Shown here: positions 1-44,494 of the stretch, piece by piece
Layout: each line of letters starts with the position of its first letter
Position numbering within the stretch: the stretch's first letter is position 1
Program-made: the position numbers and the translations under genes
The notes under the pieces: model-generated
What the model was told of the DNA's origin: nothing
Seen by the model: only the letters and a program-made list of their open reading frames with translations
Database searches by the model: none
Assembly (NCBI GenBank): GCA_019359115.1
Contig: JAHHHW010000115.1
Coordinates: 1-44,494 of the forward strand
DNA from: Pelatocladus maniniholoensis HA4357-MV3
GTDB lineage: Bacteria > Cyanobacteriota > Cyanobacteriia > Cyanobacteriales > Nostocaceae
DNA: 44,494 nt
Direction: 5' to 3'

Positions 1-156
1 TTGTTCTCTACAAGAATTATCTCAAACCCTTATTTATTCGTATAGACTAGCTGAATCGCAATGCTTGCATTTGCACCCTAAGAGCTAGTCACATAAAGGC
101 TTTGATAGTTGTCGGAGATGTCTAATGTGTCAAATTAGCCTACTAGTTACTATCCA

Positions 157-399
157 CTAACTAGATTGGAATTTGCGTGAAATCCAATTGATGACACCAC
201 TGAGAATTGCACCACCCATAAGGATTCCAATTGCTGGATTGAAAACAGGTTGCCAGAGTTTGTACCATAAATCTAAACCCAAGGGTACTCCTGATGCTTT
301 GCCGATCGCAGCGATCGCTAACCACCCAAAACCAAACAGAACAACAAAGACATCCACTACCAAAATTAGGTTAAGCCAACTTAAAAATTTCTCTTTCAT
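157..399 (-). CDS. small two-helix membrane protein, hypothetical
   Basis: An 80-residue protein of unknown function. It has a lysine-bearing N-terminus, a hydrophobic segment at about residues 8-33 and a second at about 52-72, so it should span the cytoplasmic membrane twice. It ends with a short basic and polar tail. The ATG start gives a normal positive-inside N-terminus. Its neighbour on the same strand is the TPR gene about 170 bases upstream, but the gap is filled with dispersed repeats, so an operon is not evident. I do not recognise a named family. Confidence 0.6.
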   Translation of the reverse strand: MKEKFLSWLNLILVVDVFVVLFGFGWLAIAAIGKASGVPLGLDLWYKLWQPVFNPAIGILMGGAILSGVINWISRKFQSS

Positions 400-469
400 A
401 AGCTTAATGTGAATAATGTTAATGGTTGTTTGTTGGTTGTTGCACCCTGTGGGTAGACACGTAGAAACA

Positions 470-531
470 AAGCGGCTTCCGCAGGGTAGAGGGTTCCAAA
501 GGTAGGGTAAGTAGCCGCTTGCGCGTCTATG
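470..531. repeat. dispersed repeat, copy 1
   Basis: The 19 bases at 513-531 are the exact reverse complement of 1061-1079 (CATAGACGCGCAAGCGGCT). The bases at about 470-492 (AAGCGGCTTCCGCAGGGTAG) nearly match 1071-1094. The copies lie on either side of the TPR gene. This is a common type of intergenic repeat in Nostoc-like genomes. The region 400-570 has no convincing gene. Confidence 0.7.
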
Positions 532-570
532 GAACTAATAACCACCAACAACCAATAAACAACGATACTC

Positions 571-993
571 CTAATTTTCAAATAGCCAATTTTTGACTTT
601 TGCTAAACTCTGCCAATCTGGTTTTCTCTTAAAACCATCTTCAATACTGTCTTGAATTTCCTCTTGCCATTCGGGGCTAAGAGTTAATAATTTACTAGCA
701 GCATCAATGTGTTGGCGTAAGCCTTTTTGATTGGTTTCCAACATCGCAAGGGCGAGGTTTACCCTTGCCTGTGCATCTTGTGGATTTAACTTTACTGCTT
801 TTTGTGCTGCTTTGAAAGCGGAATTGGGTTTGTTATCCAACAAATACAACCACGCTAAACAAGTCCAAGCAGCACTACTTTTGGGAGAGCGATCGCAAAC
901 CTCTTTAAAAATAGGAATCAAAGTCTCTGCTGATTCCCCAGCTTTATAGCGTTCTAAACCTGTATCGAACAGGGATTCAACTGTGTTAGTCAT
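571..993 (-). CDS. tetratricopeptide repeat protein
   Basis: A 140-residue soluble protein made almost wholly of helical TPR units. Residues about 38-71 give a clear TPR pattern (AWTCLAWLYLLDNKPNSAFK, then KAVKLNPQDAQARVNLALAM), with partial units before and after. TPR proteins act as protein-protein scaffolds, and no catalytic site is visible. The neighbour upstream is the IscA/SufA-type gene on the same strand, separated by repeats. The start codon lies inside the first unit of a heptamer array at 989-1037, so that array also forms the 5' leader of the gene. Confidence 0.8.
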   Translation of the reverse strand: MTNTVESLFDTGLERYKAGESAETLIPIFKEVCDRSPKSSAAWTCLAWLYLLDNKPNSAFKAAQKAVKLNPQDAQARVNLALAMLETNQKGLRQHIDAASKLLTLSPEWQEEIQDSIEDGFKRKPDWQSLAKVKNWLFEN

Positions 994-1037
994 TGGTCAT
1001 TGGTCATTAGTCATTAGTTATTGGTCATTGGTTATCA
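989..1037. repeat. heptamer tandem array (GTCATTG), 7 units
   Basis: Seven consecutive 7-base units vary around GTCATTG (GTCATTA, GTTATTG). The first unit contains the start codon of the TPR gene on the minus strand. This is the STRR type of repeat known from heterocystous cyanobacteria. Confidence 0.85.
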
Positions 1038-1060
1038 GTCCTTCGTCAAATGACAAATGA

Positions 1061-1094
1061 CATAGACGCGCAAGCGGCTTCCCGCAGGGTAGGA
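1061..1094. repeat. dispersed repeat, copy 2
   Basis: Begins with the same 19 bases that occur inverted at 513-531 and continues with a near match to 470-492. It lies just downstream of the IscA/SufA-type gene. Confidence 0.7.
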
Positions 1095-1105
1095 CAAATG
1101 ACATC

Positions 1106-1465
1106 TTACACCCCAAATGACTTCCCACAACCACAGGTTTGGTTGGCGTTGGGGTTAGTGAATTGAAAGCCACCGCCAATCATGGCATCGCTATAATCAA
1201 GCATTAACCCATAGAGATATAATAAGCTTTTGCGATCGCAAACTATTTTGAAGCCTTCATAATCAAAAACATCATCATTTGGTGTGATCTTGCTGGGGTC
1301 TTCAAAGTCCATTAAGTAAGACATTCCGGAGCAACCTCCTTGACGTACTCCCACTCGCAAGCACAAGTCTTTGCCACCTTGTTTTTCCTGCAACAATTTC
1401 ACTTGCCGCAATGCAGTTTCGCTTAACTGAATTCCCCGTTGTGAAGACTGAGTTGCCTGTGTCAT
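1106..1465 (-). CDS. iron-sulfur cluster assembly protein, IscA/SufA/HesB family
   Basis: A 119-residue A-type Fe-S carrier. The three conserved cysteines are present: Cys45 in GGCSGMSY, and Cys111 and Cys113 in the C-terminal TCGCGKSF motif. Length and layout match the family. Such proteins receive Fe-S clusters from the SUF scaffold and pass them to apo-proteins in the cytoplasm. The ATG start gives a short polar N-terminus before the conserved fold begins at about residue 11. No other suf gene lies in the window. The product call is firm; whether it is SufA, IscA or another A-type paralogue cannot be decided from this sequence. Confidence 0.93.
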
Positions 1466-1854
1466 CTGCTTTTTTAGCTCCTTGTGCGGTTATCGATTAC
1501 CCTATACAAGCAAAGCGGGAACCTTTAACCCAAAAGTTTCGTCGTTGGGTAGCCCCGAAAATTTTCACAAACGCTTTCCAACCACACGTCTGTAAATAAC
1601 TTTGTTTATCCATTTTAGCGATATTGATGTTCTAGGTTGCCAAATTGTAAACACTCCGTCAAAAGCACGCAAAGATTTTTATTCTAGAATTGAGAGATTC
1701 AATGTGTTTTATAGATTCGCTATTTTTGGAGTTTCGACCTTTGGCAGCCCACAATCACGATTACCTTAATTAAACAGCTAAGGGAGTTTTCATCGGAGGC
1801 TAGCCCTGACTCAAAAGTCTAATTGCAAATCGCTTGTTTTGATTCACTTACTCT

Positions 1855-3507
1855 ATGACAAGTTTTAATCGCTCTACCAGCCGTCGTTTACGGAAATTAA
1901 CTCAAATTCCTTCTTTATGGGAGGGCGATCGTCGTCCATTATCATCACCAACCCAGCTATCAGAGTCTGAGACTAAAGGCGAATGTATTCTTTGGGTGGA
2001 TGGTACACAAGGTATCGTACGGGGAATGGACGTAGTACCTCCAGAAAGCGGGCCAGAGGCTATTGTTCGGACTTTGATGCGAGCAATGGAAAATCCCCAT
2101 AGTCCTGCTAAACCTGCTCGCCCCCAAAGAATTGTGGTCAGAGACCGAGAAATACAATTCTACTTGCGTGGAGTACTACAAGATTTAGATATTGCTATTG
2201 ACTACTCACCTGATTTACCTCTGATTGATGAACTGTTTCGTGGATTTGCCGAAATTCTCGACTCTCAAATTCCCGAATTACCTCCGCAGTATGCAAAAGC
2301 TTTGCGAGAAAAAGCATTAGCAATTTGGCAAACTGCTCCTTGGGAATTGTTAGAAGAACAGCAAATTGTCTCAATAGAGATCAACAAGTGGGATGTTGGT
2401 ACACTCTACGCCTCAATGATGGGGATGCTGGGGATGGAGTATGGAATACTTTTGTATCGTTCAGAAGATTCACTTAAGCATTTTCGCGCCACAATTTTAA
2501 GAGAAGAGGAATCAGAAGGACATTTAGAAGAAGCTTTCCTAAAGCAAGATTGTCTATTTTTGACGTTTGAACATGCTGAGGAAACAGACGAAGAGGAAGA
2601 ATTTGAAGATTTAGCAGAACTACCACTGTCAGAAATTGAACCCACCTTTGGCAATATTCATCCTCTAGAGGGCCTACGCTCAGTTTTATACGATGAAGAG
2701 GCACTGATAGTATACGTTGCCTTAGAAAGCCTCAGCCGTTTTATTCGCGATCACCGCCGTCAATTGGATAGCGATTCTTTTCCTGCTCTGAATCGTCGCT
2801 ACCGCATTTCCTTACCCGATTCTTGTGATGAACAAACAAAATCAGTATCTATTACTGTTTCTAGTATGCCAGAGTTGGCAGCAGAGTTAGAAGAAATGGC
2901 AGGCTATGAGGATGAAGAAGACGAAGACGAAGAGGACATAGAATCGGATTCTATGCCGATGTTTAGGTCATTGCGAGATGACTTAATCCCAGAAGACTCT
3001 TTCCTTAGCTTAGGTGTGGTGTCTTGGGAAATGTTGGAGTACTTACGTCAAGGAGTTAGTTACCATCAAGCAGGGGAAATTGAGCTAGTAGGTGATGGTC
3101 TGCCAGTAATTTTAATTCAAACTTCCCGTCCCAAAGCTAAGACCGTAATTGAAAATATAGAAAAAGCTGGAGGTCTTAAAGCTATTTGTTTTAATCCTGG
3201 TGCAGATCCTTTTGGTGGCGATCGCTATGATTTAGGTTTACTACAAACTCAAAATGAGGAATTATTTTTATTTGGTGAGTTTTTAGATGATGACCCCACT
3301 CACGTTGAAGCCAGAAAAAAATGGAATCAGCGCTGTAAAAATACTAAAGGCTATTGCGGTTTAATTATTGCCAAAGGGCTGACTGGATCTGCTCGTGGTA
3401 ATCCCCAGTTGCGAGATATGATGGCTTTATTTGAGGCGCGATCGCTTTCACCTAAAGACTTAGGTATTGGTACTCTCCAGCTGATGCCACAACTACAATT
3501 TGAATAG
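1855..3507 (+). CDS. conserved cyanobacterial hypothetical protein (DUF6930-like)
   Basis: A 550-residue soluble protein with no signal peptide or membrane helix. It has three visible parts. The N-terminal part (about 1-200) includes WVDGTQGIVRGMDVVPPESG. A middle part has very acidic stretches at about 245-260 and 345-365, rich in Glu and Asp. The C-terminal part (about 380-550) includes GLIIAKGLTGSARGNPQLRD. The length and motifs match a protein family I remember from cyanobacteria as DUF6930-containing, but that name is from memory. No catalytic motif is evident. It stands alone, with its own upstream region of about 390 bases and a strong hairpin 136 bases downstream. Confidence 0.85.
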   Translation: MTSFNRSTSRRLRKLTQIPSLWEGDRRPLSSPTQLSESETKGECILWVDGTQGIVRGMDVVPPESGPEAIVRTLMRAMENPHSPAKPARPQRIVVRDREIQFYLRGVLQDLDIAIDYSPDLPLIDELFRGFAEILDSQIPELPPQYAKALREKALAIWQTAPWELLEEQQIVSIEINKWDVGTLYASMMGMLGMEYGILLYRSEDSLKHFRATILREEESEGHLEEAFLKQDCLFLTFEHAEETDEEEEFEDLAELPLSEIEPTFGNIHPLEGLRSVLYDEEALIVYVALESLSRFIRDHRRQLDSDSFPALNRRYRISLPDSCDEQTKSVSITVSSMPELAAELEEMAGYEDEEDEDEEDIESDSMPMFRSLRDDLIPEDSFLSLGVVSWEMLEYLRQGVSYHQAGEIELVGDGLPVILIQTSRPKAKTVIENIEKAGGLKAICFNPGADPFGGDRYDLGLLQTQNEELFLFGEFLDDDPTHVEARKKWNQRCKNTKGYCGLIIAKGLTGSARGNPQLRDMMALFEARSLSPKDLGIGTLQLMPQLQFE

Positions 3508-3642
3508 CAAGCTGAACATATAGCGTTGTGCTTAAAAACACAAGTTTTGTCTTGCTCAATCACAATTAAGGGATATTTTTTTATATGGAAGTCCCTGAAC
3601 GTGTTATAGCATTCCTAAATCATTAATAATTTGTGAAAAACA

Positions 3643-3675
3643 AAACCCCCGATTTTTTCAAAAAGTCGGGGGTTT
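3643..3675. terminator. strong hairpin, possible bidirectional terminator
   Basis: AAACCCCCGA (3643-3652) pairs perfectly with TCGGGGGTTT (3666-3675). The inner T-run and A-run extend the stem to about 15 pairs around a very short loop. It lies 136 bases after the 550-residue protein gene. It lacks a long T tail after the stem, so it may be an extragenic palindrome rather than a true terminator. Confidence 0.5.
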
Positions 3676-3820
3676 GAGCGATCTAATTGTTTACAACTCA
3701 AATAGGATTGCTAAGTAGTTGGACAAAATTAAATTCATTCGTGGAGATAGGGAACAGGAAAAAACTGTGCAATTAATTGTGTCTGATACCAATTCTCTGT
3801 AAAGCTGCACATTATTTTAA

Positions 3821-3870
3821 CTCCTCCCAACCTCCCTTTACCAAGGGGAGGTGCCGAAGGCGGTGGGGTT
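3821..3870. repeat. GC-rich extragenic palindromic repeat
   Basis: CCTCCCTTTACCAAGGGGAGG folds on itself and is followed by a GC-rich tail (GTGCCGAAGGCGGTGGGG) in an otherwise AT-rich gap. It resembles the REP-like elements spread through cyanobacterial genomes. The rest of 3508-4520 (about 1 kb) is AT-rich and I see no gene in it. Confidence 0.6.
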
Positions 3871-4520
3871 CTTTCTATGCATCTTCATATGGAAATGGTA
3901 TGAGTACTTATATACGCAGTTCATGATAGGCATTTTATATAGTTATGTATTCTATATTTGCTTATTTGTCTGAAAGTTTATTATTTAAACATTTTAAAAA
4001 TTCATTATTAAGAATTGCAACTTAAATAAAATTTACTATTTACTTGAATAAGTTTAAATTTTGATTGTTTTACTTGAATATTAAGGTGTATTTTAATTTT
4101 TTTAAACTCTCTATAGATAAAATTAATTATTCTGCTATGAGATACTTCAAAAGCAAGTAACAATATTTACAAATTCGCTATTGATAGTAATTGTTTCATC
4201 CATATTATTTGCTCAAATGGAAGTATAAAAATAGACTTAATATATCTTTATAACTAATATAAATATCAACTTAATGTAGTTTATTAATTCACGCTTTTTA
4301 TAATTATTATTTTCTAAATTTATGGATTTTTTTGCTATCTACAGAATAAAATGTAATCTTTTTACTATCTCTTAGTAAAAATTTTATAAAACTAAAACTC
4401 TAACTTTCAGTAGAATTTCGTTAAAGTTTAAATAAAGTCATAGAAATAAATAGGAAAACATATACAATAGGAACATTAATAAGTAGGGTGTTTATACGTT
4501 AATATCGACACTATTAATAT

Positions 4521-4952
4521 ATGGGGATCAATGTCAATTTCGATAATAATTCAAATGGTTTACTACAACTCGAAAAACAATCTGCTGTTTTATATTTAGC
4601 TCAAAAATGGGCTAAAAAGTATTTGCATCATTTAGAATTGAACTGCTTGTATGAAGATAAGCAAGATGCTGTGAACTTCAGAAAGATATTATCTTGTGAG
4701 GGTAGAAAGACAACAACACAAAAGCTAATGAATTCTTTGCGTACTGTGGATTTACAAGCCTGGAACAAAACAAAAGCTTTGTTATCACAAGAAATTAAAA
4801 GATATCGTATTGACCCCAAATTAATAAACCCTTGGGAAATAACAGCAGATTCTTTTGGGATATACGAACAAGCATTGCATCTATGTATTCAGCAAGTATC
4901 AAGTCAAAATTTGCCTATACAAATCCCAATTACAAACAAGCAAACACATTAA
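4521..4952 (+). CDS. hypothetical protein, orphan
   Basis: A 143-residue, probably cytoplasmic, mainly helical protein of unknown function. It has no signal peptide, membrane segment or recognisable motif. It is rich in Lys, Gln and Asn, and its AT-rich codon use matches the AT-rich DNA around it. It sits alone, with about 1 kb of AT-rich non-coding DNA upstream and 400 bases downstream. The ATG at 4521 has no clear Shine-Dalgarno sequence. The ORF is longer than chance would suggest in such AT-rich DNA. It may be a recently acquired or fast-evolving gene. Confidence 0.5.
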   Translation: MGINVNFDNNSNGLLQLEKQSAVLYLAQKWAKKYLHHLELNCLYEDKQDAVNFRKILSCEGRKTTTQKLMNSLRTVDLQAWNKTKALLSQEIKRYRIDPKLINPWEITADSFGIYEQALHLCIQQVSSQNLPIQIPITNKQTH

Positions 4953-5360
4953 TACCATATCTACAGATGTTATGACACATGTTTTACCCAAATGTATTTG
5001 GTCAAATTGAGTTATAGAGATTAGGTCAAATTCCTTTGACACTGCTATATCTCTAAATAAATAGTTATTTAGCTAGCAGCAATTAACTTTGCCAGATTAT
5101 AAAATTTTTGGTCAAGCTTGATTCTTCCTTGAGATAGTTTTTGTTGTGTATTAGATAATATACGCTATTCCTTCTGACACAACAACACTTTATTCATTTG
5201 TTTTTTTGATTCTATTCAAAAATGAAGAACACTTCAAGCAAAGCAAATTTTTTACAGAAACGATTGCTTGTTTCCTGACAAAAACTCTGATATTCTTAAC
5301 TCTTTCATCCTCACTAACATTTTGTACACAATGTTGATAAACAGCAAATAACAGAATCCA

Positions 5361-5531
5361 ATGACTAATAAAAAATGGGCTGTAAAACGTATCACTGTGA
5401 ATTTAGCGGCACAGGAAGCCGAAAAACTGGAAAAGTATTGTGAGCAAACTGGTAGACCAGCAACTGATGTAATTCGGGAATTGATCCGAGGATTATCTGT
5501 AGCTGAAGATACCAAAGACAGTGACAAATAG
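5361..5531 (+). CDS. small ribbon-helix-helix (CopG/Arc-like) protein
   Basis: A 56-residue ORF. The N-terminus (VKRITVNLAAQEAEKLEKYC) has the beta-strand with alternating basic and hydrophobic residues followed by helix 1. After a TGRPATD turn comes helix 2 (VIRELIRGL). This is the classic ribbon-helix-helix DNA-binding fold, which works as a dimer. Such proteins are often antitoxins or plasmid-copy regulators, but no toxin-like ORF lies directly next to it. It is a lone gene 218 bases before crtQ on the same strand. Confidence 0.72.
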   Translation: MTNKKWAVKRITVNLAAQEAEKLEKYCEQTGRPATDVIRELIRGLSVAEDTKDSDK

Positions 5532-5749
5532 GGAGGCAGAAATATAGATTAAGAGTACAAGGAAAAAGAATAACGAAGAAGGAAAAAATTTGTTTTTGTC
5601 TTCTACTTTTTACTTTGTTTGACTCTTTTACAAACTTGGCAGGGTGCTTTTTGAATCTTTTGGCTCTAGGACGCTAAATAGAAGACGAGTAGCAAATTCC
5701 GACACCAACCCAGTTACAATTTGTAAAGAAATTGAAAAGGAAGGACGGA

Positions 5750-7189
5750 ATGCGCGTTGCAATCATAGGTGCGGGACTGGCTGGGCTAGCAACCGCTGTA
5801 GATTTAGCTGATGCTGGCTGTGAAATCCAGATTTTTGAGTCCCGTCCGTTTGTTGGTGGTAAAGTGAGCAGCTGGGTAGATGGAGATGGCAACCATATCG
5901 AAATGGGATTGCATGTCTTCTTTGGCAACTACAATCAGTTGTTGAAATTGATGAAGAAGATGGGAGCCTTTGAAAACCTGCTTCCCAAAGAACACATTCA
6001 TAACTTCATCAATAAGGGAGGAAAGACAGGTGCGCTTGATTTTCGTTTCTTTCTGGGTGCGCCTTTCAATGGTTTAAAGGCATTTTTTACTACCTCTCAA
6101 CTCTCATTACTAGATAAATTACAGAATGCTGTAGCACTTTCGACTAGTCCAGTTGTCAGGGGTTTGGTAGACTTTGAAGGTGCGATGCAAGATATCCGCA
6201 ACTTAGACAAAGTTAGCTTTGCCGAGTGGTTCCGTAGTCATGGTGGTAGCAACGGCAGTATTAAGCGGATGTGGAACCCCATCGCCTATGCTTTGGGTTT
6301 TATTGATTGCGAGAACATATCCGCTCGCTGTATGTTGACGATTTTTCAGTTATTCGCTGTGAGAACAGAAGCCTCAAAACTGCGGATGTTGAAAGGATCG
6401 CCCTATGAATATTTGCATAAACCGATTTTGGAATATCTAAAAGCGAGAGGAACAACAATTCATACTCGCCGTAGAGTACGAGAAGTCCAATTTGTTGAGG
6501 AAAAAGAACAAACCTGTGTCACTGGTTTAGTTATTGCTGACGGTGACACGGAAGAAAAAATTACCGCAGATGCCTATGTAGCAGCTTGTGATCTGCCTGG
6601 AATTCAGCGTCTGTTGCCTCAGGAATGGCGTCAGTGGTCAGAATTTGACAATATTTACAAATTGGATGCAGTTCCTGTAGCAACGGTGCAGCTACGGTTT
6701 GATGGTTGGGTGACAGAACTGCAAAATGTAGAGGCACGCAAACAGCTAAATCACGCAGCAGGAATTGATAATTTATTATATACCGCCGATGCAGATTTTT
6801 CTTGTTTTGCTGATTTAGCTTTGACTAGTCCTGCTGATTATTATCGACAAGGGCAAGGGTCTTTGTTGCAGGTAGTGCTGACACCAGGAGATCCGTTTAT
6901 TAAAAAAAGCAATGAAGAAATTGCTCAACACGTTTTGGCACAAGTACACGAATTGTTCCCATCATCGAGGGAATTAAATATGACTTGGTACAGTGTGGTT
7001 AAGTTGGCTCAGTCTTTGTACAGAGAAGCTCCAGGGATGGATATTTATCGTCCCCGTCAAAAAACCCCTGTGGCTAATTTCTTTTTAGCAGGGAGTTATA
7101 CACAGCAGGATTATATCGATAGCATGGAAGGAGCAACGATTTCGGGAATGCTTGCAGCAAAAGCTATTTTGGAGACTATGAAACAATAG
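5750..7189 (+). CDS. crtQ: 9,9'-di-cis-zeta-carotene desaturase
   Basis: A 479-residue flavoenzyme of the plant-type CrtQ/ZDS class that desaturates zeta-carotene to lycopene via neurosporene, at the membrane. The N-terminus holds the FAD-binding [17 protein letters not shown] motif, followed by [14 protein letters not shown]. The C-terminal flavin-binding segment is [20 protein letters not shown]. An upstream in-frame TTG would add six residues. I prefer the ATG at 5750 because AAGGAAGGA sits just before it and MRVAIIGAG is the usual start. The SRPBCC gene follows on the same strand, separated only by a heptamer array. I see no other carotenoid gene in the window. Confidence 0.95.
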
Positions 7190-7195
7190 TTTGCT

Positions 7196-7318
7196 AATCC
7201 AAAATCCAAAATCCAAAATCCAAAATCCAAAATCCAAAATCCAAAATCCAAAATCCAAAATCCAAAATCCAAAATCCAAAATCCAAAATCCAAAATCCAA
7301 AATCCAAAATCCAAAATC
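7196..7318. repeat. heptamer tandem array (AATCCAA), about 17.5 units
   Basis: About 123 bases of almost perfect 7-base units fill the whole gap between the crtQ stop and the start of the next gene. It begins 7 bases after the stop and ends 2 bases before the ATG at 7321. Because 7 is not a multiple of 3, the array is open in several frames and yields spurious minus-strand ORFs. It is the longest heptamer array in the window and is likely to vary in copy number. Confidence 0.95.
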
Positions 7319-7320
7319 TA

Positions 7321-7767
7321 ATGTCTGATTGGTTAGAACATACTGTGCAAGTGGAAGTAGAGGCTCCTATAGATTTAGTATGGAGTCTCTGGTCTGATTT
7401 GGAGCAAATGCCTCGCTGGATGAAGTGGATTGATTCAGTGAAAGTTCCTGAAGATAACCCAGATATATCATTGTGGACATTGAAATCTGGTGGTTTTGAA
7501 TTTACCTGGAAATCTCGGATTCTTAAGGTAATTTCTCATCAAATCATCCAATGGGAATCTGTCGATGGTTTACCGAATCGGGGAGCTATTCGTTTTTACG
7601 ATCGCCATACCAGTAGTATCGTTAAACTTACTGCTGCCTATGCTATCCCTGGTATCCTCGGCAAAATCATGGATAATTTATTTTTAGGACGAATAGTAGA
7701 ATCAACTCTGAAGGCCGATTTAGAGCGGTTCAAGCAGTACGCTTTAAAAGCCAAGGGTGAAGGATGA
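7321..7767 (+). CDS. SRPBCC family protein (polyketide cyclase/dehydrase-like)
   Basis: A 148-residue protein with the START/Bet v1-like lipid-binding fold: EVEAPIDLVWSLWSDLEQMP near the start, a central beta-rich part, and a final amphipathic helix (LKADLERFKQYALKAK). Family members bind hydrophobic ligands, and catalysis cannot be inferred. Its position directly after crtQ suggests a link to carotenoids or membrane lipids, but that is inference. The ATG lies only two bases after the heptamer array and has no Shine-Dalgarno sequence. The C-terminus (GEG, then TGA) lies at the start of another heptamer array. Confidence 0.85.
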   Translation: MSDWLEHTVQVEVEAPIDLVWSLWSDLEQMPRWMKWIDSVKVPEDNPDISLWTLKSGGFEFTWKSRILKVISHQIIQWESVDGLPNRGAIRFYDRHTSSIVKLTAAYAIPGILGKIMDNLFLGRIVESTLKADLERFKQYALKAKGEG

Positions 7768-7785
7768 AGGCTGAAGGTTGAAGGT
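7758..7785. repeat. heptamer tandem array (TGAAGGN), 4 units
   Basis: Four 7-base units begin inside the last codons of the SRPBCC gene. The second unit supplies its TGA stop. Confidence 0.8.
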
Positions 7786-7871
7786 AAAAAATTAAAGATA
7801 AAAAATACTTCTACCTCATCATGACCTATGGGAAACCGCCTTCAAGGGCGTCTACATCCTTCATATTTCAT

Positions 7872-8111
7872 TTACCACGTTGGATCGCTAAACAAATTGA
7901 TTTCTAATTCTTCACATTCGTCTGGAACTGAGCTAATGCAAGCACGAATGATTTCTCCATCATCTAGTTCCACTGTACAAGCGTGACAAGTACCCATCAG
8001 ACAACCAGTGGGAATGATCACCCCTGCTCGATCAGCAACATCGAGCAAGGGTTCTCCCACTTGAGCGTCAACCGTAACATCATCTGGTAAAAAATGAACG
8101 CGTACAGTCAT
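7872..8111 (-). CDS. [2Fe-2S] ferredoxin-like protein
   Basis: A 79-residue plant-type [2Fe-2S] domain. The ligand pattern is Cys37-x4-Cys42-x2-Cys45 in GCLMGTCHACTVELDDG, with Cys58 the likely fourth ligand and Cys66 as an alternative. It is shorter than photosynthetic ferredoxins (about 97 residues), so it belongs to the small soluble class. It should act as a cytoplasmic electron carrier with an unknown partner. It starts 13 bases after the cobQ stop on the same strand, so the two are likely co-transcribed. A role in reductive cobalt chemistry of cobalamin synthesis is possible but not shown. Confidence 0.88.
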   Translation of the reverse strand: MTVRVHFLPDDVTVDAQVGEPLLDVADRAGVIIPTGCLMGTCHACTVELDDGEIIRACISSVPDECEELEINLFSDPTW

Positions 8112-8124
8112 AATTTTTAGCTTA

Positions 8125-9603
8125 CTACGACAACAAAGGAGTCAAATCTAGGTGCTGTTCAATTTCTGTAGCAAGGGAATCTAGTAGATTTTCGCGCTGA
8201 TCTCGATAGTTAGCAACACCTGTAGGCAGAGATTTTAAACCTCGTTGTTGACGCAAGCGATTTAACCAAGCACGACGCCAGGGTCCATTGTCAAATATAC
8301 CGTGGAGATAAGTACCCCAAACTGATTGGCAATTATCCACTAATCCTAAATTCGGATCGTCAAATAAAGGATAGTAAGATTGGGAATCTATGCCTTGGGT
8401 TTCAATGCGCGATCGCCCTTGATGAATTTCAAACCCAGTCACAGGTAAACCCATTTGCGGATGATTTGAGGTGACTTGACGCTGGCGAGCGATTTTTTGT
8501 CCTGTGATTACTGTTTTAATGGGTAATAGTCCTAAACCTTGAAATCTACCTGCTTGCCCTTCTATACCTTCTGGGTCTGCTATCATTTGACCAAGGATTT
8601 GAAAACCACCGCAGATACCCAAAACTGTACCACCTGCTGCCGCATAGTTTTGAATTGCTTCTGCCATACCAGTTCTTTGTAGTAACAGCAAGTCAGCAAT
8701 TGATGTTTTTGTACCTGGGAGAATTACAGCATCTGGATGTCCTAATTCTTGCTTAGGACTTAAGTATTTTACCATCACTGTTGATTCTGATTCCAATGGA
8801 TCAAAATCGGTAAAATTAGATATTCTGGGTAAGCGAATTACACTAATACTTAGGTCTGTGCTGGATTTATATGATCTACGTTCCAACAAATCTAAGGAAT
8901 CTTCTGCGGGGAAGACAGTTTCTAAGTATGGAATTACACCAATTACCGGAATATTTGTGCGTTCTTCTAACCATTTTATACCAGATTCCAGGAGCGATCG
9001 CTGTCCTCGAAACTTGTTAATAACGACACCACGAATCAAAGCACGTTCTTCTGGTTCCAGCAATTCCAAGGTTCCAACTACATGGGCAAAAGCACCACCC
9101 CGATCAATATCAACTACAAGTAAAGTTGGAGCATTTAAATATTTTGCCACTCGCATATTAGTTAAATCACGGTGCTTGAGGTTTATTTCCGCCGGACTAC
9201 CAGCACCTTCACAAACCAACAAGTCAAATTCTGTTGACAAATGCTGTAGAGACTCTTCGATTGACCGCCATCCTACTTCAAAATATTGCTCGTAATAATC
9301 TGCTGCATTGACTTTTCCCACAGCTTTACCCTTAATAATCACCTGGGAAGTCATATCACCCTGGGGTTTGAGTAAAATCGGATTCATTTCTACCCAAGGT
9401 ATAACCCCAGCCGCCCAGGCTTGTACTGCTTGGGCGTAACCAATTTCTCCACCATTAGCTGTGACATAGGCATTTAAAGCCATATTCTGGCCTTTAAAGG
9501 GAGCCACTCGCCAGCCGCGCCGCGACAAAATACGACAAATAGCCGCCGTTAACAGTGATTTCCCTGCGTGGGATGTTGTTCCCACCACCATAATTGCTTT
9601 CAT
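8125..9603 (-). CDS. cobQ: cobyric acid synthase
   Basis: A 492-residue glutamine-dependent amidotransferase that amidates adenosylcobyrinic acid a,c-diamide to cobyric acid in B12 synthesis. The N-terminal ATP-binding domain has GTTSHAGKS at residues 8-16. The C-terminal GATase domain has the nucleophile Cys331 in GICGGFQILG and the catalytic His434 in GTYLHGIF. An in-frame TTG would add six residues; I chose the ATG that gives MKAIMVVGTTSHAGK, the usual start in the family. It precedes the [2Fe-2S] gene by 13 bases. I see no B12-riboswitch-like structure in the 250 bases upstream, which hold only short repeats. Confidence 0.96.
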   Translation of the reverse strand: MKAIMVVGTTSHAGKSLLTAAICRILSRRGWRVAPFKGQNMALNAYVTANGGEIGYAQAVQAWAAGVIPWVEMNPILLKPQGDMTSQVIIKGKAVGKVNAADYYEQYFEVGWRSIEESLQHLSTEFDLLVCEGAGSPAEINLKHRDLTNMRVAKYLNAPTLLVVDIDRGGAFAHVVGTLELLEPEERALIRGVVINKFRGQRSLLESGIKWLEERTNIPVIGVIPYLETVFPAEDSLDLLERRSYKSSTDLSISVIRLPRISNFTDFDPLESESTVMVKYLSPKQELGHPDAVILPGTKTSIADLLLLQRTGMAEAIQNYAAAGGTVLGICGGFQILGQMIADPEGIEGQAGRFQGLGLLPIKTVITGQKIARQRQVTSNHPQMGLPVTGFEIHQGRSRIETQGIDSQSYYPLFDDPNLGLVDNCQSVWGTYLHGIFDNGPWRRAWLNRLRQQRGLKSLPTGVANYRDQRENLLDSLATEIEQHLDLTPLLS

Positions 9604-9872
9604 ATTCAAATATTTTTCCAATCCGGTGTGATCTTAAAAGCATGAAGCCTAATATGGCTATGCTGGTTGAGTCATTGGTCATTGGTGATTTGTCATCAGC
9701 GTTGTACAAATGACAAATGACATCGGACAAACGATAATCTTACGCAATATCTCATATAAATTTACAAAGACATAGTAAAGACTTCATAAATGCAGTTGAG
9801 ACTTCCGTACATATTGTTCCCGTCTCAGTGCGACTCCTAACTTTTCACCTCAAAATTGGTTGATGGATAGAG

Positions 9873-10277
9873 CTAAAATGGCACTCTCAACCAACGAGCC
9901 ACAAAATCTAAAATGCGATCGCCCCATGTTAAAGTCGGCAATGGTTGCTGCTCCCATTCTTCTACTATCTGACGACCAAGGGGTGTGAGGCGAAAACTAT
10001 CTGTAATTCCTTGACCATCAACTTCACGTCGCAGTACACCTACTTGGATTAACCATGCTAAGGAATTGTCTGCTCTTAATTCAGACAAAGAAGCTTTGGT
10101 GTAGCCTTTGTTAACACCAGAATTGCCAACAATTTCACTCATCGCGATCCTCTGTGAAAGCATCACTGCAAATAAACCAAAATTAAAAGGACAACAAAGT
10201 AGCGATCGCTTGGCTCTTTCTATGGTCTTAGGTGGATATGTCAGAGTTTTCTGATTTCGAGCATCAACAGCAGACAT
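9873..10277 (-). CDS. Npun_F0494 family-like protein
   Basis: A 134-residue soluble protein of unknown function. The first part has TLTYPPKTIERAKRSLLCCP. Residues about 60-115 read like a winged-helix domain: a helix (ASLSELRADNSLAWLIQVGV), then basic wing-like residues, FRLTPLGRQIVEEW and a final amphipathic helix. From memory it matches the cyanobacterial family named Npun_F0494. A DNA-binding role is inference. The gene is divergent from the peroxiredoxin gene, with a heptamer array in the shared upstream region. Confidence 0.75.
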   Translation of the reverse strand: MSAVDARNQKTLTYPPKTIERAKRSLLCCPFNFGLFAVMLSQRIAMSEIVGNSGVNKGYTKASLSELRADNSLAWLIQVGVLRREVDGQGITDSFRLTPLGRQIVEEWEQQPLPTLTWGDRILDFVARWLRVPF

Positions 10278-10287
10278 TTTGGTTTCC

Positions 10288-10322
10288 AGTTATCAGTTAT
10301 CAGTTATCAGTTAACAGTTACC
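10288..10322. repeat. heptamer tandem array (CAGTTAT), 5 units
   Basis: Five 7-base units (CAGTTAT x3, CAGTTAA, CAGTTAC) lie in the region between the divergent Npun_F0494-like and peroxiredoxin genes. Confidence 0.85.
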
Positions 10323-10435
10323 AATTAATAACTGATAATTGTTGACTGATTTCTTTTTTTATTTTCCTGTAATGATTGTAAATTATTGTAAAATTTCAGA
10401 TGCATCAGTAATTTCAAATTTAGGAAAGGTAAACT

Positions 10436-10873
10436 ATGCCTCTAGCAGTTGGGACAGATGCACCTGCGTTTACCGTTAAAGACACTAACGGCAACACAGT
10501 TTCTTTATCTGATTTCAAAGGTAAAACAGTTGTTCTGTATTTTTACCCCAAAGACGACACTCCAGGCTGCACCAAGCAAGCTTGTAGTTTCCGTGATGCT
10601 AACGAGCAGTATACAAGCAAAGATATCGTGGTACTAGGGGTAAGTGCAGATGATGAAGCCTCGCATCAAGCATTCACCCAAAAATATAATCTCAATTTTC
10701 CATTACTAGCTGACACTAACGGCAGCTTAATTAAAGCCTACGATGTTGATGGTGGCGGTTACGCCAAGCGTGTTACCTACATCATTGATGGCAACGGTAA
10801 AATTGTTCATGTTGACTCTAGTGTCAATACGTCTACCCATGCTAGTGATGTTCTAGCTACCTTGGGATTATAG
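10436..10873 (+). CDS. prxQ: peroxiredoxin, BCP/PrxQ type
   Basis: A 145-residue thiol peroxidase that reduces H2O2 and organic hydroperoxides using thioredoxin. The peroxidatic Cys45 and resolving Cys50 lie in DTPGCTKQACSFRD, the five-residue spacing that marks the atypical two-Cys PrxQ class. The thioredoxin-like fold is complete, from VGTDAPAFTVKD to the C-terminus. AGGAAAGG seven bases before the ATG supports the start. A hairpin 11 bases after the stop probably ends the transcript, so it should be a single-gene unit. No signal peptide is present, so it acts in the cytoplasm. Confidence 0.96.
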   Translation: MPLAVGTDAPAFTVKDTNGNTVSLSDFKGKTVVLYFYPKDDTPGCTKQACSFRDANEQYTSKDIVVLGVSADDEASHQAFTQKYNLNFPLLADTNGSLIKAYDVDGGGYAKRVTYIIDGNGKIVHVDSSVNTSTHASDVLATLGL

Positions 10874-10883
10874 ATAGAGTTAA

Positions 10884-10913
10884 AGGGAACCTGTGAGCCT
10901 TTGCAGGTTCCCT
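10884..10913 (+). terminator. hairpin after peroxiredoxin gene
   Basis: AGGGAACCTG (10884-10893) pairs perfectly with CAGGTTCCCT (10904-10913) around a 10-base loop, 11 bases after the prxQ stop. It has no T-run, so intrinsic termination is likely but not certain. Confidence 0.55.
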
Positions 10914-10975
10914 GCATGATATAACTCAGTATTTAAAATTGACTTTTAGCTCAACTAAAACACACCAAACAAAGT

Positions 10976-11374
10976 TTATGGAGCTGGAGTAGTATTCACT
11001 CTTGGAGTTATTATCTGCGAACTTGGTGTCTGCTGTTTGTTTTGTTGTGTTACTGCTCGTTGTCTAGCTTTAAAAGCTTCTGTTGCTTCATCAAGTTGTT
11101 GGTTTTGTGCATTTACATCCAAATCCGGCACACTTAAATTGGCGCGATGAATTAAATTGAACACGCCAAAACCATCATTTGTGTTGGAGGTAGAAAAAGG
11201 GTTATTGTTGCTGTTGTATGGGTCGTCTGTATTGTTCTGCGGATCGTAATTTTGTAAATTTGGTACTTCGCTTGGTTCAGCAAGGCTAGGTTTTGGCATC
11301 AGCAAAGAAATAAAGCCAATTCCTGCTAAAGTGCTAACAACAAGTAGCTTAAGTGGCAGAAATGAGATTTTCAT
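10976..11374 (-). CDS. secreted Asn/Gln-rich hypothetical protein
   Basis: A 132-residue protein with an N-terminal signal-like segment (about residues 5-32, ending near SLAEP), so it is probably exported. The mature part is low in hydrophobic residues and rich in Asn, Asp, Gln and Pro (residues about 38-65 are Asn/Asp-rich; 110-132 Gln/Thr/Pro-rich). A short ordered part around 68-105 includes GVFNLIHRANLSVPDLDVNA. I do not recognise a family. It stands alone and converges on prxQ. Confidence 0.6.
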   Translation of the reverse strand: MKISFLPLKLLVVSTLAGIGFISLLMPKPSLAEPSEVPNLQNYDPQNNTDDPYNSNNNPFSTSNTNDGFGVFNLIHRANLSVPDLDVNAQNQQLDEATEAFKARQRAVTQQNKQQTPSSQIITPRVNTTPAP

Positions 11375-11604
11375 GCAGATTTACCCCCCACATAATTTTA
11401 ATTTCATGATGCTTCTATTTTAAATAACTCAAATCGTTGTTTGTTAGTAAGGATTCAGGTCTAATACCATTTTGGATTTTGGATTACTCTTCCTTGAAGC
11501 TGCGATCGCGTCTATAGATTTTGGATTGGAAAACTCTTTGGTGCATAATAGTTCTGTAAGTCAACTGTCCCATTGTTTTTTCAAATTGATCTAAGATTGG
11601 GGAA

Positions 11605-12087
11605 TCAAATACGTCTTTCATATTTTTTCATAATATAAAGAATAAAAAAAGACACAAAAATACTAAGTAATCCTAATTGCCACAAACCACATCCAGCTAT
11701 AATCCCCAATCCAGAAGAAGTCCAAATAGCTGCTGCGGAAGTAAGTCCACGAACTTCTATTGTTGAGGATTCTTCGTCTGAAGTTTCTCGCAAGATTTCC
11801 CCAGCACCTAGAAATCCGACACCCGCAGCTACACCCTGAATAACGCGGCTGAGTCCATTGTAATCTTGCGGTTCTATGTCTATTTGTAAGATGACGAGGA
11901 CAAAAATTGCCGAAGCAACACTCACCAACATATGAGTTCTCAAACCAGCTGGTTTGCGTCTACGTTCACGTTCTAAGCCAATTACTCCCCCAAAAAATAC
12001 TGCTAGGCATAGTCTAAAAGTAATGTTAGCCCAATCATTAGGTGCAAGAAAAAATGTATTTGGCGATACTAAAACCTGTGGTATCAT
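11605..12087 (-). CDS. MgtC/SapB family membrane protein
   Basis: A 160-residue protein with about four hydrophobic helices. The MgtC/SapB signature is clear: LAVFFGGVIGLERERRRKPAGLRTHMLVSV. Family members are inner-membrane proteins linked to Mg2+ homeostasis and ATP-synthase modulation; the molecular role here is unknown. A TTG 54 bases upstream extends the frame, but those codons overlap what looks like decayed coding sequence in another frame. I prefer the ATG at 12087. No other Mg-related gene lies nearby. Confidence 0.85.
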   Translation of the reverse strand: MIPQVLVSPNTFFLAPNDWANITFRLCLAVFFGGVIGLERERRRKPAGLRTHMLVSVASAIFVLVILQIDIEPQDYNGLSRVIQGVAAGVGFLGAGEILRETSDEESSTIEVRGLTSAAAIWTSSGLGIIAGCGLWQLGLLSIFVSFFILYIMKKYERRI

Positions 12088-12124
12088 GCACTTATACTGA
12101 TGTCGGAAATCCTTTGCAGAATGT

Positions 12125-12292
12125 GAGCGTAGCCATTTCAACTAAATTACCAAATTTAGCGGCTAATACTCCAAGTTCTTGGTCTTGTTCAGTTAATGTT
12201 TTCCAAATTTTTCGGAAGTTGTTTTTCTTTAGCACGGATAATCATTATTGGATAATGGTCTTGCTCAAAACTTTGGTAATTGTAGTGTTGTG
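12125..12292 (-). pseudogene. possible frameshifted coding remnant
   Basis: Upstream of the MgtC gene the minus strand shows two short frames that read like parts of one protein. One gives SFEQDHYPIMIIRAKEKQLP. It hands over near 12215 to a second frame giving IWKTLTEQDQELGVLAAKFG. A single frameshift would join them. The family is unknown and the case is weak. Confidence 0.25.
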
Positions 12293-12390
12293 GTAAGATT
12301 CTTGATATAGATTTTTGTTTCTAAAATGCCCAGCAACCTATAGTACTAAAAATTCAAACTCAAGGATAAGTGAATCTACTTACCTGTTGT

Positions 12391-12415
12391 TTAGTTTACA
12401 AAATATGTAAACTAA
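12391..12415. promoter_or_regulatory. perfect 10-bp palindrome, possible operator
   Basis: TTAGTTTACA (12391-12400) and TGTAAACTAA (12406-12415) form a perfect inverted repeat around AAATA in an otherwise gene-free stretch (12300-12740). The layout resembles a repressor operator, but no regulator gene lies beside it. The rest of the gap holds only possible decayed coding sequence (about 12440-12640, minus strand) and the CCAACAA repeats. Confidence 0.3.
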
Positions 12416-12693
12416 CAGTTATGTGAAAGCTGCGGCTATTTTGGGGGATAATAACGCAAGTTATACATATTTAGTCTTTAGTATTCTTTCAGTATAAACT
12501 CAACCGCAACACCGAAAACTAGAAAACCTGTTAACAAGTTGTCTATTTGTTCAACTTGGATAGATTTCTAGAAACTTTACCGCTAGTCCTAGTAACACGT
12601 AGACGCTGAAATTTAGTTTTAGTAGGATTTTGTTCTTTGTTGATTGTTTGGTAGTTCCAACAAAAACTGCTAGTGCGTCTATGGAATCACCAA

Positions 12694-12730
12694 TCACCAA
12701 CCAACAACCAACAACCGACAACCAACAACT
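12694..12730. repeat. heptamer tandem array (CCAACAA), 4-5 units
   Basis: CCAACAA units (one CCGACAA variant) end about 11 bases before the GTG start of the PEP-synthase-like gene, so they form its 5' leader. Confidence 0.8.
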
Positions 12731-12740
12731 GACTAATTGA

Positions 12741-15254
12741 GTGGACAAACTCTATTGGCTTGAGCAAATTAAACTGCTAGATCGCGCCGAAGTTGGTGAT
12801 AAAGCTTTTTATTTAAGCAGAATCATGCAGCGTGGTTATCCGGTGCTGTCTGGTTTTGTCATCCCAGCATCAGTTTTGCGAGAATTTCTAGAAAATCTCA
12901 ACAGTTCAGAAGCATTAATTGCTGACTTACCAAATTCTTCATTGCACTTAGATGTTGGTAATTGGCGCCAGCTTCAGCAGGTAGCTGAACGGTTGCGTCA
13001 AGAAATTATTAGCGCAGCTGTATCATCTGAGTTATTAACTGCGATCTCTCAAGCAACTCAAAAATGGGAAACTCAATATCTGATTTTTCGCCCAAGTTTA
13101 ACACTCCCTACAGGTAAGCACGGAGTTGCGAATATATCTGGTTTGCTAGACTCACAAATTTGTCACTGCGAATTAGAAGCGATCGCCTCAGCACTCAAGC
13201 GAACTTGGAGTCAGTTATTTCGTGCTAGAAGTCTTTTATGTTGGCAACAAGCAGGAATTGATCTCCAACAGATTAAATTAGCAGTTTTGGTACAACCAAT
13301 CCACAATGCACTTGCCAGTGGTTTAGTGAGTACCAACTCTTCTCATTGGGAAATTCAAGCCTCTTGTGGGCTGGGAATTGCGATCGCCCACGGTGAAGTT
13401 TTGCCAGATGTCTACTATATTCAACCAGAAACTAGCATTGTTCAAGAGCAACAGTTGGGATACAAGCTACTCGCCTATTGCATTAATAATGAAAGTTCTG
13501 GCGTTGATCTGCAATCCACATCAATATCATTGCCCAAACAAGACGACTCTGGTTTGCAAGTATATATACTCACTGAAGCGCAACAACAAGCATATGCTTT
13601 ACCAGAAGAATATTTGCAACAACTCATCAGACTGACAAATCAACTTGTCAAAGAACTAGGTAAACACCTCACCTTAGAGTGGACAATTTCTCAACAAACC
13701 CCATCGGCAAAACTTTACATAACGCAAATTAGCCTACCCCACTCAGGAGTTTCCAATATTCACTTTATCAAAGGACTAGGTGCAGCAACAGGAAAGATCA
13801 CAGCATCTGCTCATGTTATCCATTCTCAACAAAAACCAGAACAACTACCCAAAGGAGTAATTTTAGTTGCACCAGCCATCACACCAAATTGGTTGCCCAT
13901 ATTGCAACAGTTGGTAGGTATTATCACGGAGCATGGAGGTCTCACAAGCCACGCGGCAATTCTAGCGAGAGAATTAGGTATTCCAGCAGTAGTCAACGCA
14001 GCCAATGCTACAACTGTGATTCATAGTGGCGAACAACTACTAATGGATGGTGATAAAGGAGAAATTTACCGCCTGAATACGGAAGTACAACCAGAGGATA
14101 CTGACAACAGACAATCAGATCAATTTTTGCCTTTTCTCTCCTTTCCTCATCACACGACACCTTCAAACCATTCTGCATCTCTAACAGAAGCAGCGAAACG
14201 TCTACAGAACAGAAATTACTTACGTGCAGGAGTCTCCCCACTTTTACAAAATGGCGGCGAATCCTCCGCAGCTTTGAATCCAGGTTTTCATCATACTCCA
14301 ACAACAAACCACAATTCTATTTCATCTACAACTAACTCCTCAACAAACGAATCCATGATTGCTACCCGGCTGCTAATTAACTTAAGTCAGCCTAGCTTGA
14401 TCGAGCAAGTGCTTTCTTTGCCCATTGATGGAGTAGGATTATTGCGTTCAGAATTGATGGTACTCAATATTTTAGAAGGACAGCACCCCCTAAATTGGCT
14501 AACCAATGGACGTCAAGATGTACTGTTAGAGCGATGGTACGAACAAATTTTACAGTTTGCCCAGGCCTTTGCCCCACGACCTATTTTTTATCGGTCATTA
14601 GACTGGCGATCGCGTGAATTACAATCAAACAGCGAGAATTTACAATCTTCACCCCAATCTATGCTGGGAGAACGCGGTACATTCAGCTATTTGATCAATC
14701 CTGCTGTTTTTGAGTTGGAATTAGCAGCCTTAGCAAATGTACAGCAAGCTGGTTATACCAATATTCATCTAATTTTGCCTTTTGTGCGTACAGTCGAAGA
14801 ATTTGACTTTTGTCGTCAAAAAGTAAAAGAAGCAAGGTTAAATAGAATACCTAACTTTCAATTATGGATGATGGCAGAAGTACCAAGTGTATTATTTCTA
14901 CTACCAGAATACGTCAAAGCTGGCGTCCAAGGAATTTCAATTGGTACTAATGACTTAACCCAACTACTATTAGGAGTAGACAGAGAGCAAGGACAGTTTA
15001 CAAAAGCATTTGACGAACGTCACCCAGTAATTATGAATGCTGTAGCTCAACTAATTCGCACAGCCAGAGAATTACGAATACCTTGCTCTATTTGTGGTCA
15101 AGCACCTGCGTTGTATCCAGAAATTATAGAGCATTTGGTCGAATGGGGTATTACCTCTATTTCCGTAGAACCAGAAGCAGTAGCAAGGACATATCAAGCG
15201 ATCGCACGTGCTGAACAACGCCTAATTTTAGAAGCCGCACGGCGACAAATGTAA
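12741..15254 (+). CDS. PEP synthase/PPDK-like protein (putative PEP-binding protein)
   Basis: An 837-residue, three-part protein related to phosphoenolpyruvate synthase. The N-terminal part (about 1-330) starts like the family (VGDKAFYLSRIMQRGYPVLS) and has CGLGIAIAHGEVLPD. The usual ATP-binding RSS..ED..SFAG motif is not recognisable: FRPSLTLPTGKHGVANISG stands in its place. The swivelling phospho-His domain is intact (GGLTSHAAILARELGIPAV, near residue 400). The C-terminal PEP/pyruvate barrel has GVGLLRSE, GTNDLTQLLLGVDRE and the catalytic Cys in SICGQAP. A low-complexity Ser/Thr/Asn linker at about 450-535 joins the last two. The start is GTG. Loss of the ATP motif suggests altered or lost synthase activity. 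Confidence 0.85.
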   Translation: MDKLYWLEQIKLLDRAEVGDKAFYLSRIMQRGYPVLSGFVIPASVLREFLENLNSSEALIADLPNSSLHLDVGNWRQLQQVAERLRQEIISAAVSSELLTAISQATQKWETQYLIFRPSLTLPTGKHGVANISGLLDSQICHCELEAIASALKRTWSQLFRARSLLCWQQAGIDLQQIKLAVLVQPIHNALASGLVSTNSSHWEIQASCGLGIAIAHGEVLPDVYYIQPETSIVQEQQLGYKLLAYCINNESSGVDLQSTSISLPKQDDSGLQVYILTEAQQQAYALPEEYLQQLIRLTNQLVKELGKHLTLEWTISQQTPSAKLYITQISLPHSGVSNIHFIKGLGAATGKITASAHVIHSQQKPEQLPKGVILVAPAITPNWLPILQQLVGIITEHGGLTSHAAILARELGIPAVVNAANATTVIHSGEQLLMDGDKGEIYRLNTEVQPEDTDNRQSDQFLPFLSFPHHTTPSNHSASLTEAAKRLQNRNYLRAGVSPLLQNGGESSAALNPGFHHTPTTNHNSISSTTNSSTNESMIATRLLINLSQPSLIEQVLSLPIDGVGLLRSELMVLNILEGQHPLNWLTNGRQDVLLERWYEQILQFAQAFAPRPIFYRSLDWRSRELQSNSENLQSSPQSMLGERGTFSYLINPAVFELELAALANVQQAGYTNIHLILPFVRTVEEFDFCRQKVKEARLNRIPNFQLWMMAEVPSVLFLLPEYVKAGVQGISIGTNDLTQLLLGVDREQGQFTKAFDERHPVIMNAVAQLIRTARELRIPCSICGQAPALYPEIIEHLVEWGITSISVEPEAVARTYQAIARAEQRLILEAARRQM

Positions 15255-15258
15255 TAAA

Positions 15259-15307
15259 GGGAACAGGGAATGGAGACAGGGAATGGGGAACAGGGAACAG
15301 GGAACAG
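15259..15307. repeat. heptamer tandem array (GGGAACA), about 7 units
   Basis: Units of GGGAACA and GGGAATG, one of them a base short, start 4 bases after the PEP-synthase-like stop. The array at 26987-27021 has the same unit on the other strand. Confidence 0.85.
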
Positions 15308-15334
15308 TCATAGAGAATTAGTTTAGCTTGAGCA

Positions 15335-15383
15335 GCAATTCATCTCATCACCTATCCGCAAGGAAGGTGATGAGATGAATTGC
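15335..15383. repeat. 19-bp perfect inverted repeat
   Basis: GCAATTCATCTCATCACCT (15335-15353) is perfectly repeated inverted at 15365-15383, with an 11-base loop. There is no T-run after it. It may be an end structure of the decayed mobile element whose other end lies at 15764-15802, or an independent palindromic repeat. Confidence 0.75.
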
Positions 15384-15459
15384 GAGCGTTCCGGACGACA
15401 GTCCTCTGACCAATGCTGGAGGCGAGGGAAGAGGACATGGAGGAAGCGAGCAAAATATT

Positions 15460-15681
15460 TCATAATTTGGTACAATAAGATTGGTTAGCTTCACCCGTAT
15501 TGGTGTCTGATAAGCCTCTGCCCAGTGGCATTGCGACCATTGGTAAGCGACTCCGTTGCACAGCATAAAAGTAAGTAGGCACATCTTGATTAATACAAAT
15601 CACCTCCGGGTTTGTCCTATAGCGCAAACAAGCCAGCATTTCATCCAGGGCAGTAAGAATTTGTAGGGTACAAGGTAGAAA
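15460..15681 (-). pseudogene. ORF fragment of unknown family
   Basis: The minus strand is open from 15681 to a TGA at 15460. From an internal ATG at 15639 it codes 59 residues. The translation looks protein-like (EMLACLRYRTNPEVICINQD, then AVQRSRLPMVAMPLGRGLSD) rather than random. Upstream the frame closes at a TAA, with no good start codon or ribosome site, so it is probably the 3' part of a broken gene. It lies next to an IS200/IS605-like end. The family is not recognised. Confidence 0.35.
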
Positions 15682-15689
15682 TTATATAG

Positions 15690-15802
15690 TCTGCGGTAGG
15701 GCATTCCGTGGACTTAAAGCAAAGCTCATCGCCTCCGAAGCAATAGCTGGATTGGATGAGAAGCCTACACTGTATGCTTGCATACAGTGTAGGAGTATGT
15801 CA
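15690..15802. mobile_element. remnant of IS200/IS605-like (TnpB-type) element, right end
   Basis: A 13-bp perfect stem CCTACACTGTATG (15764-15776) and CATACAGTGTAGG (15781-15793), with a CTTG loop, is followed by AGTATGTCAC. A hairpin followed by GGAGTATGTCAC is, from memory, the usual right end of cyanobacterial IS605/TnpB elements. The preceding bases (GCTGGATTGGATGAGAAGCC) fit the conserved end of such elements. No tnpA or tnpB reading frame remains. The end overlaps the stop codon of the Tab2-like gene (15800-15802). Confidence 0.5.
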
Positions 15803-16609
15803 CTTGTTCATCAATATTCCTTCCGCACGCAATAACCAAAAACCACTGAAAGTAATCCCCGAATTATCAGGCTGCACTAGTAAAAAGTGTAATCCGTGAC
15901 TTTCCTGCTTGCGTTGTTCGTAAACCTTAGCCGCAGCTGCTACTTCTAGATCACTAAACGTCGCTAAAATCCATCTATCCACCAAACTAGCTTCCAATAC
16001 CAACCCATCCGGCGCACCCGCAACATAACTTAATGCCACAGGACGCGTTTGTTGCAACCACCGTGCTAAACGCATTGATTGCCGTCCCCCATAAATTATT
16101 ACACCAGGAACTGACACCATTGACGCCAAACCCAAATTAATCGGTTGCAGAAACTCCGGTATTACCAAAATCGGGATAGGCTGTTCTGCAAACGCTTCCA
16201 CCACCTTACCTGCTGACAAAGTTGCAAATTGCCATTCTTCACCCCAGAGATTTTCCGGTAATGGCGTAGGTGGCGGTTTATCTACTACCGTGGGATAATT
16301 TTTTTCTTGCAACCACTGTTTCAATGCAAAAGTGCGGCGAGTCGGTTCAACATTGATACCTAAACTGCGTCCTGCTTCCTCAATTAAACCCAAACATTGC
16401 GGGCGAAATACCTGAATTACATCTGGTAATTTCCCATCCGCAACCAGTTGCAACTGAGCAGTTACCCAACTGGAATTCACCTGAGACTGAGGACAAATTG
16501 CTTCATACTGAAAACTGCGATCGCGATCGCAAATCAACAACTCCCATAAAACTTGTCCTGCTGCCTGTTGTTGGCGATGATGATAAAAATCAGCTTGCCA
16601 AATCACCAT
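15800..16609 (-). CDS. Tab2/Atab2 family RNA-binding protein
   Basis: A 269-residue protein of the cyanobacterial and plastid Tab2/Atab2 family. The start VIWQADFY and WELLICD, the FRPQCLGLIEEAGRSLGI motif near 80-100 and the C-terminal FWLLRAEG are typical. Plant and algal members bind RNA and promote translation of photosystem I and II proteins; the cyanobacterial role is inferred. Its last codons abut an IS605-like right end: the TGA stop falls in the GTATGTCAC terminus, so the final residues may have been altered by insertion. It lies downstream of glgP on the same strand, with 152 bases of repeat-bearing DNA between them. Confidence 0.88.
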   Translation of the reverse strand: MVIWQADFYHHRQQQAAGQVLWELLICDRDRSFQYEAICPQSQVNSSWVTAQLQLVADGKLPDVIQVFRPQCLGLIEEAGRSLGINVEPTRRTFALKQWLQEKNYPTVVDKPPPTPLPENLWGEEWQFATLSAGKVVEAFAEQPIPILVIPEFLQPINLGLASMVSVPGVIIYGGRQSMRLARWLQQTRPVALSYVAGAPDGLVLEASLVDRWILATFSDLEVAAAAKVYEQRKQESHGLHFLLVQPDNSGITFSGFWLLRAEGILMNK

Positions 16610-16639
16610 AATTCACCATATTAAAAAAAGTGAACCACA

Positions 16640-16677
16640 AAGACACAAAGACACGAAATAGCTTTTCTTTGTGTCTT
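16640..16677. repeat. inverted repeat between glgP and the Tab2-like gene
   Basis: AAGACACAAAG (16640-16650) is perfectly inverted at 16667-16677 with a 16-base loop, within the ACACAAAG-rich repeat common in Nostoc-like genomes. It could end glgP transcription but has no T-run. Confidence 0.5.
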
Positions 16678-16761
16678 AGAGTCTTGGTGAGTCCACTTGC
16701 CGTCTTGGCGGTTCCCGTCACGATGGCAAGGTGGCGAACCCGAAGGGTGGTTCATTAATTC

Positions 16762-18975
16762 TTAGACCAATACTTTGGCTAAAATCGGCGGTACTGTCAC
16801 AGCAATTTCTGGGACGTATACCTGGGAAACATAGTCAGCAATCATGCGATCGGTGTTAAACAGTGGTGCGTTGGTTTTTATGGAAGCCTTCATCATCTGT
16901 ATCCAACCGTGGGGAATGGCGTTAGCATCCTGGTTGTAATAGAGGGGAGTTATTTCTTCCTCTAATAATTTATACAGTGATTCCGAATCAATACGGTCTT
17001 GTAGTTCTTGATCGCTGGTGTGGGCATCTTCGCCGATTGCCCAACCGTTAATGCCTTTACCGTTGGCATCGGCTTGGTAGCCTTCGCACCACCAACCATC
17101 GAGGACGCTGCAATTTATACCACCGTTGAAGCAGACTTTTTGTCCACTTGTACCGGATGCTTCTAGGGGACGACGGGGATTGTTTAACCAAACATCGACG
17201 CCTTGGACGAGTTTTTGGGCGGTGTAGATGTCGTAGTCTTCGATAAAAGCAACGCGGTTGGTGAGGGCTGGGTGTTTGCACCACTCCATTAAGCGTTGAA
17301 TAATTCGCTTACCTTCTTCATCGGCGGGGTGTGCTTTGCCTGCGAAGATAATTTGTACGGGTCGGTCAGCGTTACCAAAAATTCTTAAGGCGCGTTCCAT
17401 GTCACGCAGCAGCAAATGACCGCGTTTGTATGGTGAGAAGCGTCTAGCAAATCCGATGGTAAGTGCTTTGGGATCTAGTAAGGTATCAGTGGCTTGAATG
17501 TTTTGGTATTCTTCGCCTCGTCCTTCTCTAGCTTTCTTAACTTTATGGCGGGTGTGAGCAACAAGTCTTTCTTTGAGAATTTGATGTCGCCACCACAGTT
17601 CTTCGTTGGGAATATCGTCTACTTTTTCCCACATTTTGGGGTCAACTGCATGGGTTTTCCAATCAGTTCCCAAATACTGATTGTACAATTCTGCTATTAG
17701 GGGAGCTGTCCAAGTTGGTGCATGGACTCCGTTGGTAATGTAGCCGATGGGGACGTTATCTTCAGATCGATTGGGATACATGACTGTCCACATTTGGCGG
17801 GAAACTCGTCCGTGTAACTCGCTGACACCGTTGGAAGTGCGACACATCCGCAATGCTAAAACAGTCATACCAAAAGGTTCCCAAGGATCACCGAGTCGGC
17901 GTGCGCCTAATGCTAAGAACTGTTCGCGGGAAAGGCGTAGTTGTGGCCAGTAGTGGGCGAAGAACGAGTCCATTAAATCTGGAGAGAAGACATCATGTCC
18001 GGCGGGAACGGGTGTATGGGTGGTGAAGACACAGCGTTTACGTACATCTGTTTCTACGTCGTAGAAGGATTTATTAGTACGTTCAATTTCTTGGCGGACA
18101 ACTTCTAAGGTACAGAAGGCGGCGTGTCCTTCGTTGAGGTGATAGACGGATGGCTGGATTCCCAAAGCTGTTAAAGCACGGACACCACCAATTCCTAAAA
18201 CGACTTCTTGGGCGATGCGAGTTTCTTGATTTCCGCCGTAGAGGTGTCCAGTTAACCAACGATCAATGGGATCATTGTCGTCGCGATCGCTATCTAAAAG
18301 ATAGAGGGTGACTCGCCCAACTCGTACTTGCCAAATTTGTACTTTCACCCGGCGCTGACGAATTTCTAGTTCGATGGTGAGTGGTTGCCCTTGCTCGTTT
18401 TTAATTAGTTCTATGGGCATACGATGGAAGATATTATCCACATAATAATCTTCCTGCCAGCCACCACGGTTCAAGCGTTGTCGGAAATAACCTTGACGAT
18501 ACAGCAAGCCAATAGCAACCATTGGTACGCCCAAATCGGATGAAGATTTGAGATGATCGCCTGCAAGAATACCCAAACCGCCAGAATAGACGGGTAAGGA
18601 TTCGTGAATACCAAACTCGGCGCAAAAGTAAGCAATAGGATTTTCAGTGGAAACTTGCGGTGCGACTCGGTTCACCCAAGTGTCCTTTTTGGTCATATAT
18701 TCGTCGAATTCTTTGGCGAGGGCAGAAATTTGCTTGAGGTAAAACGGGTCTTCTGCAAGCTGGGTGAGGCGTTCGTAGGTTGCTGATTCTAATATTGCTA
18801 CTGGATTATGTCCGCAACGTTCCCATTCTTGAGGATCGATAGTTTGAAATAAAGCAATGCGATCGCTCGTCCAAGACCACCAATAGTTGTAAGCCAAATC
18901 TGCCAAGCGTCGCAGTGGCAAAGGCAATTTTTCACTCAAGCGAAGCGCTGCGGTCATTGCAATACTTTTAGTCAT
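16762..18975 (-). CDS. glgP: alpha-glucan phosphorylase
   Basis: A 737-residue glycogen phosphorylase that releases glucose-1-phosphate from alpha-1,4-glucans in the cytoplasm. It starts with LPLPLRRLADLAYNYWWSW, the mark of the shorter, TIGR02094-like class. It carries FCAEFGIHESLPVYSGGLGILAGDH in the N-terminal half and the pyridoxal-phosphate site SGTSGQKVCFNGG near residue 610, followed by SVLDGWWCEGY. An internal ATG six codons in (MTAALRL) is an equally good start, and neither has a ribosome site. The upstream region is about 770 bases long and AT-rich. It is on the same strand as the Tab2-like gene, but repeats lie between. Confidence 0.94.
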   Translation of the reverse strand: MTKSIAMTAALRLSEKLPLPLRRLADLAYNYWWSWTSDRIALFQTIDPQEWERCGHNPVAILESATYERLTQLAEDPFYLKQISALAKEFDEYMTKKDTWVNRVAPQVSTENPIAYFCAEFGIHESLPVYSGGLGILAGDHLKSSSDLGVPMVAIGLLYRQGYFRQRLNRGGWQEDYYVDNIFHRMPIELIKNEQGQPLTIELEIRQRRVKVQIWQVRVGRVTLYLLDSDRDDNDPIDRWLTGHLYGGNQETRIAQEVVLGIGGVRALTALGIQPSVYHLNEGHAAFCTLEVVRQEIERTNKSFYDVETDVRKRCVFTTHTPVPAGHDVFSPDLMDSFFAHYWPQLRLSREQFLALGARRLGDPWEPFGMTVLALRMCRTSNGVSELHGRVSRQMWTVMYPNRSEDNVPIGYITNGVHAPTWTAPLIAELYNQYLGTDWKTHAVDPKMWEKVDDIPNEELWWRHQILKERLVAHTRHKVKKAREGRGEEYQNIQATDTLLDPKALTIGFARRFSPYKRGHLLLRDMERALRIFGNADRPVQIIFAGKAHPADEEGKRIIQRLMEWCKHPALTNRVAFIEDYDIYTAQKLVQGVDVWLNNPRRPLEASGTSGQKVCFNGGINCSVLDGWWCEGYQADANGKGINGWAIGEDAHTSDQELQDRIDSESLYKLLEEEITPLYYNQDANAIPHGWIQMMKASIKTNAPLFNTDRMIADYVSQVYVPEIAVTVPPILAKVLV

Positions 18976-19608
18976 AATTATTGTTTGTTTAGATTTGTAA
19001 GTTTACTAGTTAATCACGACAATTAAAGCGACTATTTTAATCAGTCATCGGGGAGCATTTCACTGTTTAACTTATTTATTGCCATACAGTGGTTAATCAA
19101 AAAATCCTGATCAAAGTTTCTGCTTTTTCGTTTTTAACTTAAATTAAATCATCCTGCTTTTTGTGCCGATTTGCATAGGTTTATACTTCAATTTTATTGA
19201 CATTGTTTTAACTTATTTTTGATATTTTTAAGTTTTATTTAATTATCTTCTGCTTTGAAATCATGCAAAGTCAAGGTTCCACAACATTTCAACTAGGATG
19301 TCTGATCAAAGAGAGTCCTAAAAAATAATATTTAATTAAAAAACCAAAAATAAATTAAGTTTATTGTGGATTTTAAAATTAAGAGATGGTTCAGGGTAAT
19401 TTCGGAACATTTAGCCTGATTATGTGTATAAAAAAATTATATTTAATGATTTTTAAGTTTGTATTTATAAATTTAAATTAAATTATTTTTTAATATTTTA
19501 TTGTTAGAAACTACTTTTTGTTAATTTCCAGTAATTCTACCATAAAAGTAATAATAAAAATTAGTATTTAGACCGATTCAAAAAATGTTTGTAACACATT
19601 CAGAATCT

Positions 19609-19630
19609 GAGACGCGATATATCGCGTCTC
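19609..19630. repeat. GAGACGCG palindrome, copy 1
   Basis: A perfect 22-base palindrome built on GAGACGCGATA and its complement. The same core occurs at 28575-28598. It lies in the AT-rich 770-base gap upstream of glgP (18976-19749), which otherwise shows no gene. Confidence 0.8.
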
Positions 19631-19686
19631 TACTTTTGCTGTATTAGACATCTCCAGAAATTAATTCTGCGTTACCCAAAATCCTT

Positions 19687-19731
19687 GTAGAGACGCGAAA
19701 TTACCCTGGGGATCTTGCTACGCGTCTCTAC
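19687..19731. repeat. GTAGAGACGCG element, copy 2
   Basis: GTAGAGACGCG (19687-19697) is inverted at 19721-19731 around 23 bases that include AAATTACCCTGGGGATCTTG. The element at 43335-43376 is the same sequence in reverse orientation with a few changes. Confidence 0.8.
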
Positions 19732-19749
19732 ATTAGTTTTCACAGAGGT

Positions 19750-20592
19750 CTATTGTAAAAGAGCGATCGCATGATGACGGATGTGATCTTCAATAAAAGA
19801 GGCAATAAAGTAATAGCTGTGATCGTAGCCTTCTTGATAACGCAAATTTAAAGGTTGATTTACTTCCGCACAAGCTTTGTCAAATGTATCCACAAGTAAT
19901 TGTTCAGGTAAAAATTTATCCGCAGTACCTTGATCGATCAGAATTTGACTATGGTATCCTACTTGCTTGACTAACTCGCTAGCATCGTAAGCAGGCCAAG
20001 CTTCTAGATCTTCACCAAGATAGCGACTGAAAGCTTTTTGTCCCCAAGGACAACGTATTGGTGCAGTAATAGGCGCAAAAGCTGAGACAGATTTATATTT
20101 TTGGGGATTTCGCATAGCACAAATCAGCGCCCCATGTCCACCCATAGAATGACCAAAAATGCTTTGTCTGTCTGGTATGGCTGGGAAATTTTCGGCAATT
20201 ACAGCAGGTAATTCATCAACAACATAACTATACATGCGATAATGCGAAGCCCACGGTTCAACTGTAGCATCAATGTAAAAGCCTGCACCCGTGCCAAAAT
20301 CCCAGTCCTCATCCTCACCAGGAATTCCAGTGTTGCGGGGGCTAGTATCTGGTACTACTAACATTAAGCCATACTTTGCTGCAAAGCGTTGCGCTCCCGC
20401 TTTCGCCATAAAATTTTCTTCTGTGCAAGTCAAACCAGAGAGGAAATAAAGCACAGGTACTGGTTCTGTATTTACCTGTGGTGGTTGGTAAACAGCAAAA
20501 CGCATTTCACCATTACAACTAATAGAGGGATGGCGATAAAAGCTGAGTTTGCCATCAAAGCATTTTGATTCTGAAATCAGAGCAACAGACAT
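19750..20592 (-). CDS. fghA: S-formylglutathione hydrolase
   Basis: A 280-residue alpha/beta hydrolase that splits S-formylglutathione to formate and glutathione, the last step of formaldehyde detoxification. The nucleophile Ser149 lies in [11 protein letters not shown], the acid is probably the Asp in DQGTADKFL, and the His is in [27 protein letters not shown] near 48-66 is typical. Length fits the family (about 280). The glutathione-dependent formaldehyde dehydrogenase partner is not in the window. It is divergent from the membrane-protein gene at 20661, with a 68-base shared upstream region. Confidence 0.95.
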
Positions 20593-20660
20593 GTTTTATT
20601 GGTTAAATTAGCTAAACTTACGAGTGAAGGAGGCTGTTTAGATTCAGTTAAAAACATACT

Positions 20661-21836
20661 ATGAACCAAGAACAACAGGATATATTTGACTCAAAATCTG
20701 TTCCAGAATCATCAATAACTGGACAAAATACCGAACAAAAGCCCGAAGAAACGAATGAAAAGATATCTTACATTCATAAAACTGATCGCATTCGAGCTTG
20801 GAGTGAATTTATTAAATCCATAACCCCATATGTTTGGGTCGCTGTGATTATTATTGTGCTGATTCCGTTGCTAGGTAAATTTTTGATTGCAGGTTCATCA
20901 CCACAAGATCAGGTTATTACTCAACCAATAAAAGATAAAGTAGTGATTGTTGAGAAAAAAGCTCCACCATCAGGAATAGAAGATGCGATCGCCACTGCAA
21001 TTACCAATGCTCATTCTCAATCTCAGAGTTTCGCTTCTGCAAAATTAGATCAGTGGGTTGATGAATTAATGACTCGCGTTGATCATAGCTTCCTAGATTG
21101 GTATTTTAATTATTTTAATCAAAAAAAGCTAGAGTTTAGCACTCCATTTGTGTGGTTAACTTCAGCCGTAACTCACTGGACAAATGCAAACAATCCCTCG
21201 CCTACACAAGCAGTAGCCGAAAAATTAACTGAGAATTTTCAAACAGAATTTGCCAAACGTGTTCTCAGACCTAAAGTCGCTCAATTGGAATTAGAAAATA
21301 TCACTAAAGATACTATAGATTTTTATGTTGCTCATTTGAGTCAAAATATTGCTGATATCCAAAGTAGTTATAAGATTCCTCAAGGAGATTGGGAACGTTA
21401 TCTCGGTGATATTGCGATTACTGTTAATGATACAGAAGGCAATATATCTAATTTATCTTTAAAAATTTTAACTGGAGGTAGTGCTTATTTACTTACAAAA
21501 GCCATGATTCCCACTGTCACAAAAGTTGGTAGTAAACTTGTAACATCTTTTGCTGGGAAAGCTGGTGCAAAAATGGCTGCTAAAACTGGTGGTGCAGTTG
21601 CTGCAAAATTAGGCGCAGAATTACTAGATCCGATTGTAGGAGTTGGTATTATTATCTGGGATGTATGGGATTTTAACCATACAGTAGCAGTCGAGAAACC
21701 CATCTTAAGAGATGCAATTAGTGATTATTTACAACAAGTCAAATTATCATTGCTAGATAATCCCGAAAATGGAATTATGTCAGCAATTAATCAAGTGGAA
21801 AATGGAATGTTTAAAAATGTTCGTAGTAGCGCTTAA
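20661..21836 (+). CDS. hypothetical membrane protein with glycine-zipper region
   Basis: A 391-residue protein of unknown function. A polar N-terminal tail (1-50) is followed by one membrane helix (about 57-77, YVWVAVIIIVLIPLLGKFLI). A long helical, probably periplasmic part follows (about 100-260). A Gly/Ala-rich hydrophobic stretch comes next (about 272-334), with small residues spaced as in glycine zippers (AGKAGAKMAAKTGGAVAAKL), then IIIWDVWDFNHTVAVEKPIL. Glycine zippers often pack or insert into membranes. No enzyme motif is visible. It is a single gene divergent from fghA. Family unknown. Confidence 0.75.
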   Translation: MNQEQQDIFDSKSVPESSITGQNTEQKPEETNEKISYIHKTDRIRAWSEFIKSITPYVWVAVIIIVLIPLLGKFLIAGSSPQDQVITQPIKDKVVIVEKKAPPSGIEDAIATAITNAHSQSQSFASAKLDQWVDELMTRVDHSFLDWYFNYFNQKKLEFSTPFVWLTSAVTHWTNANNPSPTQAVAEKLTENFQTEFAKRVLRPKVAQLELENITKDTIDFYVAHLSQNIADIQSSYKIPQGDWERYLGDIAITVNDTEGNISNLSLKILTGGSAYLLTKAMIPTVTKVGSKLVTSFAGKAGAKMAAKTGGAVAAKLGAELLDPIVGVGIIIWDVWDFNHTVAVEKPILRDAISDYLQQVKLSLLDNPENGIMSAINQVENGMFKNVRSSA

Positions 21837-22132
21837 ATACTAATAAAAATAACTAACTTGAAATAGGGAACAGGTAATTAAGAGATAGGGTAAACTAAAT
21901 TTGCTAATGAGGGTTGGAAAAATCAAGCGTTTTGCCTGGTTTACCCACAATTGAAATTGCTGGATATTCAGATGTAAATTCAAAATGATATATTCTCTTT
22001 ATAGAAATTAACTGTAATTTAATTAACAGTTAAACATAATATAAAACGTAGCGTTTCCACGCTATACCCATGCTGCTAGCAGGTTACACTAGGTCTGATA
22101 ACAGCGGTTTTACCGTTTACAATGAGGCTTTT

Positions 22133-22699
22133 ATGGCTGTTGATCTGGTAGAGATTGGCAATTACTTAGATAACCTTGGTTGGGATTATCGTGTAGATGA
22201 AGAAGAAGACCGTATTATCACAGGAGTAGAAAGTGATAATGTCGATGACTTTCTCATTGTTGTCCAATTAGATGAGGATGGGAAGTTTTTTCGGCTATTT
22301 GCACCACAGGTTTTGGCAGGAGTGCAAGATCATCCCCATAAAGCAGCCATTCTCCAAACAATGCTAGCAATATCCTGGGAAACCAAAATGCTGCAATGGG
22401 AGTATGATCCTTCCGATGGTGAAATTCGTGCCATTATCGAGTTCCCTTTGGAAGATTCGATTCTCACAGAAAAACAATTTAACCGTTGTTTGAGTGGCTT
22501 AATTCAGCTTGTTGATAATGTCGCCATACCTCGTTTGCAAGAGGTGATGGAAACAGGTCATGATCCAGGTAATGTAGAACTAGGAGAAAGAATTTTATTA
22601 AGTATTCAACAAGAAGCACCAGGATTGCTAGACCTTTTGGAGAAAGCAATGGAAGCCCGTAAAAAGCGGGGGAGTTTTCCGAACGAATCAGCCGAATGA
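22133..22699 (+). CDS. YbjN domain-containing protein
   Basis: A 188-residue soluble acidic protein with a YbjN-type (type III chaperone-like) alpha/beta fold: LVEIGNYLDNLGWDYRVDEE, a beta-sheet with FRLFAPQVL, an AILQTMLAISWETKMLQWEY helix and strand, and a long C-terminal helical part. It has no catalytic motif and probably works by protein contacts. The frame is open 21 codons further upstream, but GAGG just before the ATG at 22133 and the acidic MAVDLVEIG start favour the shorter form. The DUF3318 gene follows after 67 bases on the same strand, so they may be co-transcribed. Confidence 0.8.
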   Translation: MAVDLVEIGNYLDNLGWDYRVDEEEDRIITGVESDNVDDFLIVVQLDEDGKFFRLFAPQVLAGVQDHPHKAAILQTMLAISWETKMLQWEYDPSDGEIRAIIEFPLEDSILTEKQFNRCLSGLIQLVDNVAIPRLQEVMETGHDPGNVELGERILLSIQQEAPGLLDLLEKAMEARKKRGSFPNESAE

Positions 22700-22766
22700 G
22701 TAATGAAATAGCTATACTCCAAAGTGATACGCTCAATATACTGAAAGTTTTCTAGGGTTGGATATT

Positions 22767-23414
22767 ATGACATCTTATGCAACCTCCTCTGCTAAAGCAG
22801 AAATGAGTGAACTCCGGCGTCTTAAGGGTTTGCTACCACCAGAATTGCAAAGTTGGGTAACTGTTGAAGGTACAACAGAAGTAAATCCACCCCTAATTCG
22901 CTGCGAAGAAATTGGCAAAGATCAAGTAGAAATTCAAATTGACTTGGTGAAATGGGATACGCTGGCAATGGATCAGCGCAATTTAGTGTTCTGGCATGAA
23001 GTTGCGCGCATTCAAAATGATACCATTCCCAAAGATGGTTGGGAAATGGCAGCTTTGGCCATCGGTTTGGGTGGTGCTGTTGGCGAATTATGGGTACAGG
23101 ATGTTTTATTGCTGTTGTTAGCCTTAGCACTGTGCGGTGTTTCTGGCTGGCGACTTTATCAAAAAAACAATGGGGAAAAGCAACTTAGAGAATTTATTGA
23201 AGCTGACGAAAAAGCGATCGCCTTAGCGACTCGTTTTGGATACAGTCTTCCCAACGCTTATAAAAGTTTAGGTAGCGCTTTAAAAACCCTAATTGATATG
23301 ACTCCTAGCAAGCGTCAACGTTCTAAATACGAAGGACGACTCTCAGCCCTCAAACGCAGTGCTAATAAAGTCAGAGCAAAATCCAAGACTACTGTGGATG
23401 AAGGGATATATTAG
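22767..23414 (+). CDS. DUF3318 domain-containing membrane protein
   Basis: A 215-residue protein of a cyanobacteria-specific family. The N-terminal part has ELRRLKGLLPPELQSWV and VFWHEVARIQNDTIPKDGWE, a metalloprotease-like HE without a full HExxH. It is followed by a hydrophobic hairpin at about 90-127 (AIGLGGAVGELW, then VLLLLLALALCGV). The C-terminal part is basic and helical (TPSKRQRSKYEGRLSALKRS). The function is unknown; it should sit in the cytoplasmic or thylakoid membrane. An upstream in-frame TTG would add three residues; the ATG is preferred. Confidence 0.85.
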   Translation: MTSYATSSAKAEMSELRRLKGLLPPELQSWVTVEGTTEVNPPLIRCEEIGKDQVEIQIDLVKWDTLAMDQRNLVFWHEVARIQNDTIPKDGWEMAALAIGLGGAVGELWVQDVLLLLLALALCGVSGWRLYQKNNGEKQLREFIEADEKAIALATRFGYSLPNAYKSLGSALKTLIDMTPSKRQRSKYEGRLSALKRSANKVRAKSKTTVDEGIY

Positions 23415-23428
23415 CAAAATCGAGGGAA

Positions 23429-23455
23429 GGGGACAAGGGGGACAAGGGGGACAAG
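23429..23455. repeat. 9-base tandem repeat (GGGGACAAG), 3 units
   Basis: Three 9-base units follow the DUF3318 gene. It is the only short array in the window whose period is not 7. Confidence 0.75.
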
Positions 23456-23552
23456 GGAGAATTTCTATTTCAAGCACCTCCCCACTCTTGATACTTCCCT
23501 ATTTCCCCATCTCTCCATCAACCTTCACAAGTTAATCTGCTGTGCAAAACAC

Positions 23553-25082
23553 TTATTCAACGTGTCGCCGCTTCAACCAAACACCAGCTAACCCCAGTAG
23601 AACTAGCCCAGCAGTTGTAGTTGATTTTGGTGGATTTTTCGCTTGATTGAAGTTACCTAGTTCCGTAGCGTTCACCTTAAATGAATAGAGGAAACCAGGA
23701 ACTAACCCTTGACCTCTCGGACAATAAGTGTCAATTGTTACCTTGCTAACACTGCTAGCATCTTTGTTGCTGCAAACATCGAATTGCACGTCATCATCAT
23801 TTTGGGTGACGCTATAGTCATTATCAGTGCCTATTAGTAAGGCATAGGAACCATTTCTGAGTTTAGGGCCAATTGTCAGGCCTTCCATTTTTTCTGGTAT
23901 CTTTGTCCAGTCACCAGGATTTTCAGGATTCAAAGTTTGCGCTACATCAAAAAACAAAGTTTTACTAACCGGATTTACACCCAGTGGTAAAGTGTTTATG
24001 CCTGTAAGACTTGTGTTACTGACATCAGTTGCACCGACAAGGCTAATTTTGTAAACGCGCTTGCTTGCAACAGGATTAGGGGTGTCAGTGGGATCATCAG
24101 CTAAATCATTCAGCGCGTCTACCCCAAACCCGCGATTATCTCTTTCTAAAACTAAAAATTCTTGATCATTGAGAGCAGTGATGGCACTGATCCCGATATT
24201 TCGGCCTTGGGCATTTTGTCCGAAATCATTGTCAGTACCAGGAATGCGATCGTTGATATCTGTTAAGCTTTCTAGTTGATAAATGTATTGAGCCGTACTC
24301 TGTCCACTAGCAGTATCAAATTCTACTAACCGGAGATTGCGGCTGTAGCGTCCGTCGTTCTTGCCATTATTATCTACGCCTTCATTCACCAATGGATCTT
24401 GTAGCATAGCGAACAACTTTTTGCCATCTGGGCTAATAGTTAGTCCTTCAAAACCCCGATTATCTTGGCGTCCAGTTGTGATCGTTGGGCGACCATCGAC
24501 ATAGTTGAGAGTGCTTCCAGCTTTGGGAATTAGATTATCTGGAATCACAAATGACCTAATAAATTCACCCTTGGGACTGAATTCATAAACAGAGGGGCCA
24601 TATTCATCGGAAATGTAAAAATTCCCATTGGGAGCGACTGCAAACCCCTCTGGATCAAAACTCTGACCAAGAACTGCTTTATTGCTGTTGAGTAATTCTG
24701 GGTTCAAGCCATTGAAGCTTTGACCATCTTTTTTAAAGACAATTGTCTCTAGAATTCTAAATTTTCTAATTTTCCCGGTAATTGGGTTAACATCAAGGGA
24801 AAATTTTTGTACACGTGTTTCGTAAGGAATTACACCGCCACCAGGACCGCGATCGCTCAAACCGTAGTAGACATTATTCGTGCGATCATAGTACAAATCT
24901 GAGAAAAATCCTAAGCGGTTTTGATTGGCACTATTACCATCGTAGGGATATAAATCAGTACTTCTACCGGGAATAATTAAGGTATCACTGAGGGAGATAC
25001 CATAAGCAGATGTTGCATATCCAGTAACACTTACAGCGAGCGAGCAGGTGAGTACGGAAAGCCAATGTCTAAATTGAACCAT
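23553..25082 (-). CDS. secreted esterase-like activity of phytase family protein
   Basis: A 509-residue exported protein. It has a signal peptide (about 1-30) and a beta-propeller-like body typical of the phytase-like esterase domain: FFSDLYYDRTNNVYYGLSDR near 55-75, DPEGFAVAPNGNFYISDEYG, NRGFEGLTISPDGKKLFAML and EMEGLTIGPKL. The C-terminus is a short hydrophobic helix followed by KRRHVE (AGLVLLGLAGVWLKRR), after PPKSTT. That looks like a degenerate PEP-CTERM sorting signal. The substrate is unknown. The gene is alone, with about 860 bases of AT-rich DNA upstream. Confidence 0.88.
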   Translation of the reverse strand: MVQFRHWLSVLTCSLAVSVTGYATSAYGISLSDTLIIPGRSTDLYPYDGNSANQNRLGFFSDLYYDRTNNVYYGLSDRGPGGGVIPYETRVQKFSLDVNPITGKIRKFRILETIVFKKDGQSFNGLNPELLNSNKAVLGQSFDPEGFAVAPNGNFYISDEYGPSVYEFSPKGEFIRSFVIPDNLIPKAGSTLNYVDGRPTITTGRQDNRGFEGLTISPDGKKLFAMLQDPLVNEGVDNNGKNDGRYSRNLRLVEFDTASGQSTAQYIYQLESLTDINDRIPGTDNDFGQNAQGRNIGISAITALNDQEFLVLERDNRGFGVDALNDLADDPTDTPNPVASKRVYKISLVGATDVSNTSLTGINTLPLGVNPVSKTLFFDVAQTLNPENPGDWTKIPEKMEGLTIGPKLRNGSYALLIGTDNDYSVTQNDDDVQFDVCSNKDASSVSKVTIDTYCPRGQGLVPGFLYSFKVNATELGNFNQAKNPPKSTTTAGLVLLGLAGVWLKRRHVE

Positions 25083-25607
25083 TGCTAATATTTAAAATGT
25101 GACTATTTTTAGCATTGGGCTACCGTATTAAGGCTAGGTTAACCATTAAACTCAGTACTGTTTTTTACACCAAAATTTTACAAACTTTACTTAATTCTTG
25201 GTTTTATCTTTATAAAATTAACTAAATATAAGGTGATAGAGAGCGATCGCATATAAATTATGCTACGTATTTACGTGTAACATAGGGAAGTTTCTGCTGT
25301 TTATTAAACTGTTAGATAAAATGAGAAATTTACTGATATAAGAAAATATCCATTCCAGTTTGCTCATGAGATTGAGTAATTATTGTAGGAAGTCTGATGT
25401 ATTTCTTGATACTTTATAAAAAATAATTATTCATATTCAAGTAATTGATAATACTTAAATAACCATAGTATTTATTGTGGGGTTAAAGTGTAATGTAGAC
25501 ATTTACTTATCCGAACTTCTTCGATTTATTTATATGAGTGTGAGAAACTCTCGGTAATGACTAAAGTCCTAAATTATAAGAACTCTGAAGTGTTCACCAC
25601 TAACAAC

Positions 25608-25699
25608 TGTACGGGAGAAGCATTTGTATGAATATATTTAGTTTTAAATTTAAAGATACCCGTACAAATGCTACACCCCTATCCACTAAACTAATTTAA
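25608..25699 (+). other. mini-ORF within mutually exclusive hairpins
   Basis: TGTACGGG (25608-25615) can pair with CCCGTACA (25659-25666). AGCATTTGTA (25619-25628) can pair with TACAAATGCT (25663-25672). The two stems overlap and exclude each other. Within lies a 23-codon ORF (25628-25699) whose ribosome site GGGAGAAG is partly sequestered by the second stem. This is the layout of a leader or attenuator. Translation of the ORF is unproven. The remaining part of 25083-25944 is AT-rich without a visible gene. Confidence 0.3.
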
Positions 25700-25944
25700 A
25701 ATCTTTATCTACTTGAAGATTTCATGAAATCTTATTGATTGTTCGGTATTTACAAAATTTGTTTGATAACTTTGCATAAAGAATTGTTTAGTAATTAAAT
25801 TAAGATAAATACTCACATCCAAAAAATTTGCTCAAAAAATATTTTTGTGAGTACACAAGCTTGTGCTGTATTTGAATACCCATTATGGGTATTCTAAGCA
25901 TAAGCGCGATCGCGGCTAAAAATATCGTAAATACCTGGAAAACT

Positions 25945-26877
25945 ATGAGAATTTTGGTGACGGGCGGTGCTGGGTTTATTGGCTCACATTTAATCGACCG
26001 ACTAATAGCTGATGGACACGAAGTAATTTGCTTAGATAACCTCTATACAGGTCATAAACGCAACATCCTCAAGTGGATAGATCATCCTTATTTTGAATTT
26101 ATTCGTCATGACATCACCGAACCAATCCGCTTAGAAGTAGATCAAATTTACCATTTAGCTTGTCCAGCTTCCCCAGTACATTATCAGTACAACCCAGTCA
26201 AAACTGTAAAAACCAACGTCATGGGTACGCTGAATATGTTGGGGTTAGCAAAGCGTGTGAAAGCGCGCTTTTTGTTGGCTTCCACAAGTGAAGTTTATGG
26301 TGATCCAGAAGTTCATCCCCAAAACGAAGAATACAGGGGTAGTGTGAATCCAATTGGACTGCGTTCATGCTATGACGAAGGCAAGCGTATCGCTGAAACC
26401 TTAGCATTTGACTATTACAGACAAAACAAAGTTGATATTAGAGTTGCTCGGATCTTTAATACATATGGCCCTCGCATGTTAGAAAACGATGGTCGGGTAG
26501 TCAGTAATTTTGTCGTTCAAGCATTACGAAGTGTTCCATTAACAGTATACGGAGAAGGATCGCAAACACGTAGTTTTTGTTACGTGTCAGACTTAGTAGA
26601 AGGACTGATGCGACTCATGAATAATGAATATATTGGACCAGTTAATTTAGGAAATCCCGACGAATACACAATCTTAGAACTGGCTCAGGCTGTACAAAAT
26701 ATTGTTAATCCTGATGCACAGATTAAGTTTGAGCCACTACCTGCTGATGACCCACGCCGCCGTCGTCCCGATATTAATCGAGCGAAGACTTGGTTAAATT
26801 GGGAACCTACCATTCCACTACAAGAAGGGTTAAAACTGACAGTAGAAGATTTCCGCGAACGTATAAAAAATGGTTAA
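25945..26877 (+). CDS. UDP-glucuronate decarboxylase (UDP-xylose synthase)
   Basis: A 310-residue extended SDR enzyme that converts UDP-glucuronate to UDP-xylose with NAD+. GGAGFIGSH (7-15) binds [19 protein letters not shown], with Ser and Thr near 113-116, and Tyr143-x3-Lys147 (in YDEGKR) form the active site. [10 protein letters not shown] near 270 is typical of this subclass. The frame is open 20 codons further upstream, but GGA before the ATG at 25945 and the usual [10 protein letters not shown] start decide it. It is followed on the same strand by UDP-glucose dehydrogenase, the enzyme that makes its substrate. The stop lies inside a heptamer array. Confidence 0.94.
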
Positions 26878-26900
26878 TAGTCAATAGTCAATAGCCAATA
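26873..26900. repeat. heptamer tandem array (GTCAATA), 4 units
   Basis: GTTAATA, GTCAATA twice and GCCAATA. The first unit contains the TAA stop of the UDP-glucuronate decarboxylase gene. Confidence 0.85.
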
Positions 26901-26986
26901 GCTTTGAACAAATCACAAATACAGCAGATTTCAGGTAAATGAAGTACAAATTTTAAAAACAAAGCCATATACCAAGAGACTTTCAA

Positions 26987-27021
26987 CCCTGTTCCCTGTT
27001 CCCTATTCCCTGTTCCCTGCT
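26987..27021. repeat. heptamer tandem array (CCCTGTT), 5 units
   Basis: Five 7-base units around CCCTGTT lie between the two nucleotide-sugar genes. They match the GGGAACA array at 15259-15307 on the opposite strand. Confidence 0.85.
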
Positions 27022-27102
27022 GTAACTATTGACAAATGACAAATTTGCAGAAAACTTCGTTTTTGAAAATTTAAACCCAAACAAAGTGAGGAATTAAGCA
27101 AA

Positions 27103-28500
27103 ATGCGTGTTTGTGTTATTGGTACTGGTTACGTTGGTTTAGTAACAGGAGCTTGCTTGGCTCACATTGGTCATGATGTGATTTGCGTAGATAATAACGA
27201 AGAAAAAGTTAAGCTAATGAAGTCTGGGCAATCACCTATTTTCGAGCCTGGACTCTCAGAAATTATGCAGAATGCCATTGTAAATGGCAAAATCCAGTTT
27301 ACAAGTGATCTTGATGCCGGAGTCAGCCACGGAGAAATTTTGTTTATCGCTGTTGGAACACCACCTCTACCGACTGGTGAAAGCGATACTCGTTATGTGG
27401 AAGCTGTTGCTCGTGGAATTGGTACTCACCTTGATGGTGGCTATAAAGTAATTGTCAATAAATCTACTGTCCCGATTGGCTCTGGTGACTGGGTACGGAT
27501 GATAGTTCTAGATGGTATTGCTGAACGTCAAAAAACACTCGTACCTGCTGGTGGTGGTGGAGGACATGATGATGAACAATTACCACAAATTACAGCCCAG
27601 TTTGATGTAGTCAGTAACCCAGAGTTTTTACGAGAAGGTTCAGCCGTTTATGATACCTTTAACCCCGATCGCATTGTTTTAGGTGGTAATAGCTCTAAAG
27701 CGATCGCGATGATGGAAAAATTATATGCTCCAATTGTAGAGCGTAAATATGCTGAAGATCAGTCTTTACCTCCATTACCAGTGTTGGTGACAGACTTGAG
27801 TTCAGCAGAAATGATTAAATATGCTGCTAATGCCTTTTTAGCAACCAAGATTAGTTTTATTAATGAAGTTGCAAACATTTGCGATCGCGTTGGCGCTGAT
27901 GTCACCCAAGTAGCCAAAGGTATCGGCTTAGACTCTCGGATCGGAAATAAATTCTTGAATGCTGGTATTGGCTGGGGTGGTTCTTGCTTCCCCAAAGATG
28001 TCTCAGCACTGGTTCACACCGCCGATGACTACGGATACGAAGCCCAACTACTCAAAGCCACAGTCAGCGTCAACGAACGCCAGCGCTTGATTGCTGTTGA
28101 AAAACTTCAGCAAGCTCTAAAAATTCTCAAAGGTAAAACAGTCGGACTACTCGGTCTGACCTTTAAACCTGATACCGATGACATGCGTGACGCCCCAGCA
28201 CTTAACTTGATTGAGCAGTTAAATCGATTGGGAGCCAAAGTCAAAGCATATGACCCCATTGTTTCCCAATCTGGTTTACGGGATGGTCTTTCTGGTGTAT
28301 TGGTAGAAACCGATCCACAAAGACTAGCCGATGGTTGCGATGCTTTAGTAATTGTCACTGAATGGCAGCAGTTTAGAACTCTTGACTATGCTCAGATGGC
28401 AAAATTGATGAACCACCCCGTCATGATTGATGGTCGTAATTTCCTCGATCCTGAAATGATGCTCAGATCTGGCTTTCAGTATATTGGCATCGGTCGGTAA
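27103..28500 (+). CDS. UDP-glucose 6-dehydrogenase
   Basis: A 465-residue NAD-dependent enzyme that oxidises UDP-glucose to UDP-glucuronate. GTGYVGLVTGACLAHIGHDV (7-26) binds NAD. The catalytic Cys295 is in GWGGSCFPKD, and LGLTFKPDTDDMRDAP marks the C-terminal domain. GAGGAA before the ATG supports the start. An insert of about 25 residues near 140-165, with a run of Gly (PAGGGGGHDDEQ), lies between the N-terminal NAD domain and SNPEFLREGS. Together with the decarboxylase upstream it supplies UDP-glucuronate and UDP-xylose for polysaccharide or glycan synthesis. Confidence 0.95.
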   Translation: MRVCVIGTGYVGLVTGACLAHIGHDVICVDNNEEKVKLMKSGQSPIFEPGLSEIMQNAIVNGKIQFTSDLDAGVSHGEILFIAVGTPPLPTGESDTRYVEAVARGIGTHLDGGYKVIVNKSTVPIGSGDWVRMIVLDGIAERQKTLVPAGGGGGHDDEQLPQITAQFDVVSNPEFLREGSAVYDTFNPDRIVLGGNSSKAIAMMEKLYAPIVERKYAEDQSLPPLPVLVTDLSSAEMIKYAANAFLATKISFINEVANICDRVGADVTQVAKGIGLDSRIGNKFLNAGIGWGGSCFPKDVSALVHTADDYGYEAQLLKATVSVNERQRLIAVEKLQQALKILKGKTVGLLGLTFKPDTDDMRDAPALNLIEQLNRLGAKVKAYDPIVSQSGLRDGLSGVLVETDPQRLADGCDALVIVTEWQQFRTLDYAQMAKLMNHPVMIDGRNFLDPEMMLRSGFQYIGIGR

Positions 28501-28574
28501 AATTTTTCAGATGACGCGCAACTTGGGGTACTTCAGGTTCGGATAAGAGAAATAGATTGGCATTTAAACCCACC

Positions 28575-28598
28575 AGAGACGCGATATATCGCGTCTCT
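28575..28598. repeat. GAGACGCG palindrome, copy 3
   Basis: A perfect 24-base palindrome (AGAGACGCGATA and its complement) between the convergent UDP-glucose dehydrogenase and rppB genes. It may act as a two-way terminator there, but the same palindrome occurs far from gene ends, so it is listed as a repeat. Confidence 0.8.
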
Positions 28599-28639
28599 AC
28601 AACCCCAAAATTAACCGTATTGACTGTTGTGTGTCTTTT

Positions 28640-30013
28640 TTATAAATAAATAGAGCGAACACTATTAAGTGGGCGGATATTGAACGGTAACTTAATAGTA
28701 AAAGTACTACCTTTAGTTAATTCACTTTGTACATTCAAGTTACCGTAGTGTGCTTGGACAATTGCTTGCGAAATTGCTAATCCCAATCCAGAACCGCCAG
28801 TAGTACGAGAGCGATCGCAATTTACCCGATAAAAGCGATCAAAAATTCGTGACAACTCTGCTTGAGGAATACCAATCCCTGTATCTTCTATCTGAATTAC
28901 AGCATGATGGTCACTGCGATCTAAACAAACTGTCACCTTTCCTCCTGATGGTGTGTATTGAATAGCATTAATAATTAAATTAGAAAAAAGCCGATAAAGC
29001 TGATCTCCATTACCGACAATATTCACAGGATCTGATATTCGTAGTGTAGATGTCAGTGTTACTCCTGCTGCGATCGCCAATGCGGCAAATTCCTCTATTA
29101 GGTCATCAATAATATCATTTAAACAGCAAATATCACGTCGCAATGGCACAGTTTGACGATCTAATCTGGTTAGCAGTAATAAATCTGTCACCAGAGTAGT
29201 GAGTCGTTGATTCTGACGTTGTATGCTTTGCAGAATTTCCCGTGCCTCTGTTTGATCTAATTGTGGTATAAAAAGTGCTGATTCCACAGTTGCTTGGGTT
29301 GCGGCTAAAGGTGTCCGCAACTCGTGTGCAGCATCTGCTGTAAATTGCTGAATTTGTCTGTAAGATTTATAAATTGGTTGCATTGCTAATTCTGCTAGCC
29401 ACCAACTAGCAAGACCAACTAGACCGATAACAATTGGTGAACCTAATGCTAAGGTGAGTTTCACTGCATCTAAATAACTATTAAAATCTTCCAGACTTCG
29501 CCCTACTTGGAGATACCCCCAATCATCATTGCTTTGAGTATGCAATGTCAAAGAAATCTGGTGATAAAGCTTACCTTGACTGTCTTTTAAAGTCTGCCAT
29601 AATTCTTTGTTAAACTCAGATGACAATGCTTTTGGATCAGAACCAGCTATAGCAAACAAACGTCCAGAATTGTCAAAAAAACGTACATAATAGTGACCTT
29701 GATTAATCGCGCTTAGAGTATGGCGTCGTAAATTTGATGGCTCTGGAGTACATCTATTTCCTACCACACAGATATTTGGTAGAAGCTCTTGTATGACTGG
29801 TTCTAATCGACCTGGTTGTTGTAATTTTAGTTCAATACTATCGTGTAATGTTCCCGCAACTGATTCTATTTCCCGGTCTAATGTTACCCAATGAGCATGA
29901 GCGATCGCTCTGTAGATACCAAAGCCGCATACACTTAAAATCAAGGCCATAACCAGAGCATACCACAGAGCTAAATGCAAGCGTGTTAATTGAAACAGTT
30001 TATTCTGATTCAT
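28640..30013 (-). CDS. rppB: two-component sensor histidine kinase, RppB type
   Basis: A 457-residue membrane kinase. Two membrane helices (about 15-38 and 184-208) flank a periplasmic sensor of about 145 residues that holds Cys82 and Cys88. HisKA has the phosphorylated His230 in DAAHELRTPLAA. The HATPase domain has NLIINAIQYTP, DTGIGIP and GGSGLGLAI. Its ATG at 30013 lies inside the end of rppA (14-base overlap), so translation is likely coupled. The N-terminus and the HWVTLDREIESVAGTLHDS segment match the cyanobacterial RppB/NrsS group from memory. The neighbouring genes point to copper or another heavy metal as the signal, which is inference. Confidence 0.9.
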   Translation of the reverse strand: MNQNKLFQLTRLHLALWYALVMALILSVCGFGIYRAIAHAHWVTLDREIESVAGTLHDSIELKLQQPGRLEPVIQELLPNICVVGNRCTPEPSNLRRHTLSAINQGHYYVRFFDNSGRLFAIAGSDPKALSSEFNKELWQTLKDSQGKLYHQISLTLHTQSNDDWGYLQVGRSLEDFNSYLDAVKLTLALGSPIVIGLVGLASWWLAELAMQPIYKSYRQIQQFTADAAHELRTPLAATQATVESALFIPQLDQTEAREILQSIQRQNQRLTTLVTDLLLLTRLDRQTVPLRRDICCLNDIIDDLIEEFAALAIAAGVTLTSTLRISDPVNIVGNGDQLYRLFSNLIINAIQYTPSGGKVTVCLDRSDHHAVIQIEDTGIGIPQAELSRIFDRFYRVNCDRSRTTGGSGLGLAISQAIVQAHYGNLNVQSELTKGSTFTIKLPFNIRPLNSVRSIYL

Positions 30014-30704
30014 CCTTAAGATTGAGACGATATCCCATACCATGCAAAGTTTCAATCGTGTTTCCAGAGCCACTGTTAACTAGTTTGCGACGCAACAAAC
30101 GTATTTGAGCTGCTACTACATTACTAATAGGTTCTGCATTCACTTCCCAAAGCTGATTGCGAATTTGTTCAGTAGTAATAATTTGGTTTGGATGTTTCAT
30201 AAAATACTCTAGTAGCTGGAATTCTTTATTAGTCAGGGAAATTTCCTGTTTATTTCCTCCAGCATTTTTACTGACAACTATATTATTGCCATAGTCCAAA
30301 GTCAGCTTACCCACCGTTAATTCCTGTGGCTGAAATTGAGGCGATCGCCTTTGCAAAGCACGCAACCGCGCTAATAATTCTGCCATACCAAATGGCTTCA
30401 CTAAATAATCATCTGCACCTGCATCTAAACCAGCAACTTTATCTTCCATGCTATCTTTTGCTGTCAACATCAACACAGGCAGAGGGTTTTTATGGTAACG
30501 TAGTCGCTTGCACAACTCTAATCCTGATATTCCTGGTAGCATCCAATCAAAAATAGCTAGTGTGTATTGTGTCCAGCTATTTTCTAAATATGCCCATGCA
30601 TCATTACCATCAACTACCCAATCAATTAAATACTTCTGCTGGGTGAGAGTTCGCTTAATTGCACTACCTAAATCGGGTTCATCTTCGACTAGTAACACTC
30701 TCAT
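30000..30704 (-). CDS. rppA: OmpR/PhoB-family response regulator, RppA type
   Basis: A 234-residue two-domain regulator. The receiver domain has VEDEPDLG, the phospho-acceptor Asp53 in LAIFDWMLPG and the Lys of LVKPFG. The C-terminal winged helix has LTNKEFQLLEYFMKHPNQII and ends in IETLHGMGYRL. An ATG three codons earlier (30713) is also possible, and neither start has a ribosome site. It overlaps rppB by 14 bases and follows the DUF2808 gene, so the three may form one transcript. It is the only DNA-binding regulator in the metal island, so it is the prime candidate to bind the five ATGAAAT direct repeats listed here. Confidence 0.92.
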   Translation of the reverse strand: MRVLLVEDEPDLGSAIKRTLTQQKYLIDWVVDGNDAWAYLENSWTQYTLAIFDWMLPGISGLELCKRLRYHKNPLPVLMLTAKDSMEDKVAGLDAGADDYLVKPFGMAELLARLRALQRRSPQFQPQELTVGKLTLDYGNNIVVSKNAGGNKQEISLTNKEFQLLEYFMKHPNQIITTEQIRNQLWEVNAEPISNVVAAQIRLLRRKLVNSGSGNTIETLHGMGYRLNLKDESE

Positions 30705-30754
30705 AAAATACATCTGTCAATGGCTGTCAATGATCAGTTTAAATCTTTTCTGAT

Positions 30755-31249
30755 TTAATAGAGACGAAACCACGCTATACCTATAGGAATTACTGCATCA
30801 ATGCCAACCTCTTTAGCTGAAAAAGTGTAGACATAACCATTACCAATATTTCGTCTTTTTATCTTATTAAGGTCAACATCAAACTTAGTATTAGGGGCAA
30901 CTGCTTCGGTAAAATCTAGTAATATGGTTTTACCATTTATAGATACATTAGTATTAATTTTATGTTCATTATCATCTACGATATCAATATTTTTAATGTC
31001 ATTACTCACAGTTACATTTTCTGGGATTTTGATTAGTAGTTGGGTAACAGCTTTACTATTTTTGGGAACATGTAATCGGAAACTATGTCTAAAATTTCCT
31101 CCAATTCCCCAACGCGTGAGAGGAAATTGTACATTTCCATCAATATGGGGAAGAGTACTATCTTTTTCACTAGCATTTGCATAGCCCACAGAAATTAAAG
31201 CTGTTATACTGAGAGTATATGCGGCAGTGTAAATCAGTGATTTTTTCAT
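30755..31249 (-). CDS. DUF2808 domain-containing exported protein
   Basis: A 164-residue protein with a signal peptide (about 1-26). The DUF2808 body is beta-rich: QFPLTRWGIGGNFRHSFRLH, then VPKNSKAVTQLLIKIPENV, and a C-terminal VIPIGIAWFRLY. It should be periplasmic or outer-membrane associated. The function is unknown. From memory, DUF2808 genes are often found near RppA/RppB-type regulators in cyanobacteria. Here the gene lies 51 bases upstream of rppA on the same strand, with an ATGAAAT direct repeat about 213 bases before its start, so it is probably the first gene of the regulatory operon. Confidence 0.88.
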   Translation of the reverse strand: MKKSLIYTAAYTLSITALISVGYANASEKDSTLPHIDGNVQFPLTRWGIGGNFRHSFRLHVPKNSKAVTQLLIKIPENVTVSNDIKNIDIVDDNEHKINTNVSINGKTILLDFTEAVAPNTKFDVDLNKIKRRNIGNGYVYTFSAKEVGIDAVIPIGIAWFRLY

Positions 31250-31461
31250 ATTTATTCCTCATTTTTCCAATTTTGACAGCTAAATTTTAGGTTCATCCAT
31301 GCATAATGAACCTGTGATTAATCAATACATCTAAATTTACTAAAGCTATACTTAACTACCCCTATGTTCATCCAGTTTTTGGAATAAACTAGATAGCTAA
31401 CTTTTAGCCAATACTAAAGAAGTATGTATATCCCCTCTATCTACTAGCATGACAAGTCATG

Positions 31462-31479
31462 ATGAAATCGAGGTGAAAT
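31462..31479. promoter_or_regulatory. direct-repeat operator, DUF2808-rppA-rppB operon
   Basis: ATGAAAT-CGAG-GTGAAAT, two half-sites with an 11-bp period, about 213 bases upstream of the DUF2808 start. It matches four other sites in the island. Confidence 0.6.
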
Positions 31480-31488
31480 TTGAGATGA

Positions 31489-32436
31489 TTATTGCACATC
31501 TATCCAGAAATCAGCAGTAATTATTTTGCCATTTCGATTAAACTGTCCCCACATTTTATATTTTCCAGCTTTCGGAAAACTGGTCATAAAATGAATTTCA
31601 TCGTTTGGAGTATTTTTCATCGCATGAGCATGGATATAATCTGCTTGTGTTAATGGCGATGACTGCTTGAGGATGACTAAATGTCCTCTTTCTCCTAAAT
31701 AAGGTTTTAAATCTGTGGGTGATTTATTAGTATCGGTATCTTGTAAATTGAAAATTACATGAATCTCTTGTCCAGCTTTGATTGTGGGTTGAGGTAATTT
31801 CAGGTTAACTTTAGTGTTGCCAAATGTTTTAGTAGTAGCTAAATCAATTTTTGGCGTAGTTGGTGATTGTCCTGGAACTTGTGCTTTTAGAATTGAAACT
31901 TGTTCTGCTTTTCCCGCTACTTTGTAATCACTGAAAAGGGTGTAATTGCTAGGATAAGGAAAATCAGTTTGAACTTCAAAGCGTCCATTATTTTTATATG
32001 TAGGATGAATATGTTGAAAAGATTGTAAATCATCACTAACAACAATTAAATGCATTAATTTTTCTTGAAATTGGTCAAAGTTAGCAATTGATTTTCCGTT
32101 TTTATCTTTGATATCAATTGTTAAAGATACAGGAGTTTTAGGAACAATTGAAGTCGGAAGTGTAAGCTCCGCAATTGCATTTGCAGGTTCTAAATTTGAA
32201 TGACCTGAATGCTCATTGTGGTCATTTCCCATATTGTGACCGACATGAGAGTTTTCCTTAGTTCCTAATGTTTTGGAATGATCCATATTGTGACCTGCGT
32301 GGGAATTCGCATCCGCAATGGCATTTGTATTAGAAGTTGATGTTTCTCTTGTTTGTGAAGATTTTACTTGTGAGGCGCAAGCTTGAGTGAGAACAAGACT
32401 TGAAGTGATAGCTAGTGCAGTAAAAATTCTCTTCAT
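31489..32436 (-). CDS. histidine-rich lipoprotein, metal-island associated
   Basis: A 315-residue exported protein. The N-terminal signal ends in a lipobox (LTQACAS), so Cys20 is likely lipidated. Residues about 45-85 form a metal-binding-like patch with repeated GHNM units (HAGHNMDHS, HVGHNMGND) and HNEHSGHS. Two beta-sandwich-like parts follow (about 90-205 and 210-315), with conserved-looking His (MHLIVVSD, QHIHPTY, YIHAHAMKN, IHFM) and a C-terminal KYKMWGQFNRNGKIITADFW. The body resembles periplasmic YtkA/FixH-like domains, which is a tentative view. It has its own ATGAAAT operator 78 bases upstream. The probable role is binding copper in the periplasm. Confidence 0.8.
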   Translation of the reverse strand: MKRIFTALAITSSLVLTQACASQVKSSQTRETSTSNTNAIADANSHAGHNMDHSKTLGTKENSHVGHNMGNDHNEHSGHSNLEPANAIAELTLPTSIVPKTPVSLTIDIKDKNGKSIANFDQFQEKLMHLIVVSDDLQSFQHIHPTYKNNGRFEVQTDFPYPSNYTLFSDYKVAGKAEQVSILKAQVPGQSPTTPKIDLATTKTFGNTKVNLKLPQPTIKAGQEIHVIFNLQDTDTNKSPTDLKPYLGERGHLVILKQSSPLTQADYIHAHAMKNTPNDEIHFMTSFPKAGKYKMWGQFNRNGKIITADFWIDVQ

Positions 32437-32513
32437 TTGTTTACAGGTTTGATTGTCAAATGGAATATTTTGTTGGTGAACTTGGTTATTTACTATTAGT
32501 CTGCCATTCGATT

Positions 32514-32531
32514 ATGAAATTTGCATGAAAT
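32514..32531. promoter_or_regulatory. direct-repeat operator, His-rich lipoprotein gene
   Basis: ATGAAAT-TTGC-ATGAAAT, a perfect direct repeat with an 11-bp period, 78 bases upstream of the lipoprotein start. Confidence 0.65.
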
Positions 32532-32578
32532 CCTAAAATATCAGGACATCGCCCTTAATAAGTAATCTGTGGTTAAGA

Positions 32579-32839
32579 CGAGGCTGCCGAAATGATTTTT
32601 GAGGCTGCCGAAATGATTTTTGAGTCTGCCGAAATGATTTTTGAGTCTACCGAAATGATTTTTGAGTCTGCCGAAATGATTTTTGAGTCTACCGAAATGA
32701 TTTTTGAGTCTGCCGAAATGATTTTTGAGTCTGCCGAAATGATTTTTGAGGCTGCCGAAATGATTTTTGAGTCTGCCGAAATGATTTTTGAGTCTGCCGA
32801 AATGATTTTTGAGTCTGCCGAAATGATTTTTGAGTCTAC
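32579..32839. repeat. 21-nt tandem array, 12 units
   Basis: Twelve copies of GCCGAAATGATTTTTGAGTC with one or two variable bases (GAGGCT, GAGTCT, CTACC variants). Because 21 is a multiple of 3, both strands stay open and read as seven-residue repeats (AEMIFES on plus, RLKNHFG on minus). There is no start signal, conserved flank or codon bias to suggest a protein. It fills most of the gap between two lipoprotein genes (32437-32899). Confidence 0.95.
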
Positions 32840-32899
32840 CTCTCTTCAGGCGCAATCCCTGTACCTTTATCTTGTAACTCGGAGAATGTCAAGATAAGT

Positions 32900-33424
32900 C
32901 TATTGATTAAAAGTAAACCTACCATTTACTTTTTCACCTTTAAGATCAGCAATAACTTTTACTTGATATTGACCAGTTGCTTTTTCAGTTAACTTTGCTG
33001 TGTAATGTTTTCCATTAGCTTCATATGTCATGGGAATTGATTTTTGTTTTCCATCAGGTAGCTGAACTTGAGCCGTTACTTTCGCGTCAGGTACTGTTTC
33101 ATGGTTGTCACCTTTTAGCAGGTATAAATCCATATGAGTTGCACTTGCTTCTTTTTCAGGAACAAATTCTAAATGATAAGTTCCTGTCTCTACAACTTGA
33201 CCACCTTTAGATGCACCATGTTCGTTATTTGTTTTAGCAGCAGGTGAAGCAGAAGCAGTTGGTGATACAGAACCAGAGTTAGAGCTTACTGAAGTATTAC
33301 TAGAAGTATTATTATCTGTAGTAGCTGTTTGATTGCTGTTACTACAAGCACCTAAAAAAACTAGTCCGACACTTGCTAAAAATACAAAACTGAGATTCAG
33401 ATATTGCATTAAATGATTCTTCAT
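32900..33424 (-). CDS. lipoprotein with metal-efflux-associated domain, hypothetical
   Basis: A 174-residue exported lipoprotein. The lipobox LGAC puts the lipidated Cys at 27. Next comes a low-complexity Ser/Thr/Asn/Ala linker (about 28-68), which would reach across the periplasm. The folded part (about 70-174) begins GGQVVETGTYHLEFVPEKEA and goes on with MDLYLLKGDNHETVPDAKVT and VKVIADLKGEKVNGRFTFNQ. That fold resembles the small beta-domain proteins seen next to RND metal pumps, but I cannot name the family with certainty. An ATGAAAT operator lies about 198 bases upstream. A periplasmic copper-binding or pump-accessory role is inferred. Confidence 0.78.
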   Translation of the reverse strand: MKNHLMQYLNLSFVFLASVGLVFLGACSNSNQTATTDNNTSSNTSVSSNSGSVSPTASASPAAKTNNEHGASKGGQVVETGTYHLEFVPEKEASATHMDLYLLKGDNHETVPDAKVTAQVQLPDGKQKSIPMTYEANGKHYTAKLTEKATGQYQVKVIADLKGEKVNGRFTFNQ

Positions 33425-33621
33425 TTGAGAAATTTAATTGTAATGTGGATAGTGATAAACGCAGTTTTTAGCAAAAAAATCTGCAAAACTATTGCTTGTC
33501 TTAGTTTTCGTTAGGATTTATGTATTTATAATTACTCCTGATTTGTTAGAAACTATTTTATACGAGTAGATTACATTTTTGTAAGCAAATTTAGTGACAA
33601 TATCAAGTATTACAAATCGAA

Positions 33622-33639
33622 ATGAAATTGAGATGAAAT
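33622..33639. promoter_or_regulatory. direct-repeat operator, lipoprotein gene 32900-33424
   Basis: ATGAAAT-TGAG-ATGAAAT, a perfect direct repeat with an 11-bp period, about 198 bases upstream of the lipoprotein start. Confidence 0.65.
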
Positions 33640-33697
33640 TTATCAAACAGGTAGAATCAGCCAGGATAGCTTATATTTTGCAGCTACCTAATATCCC

Positions 33698-33748
33698 GCC
33701 AGAGAATAAATTCTCTGGCTAATAGCACAAGTCCGTTGAAAACGGACT
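33698..33748. repeat. double-hairpin extragenic repeat
   Basis: GCCAGAGAAT / ATTCTCTGGC (33698-33719) forms a perfect 10-bp stem. AGTCCGTT / AACGGACT (33730-33748) forms a perfect 8-bp stem just after it. I recall this double hairpin as a common dispersed repeat of Nostoc-like genomes. Confidence 0.75.
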
Positions 33749-33793
33749 CAAAGATTTATCCAGTCAGCTAATCGCAAACTTGAGCTTTGAGTA

Positions 33794-33903
33794 CTAGTGC
33801 TTCTCCACATTAATCTTGAGGGATTATAGATCCTCGACAATTTTTGCGAAGTTGGGGATCTAAACACCTGCGACTCATCAAAATTAATGTGGTGGAGTAC
33901 TAG
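33794..33903. mobile_element. MITE-like element, 110 bp
   Basis: The ends CTAGTGCTTCTCCACATTAAT and ATTAATGTGGTGGAGTACTAG are inverted repeats matching at 18 of 21 positions. There is no ORF inside. Size and structure fit a miniature inverted-repeat element. The rest of 33425-34277 holds the operators and hairpins listed and no gene that I can see. Confidence 0.55.
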
Positions 33904-34195
33904 CTTCGAGGTTAAGTTCTAATAAACAATTATTACTTTTGTGCAACTTAGGTCAGTCAATTGCTAGTGTTGTTGAGAATTGAGAAGAAGTAACTATTTC
34001 CCAGATTCAATTAGCGACCAAAGCACTTACAGCGCCACCAGTAGTGAGGGTAATAAACTGATGGCTGTTTATTTTTTCAGAATTCATTATTTGCAATTAT
34101 TCTAGATTTTTGATTGAGTCTATCAGGCACAATTTTACAATTTTGATTTTAATTTAAAAAACTGCTTTATAAATTTTTATGATAAGCATATCAAA

Positions 34196-34213
34196 GTGAA
34201 ATCAAGATGAAAT
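34196..34213. promoter_or_regulatory. direct-repeat operator, Cys-rich copper-storage gene
   Basis: GTGAAAT-CAAG-ATGAAAT with an 11-bp period, about 125 bases upstream of the ATG at 34338. This is the only one of the five sites that reads in the same direction as its gene. Confidence 0.65.
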
Positions 34214-34337
34214 TTAACATATGTACAAGTAAGAAAATTAAAAATATTCTTTTATTCCTATAGTTAGAAGCACTATTTTGAAGTCTTTTTCTATTCTTCT
34301 AATTACGAAAGCGCAAATCATGAAAATAGGGGTGTAT

Positions 34338-34676
34338 ATGCTTTTAGTTCACGAAGAATATCAATCTAGTTTTGATGTTGCGATGTACTGTGCAGTAGAG
34401 TGCGAACACTGTGCTGAAGCCTGTATCGGTCATGCAGAAATGGCACAATGCGCTCGTACCTGCCTTGATTGTGCAGAAATTTGCCGGACTGTGGCTATTT
34501 ATATGGTACGTGGTTCGCGTTTTATTCCTCACTTAGTACGTGCTTGTGCAGAGATATGTGAAGCCTGCGCCAAAGAATGTGAGAAGCATGATGCAGAACA
34601 CTGCAAGAAATGTGCAAAAGCTTGTCGGCAAGCTGTAGAAGAATATCGCAAAATCGCTGCTGTAGGAGTGGCATAA
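34338..34676 (+). CDS. four-helix bundle copper-binding protein (Csp/DUF326-like)
   Basis: A 112-residue protein with 15 cysteines, nearly all in helical CxxxC or CxxC spacing (CAVECEHCAEAC, CARTCLDCAEIC, CAEICEACAKEC, CKKCAKAC). This is the pattern of the copper-storage (Csp) four-helix bundle, where Cys line the core and bind many Cu(I) ions. It lacks a signal peptide, so it is of the cytosolic type. The frame is open upstream, but TAGGGGTG just before the ATG at 34338 and the family start MLLVHEEYQS favour it. An ATGAAAT operator lies 125 bases upstream. It should store or buffer copper alongside the efflux pumps. Confidence 0.9.
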   Translation: MLLVHEEYQSSFDVAMYCAVECEHCAEACIGHAEMAQCARTCLDCAEICRTVAIYMVRGSRFIPHLVRACAEICEACAKECEKHDAEHCKKCAKACRQAVEEYRKIAAVGVA

Positions 34677-34694
34677 GTTTAATTTACTTCAACC

Positions 34695-34802
34695 GTAAGG
34701 CAAGCTGTTTATCAGTTCACACTGCTTTACTTAGTAGTGATTACTAGTAATTGATCGGGTACACTCCGCGAGAAAAATCATAATTGATTTAGCTTGCCTT
34801 AC
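34695..34802. mobile_element. MITE-like element, 108 bp
   Basis: GTAAGGCAAGCT (34695-34706) is perfectly inverted at 34791-34802. There is no ORF inside. It lies between the copper-storage and P-type ATPase genes. Confidence 0.55.
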
Positions 34803-34892
34803 ATTTTCCTAACCCTAAATAGAAGAAAACGAGCAATCATCGCTGACAAACCCACGTATTCAGGAGCTATGCACAGAGATTGTGACAACACA

Positions 34893-34931
34893 GAAGGAGG
34901 AGATCAAGATTATGAAAACACTTATGGAATA
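34893..34931 (+). other. orphan ribosome site with a 6-codon ORF
   Basis: AAGGAGGA (34893-34900), the best Shine-Dalgarno match in the island, precedes ATG at 34911 and a six-codon frame that stops at 34931. It lies 113 bases before the P-type ATPase start. It may be a leader peptide or the stub of a deleted gene. Confidence 0.3.
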
Positions 34932-35043
34932 GAGGCAGAGGGCAGACGACAGAAGGGAAAGATTTTTTAGTTGATGAGATTTAACTAAAAATTCAGCGTA
35001 TTCATTATTTTCACATTCAAGTGCAAGATATAAATGTAAGCTA

Positions 35044-37101
35044 ATGACAAAGCAACATCACACACGAAATAACCACGTAGTTCGAGAAGGTGATGAACAC
35101 CACAATCATGCCGGACACTTAGAACATGGTGGACACGCCGGACATGGTAAACATGCAGGACACAGCCCGGAAATTTTCAAACGTCGCTTTTTTATCTGCC
35201 TTGTTCTAACTTTACCCATCTTATATTTTTCCACCCAACTACAAGATTGGTTAAATTATGAAGCGATCGCATTTCCCCGTTCGGAGTGGATTAATCCGGT
35301 TTTAGCAATCATCATCTATTTTTATGGCGGTTGGGTATTTCTCAAAGGTGCTTGGAACGAACTGCACAGCAAAATTGGGATGATGACTTTGATTGCGCTG
35401 GCAATTACAGTAGCATTTGTCTACAGCTTGGCAGTTTCTCTCGGTTTGCAGGGAATGCCTTTCTATTGGGAATTAGCAACCCTAGTAGATATTATGTTGT
35501 TGGGACATTGGATAGAAATGGCTTCTGTTCAAGGTGCTAGCCGGGCTTTAGAAAATCTGGCAGAATTAGTACCTTCTCAAGCTCATCGCTTTACTAACGG
35601 TAAAGTTGAAGATGTTGCAGTTAGCGACATTCAAGCAGAAGATATCATTTTAATTCGTCCGGGTGAGCAGGTTCCCAATGATGGGATTGTGATTGAGGGA
35701 GACACCAATATTAATGAATCTTTTCTCACAGGTGAATCTCGTCCCGTTTCTAAACACGAAGGCGATGAAGTCGTAGCTGGTTCGGTTAACGGTGAAGGTT
35801 CGGTAAAAGTTAAAGTTACTCGTATTGGTGGCGATACGACGATTAATCAGATTATGCGCTTGGTAGAAGAGGCGCAGGGTTCAAGAAGTAGATATCAAGT
35901 TTTAGCAGACCGGACAGCTTACTGGTTAACTATCATTGCGATCGCTGCTGGTAGTCTCACTTTCTTTACTTGGCTATTTTTTAGTGATTTAATTTTTGCT
36001 GTCAACCGTAGCGTGACCGTATTAGTTATAACTTGTCCTCATGCCCTCGGTTTAGCTATTCCTTTGGTAATTGCTAACTCTACTGGTTTAGCTGCTAAAA
36101 ATGGAATTTTGGTGAGAAATCGAGATGCTTTAGAACGAGCAAAAGATATTAAAAATATGGCGTTCGATAAAACTGGAACCCTGACAGAAGGACGCTTTGC
36201 AGTTCAAAGAGTTGTGAGTGACTCTTTAACAGAAGAACAAGCCTTAGCAATAGCCGCTGCTTTGGAAACTTCTTCTGAACATCCCTTAGCGAAAGCAGTG
36301 GTGGAAGCCGCAGAACGTCGCCAACTGCATTTACCTCAAATGACTGATTTTAAAACAGTAACAGGTCGTGGAGTTGAGGGTAAAGTTAACGGTCAAACTT
36401 ACCGGATTGGTCGTCCGGAGTGGGTAGAAGAACAAAATCTGACTTTGCCATCATCTCTGCGTCAAGGACTAAATAAAGCAGACGAACGCGGTGAAAGTGC
36501 AGTAGTTTTAATGACAAATAAAAGTGCTGTTGCTGTAATTTCAATGGCTGACCAAGTGCGGGAACGGGCGCGAGAAGCGGTAAATAAATTAAAAGCAAAA
36601 AATATTCAAGTAGTCATGATTACCGGAGATGCGGAAGCTGTTGCCCGTGCAGTTGCTGAGGATTTAGGTATCGACCGTTACTATGGTCGAGTTTTGCCAG
36701 AAGACAAGGTTAGTATTATCAAACAATTGAAACAAGAAGGTGCAACAGCTTTTGTTGGTGATGGAATTAACGATGCAGCTGCACTTTTAGAAGCTAATAT
36801 TGGGATTGCGATCGGTGCAGGGACTAATGTTGCGATCGAGTCAGCTGATTTGGTATTGATTGAGGATGATCCCTTAGATGCCGTTAAAGCCCTTAATTTA
36901 GCACAGAAAACCTACAGCAAAATGATTCAAAATCTGGTATGGGCAACAGGTTACAACGTCATTTCTATTCCTCTGGCTGCTGGTGTGCTTTATACTTGGG
37001 GAATTTTACTTTCGCCAGCCGTGGGAGCATTGTTAATGAGTTTATCAACTGTGATTGTGGCAATTAACGCCGTAATGTTACGACGGGCGAAGTTGGCTTG
37101 A
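35044..37101 (+). CDS. heavy-metal P1B-type ATPase, CopB-like (CPH class)
   Basis: A 685-residue metal-exporting ATPase. The N-terminal tail (1-42) is very rich in His and has HAGH/HGGH units instead of a CxxC metal-binding domain. Membrane helices surround the core motifs. The actuator has LTGESRPVSK at 228-237. The metal-site motif is CPH (331-333, TCPHALGLAIPL). The phosphorylated Asp375 is in FDKTGTLTEG, and SEHPLAKA and VGDGINDAAALLEA follow. CPH with a His-rich tail marks the CopB class, linked to copper or silver export. The ATG has no strong ribosome site. No ATGAAAT repeat was found just upstream, so it may rely on another promoter. Confidence 0.95.
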   Translation: MTKQHHTRNNHVVREGDEHHNHAGHLEHGGHAGHGKHAGHSPEIFKRRFFICLVLTLPILYFSTQLQDWLNYEAIAFPRSEWINPVLAIIIYFYGGWVFLKGAWNELHSKIGMMTLIALAITVAFVYSLAVSLGLQGMPFYWELATLVDIMLLGHWIEMASVQGASRALENLAELVPSQAHRFTNGKVEDVAVSDIQAEDIILIRPGEQVPNDGIVIEGDTNINESFLTGESRPVSKHEGDEVVAGSVNGEGSVKVKVTRIGGDTTINQIMRLVEEAQGSRSRYQVLADRTAYWLTIIAIAAGSLTFFTWLFFSDLIFAVNRSVTVLVITCPHALGLAIPLVIANSTGLAAKNGILVRNRDALERAKDIKNMAFDKTGTLTEGRFAVQRVVSDSLTEEQALAIAAALETSSEHPLAKAVVEAAERRQLHLPQMTDFKTVTGRGVEGKVNGQTYRIGRPEWVEEQNLTLPSSLRQGLNKADERGESAVVLMTNKSAVAVISMADQVRERAREAVNKLKAKNIQVVMITGDAEAVARAVAEDLGIDRYYGRVLPEDKVSIIKQLKQEGATAFVGDGINDAAALLEANIGIAIGAGTNVAIESADLVLIEDDPLDAVKALNLAQKTYSKMIQNLVWATGYNVISIPLAAGVLYTWGILLSPAVGALLMSLSTVIVAINAVMLRRAKLA

Positions 37102-37142
37102 ATCTATGCACACAGGGAGGAGAGGCAAAATTTTACCAAAAA

Positions 37143-40100
37143 TTACCACTCCAATACTCCCCCAACTTCCTTTTCTTGTTCAACACTTGACATTTGTTTT
37201 GGCATTAACAACTTACTGAACTTAGCGTATAAAGCAGGTAACACCAATAAAGTTAAAGCAGTAGAAGTAAACAAACCTCCCAGTACTACTACCGCCAAAG
37301 GTTGCAAAATTTCCTTACCTGCACCCGTACCAATTACTAAAGGAACCATTCCCAAAGCGGAGGTCAGAGCTGTCATTAAAATAGCTACTAAGCGTTCCAT
37401 CGATCCCTCAAAAATTACTTCCCGTAGAGTCATTCCCTCTGCCAACTTATTGTTGTAATTGTCTACTAGCAGCAAGCCGTTGCGTGTTGCTACGCCAAAA
37501 AGGGTAATAAAGCCTACTAGGGAAGCTACAGAAATGATCCCGCCCCCTAAAGCAATCGAAAATATCCCCCCAACCACAGCCAGAGGTAAGTTAATCATAA
37601 TCATCAGCATCGCCGCGACGGATTTAACGGCAAAGTACATTAATATACTAATTACGACAATTGCCAGTCCCCCAAATACCAGTAAATTCTGAGTAGCTCG
37701 TTGTTCTGATTCAAACTGACCGCCGTATTGAATAAAGTAGCCTGTGGGCAATTGTACTGAGTTTTTGACTTGAGCTTGAATTTCATCTACTACAGAACCT
37801 AAATCTCGACCTGATACGTTTGCAGACACAACAATTAGGCGAGAAACATTTTCGCGGTTAATTGTGTTGGGGCCAGTTCCGTAGTCTATGCTGGCGACTT
37901 GCGCGAGAGGAATTTTCTGACCTGTGGGGGTATCTACCAATAAATTACGAATAATATCTAAATTATTACGAGCATCTTCTTTTAACCAAACCACCAAGTC
38001 AAACAGTTGTTGGTCTTTAAGAACCTGAGATACTACTCGTCCATTGAAAGCAGTTTCTACCATCTCACTCAAATTACCCACAGTTAAGCCATAACGAGCT
38101 GCTGCTTCGCGGTTAAATTTAATTTGTAACTGTTTAATCGGGACTTGAGGTTCGAGTTGTAAGTCTACGAGTCCGGGAATATTACTCACTGCTGCTTGAA
38201 CTTCTGTCCCCAAACGGCGTAGTTCTTGCAAATCGGGACCGAAAATTTTAATAGCGATCGCACTCCTTACCCCAGATAATACTTCATCCATGCGGTGAGA
38301 AATAAACCCACCAATATTAGGCGCAATTCCCGGTATCTTAGCAAATTCTGCTCGCAGCTTCTCAATACTTCCTTTGCGATCTTTCAATCCCTCTGCACTT
38401 AGTTCTACATCTAAATGTCCCAAGTTAACCCCACCTGCATCCGCATCACCAGGGGCGCGTCCAGCCCGTAACTGCACCGTTTTAAATCGCTGATCATTTT
38501 TAAGAGCATCCTGCATCACAAATCCAACTTGATTGGTTGCTTCTAGAGAACTTCCTGGATAAAGCAGGACTGCGTTTACTAAAGATGGTTCTTGGAACTC
38601 CGGCAAAAATACTCGTCCTAAACTTGGGAGAATAACCAAAGATGTAACTAAAGATGCTCCAGCAACGGCCAAAATAATTGTGGGGAAACGCATCGAAAAA
38701 TTCAGGATTGGTCGATAGAGTCGCTGTGATAAAGCACTCACCCAAGTATCATCTGCTGGTAGCGATCGATTTGCTAATAAAATTGCACACAAGGCTGGGG
38801 AAAGGGTCATTGCTACAAGCGTTGAAGCAAAAATTGACACCAAGTAAGCAACCCCCATCGGTGCAAATATCCGACCTTCCACGCCTGTAAGGAAGAAAAT
38901 TGGTGCAAAAACAACGGCAATAATTACGGTAGAAAAAATTACACTAACTCTGACTTCTACAGAGGTATCGTAAACAACTTTGAAAGGATTTACAGGAGTT
39001 CCCGCTAGCTGATTTTTTCGCAAACCCCGGTAGGCATTTTCCATATCAACGATAGAATCATCCACTACCGAACCAATTGCCACAGCTAATCCTCCTAATG
39101 TCATAGTATTGATACCCTGACCAAACAAGCCCAAAATCATCATCCCAATCAAAACTGATAAAGGAATAGCGCTAAGGGTAATCACGGCGGTGCGCCAGTT
39201 CATCAAAAATAGCAGCAGGATAATTGAAACGATGATGATACCATCGCGTAGAGAACTGGTAACATTTTCAATTGCTGCATCGATAAAATTATTTTGGCGG
39301 AAAGTTTCGATAACTTTGACATCTTTAGGTAAGCCAGCTTTGACCTCTTCCATTGCCTTTTCAATGGCTCTGGTGACAGTCGGGGTATCATATTGGGGTT
39401 GCTTGTTAACCATCACTGCGATCGCCCTTTGACCGTTTAAACTGCCATCTCCACGCTTGAGGGCTGCACCAATTCGCACATCTGCAATATCTTTTAGTAA
39501 AATCGGCGTACCATTGCGAGCTGTAATTACAGAATTTCCCAATTGCTCAATTGAATCTATGCGTCCGACTCCACGAATAACTATTTCTTGGTCAGGATTA
39601 ATCAAAAAGCCACCCGCAGCATTGACATTCGCGCCTCTTGCTGCTGCTGTGACTTCTTCTAAAGTGACATTAAAAGCCTTGAGCTTGGCTGGATCAACTA
39701 AAACCTGATACTGGCGGACATCACCACCATAGGCGATCACCTGAGAAACACCCGGTACAGCTAGCAGTCGGTTGGTAATATCTCGGTCAACCAAACGCCG
39801 CACTTCCATCATGGGAGTTGTTTCGGTAGTTAAAGCATATTGCAGAACTGTACCAATGGGGGAAGAGATTGGAGAAATTTGTGGGTTTTCCACGCCCTCT
39901 GGTAGTTTTTGCACAGCCTGTTGCAATCGTTCTGTGACTAACTGGCGGGCTTGATAAACATTAGTTCCCCATTGAAAAATTACCTTAACAACAGAAATGC
40001 TAACCGCCGAGGAAGAACGCACAGTTTCTACTCCCGGTGTACCATTGACTGCACTTTCAATTGGCAAAGTAATTAAAGATTCAACTTCTTCGGGGGCGAG

Positions 40101-40265
40101 TCCTGGAGCTTCAGTTTGAATTTCGACTTGGGGTGGGGCAAAATCAGGAAAGACATCTAAAGGCATTTGGGTAAGATTATACACACCCAAAAAAGTGACA
40201 ACAATTGCTCCCAACACCACTATCCAACGTTGGACAATCGACCACTTGAGAATAGCATTTAACAT
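37143..40265 (-). CDS. CusA/CzcA-family heavy-metal RND efflux pump
   Basis: A 1040-residue inner-membrane proton-driven transporter of the HME-RND class. It has the usual twelve-helix layout with two large periplasmic loops. DVFPDFAPPQVEIQTEAPGL near 36-55 is typical. TM4 has the acidic relay AIGSVVDDSIVDMENAYR. GVATRNGLLLVDNYN lies in the second half. Length matches the family. It follows the adaptor gene on the same strand after 55 bases, so they should form one transcript that starts near the ATGAAAT repeat at 42014. The metal is probably copper or silver from context, but CzcA-like specificity cannot be excluded. Confidence 0.95.
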   Translation of the reverse strand: MLNAILKWSIVQRWIVVLGAIVVTFLGVYNLTQMPLDVFPDFAPPQVEIQTEAPGLAPEEVESLITLPIESAVNGTPGVETVRSSSAVSISVVKVIFQWGTNVYQARQLVTERLQQAVQKLPEGVENPQISPISSPIGTVLQYALTTETTPMMEVRRLVDRDITNRLLAVPGVSQVIAYGGDVRQYQVLVDPAKLKAFNVTLEEVTAAARGANVNAAGGFLINPDQEIVIRGVGRIDSIEQLGNSVITARNGTPILLKDIADVRIGAALKRGDGSLNGQRAIAVMVNKQPQYDTPTVTRAIEKAMEEVKAGLPKDVKVIETFRQNNFIDAAIENVTSSLRDGIIIVSIILLLFLMNWRTAVITLSAIPLSVLIGMMILGLFGQGINTMTLGGLAVAIGSVVDDSIVDMENAYRGLRKNQLAGTPVNPFKVVYDTSVEVRVSVIFSTVIIAVVFAPIFFLTGVEGRIFAPMGVAYLVSIFASTLVAMTLSPALCAILLANRSLPADDTWVSALSQRLYRPILNFSMRFPTIILAVAGASLVTSLVILPSLGRVFLPEFQEPSLVNAVLLYPGSSLEATNQVGFVMQDALKNDQRFKTVQLRAGRAPGDADAGGVNLGHLDVELSAEGLKDRKGSIEKLRAEFAKIPGIAPNIGGFISHRMDEVLSGVRSAIAIKIFGPDLQELRRLGTEVQAAVSNIPGLVDLQLEPQVPIKQLQIKFNREAAARYGLTVGNLSEMVETAFNGRVVSQVLKDQQLFDLVVWLKEDARNNLDIIRNLLVDTPTGQKIPLAQVASIDYGTGPNTINRENVSRLIVVSANVSGRDLGSVVDEIQAQVKNSVQLPTGYFIQYGGQFESEQRATQNLLVFGGLAIVVISILMYFAVKSVAAMLMIMINLPLAVVGGIFSIALGGGIISVASLVGFITLFGVATRNGLLLVDNYNNKLAEGMTLREVIFEGSMERLVAILMTALTSALGMVPLVIGTGAGKEILQPLAVVVLGGLFTSTALTLLVLPALYAKFSKLLMPKQMSSVEQEKEVGGVLEW

Positions 40266-40310
40266 ATTTTGTTCAACTTAAGATCATGCGTGCTGCTTGT
40301 TTCTTTTGCC

Positions 40311-40338
40311 TTTTTACTTTTTACTTTTTACTTTTTAC
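40311..40338. repeat. heptamer tandem array (TTTTTAC), 4 units
   Basis: Four perfect 7-base units. They encode the last residues of the RND adaptor (VKSKK) on the minus strand, supply its TAA stop, and run on into the gap. Confidence 0.85.
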
Positions 40339-41916
40339 TTTAGGTGTATCTACTAGCACTAGCTGCTGTGATTTGTGATGACGACCATTCCAGAAAGCGC
40401 CAGCCATAAAACCTAAAGTAGCAGTTGCGGCTACTCCCCCTACTCCCAATAGCCATAATAAGTATGGTGTTTTCGGCTCTATCTTTGTCTGTGCAGGAGT
40501 TTCTCTAGCTTCGTCTTGTTTCGGTTTGCTACCACCTCGCAGAGATTGAGCATAAAGTTGAGGTGCGCGCTGGGTGACAATCAAATCTCCCTCGAATAAC
40601 CCAGTCTTTACCTCAACCATGTCGCCAGAGTTTTGCCCTAAAGTAACTTCAACAGGTTGGTAAGCATTACCATTCTGCACGTAAACCTGTTTTTTATCAT
40701 TCACATCAACTACAGCTGAGGTGGGAATAGCCAAACTAGGTGCTGAGGTTTGGTCTGTTAGGACTTCTAGTTCTGCAAACATCCCTGGTTTGAGGACTCC
40801 GCCTGGATTATTTATTTGAGCTTTTACGGGTATTACTCGCGTTTCACCTTCTACTACTGACCCAATTACGGCAATTTTTCCTGTAAAAGTGCGCTTAGGT
40901 ACAGAAGCAACTTTGACACTTACTCGTTGACCTGTTCTTACTTTATCTAAATCTTTTTCATAAATATTCGCTGTAGCAAAAACCCGACTGTCATTGACAA
41001 TCGTCATCAATTTGCCACCAGCATCCTCAAAAGTTTGACCAATTGTTACTTCCCTATCTGCAACTTTACCAGCAATCGGAGCAGTCACCGTCACCAGTCC
41101 CTTGGCATTACCACTGTTACCCAATTGTTGAAGGCGAGTTTGATAAATATTATTACTGAGTTGAATATTTCTTTTTGCAACGTTAACTGCGGCTTGAGCG
41201 CGTTTGAGTTGATTTTCTGCCTGAATCACGTCTCGACGACTTTTGGCTTTGGTGAGTTCGGCTTTTGCTTGTGCTAGTTGGGTTTGGGATTCTAAAGCAT
41301 TGCGTCGGGGTAAAGCACCTGTATCAGCTAACTGTTGGTCTTTATCGTATTTTTCTTGAGCAAATGATACTTGGCTCTGGGCTTGAGCGATTTCAGAATC
41401 GGCTATTTGTTGATAGCGATCGTAGTTTTGTTGAGCCAGTCTTAAGTCAGCTTGTGCTTGCTGTAAATCAGCTTGAGCTTGAGCAAGTTTTTCCTGAGAT
41501 TCAACGCGCAATGTCACTAAATCAGGGCTGGTAACAACAGCAACGGGTTGACCTTTTGTTACACCTGCACCAGGTTCCACTAACAATTCAACCACTTTCG
41601 CTCCAGAAATTGGGGTAGTCACTTCCACTTTTTGACTGGGTAGAGTTTCAATTTGTCCAGTGGTTTTAATCCCTAGAGCTAGCTGTTGACGTTGGACTGG
41701 CTCGACTTTAATTTCTAGCCGTTTGGCTGTATCAACATCAACTTGAATAGAATTAGTAGTTTGAGTGGTTTCACTTTCTTGATGAAATTCGTTTCCATGT
41801 CCACTATGAGCCAGAACAACTGCGGGACTTGCTAAAAACAGCAGGCTAACAATTGTGCCATAAACACAAGGAATTGCCGTAGGTGTTTGGGAACGCACAG
41901 AGTAAGACATCGCCAT
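40321..41916 (-). CDS. RND efflux periplasmic adaptor, CusB/HlyD family
   Basis: A 531-residue membrane-fusion protein that links the RND pump to an outer-membrane channel. It has a signal-like hydrophobic segment (about 18-36) followed by a His patch (AHSGHGNEFHQES). A barrel-sandwich half (VEPGAGVTKGQPVAVVTSPD) and a very long Gln/Ala-rich coiled-coil hairpin (about 135-255) come next. The returning lipoyl half is VTAPIAGKVADREVTIGQTF, and a beta-barrel completes the fold. Unusually, a hydrophobic helix near 490-512 (PYLLWLLGVGGVAATATLGF) gives a C-terminal membrane anchor. The last residues are encoded by a heptamer array. No CusC/TolC-like gene lies here, so the channel must come from elsewhere. 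Confidence 0.93.
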   Translation of the reverse strand: MAMSYSVRSQTPTAIPCVYGTIVSLLFLASPAVVLAHSGHGNEFHQESETTQTTNSIQVDVDTAKRLEIKVEPVQRQQLALGIKTTGQIETLPSQKVEVTTPISGAKVVELLVEPGAGVTKGQPVAVVTSPDLVTLRVESQEKLAQAQADLQQAQADLRLAQQNYDRYQQIADSEIAQAQSQVSFAQEKYDKDQQLADTGALPRRNALESQTQLAQAKAELTKAKSRRDVIQAENQLKRAQAAVNVAKRNIQLSNNIYQTRLQQLGNSGNAKGLVTVTAPIAGKVADREVTIGQTFEDAGGKLMTIVNDSRVFATANIYEKDLDKVRTGQRVSVKVASVPKRTFTGKIAVIGSVVEGETRVIPVKAQINNPGGVLKPGMFAELEVLTDQTSAPSLAIPTSAVVDVNDKKQVYVQNGNAYQPVEVTLGQNSGDMVEVKTGLFEGDLIVTQRAPQLYAQSLRGGSKPKQDEARETPAQTKIEPKTPYLLWLLGVGGVAATATLGFMAGAFWNGRHHKSQQLVLVDTPKVKSKK

Positions 41917-42013
41917 GAAAAATCCTTGAGTATGGAGCGTCAGGAATTGCGAGTGGTCAAAAGTACTTTCTCATTTTGAGAAATGCACTCTTACACTAGT
42001 GTTTCATTTAGAA

Positions 42014-42031
42014 ATGAAATTAGGATGAAAT
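42014..42031. promoter_or_regulatory. direct-repeat operator, RND pump operon
   Basis: ATGAAAT-TAGG-ATGAAAT, a perfect direct repeat with an 11-bp period, 98 bases upstream of the adaptor start. Confidence 0.65.
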
Positions 42032-42050
42032 CGAGCTTAAGCGTTATGTT

Positions 42051-42157
42051 CTATAGCACTTCTGACTTGATTGCAATACAGTCGGAACCCCACCCCGGTT
42101 TTGCATCAGCAAAACCGGGGTGGGGTGCGTATTGGACACAACCGAGAACTGCTATAG
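42051..42157. mobile_element. MITE-like element, 107 bp, with a central 17-bp hairpin
   Basis: The ends CTATAGCACTTCT and AGAACTGCTATAG are inverted repeats (12 of 13). The centre is a perfect 17-bp stem, CCCCACCCCGGTTTTGC (42088-42104) and its complement (42109-42125), with an ATCA loop. There is no ORF of its own. Confidence 0.6.
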
Positions 42158-42314
42158 TTTCAACGGATTTAAAGCTTCTGGCTCTTGACCAAGCAGTATT
42201 GGGCCGGAAGTATAAAAGTCAGTGATAAAATCTCTGGCAAGACCTCTACTTCAGGTATTCTGGTAGAGGTTATTACTTATTTATTAACCATTTACAATCA
42301 AGTAGGTAGATATC

Positions 42315-43082
42315 GTGGCACAGGCTTCCTCTTCTTGGCAGCAATTAATTGACCAGATCCTCGATTGGATGCTTCCAGAGTTCAAGTCGGGAGCCACAAA
42401 AAAGTTACCTCTAGAACGTTTCCGTGGACCAGGAGGCGCTCTTGGGTTTCTGACTATAGTAGTGGCGATGCTATTGTGGAATTGGAAACTGCTGTTAGCT
42501 AGTAGTGCGGGTATGGGGACAATGATGTTTGTTTATTCCATGCAAGCATGGCGTTGGCAGTTACACTTGTCTGAAATTAAGAAATTTTTAAATAGTCCGA
42601 ACCGTCGGCTGACTCTAGCCGTGATTAGTGGTGGTATGGCTTGCTTCAGCACTTACATGGCAACTGTGATTTGGTTAGAATCCAATAGCCATTGGCTGGC
42701 CGCAGGCGTAATTTTGCAAGGTTCAGCAACACTAATAACATTATTTTTATTGACATGGCAAATAGTCAGCCTTTACGGAAATAGAGATGAAAATCAGTTA
42801 GATAATTTATTAACTAATCTCACCGAAAAAGATCCTCTCAAGCGTTTAATCGCTATACGTCTGCTAACAAAATTAATCACTAACAATCGAATTGATGCTT
42901 CAGAGTTACAAAATATTGATCAATGTTTAAGACTACTGCTTTGTCATGAAGAAGAAGCAGCAATCCGAGAAGCAGCTTTTAGTAGTTTGCAAGTCTTGGA
43001 GCGAATGCAAATGCTTTCATCAACTCCTGTAGCACTTAAAATACCTACCAAAGCAAAAGTTAAAAGTCGAATTATACTTTAA
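42315..43082 (+). CDS. membrane protein with armadillo-like helical tail
   Basis: A 255-residue protein. The N-terminal part is polar (1-45), with two hydrophobic pairs at about 45-76 and 100-150. The C-terminal cytoplasmic part (about 165-240) is a set of amphipathic helices (DPLKRLIAIRLLTKLITNNR, EEAAIREAAFSSLQVLERMQ) like an armadillo or HEAT repeat. It matches, from memory, a cyanobacterial family annotated as armadillo-type fold-containing. The function is unknown and probably involves protein binding. The start codon is GTG; no earlier ATG is available. Confidence 0.8.
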   Translation: MAQASSSWQQLIDQILDWMLPEFKSGATKKLPLERFRGPGGALGFLTIVVAMLLWNWKLLLASSAGMGTMMFVYSMQAWRWQLHLSEIKKFLNSPNRRLTLAVISGGMACFSTYMATVIWLESNSHWLAAGVILQGSATLITLFLLTWQIVSLYGNRDENQLDNLLTNLTEKDPLKRLIAIRLLTKLITNNRIDASELQNIDQCLRLLLCHEEEAAIREAAFSSLQVLERMQMLSSTPVALKIPTKAKVKSRIIL

Positions 43083-43101
43083 ACGGTAAAAAACTAAACG
43101 G

Positions 43102-43266
43102 GGAGTGAAGGAATATTGGATTGCAGATTGGCGATTGCAACAAGTTGAAGTTTATCGGCGCCAAAGTGGAATTTTAAAGTTGATGGTAACGTTGTTAGAT
43201 AATGATGAATTGAGTTCACCATTGTTACCTGGTTTTAGTTGTGCTGTGAGTCGGTTTTTTGTGTAA
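43102..43266 (+). pseudogene. Uma2 (DUF820) family gene, 3' fragment
   Basis: Fifty-four codons ending in TAA read GVKEYWIADWRLQQVEVYRR, then SPLLPGFSCAVSRFF. This is the characteristic C-terminus of the Uma2/DUF820 endonuclease-like family, which is very abundant in filamentous cyanobacteria. The N-terminal two-thirds, which carries the PD-(D/E)XK-like core, is missing: a stop codon lies just upstream at 43087. It is thus a deletion remnant, only 20 bases after the preceding gene. Confidence 0.8.
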
Positions 43267-43334
43267 ATGATTGTCCAACGTCCAGACGAAAGTAGATATA
43301 AAGTGCTTACTATAAACCAATACGGTTCAGTAGA

Positions 43335-43376
43335 GTAGAGACGCGTAGCAAGATCCCACAGGGTAATTTCGTGTCT
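43335..43376. repeat. GTAGAGACGCG element, copy 4
   Basis: GTAGAGACGCGTAGCAAGAT, followed by GGGTAATTTCGTGTCT, is the reverse complement of the element at 19687-19731 with a few changes. Its second arm has decayed. Confidence 0.7.
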
Positions 43377-43438
43377 GGTACACACCAATTTTCTGTACTA
43401 AAAATCCTTAACACCAACCGTATTGGCTTAAAAACCAA

Positions 43439-43585
43439 TTACATTACGAATGCATCGGCTTACATTACGAATGCATCGGCTTACATTACGAATGCATCGG
43501 CTTACATTACGAATGCATCGGCTTACATTACGAATGCATCGGCTTACATTACGAATGTATGGGCTTACATTACGAATGCATCGGC
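43439..43585. repeat. 21-nt tandem array, 7 units
   Basis: Seven copies of a 21-base unit (ATTACGAATGCATCGGCTT plus AC), the sixth with GTATGGG. The plus strand stays open and reads ITNASAY repeats, but with no ribosome site. The array ends 15 bases from the stop of the XRE-type gene on the other strand. Confidence 0.93.
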
Positions 43586-43600
43586 TTACAAAAGATTAAA

Positions 43601-43828
43601 TCAGGAATTAGCTTCATCAAACTTCCTTCTACTTTCTTTTGCAGCAGCGATCGCTTCTTCAAGACTACATTGATACACCTCCAAGAATTTAGGAATCTCT
43701 TCAATAGACAATCTAGGAGAATGTCTACCACTGTCCCAATTGCGAACAGTAGACTCAGCAATTCCTAGTTTTGATGCTATGTCTACTGTCCTCAAACCAA
43801 CTTTTTCTCTTAACTGCTTCATATCCAT
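43601..43828 (-). CDS. XRE-family helix-turn-helix regulator
   Basis: A 75-residue DNA-binding protein. The helix-turn-helix spans about 13-33 (TVDIASKLGIAESTVRNWDS), followed by the XRE-typical GRHSPRLSIEEIPKFLEVYQ. Residues 55-75 form a charged tail helix. It binds DNA, probably as a dimer, and its targets are unknown. It is of the size of small antitoxin-like or accessory regulators, but no toxin ORF lies next to it. Its 3' end abuts a 21-nt array. Confidence 0.85.
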   Translation of the reverse strand: MDMKQLREKVGLRTVDIASKLGIAESTVRNWDSGRHSPRLSIEEIPKFLEVYQCSLEEAIAAAKESRRKFDEANS

Positions 43829-44057
43829 AGCAATATACTACTACATTTTACAAGTTATTTAACTACGCCTACTGAAAAGCGCAACTAACTAGGAAATAAT
43901 GAAATAAGAGAAGCGGTTCTCACCAACTAAAGTAGAAACCGCTTCTCAACCCCTTATAAGAGGTTCATCTAATGATTCCTATACCAGTATATTTATTTAC
44001 ATTTGATTCTTTCCAAGGCTATGATTGGCTATTCAAAAGGCTTATTGATAACAAATC

Positions 44058-44387
44058 ATGCCGAAATCAAAGCTCAAATCCCGGAAAAATAAAAAAACTA
44101 AGAAGCAGAAAAAACAGGAAACTCCCACCCTTACCCTCAAAGAACGTTTAGCTCAAAAGCGCAAAGCAGCACAGGCGCGTCAAGAACTAATTAATATACT
44201 GACTCCTGCAATTGGTGGCGGTTTATTTCTTGGCTTTATTCTTTTTTTAGTAGTTGGAATTAAAGCAGCAGTTCCAGCAGTAATGGGGATTATAGTCATG
44301 TCACTCGCCTACAAATATCCCCGCCAAGCTTTGTTTGCTTTTATTTTTTATGTGCCATTTGGAGGTACTAAGCTGTTATGCATTTAA
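44058..44387 (+). pseudogene. O-antigen-ligase-like membrane protein, truncated N-terminus
   Basis: A 109-residue ORF. A very basic start (1-40, rich in Lys and Arg) is followed by two membrane helices (about 47-70 and 72-84), then YKYPRQALFAFIFYVPFGGT and a stop three codons later. From memory, YPRQALFAFIIYVPFGGT lies near the N-terminus of a cyanobacterial O-antigen-ligase-domain protein of several hundred residues. The frame stops directly after it, where a minus-strand ORF begins. This suggests disruption by an insertion, although a short intact membrane protein cannot be excluded. Confidence 0.55.
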
Positions 44388-44494
44388 ATTGTGATGACAG
44401 CGTCGCCTTTATTTTTGAGTTTTCGCCCCCATTTAATAATTAACTCTCCTTCATTTAAAAGCTGATGTAATAAATATTCTAGCTCTTCAATTGA
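44384..44494 (-). CDS. 3' end of an ORF running off the window, possibly transposase
   Basis: The minus strand is open from the window end to a TAA at 44384. It codes 36 residues, ending EGELIIKWGRKLKNKGDAVI and two more. Its stop overlaps the end of the truncated O-antigen-ligase-like ORF. An insertion element would explain both the sudden stop of that gene and the opposite orientation of this one. I do not recognise the family from 36 residues. Confidence 0.4.
   Translation of the reverse strand, partial: SIEELEYLLHQLLNEGELIIKWGRKLKNKGDAVITI

What the first reader, a model, noticed from the sequence alone, without database searches (positions are those of the whole stretch)
31462..42031. 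Five matching direct-repeat operators define a local metal regulon
The sequence (A/G)TGAAAT-N4-(A/G)TGAAAT occurs at 31462, 32514, 33622, 34196 and 42014, always with an exact 11-bp period. Each copy lies upstream of a different unit: DUF2808-rppA-rppB, the His-rich lipoprotein, the second lipoprotein, the copper-storage protein and the RND pump. I found no other copy in the window. An 11-bp direct repeat fits a tandem OmpR-type dimer, and RppA is the only such regulator here. In reverse it reads TTTCAT-N5-TTTCAT, which from memory resembles the sites of the copper regulator CopR in Synechocystis. The regulon joins two uncharacterised lipoproteins and a DUF2808 protein to known copper genes.
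Basis: partly seen in the sequence, partly recalled or inferred. Interest (0 to 1): 0.75.

Follow-up and report, generated by a model that had tools for sequence, protein, structure and literature searches.

The report
Expanded copper-responsive CopR regulon in cyanobacteria
Five copies of one DNA switch next to copper-handling genes are almost certainly binding sites of a known copper regulator, which in this cyanobacterium and its relatives appears to control more genes than had been recognised.

Summary
The five repeats are real: none in 100 shuffles, and 5 of the genome's 6 exact copies lie here. Read the other way they are ATTTCAT-N4-ATTTCAT, the published putative CopR site of Synechocystis (PMC4182526); pSYSX has it before copM (exact) and copB (one mismatch). 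The window's RppA is 65% identical to that CopR. Around 80 related rppA genes 254 copies have the 11-bp period; other spacings give 0-2. Four of the five are followed by an extended -10 at a fixed distance, placing the box at -40 to -23.

Corrections: the site before the copper-storage gene is reversed, as in all 23 of 30 csp loci that have one; the "second lipoprotein" is a CopC homologue; a sixth copy is a relic copB promoter.

New: a divergent DUF2808 branch is the commonest target. Copper and nickel promoters of the family share the box but differ by one base in its distance to the -10 (where that signature is found: 94 of 95 cop-type at +0, 25 of 25 nrsB at +1). Binding and metal response were not testable here.

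The parts
31462..31479 (-). CopR box 1, before DUF2808-rppA-rppB; extended -10 (TGTCATGCT) at 31446-31454, inferred start near 31439
   Evidence: composite pattern 31446-31479, 0 mismatches
32514..32531 (-). CopR box 2, before the His-rich lipoprotein; extended -10 at 32498-32506, inferred start near 32491
33622..33639 (-). CopR box 3, before the CopC-like lipoprotein; extended -10 at 33606-33614, inferred start near 33599
34196..34213 (+). CopR box 4, before the copper-storage protein gene, reversed relative to that gene; the extended -10 signature is not complete in either direction
   Evidence: (composite only with 2 mismatches)
42014..42031 (-). CopR box 5, before copB-copA (RND pump); extended -10 at 41998-42006, inferred start near 41991
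28640..30013 (-). rppB, sensor histidine kinase (CopS-like, 51% identical to CopS of pSYSX); start at residue 21 (Met) of the listed ORF inferred from the alignment
30000..30713 (-). rppA, OmpR-family response regulator (CopR-like, 65% identical to CopR of pSYSX)
30755..31249 (-). DUF2808 protein of a divergent branch; predicted Ig-like beta-sandwich; N-terminus looks like a signal peptide (not tested)
31489..32436 (-). His-rich protein with lipoprotein-like N-terminus (by look), no Pfam family; some relatives beside metal-resistance genes
32900..33424 (-). lipoprotein-like protein homologous to the gene after copA on pSYSX, by position CopC of copBAC
   Evidence: (H121, 49.5% over residues 69-173)
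34278..34676 (+). four-helix-bundle copper-storage protein (Csp type, below that model's cut-off); the search with the shorter form used the inner Met at 34338
35044..37101 (+). copper-type P1B ATPase downstream of csp, no exact box of its own; membership in the regulon only possible through read-through
37143..40265 (-). copA-like CusA/CzcA RND pump
40321..41916 (-). copB-like periplasmic adaptor, first gene of the pump operon

Best explanation
The five repeats are CopR boxes. RppB (a CopS-type membrane kinase) senses excess copper outside the cytoplasm and phosphorylates RppA (CopR). RppA binds as a head-to-tail dimer to ATTTCAT-N4-ATTTCAT, one subunit per half-site on one face of the helix. 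It recruits RNA polymerase to an extended -10 promoter that lacks a -35, the box occupying -40 to -23. It thus switches on its own operon (with DUF2808), a His-rich lipoprotein, a CopC-like lipoprotein and the CopBA pump, and probably the copper-storage protein from a reversed box. Shown here: sequence, position, conservation, promoter register, homology to CopR and the same box at its two known promoters. Inferred: binding, phosphorylation, copper as the signal, activation.
For: Five sites, none expected; 5 of 6 genome copies here. 254 sites at period 11 in 72 of 80 rppA loci; 0-2 at each other period from 7 to 27; mirrored pattern 0 at period 11. In 217 family genomes 1575 sites against 112 mirrored; median 7 sites with a close RppA (120 genomes), 4 with only a more distant one (47), 1 with none or weak (50); close against none p = 2e-14 (typed). 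Directional extended -10 in 167 of 239 distinct sites against 2 of 259 reading the other way. Box plus extended -10 in 96 of 291 genomes of the class, mirrored control 0. Own genome: 5 of 6 exact copies have the full extended -10, 0 of 24 one-mismatch copies examined (25 listed, one not fetched). Synechocystis pSYSX: copM exact and copB one mismatch, both with the extended -10. Autoregulation: rppA is the second largest target cluster, 33 of 191. The six own-genome OmpR-type paralogues compared are 37-45% identical to RppA.
Against: 8 of 80 rppA loci have no exact box; 45 of 85 rppA genes have no box with at most one mismatch within 350 bp (some may lie inside longer operons, as in the window). 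The metal was not tested, and the nickel-type paralogue uses the same box. In the 52-row tree the window group is nearer to the NrsR clade (93/79) than to Synechocystis CopR. A 2026 review reports another motif, AAMAWCTCYYWCCCC, for Synechocystis RppA (sll0797) (PMC13421787 passages). The csp site has the opposite orientation and no complete -10 signature. In Synechocystis CopRS was reported to control only copMRS and copBAC, plasmid genes not being covered by the array (PMC4182526 section 10).
Confidence: 0.9

Rival explanations
1. The operators and RppA are real, but RppA here answers to nickel, cobalt or several metals (NrsR-like) rather than mainly copper.
For: NrsR-type RppA shares the box and most of the C-terminal SNVVAAQxRLLRRKL stretch (alignment; that this is the recognition helix is recalled). 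In the 52-row tree the NrsR clade nests within the cop-linked rows, next to the Nostocales group that holds the window (93/79).
Against: The window RppA lies outside the NrsR clade (97/91). Its promoters have the cop register (+0), and the genome has no match to the +1 pattern. The genome has no nrsB match at E<=1e-12. The genes served are copper-type by homology (Csp, CopB, CopA, CopC).
Confidence: 0.1
2. A different transcription factor binds the boxes and RppA is a bystander encoded nearby.
For: Binding was not tested. The RppA family search returned 104 matches in this genome, 2 over the cut-off.
Against: Box number rises with the presence of a close RppA across 217 genomes. Boxes are found within 10 kb of rppA in 72 of 80 loci and before rppA itself. 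The box stands before both operons reported to be bound by CopR in Synechocystis (PMC4284471 passages).
Confidence: 0.04
3. The repeats are chance or copies of a mobile or repetitive element rather than operators.
For: The window holds two 21-bp tandem arrays, so repeats do spread here; the sixth genome copy is a duplicated promoter piece.
Against: Outside the half-sites the flanks differ, yet the extended -10 is kept at one register. The mirrored controls at period 11 and of the composite pattern are empty.
Confidence: 0.01
4. Box 4 (34196) does not serve csp; it is a leftover of a divergent copM promoter lost from this genome.
For: It is reversed relative to csp. In L107 a Pfam-confirmed DUF305 (copM) gene reads away from csp there, and four other loci (L118, L119, L127, L139) have a secreted-looking gene there that I take for copM by look. 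This genome has no DUF305 gene.
Against: 13 of 23 csp loci with a box keep two: the outer one with a complete extended -10 reading away from csp, and a csp-proximal one without it. The window's box matches the csp-proximal box of the congener L186 in distance (-142) and flank. Boxes are reversed in 23 of 23 csp loci that have any (7 of 30 have none).
Confidence: 0.3

Closest known systems
CopRS / copMRS-copBAC regulon of Synechocystis sp. PCC 6803
   Same: Same box, same extended -10 at the same distance, regulator 65% identical, kinase 51%, shared targets copB, copA, copC-like and the regulator operon.
   Different: Here copM (DUF305) is absent from the genome and DUF2808 stands in front of the regulator. 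The copC-like gene and a His-rich lipoprotein have their own boxes, and a reversed box stands before csp. In Synechocystis only two operons were reported as CopR targets (PMC4182526 section 10); here there are five boxes, and up to 70 exact sites in one related genome.
NrsRS / nrsBACD (RppAB, nickel) of Synechocystis
   Same: Same RppA/RppB family and the same box.
   Different: The extended -10 lies one base further from the box in 25 of 25 distinct nrsB promoters in which it is found, against 0 of 95 cop-type promoters. The regulators form a separate clade, 97/91.
PhoB / OmpR-type class II activation at tandem direct repeats (recalled)
   Same: 11-bp tandem half-sites replacing the -35 next to a -10.
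   Different: Different half-site sequence, and a strong extended -10 (TG) in addition. The comparison with the pho box is from memory; no call tested it.

Membership tests
CopRS copper regulon | Response regulator of the CopR/RppA subfamily beside a CopS/RppB kinase | tested here: met
   NCBIfam RppA 412.6 bits (cut-off 250), RppB 746 bits (cut-off 400); 65% and 51% identity to CopR and CopS
CopRS copper regulon | Box TTTCAT-N5-TTTCAT at copB and regulator-operon promoters | tested here: met
   published form TTCATN4-5TTCAT in PMC4182526
CopRS copper regulon | Orthology to CopR rather than NrsR | tested here: inconclusive
   Excluded from the NrsR clade (97/91) but not grouped specifically with Synechocystis CopR; cop-linked rows are paraphyletic
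CopRS copper regulon | Copper-induced, regulator-dependent expression | not testable with these tools
   needs RNA-seq or reporter data
CopRS copper regulon | CopM (DUF305) in the regulator operon | tested here: not met
   No DUF305 match in the genome; DUF2808 stands in that place. A difference in content, not in regulator or box
NrsRS nickel regulon | Same box with the -10 one base further, next to nrsB | tested here: not met
   Own composite sites are at +0, none matches the +1 pattern (row G000); no nrsB match in the own genome

The most novel reading that the evidence does not exclude
A one-base spacer code keeps two paralogous two-component systems apart. CopR (copper) and NrsR (nickel) read the same 11-bp tandem box, but their promoters differ by exactly one base in the distance from box to extended -10 (10 against 11), so each regulator meets polymerase productively only at its own promoters. 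This would answer the published puzzle of why the CopR-like boxes at nrsRS/nrsBACD do not respond to copper. Alongside, the CopR regulon of Nostocales includes a divergent DUF2808 branch as its commonest target and a csp promoter with a reversed box.
Probability: 0.3. Interest if true: 0.78.

Novelty: new variant of a known kind. Interest (0 to 1): 0.52.

Why it matters
CopRS of cyanobacteria was thought, from Synechocystis, to run two operons (PMC4182526 section 10). Here it has five boxes in one small cluster, and one related genome carries 70 exact boxes. That ties little-studied proteins (a DUF2808 branch, a His-rich lipoprotein, and in relatives an OprB-type porin, a cysteine-synthase-like enzyme and CemA) to metal defence by an exact, testable promoter rule. 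The shared box with a one-base register difference between copper and nickel promoters turns an open question, how close paralogues with nearly the same DNA-binding domain avoid cross-talk, into a single-base experiment.

Tried and rejected
A DUF2808 protein as an obvious copper binder: 29 sequences show no conserved His, Cys or inner Met (P76, F113 and G157 invariant), and the model is a generic Ig-like beta-sandwich with best TM about 0.56 and no copper protein among the 50 rows shown. This rests on one model with mean pLDDT 81.

All DUF2808 proteins as copper genes: rejected for this genome. It has three PF10989 proteins, and only the divergent one in the window has an exact box.

A larger hidden regulon in this genome: the box plus extended -10 with up to 2 mismatches gave 12 places, 5 exact (4 in the window, 1 relic) and 7 with 2 mismatches, one of them box 4; the mirrored control gave 4, so the six other weak ones look like background.

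A small ORF of 26 codons left of box 4 as its true target: no match in the 86 sequences of the search set except the window itself (a peptide so short gives a weak search); set aside.

RNA families in 28000-44494: none at the gathering score. A viral-contig scan for DUF2808: no relative. Anabaena PCC 7120 plasmid check of copper-induced genes: record not held under the accession tried.

The one-base register was first seen in sets chosen by pattern, which could be circular. It was repeated on genes chosen by protein alone. It still rests on one gene family (nrsB) on the nickel side, so it may be one ancestral event. Exceptions: one copM promoter (L256) has the +1 register, one rppA promoter +2, and 4 promoters before unidentified genes have +1. 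The mirrored control of the +1 pattern gave 2 matches. Dropped before the counts: for nrsB (30 genes) 1 identical copy, 3 boxes without the TG, 1 without box; for cop-type genes (272) 45 identical copies, 27 boxes without the full extended -10, 105 genes without a box within 350 bp.
Full report
OBSERVATION. The pattern RTGAAAT-N4-RTGAAAT occurs five times in the window, exactly where stated, and nowhere else in it; 100 dinucleotide shuffles gave none. With up to three mismatches the count is at background (37 against a mean of 32), so it is the exact pairs that carry the signal. An order-3 Markov estimate is 0.005 pairs per window. The genome (6.70 Mb, 167 contigs) has six exact copies, five here; the mirrored control has none. 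The sixth, at C13:285, shares its core and part of its flank with the copB promoter of the window, and the reading frame behind it is cut short: I read it as a relic of a second copB promoter.

WHAT IT IS. Read towards the genes, four sites are ATTTCAT-N4-ATTTCAT. The open literature gives the putative CopR site of Synechocystis as TTCATN4-5TTCAT, found at the cop promoters, mntC and the nrsRS/nrsBACD divergent promoters (PMC4182526, section 10 read whole; other parts as passages). The original description (Giner-Lamia 2012) is not held and was not seen. I checked the plasmid pSYSX itself: an exact box lies before copM and a one-mismatch box before copB. Its CopR is 65% identical to the window RppA, and its CopS 51% identical to the window RppB. 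NCBI's names for both pairs are RppA/RppB.

CONSERVATION. Around 80 rppA relatives (1.47 Mb; one search kept the best 80 of 164), 254 exact pairs have period 11, in 72 loci; the other periods from 7 to 27 give 0-2 each, and the mirrored pattern gives 0 at period 11 and 0-3 elsewhere. In 217 genomes of the family there are 1575 exact sites against 112 mirrored. The number follows the regulator: median 7 (120 genomes with a close RppA), 4 (47 with a more distant one), 1 (50 with none or only a weak one); the mirrored means are 0.47, 0.40 and 0.74 (typed). Of ten further plasmid loci that I picked, seven have at least one exact box and all ten a box with at most one mismatch.

PROMOTER ANATOMY. 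Aligning 175 distinct upstream sites showed two further conserved blocks: TG at positions 25-26, and A29 and T33, counting the first base of the box as 0. A29 and T33 fit the -11A and -7T of a -10 hexamer and TG the extended -10, so the box spans -40 to -23. This is the place of a PhoB-type class II activator (recalled comparison). The full signature is present in 167 of 239 distinct sites in the gene direction and in 2 of 259 reading the other way. In the window boxes 1, 2, 3 and 5 have it and box 4 does not. Of the exact copies in the genome 5 of 6 have it; of the 24 one-mismatch copies examined (of 25 listed) 0 do. The composite pattern is found in 96 of 291 genomes of the class, with a mirrored control of 0.

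TARGETS. In the window: DUF2808-rppA-rppB, a His-rich lipoprotein, a second lipoprotein, copBA, and csp. The second lipoprotein matches the gene after copA on pSYSX (49.5% over residues 69-173), by position CopC of copBAC; the name comes from PMC4284471 passages. Around the rppA relatives (window included) the 191 distinct targets cluster as DUF2808 56, rppA 33, copB 24, cysteine-synthase-like 18, DUF305/CopM 16, SLH-OprB porin 8, CusA 6, CopC-like 5, CemA 5, His-rich lipoprotein 4, and 16 in smaller sets (names, rppA, copB and CusA by likeness to the window's genes). 64 of 70 DUF2808 genes in that search set have a correctly oriented box within 400 bp. This is a divergent branch: the genome's two other PF10989 proteins score 186 and 140 bits against 33 for this one. 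One DUF2808 protein of Anabaena, All7597, was seen in the exoproteome (PMC10957091 passages); by its number it lies near all7594, whose copper induction was shown (PMC4335983 section 21; other parts as passages). A tie of DUF2808 to copper regulation was not found in the held library by two searches: DUF2808 with copper (1 paper, passages seen) and DUF2808 alone (4 papers, three seen as listing only).

THE CSP SITE. Box 4 is reversed relative to csp. Among 30 csp loci of the family (those fetched; 47 of 217 genomes had a match; the window's own is one of the 30) 23 have at least one box, all reversed, and 7 have none. 13 of the 23 have a second, outer box with a complete extended -10 reading away from csp; the csp-proximal box lacks the complete signature in 20 of 23 (complete in L189, L203 and L213; in L203 and L213 the nearest exact box may be the outer one). 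In L107 the gene read from the outer box is a Pfam-confirmed DUF305 (copM). The window keeps the csp-proximal box although the genome has no DUF305. Downstream of it, towards csp, A-T-N-AGTAATAAAT at positions 29-41 is common among 20 distinct sequences, the window departing in part. I therefore think it serves csp from a reversed box, about 0.65 likely; this is the weakest of the five.

COPPER OR NICKEL. NrsR-type regulators use the same box. Their clade is separate (97/91) and excludes the window, but the window group is next to it (93/79) and not specifically with Synechocystis CopR (the row named cop_L261 there is an nrs locus, mislabelled by my script). Comparing promoters of genes chosen by protein alone: of 30 nrsB genes, 25 distinct promoters have the extended -10 one base further from the box and none at the standard place (3 boxes lack the TG, 1 gene has no box, 1 is a duplicate); of the cop-type genes around rppA (272 genes of seven families), 94 distinct promoters have the standard register, 1 has +2 and none +1, the rest being duplicates, incomplete or without box. 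Fisher p = 3e-26, computed as 25/0 against 0/94, leaving out the +2 case and not corrected for shared ancestry. In pattern-chosen sets, nrsB 24 of 24 at +1, named cop-type genes 60 of 61 at +0, unidentified genes 17 at +0 and 4 at +1; the +1 pattern occurs in 31 of 291 genomes against 2 mirrored matches, and 25 of the 30 loci fetched are nrsB-type. The window's four good promoters have the copper register. PMC4182526 noted that the boxes at nrs and mntC do not respond to copper and that more elements should be involved; the register is a candidate. Against a simple reading: half-site details also differ (nrs often ATTTCAC...TTTTCAT), and the nickel side is one gene family. That nrsB-type genes answer to nickel rests on the literature for Synechocystis (PMC4284471 passages) and homology.

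CONFLICT. A 2026 review gives another motif for Synechocystis RppA/sll0797 (PMC13421787 passages). It does not match this box; I cannot reconcile the two here.

MECHANISM, with status. Box, promoter register, conservation, co-occurrence with RppA: shown. RppA binds as a tandem dimer: inferred from family and period. Copper sensing by RppB: inferred from CopS and gene content. Activation: inferred from position of the box at -40 to -23.

VERDICT. A real and well-conserved operator set, the regulator kind known, the box already published for Synechocystis, the regulon wider than described, with a testable register rule that may separate copper from nickel promoters.

Noticed in passing
L318-L347 (nrsB loci) against L105-L184 (cop loci): Nickel-type promoters of the RppA family have the extended -10 one base further from the same box than copper-type promoters (25 of 25 against 0 of 95 in which the signature is found).
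   Followed up: yes
G000:C13:269-302 (locus L001): A relic promoter of a second copB with intact box and extended -10 but a truncated reading frame.
   Followed up: partly
window 32580-32837 and 43439-43590: Two tandem arrays with different units, both with a 21-bp period (12.3 and 7.2 copies, 97 and 96% match), one between the His-rich and CopC-like lipoprotein genes.
   Followed up: no
L145:7862-8965 and 17 other loci: A cysteine-synthase-like (PALP) gene stands behind a box near rppA in 18 loci, though only 1 of 13 distinct boxes there had the extended -10 signature.
   Followed up: partly
L151:2513-4234, L182:3103-3924, L154:2934-4859: SLH-OprB porin (8 loci), CemA (5 loci) and an FtsH-type protease (1 locus) stand behind CopR boxes in relatives.
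   Followed up: partly
PMC13421787 (passages): The motif reported for Synechocystis RppA (sll0797), AAMAWCTCYYWCCCC, does not resemble the TTTCAT box that nrs promoters carry.
   Followed up: no
L117 (Hydrococcus rivularis): An rppA 88% identical to the window's occurs in Hydrococcus rivularis, a genus I recall as outside the Nostocales, and 14 of 22 plasmids with a relative of the window's DUF2808 are typed conjugative; horizontal spread of the copper cluster seems likely.
   Followed up: no
window 31489-32436: Relatives of the His-rich lipoprotein occur on plasmids of Hymenobacter (beside DUF305, RND and P-type ATPase genes), Priestia (no metal-resistance genes annotated beside it) and Staphylococcus (counts only).
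   Followed up: partly
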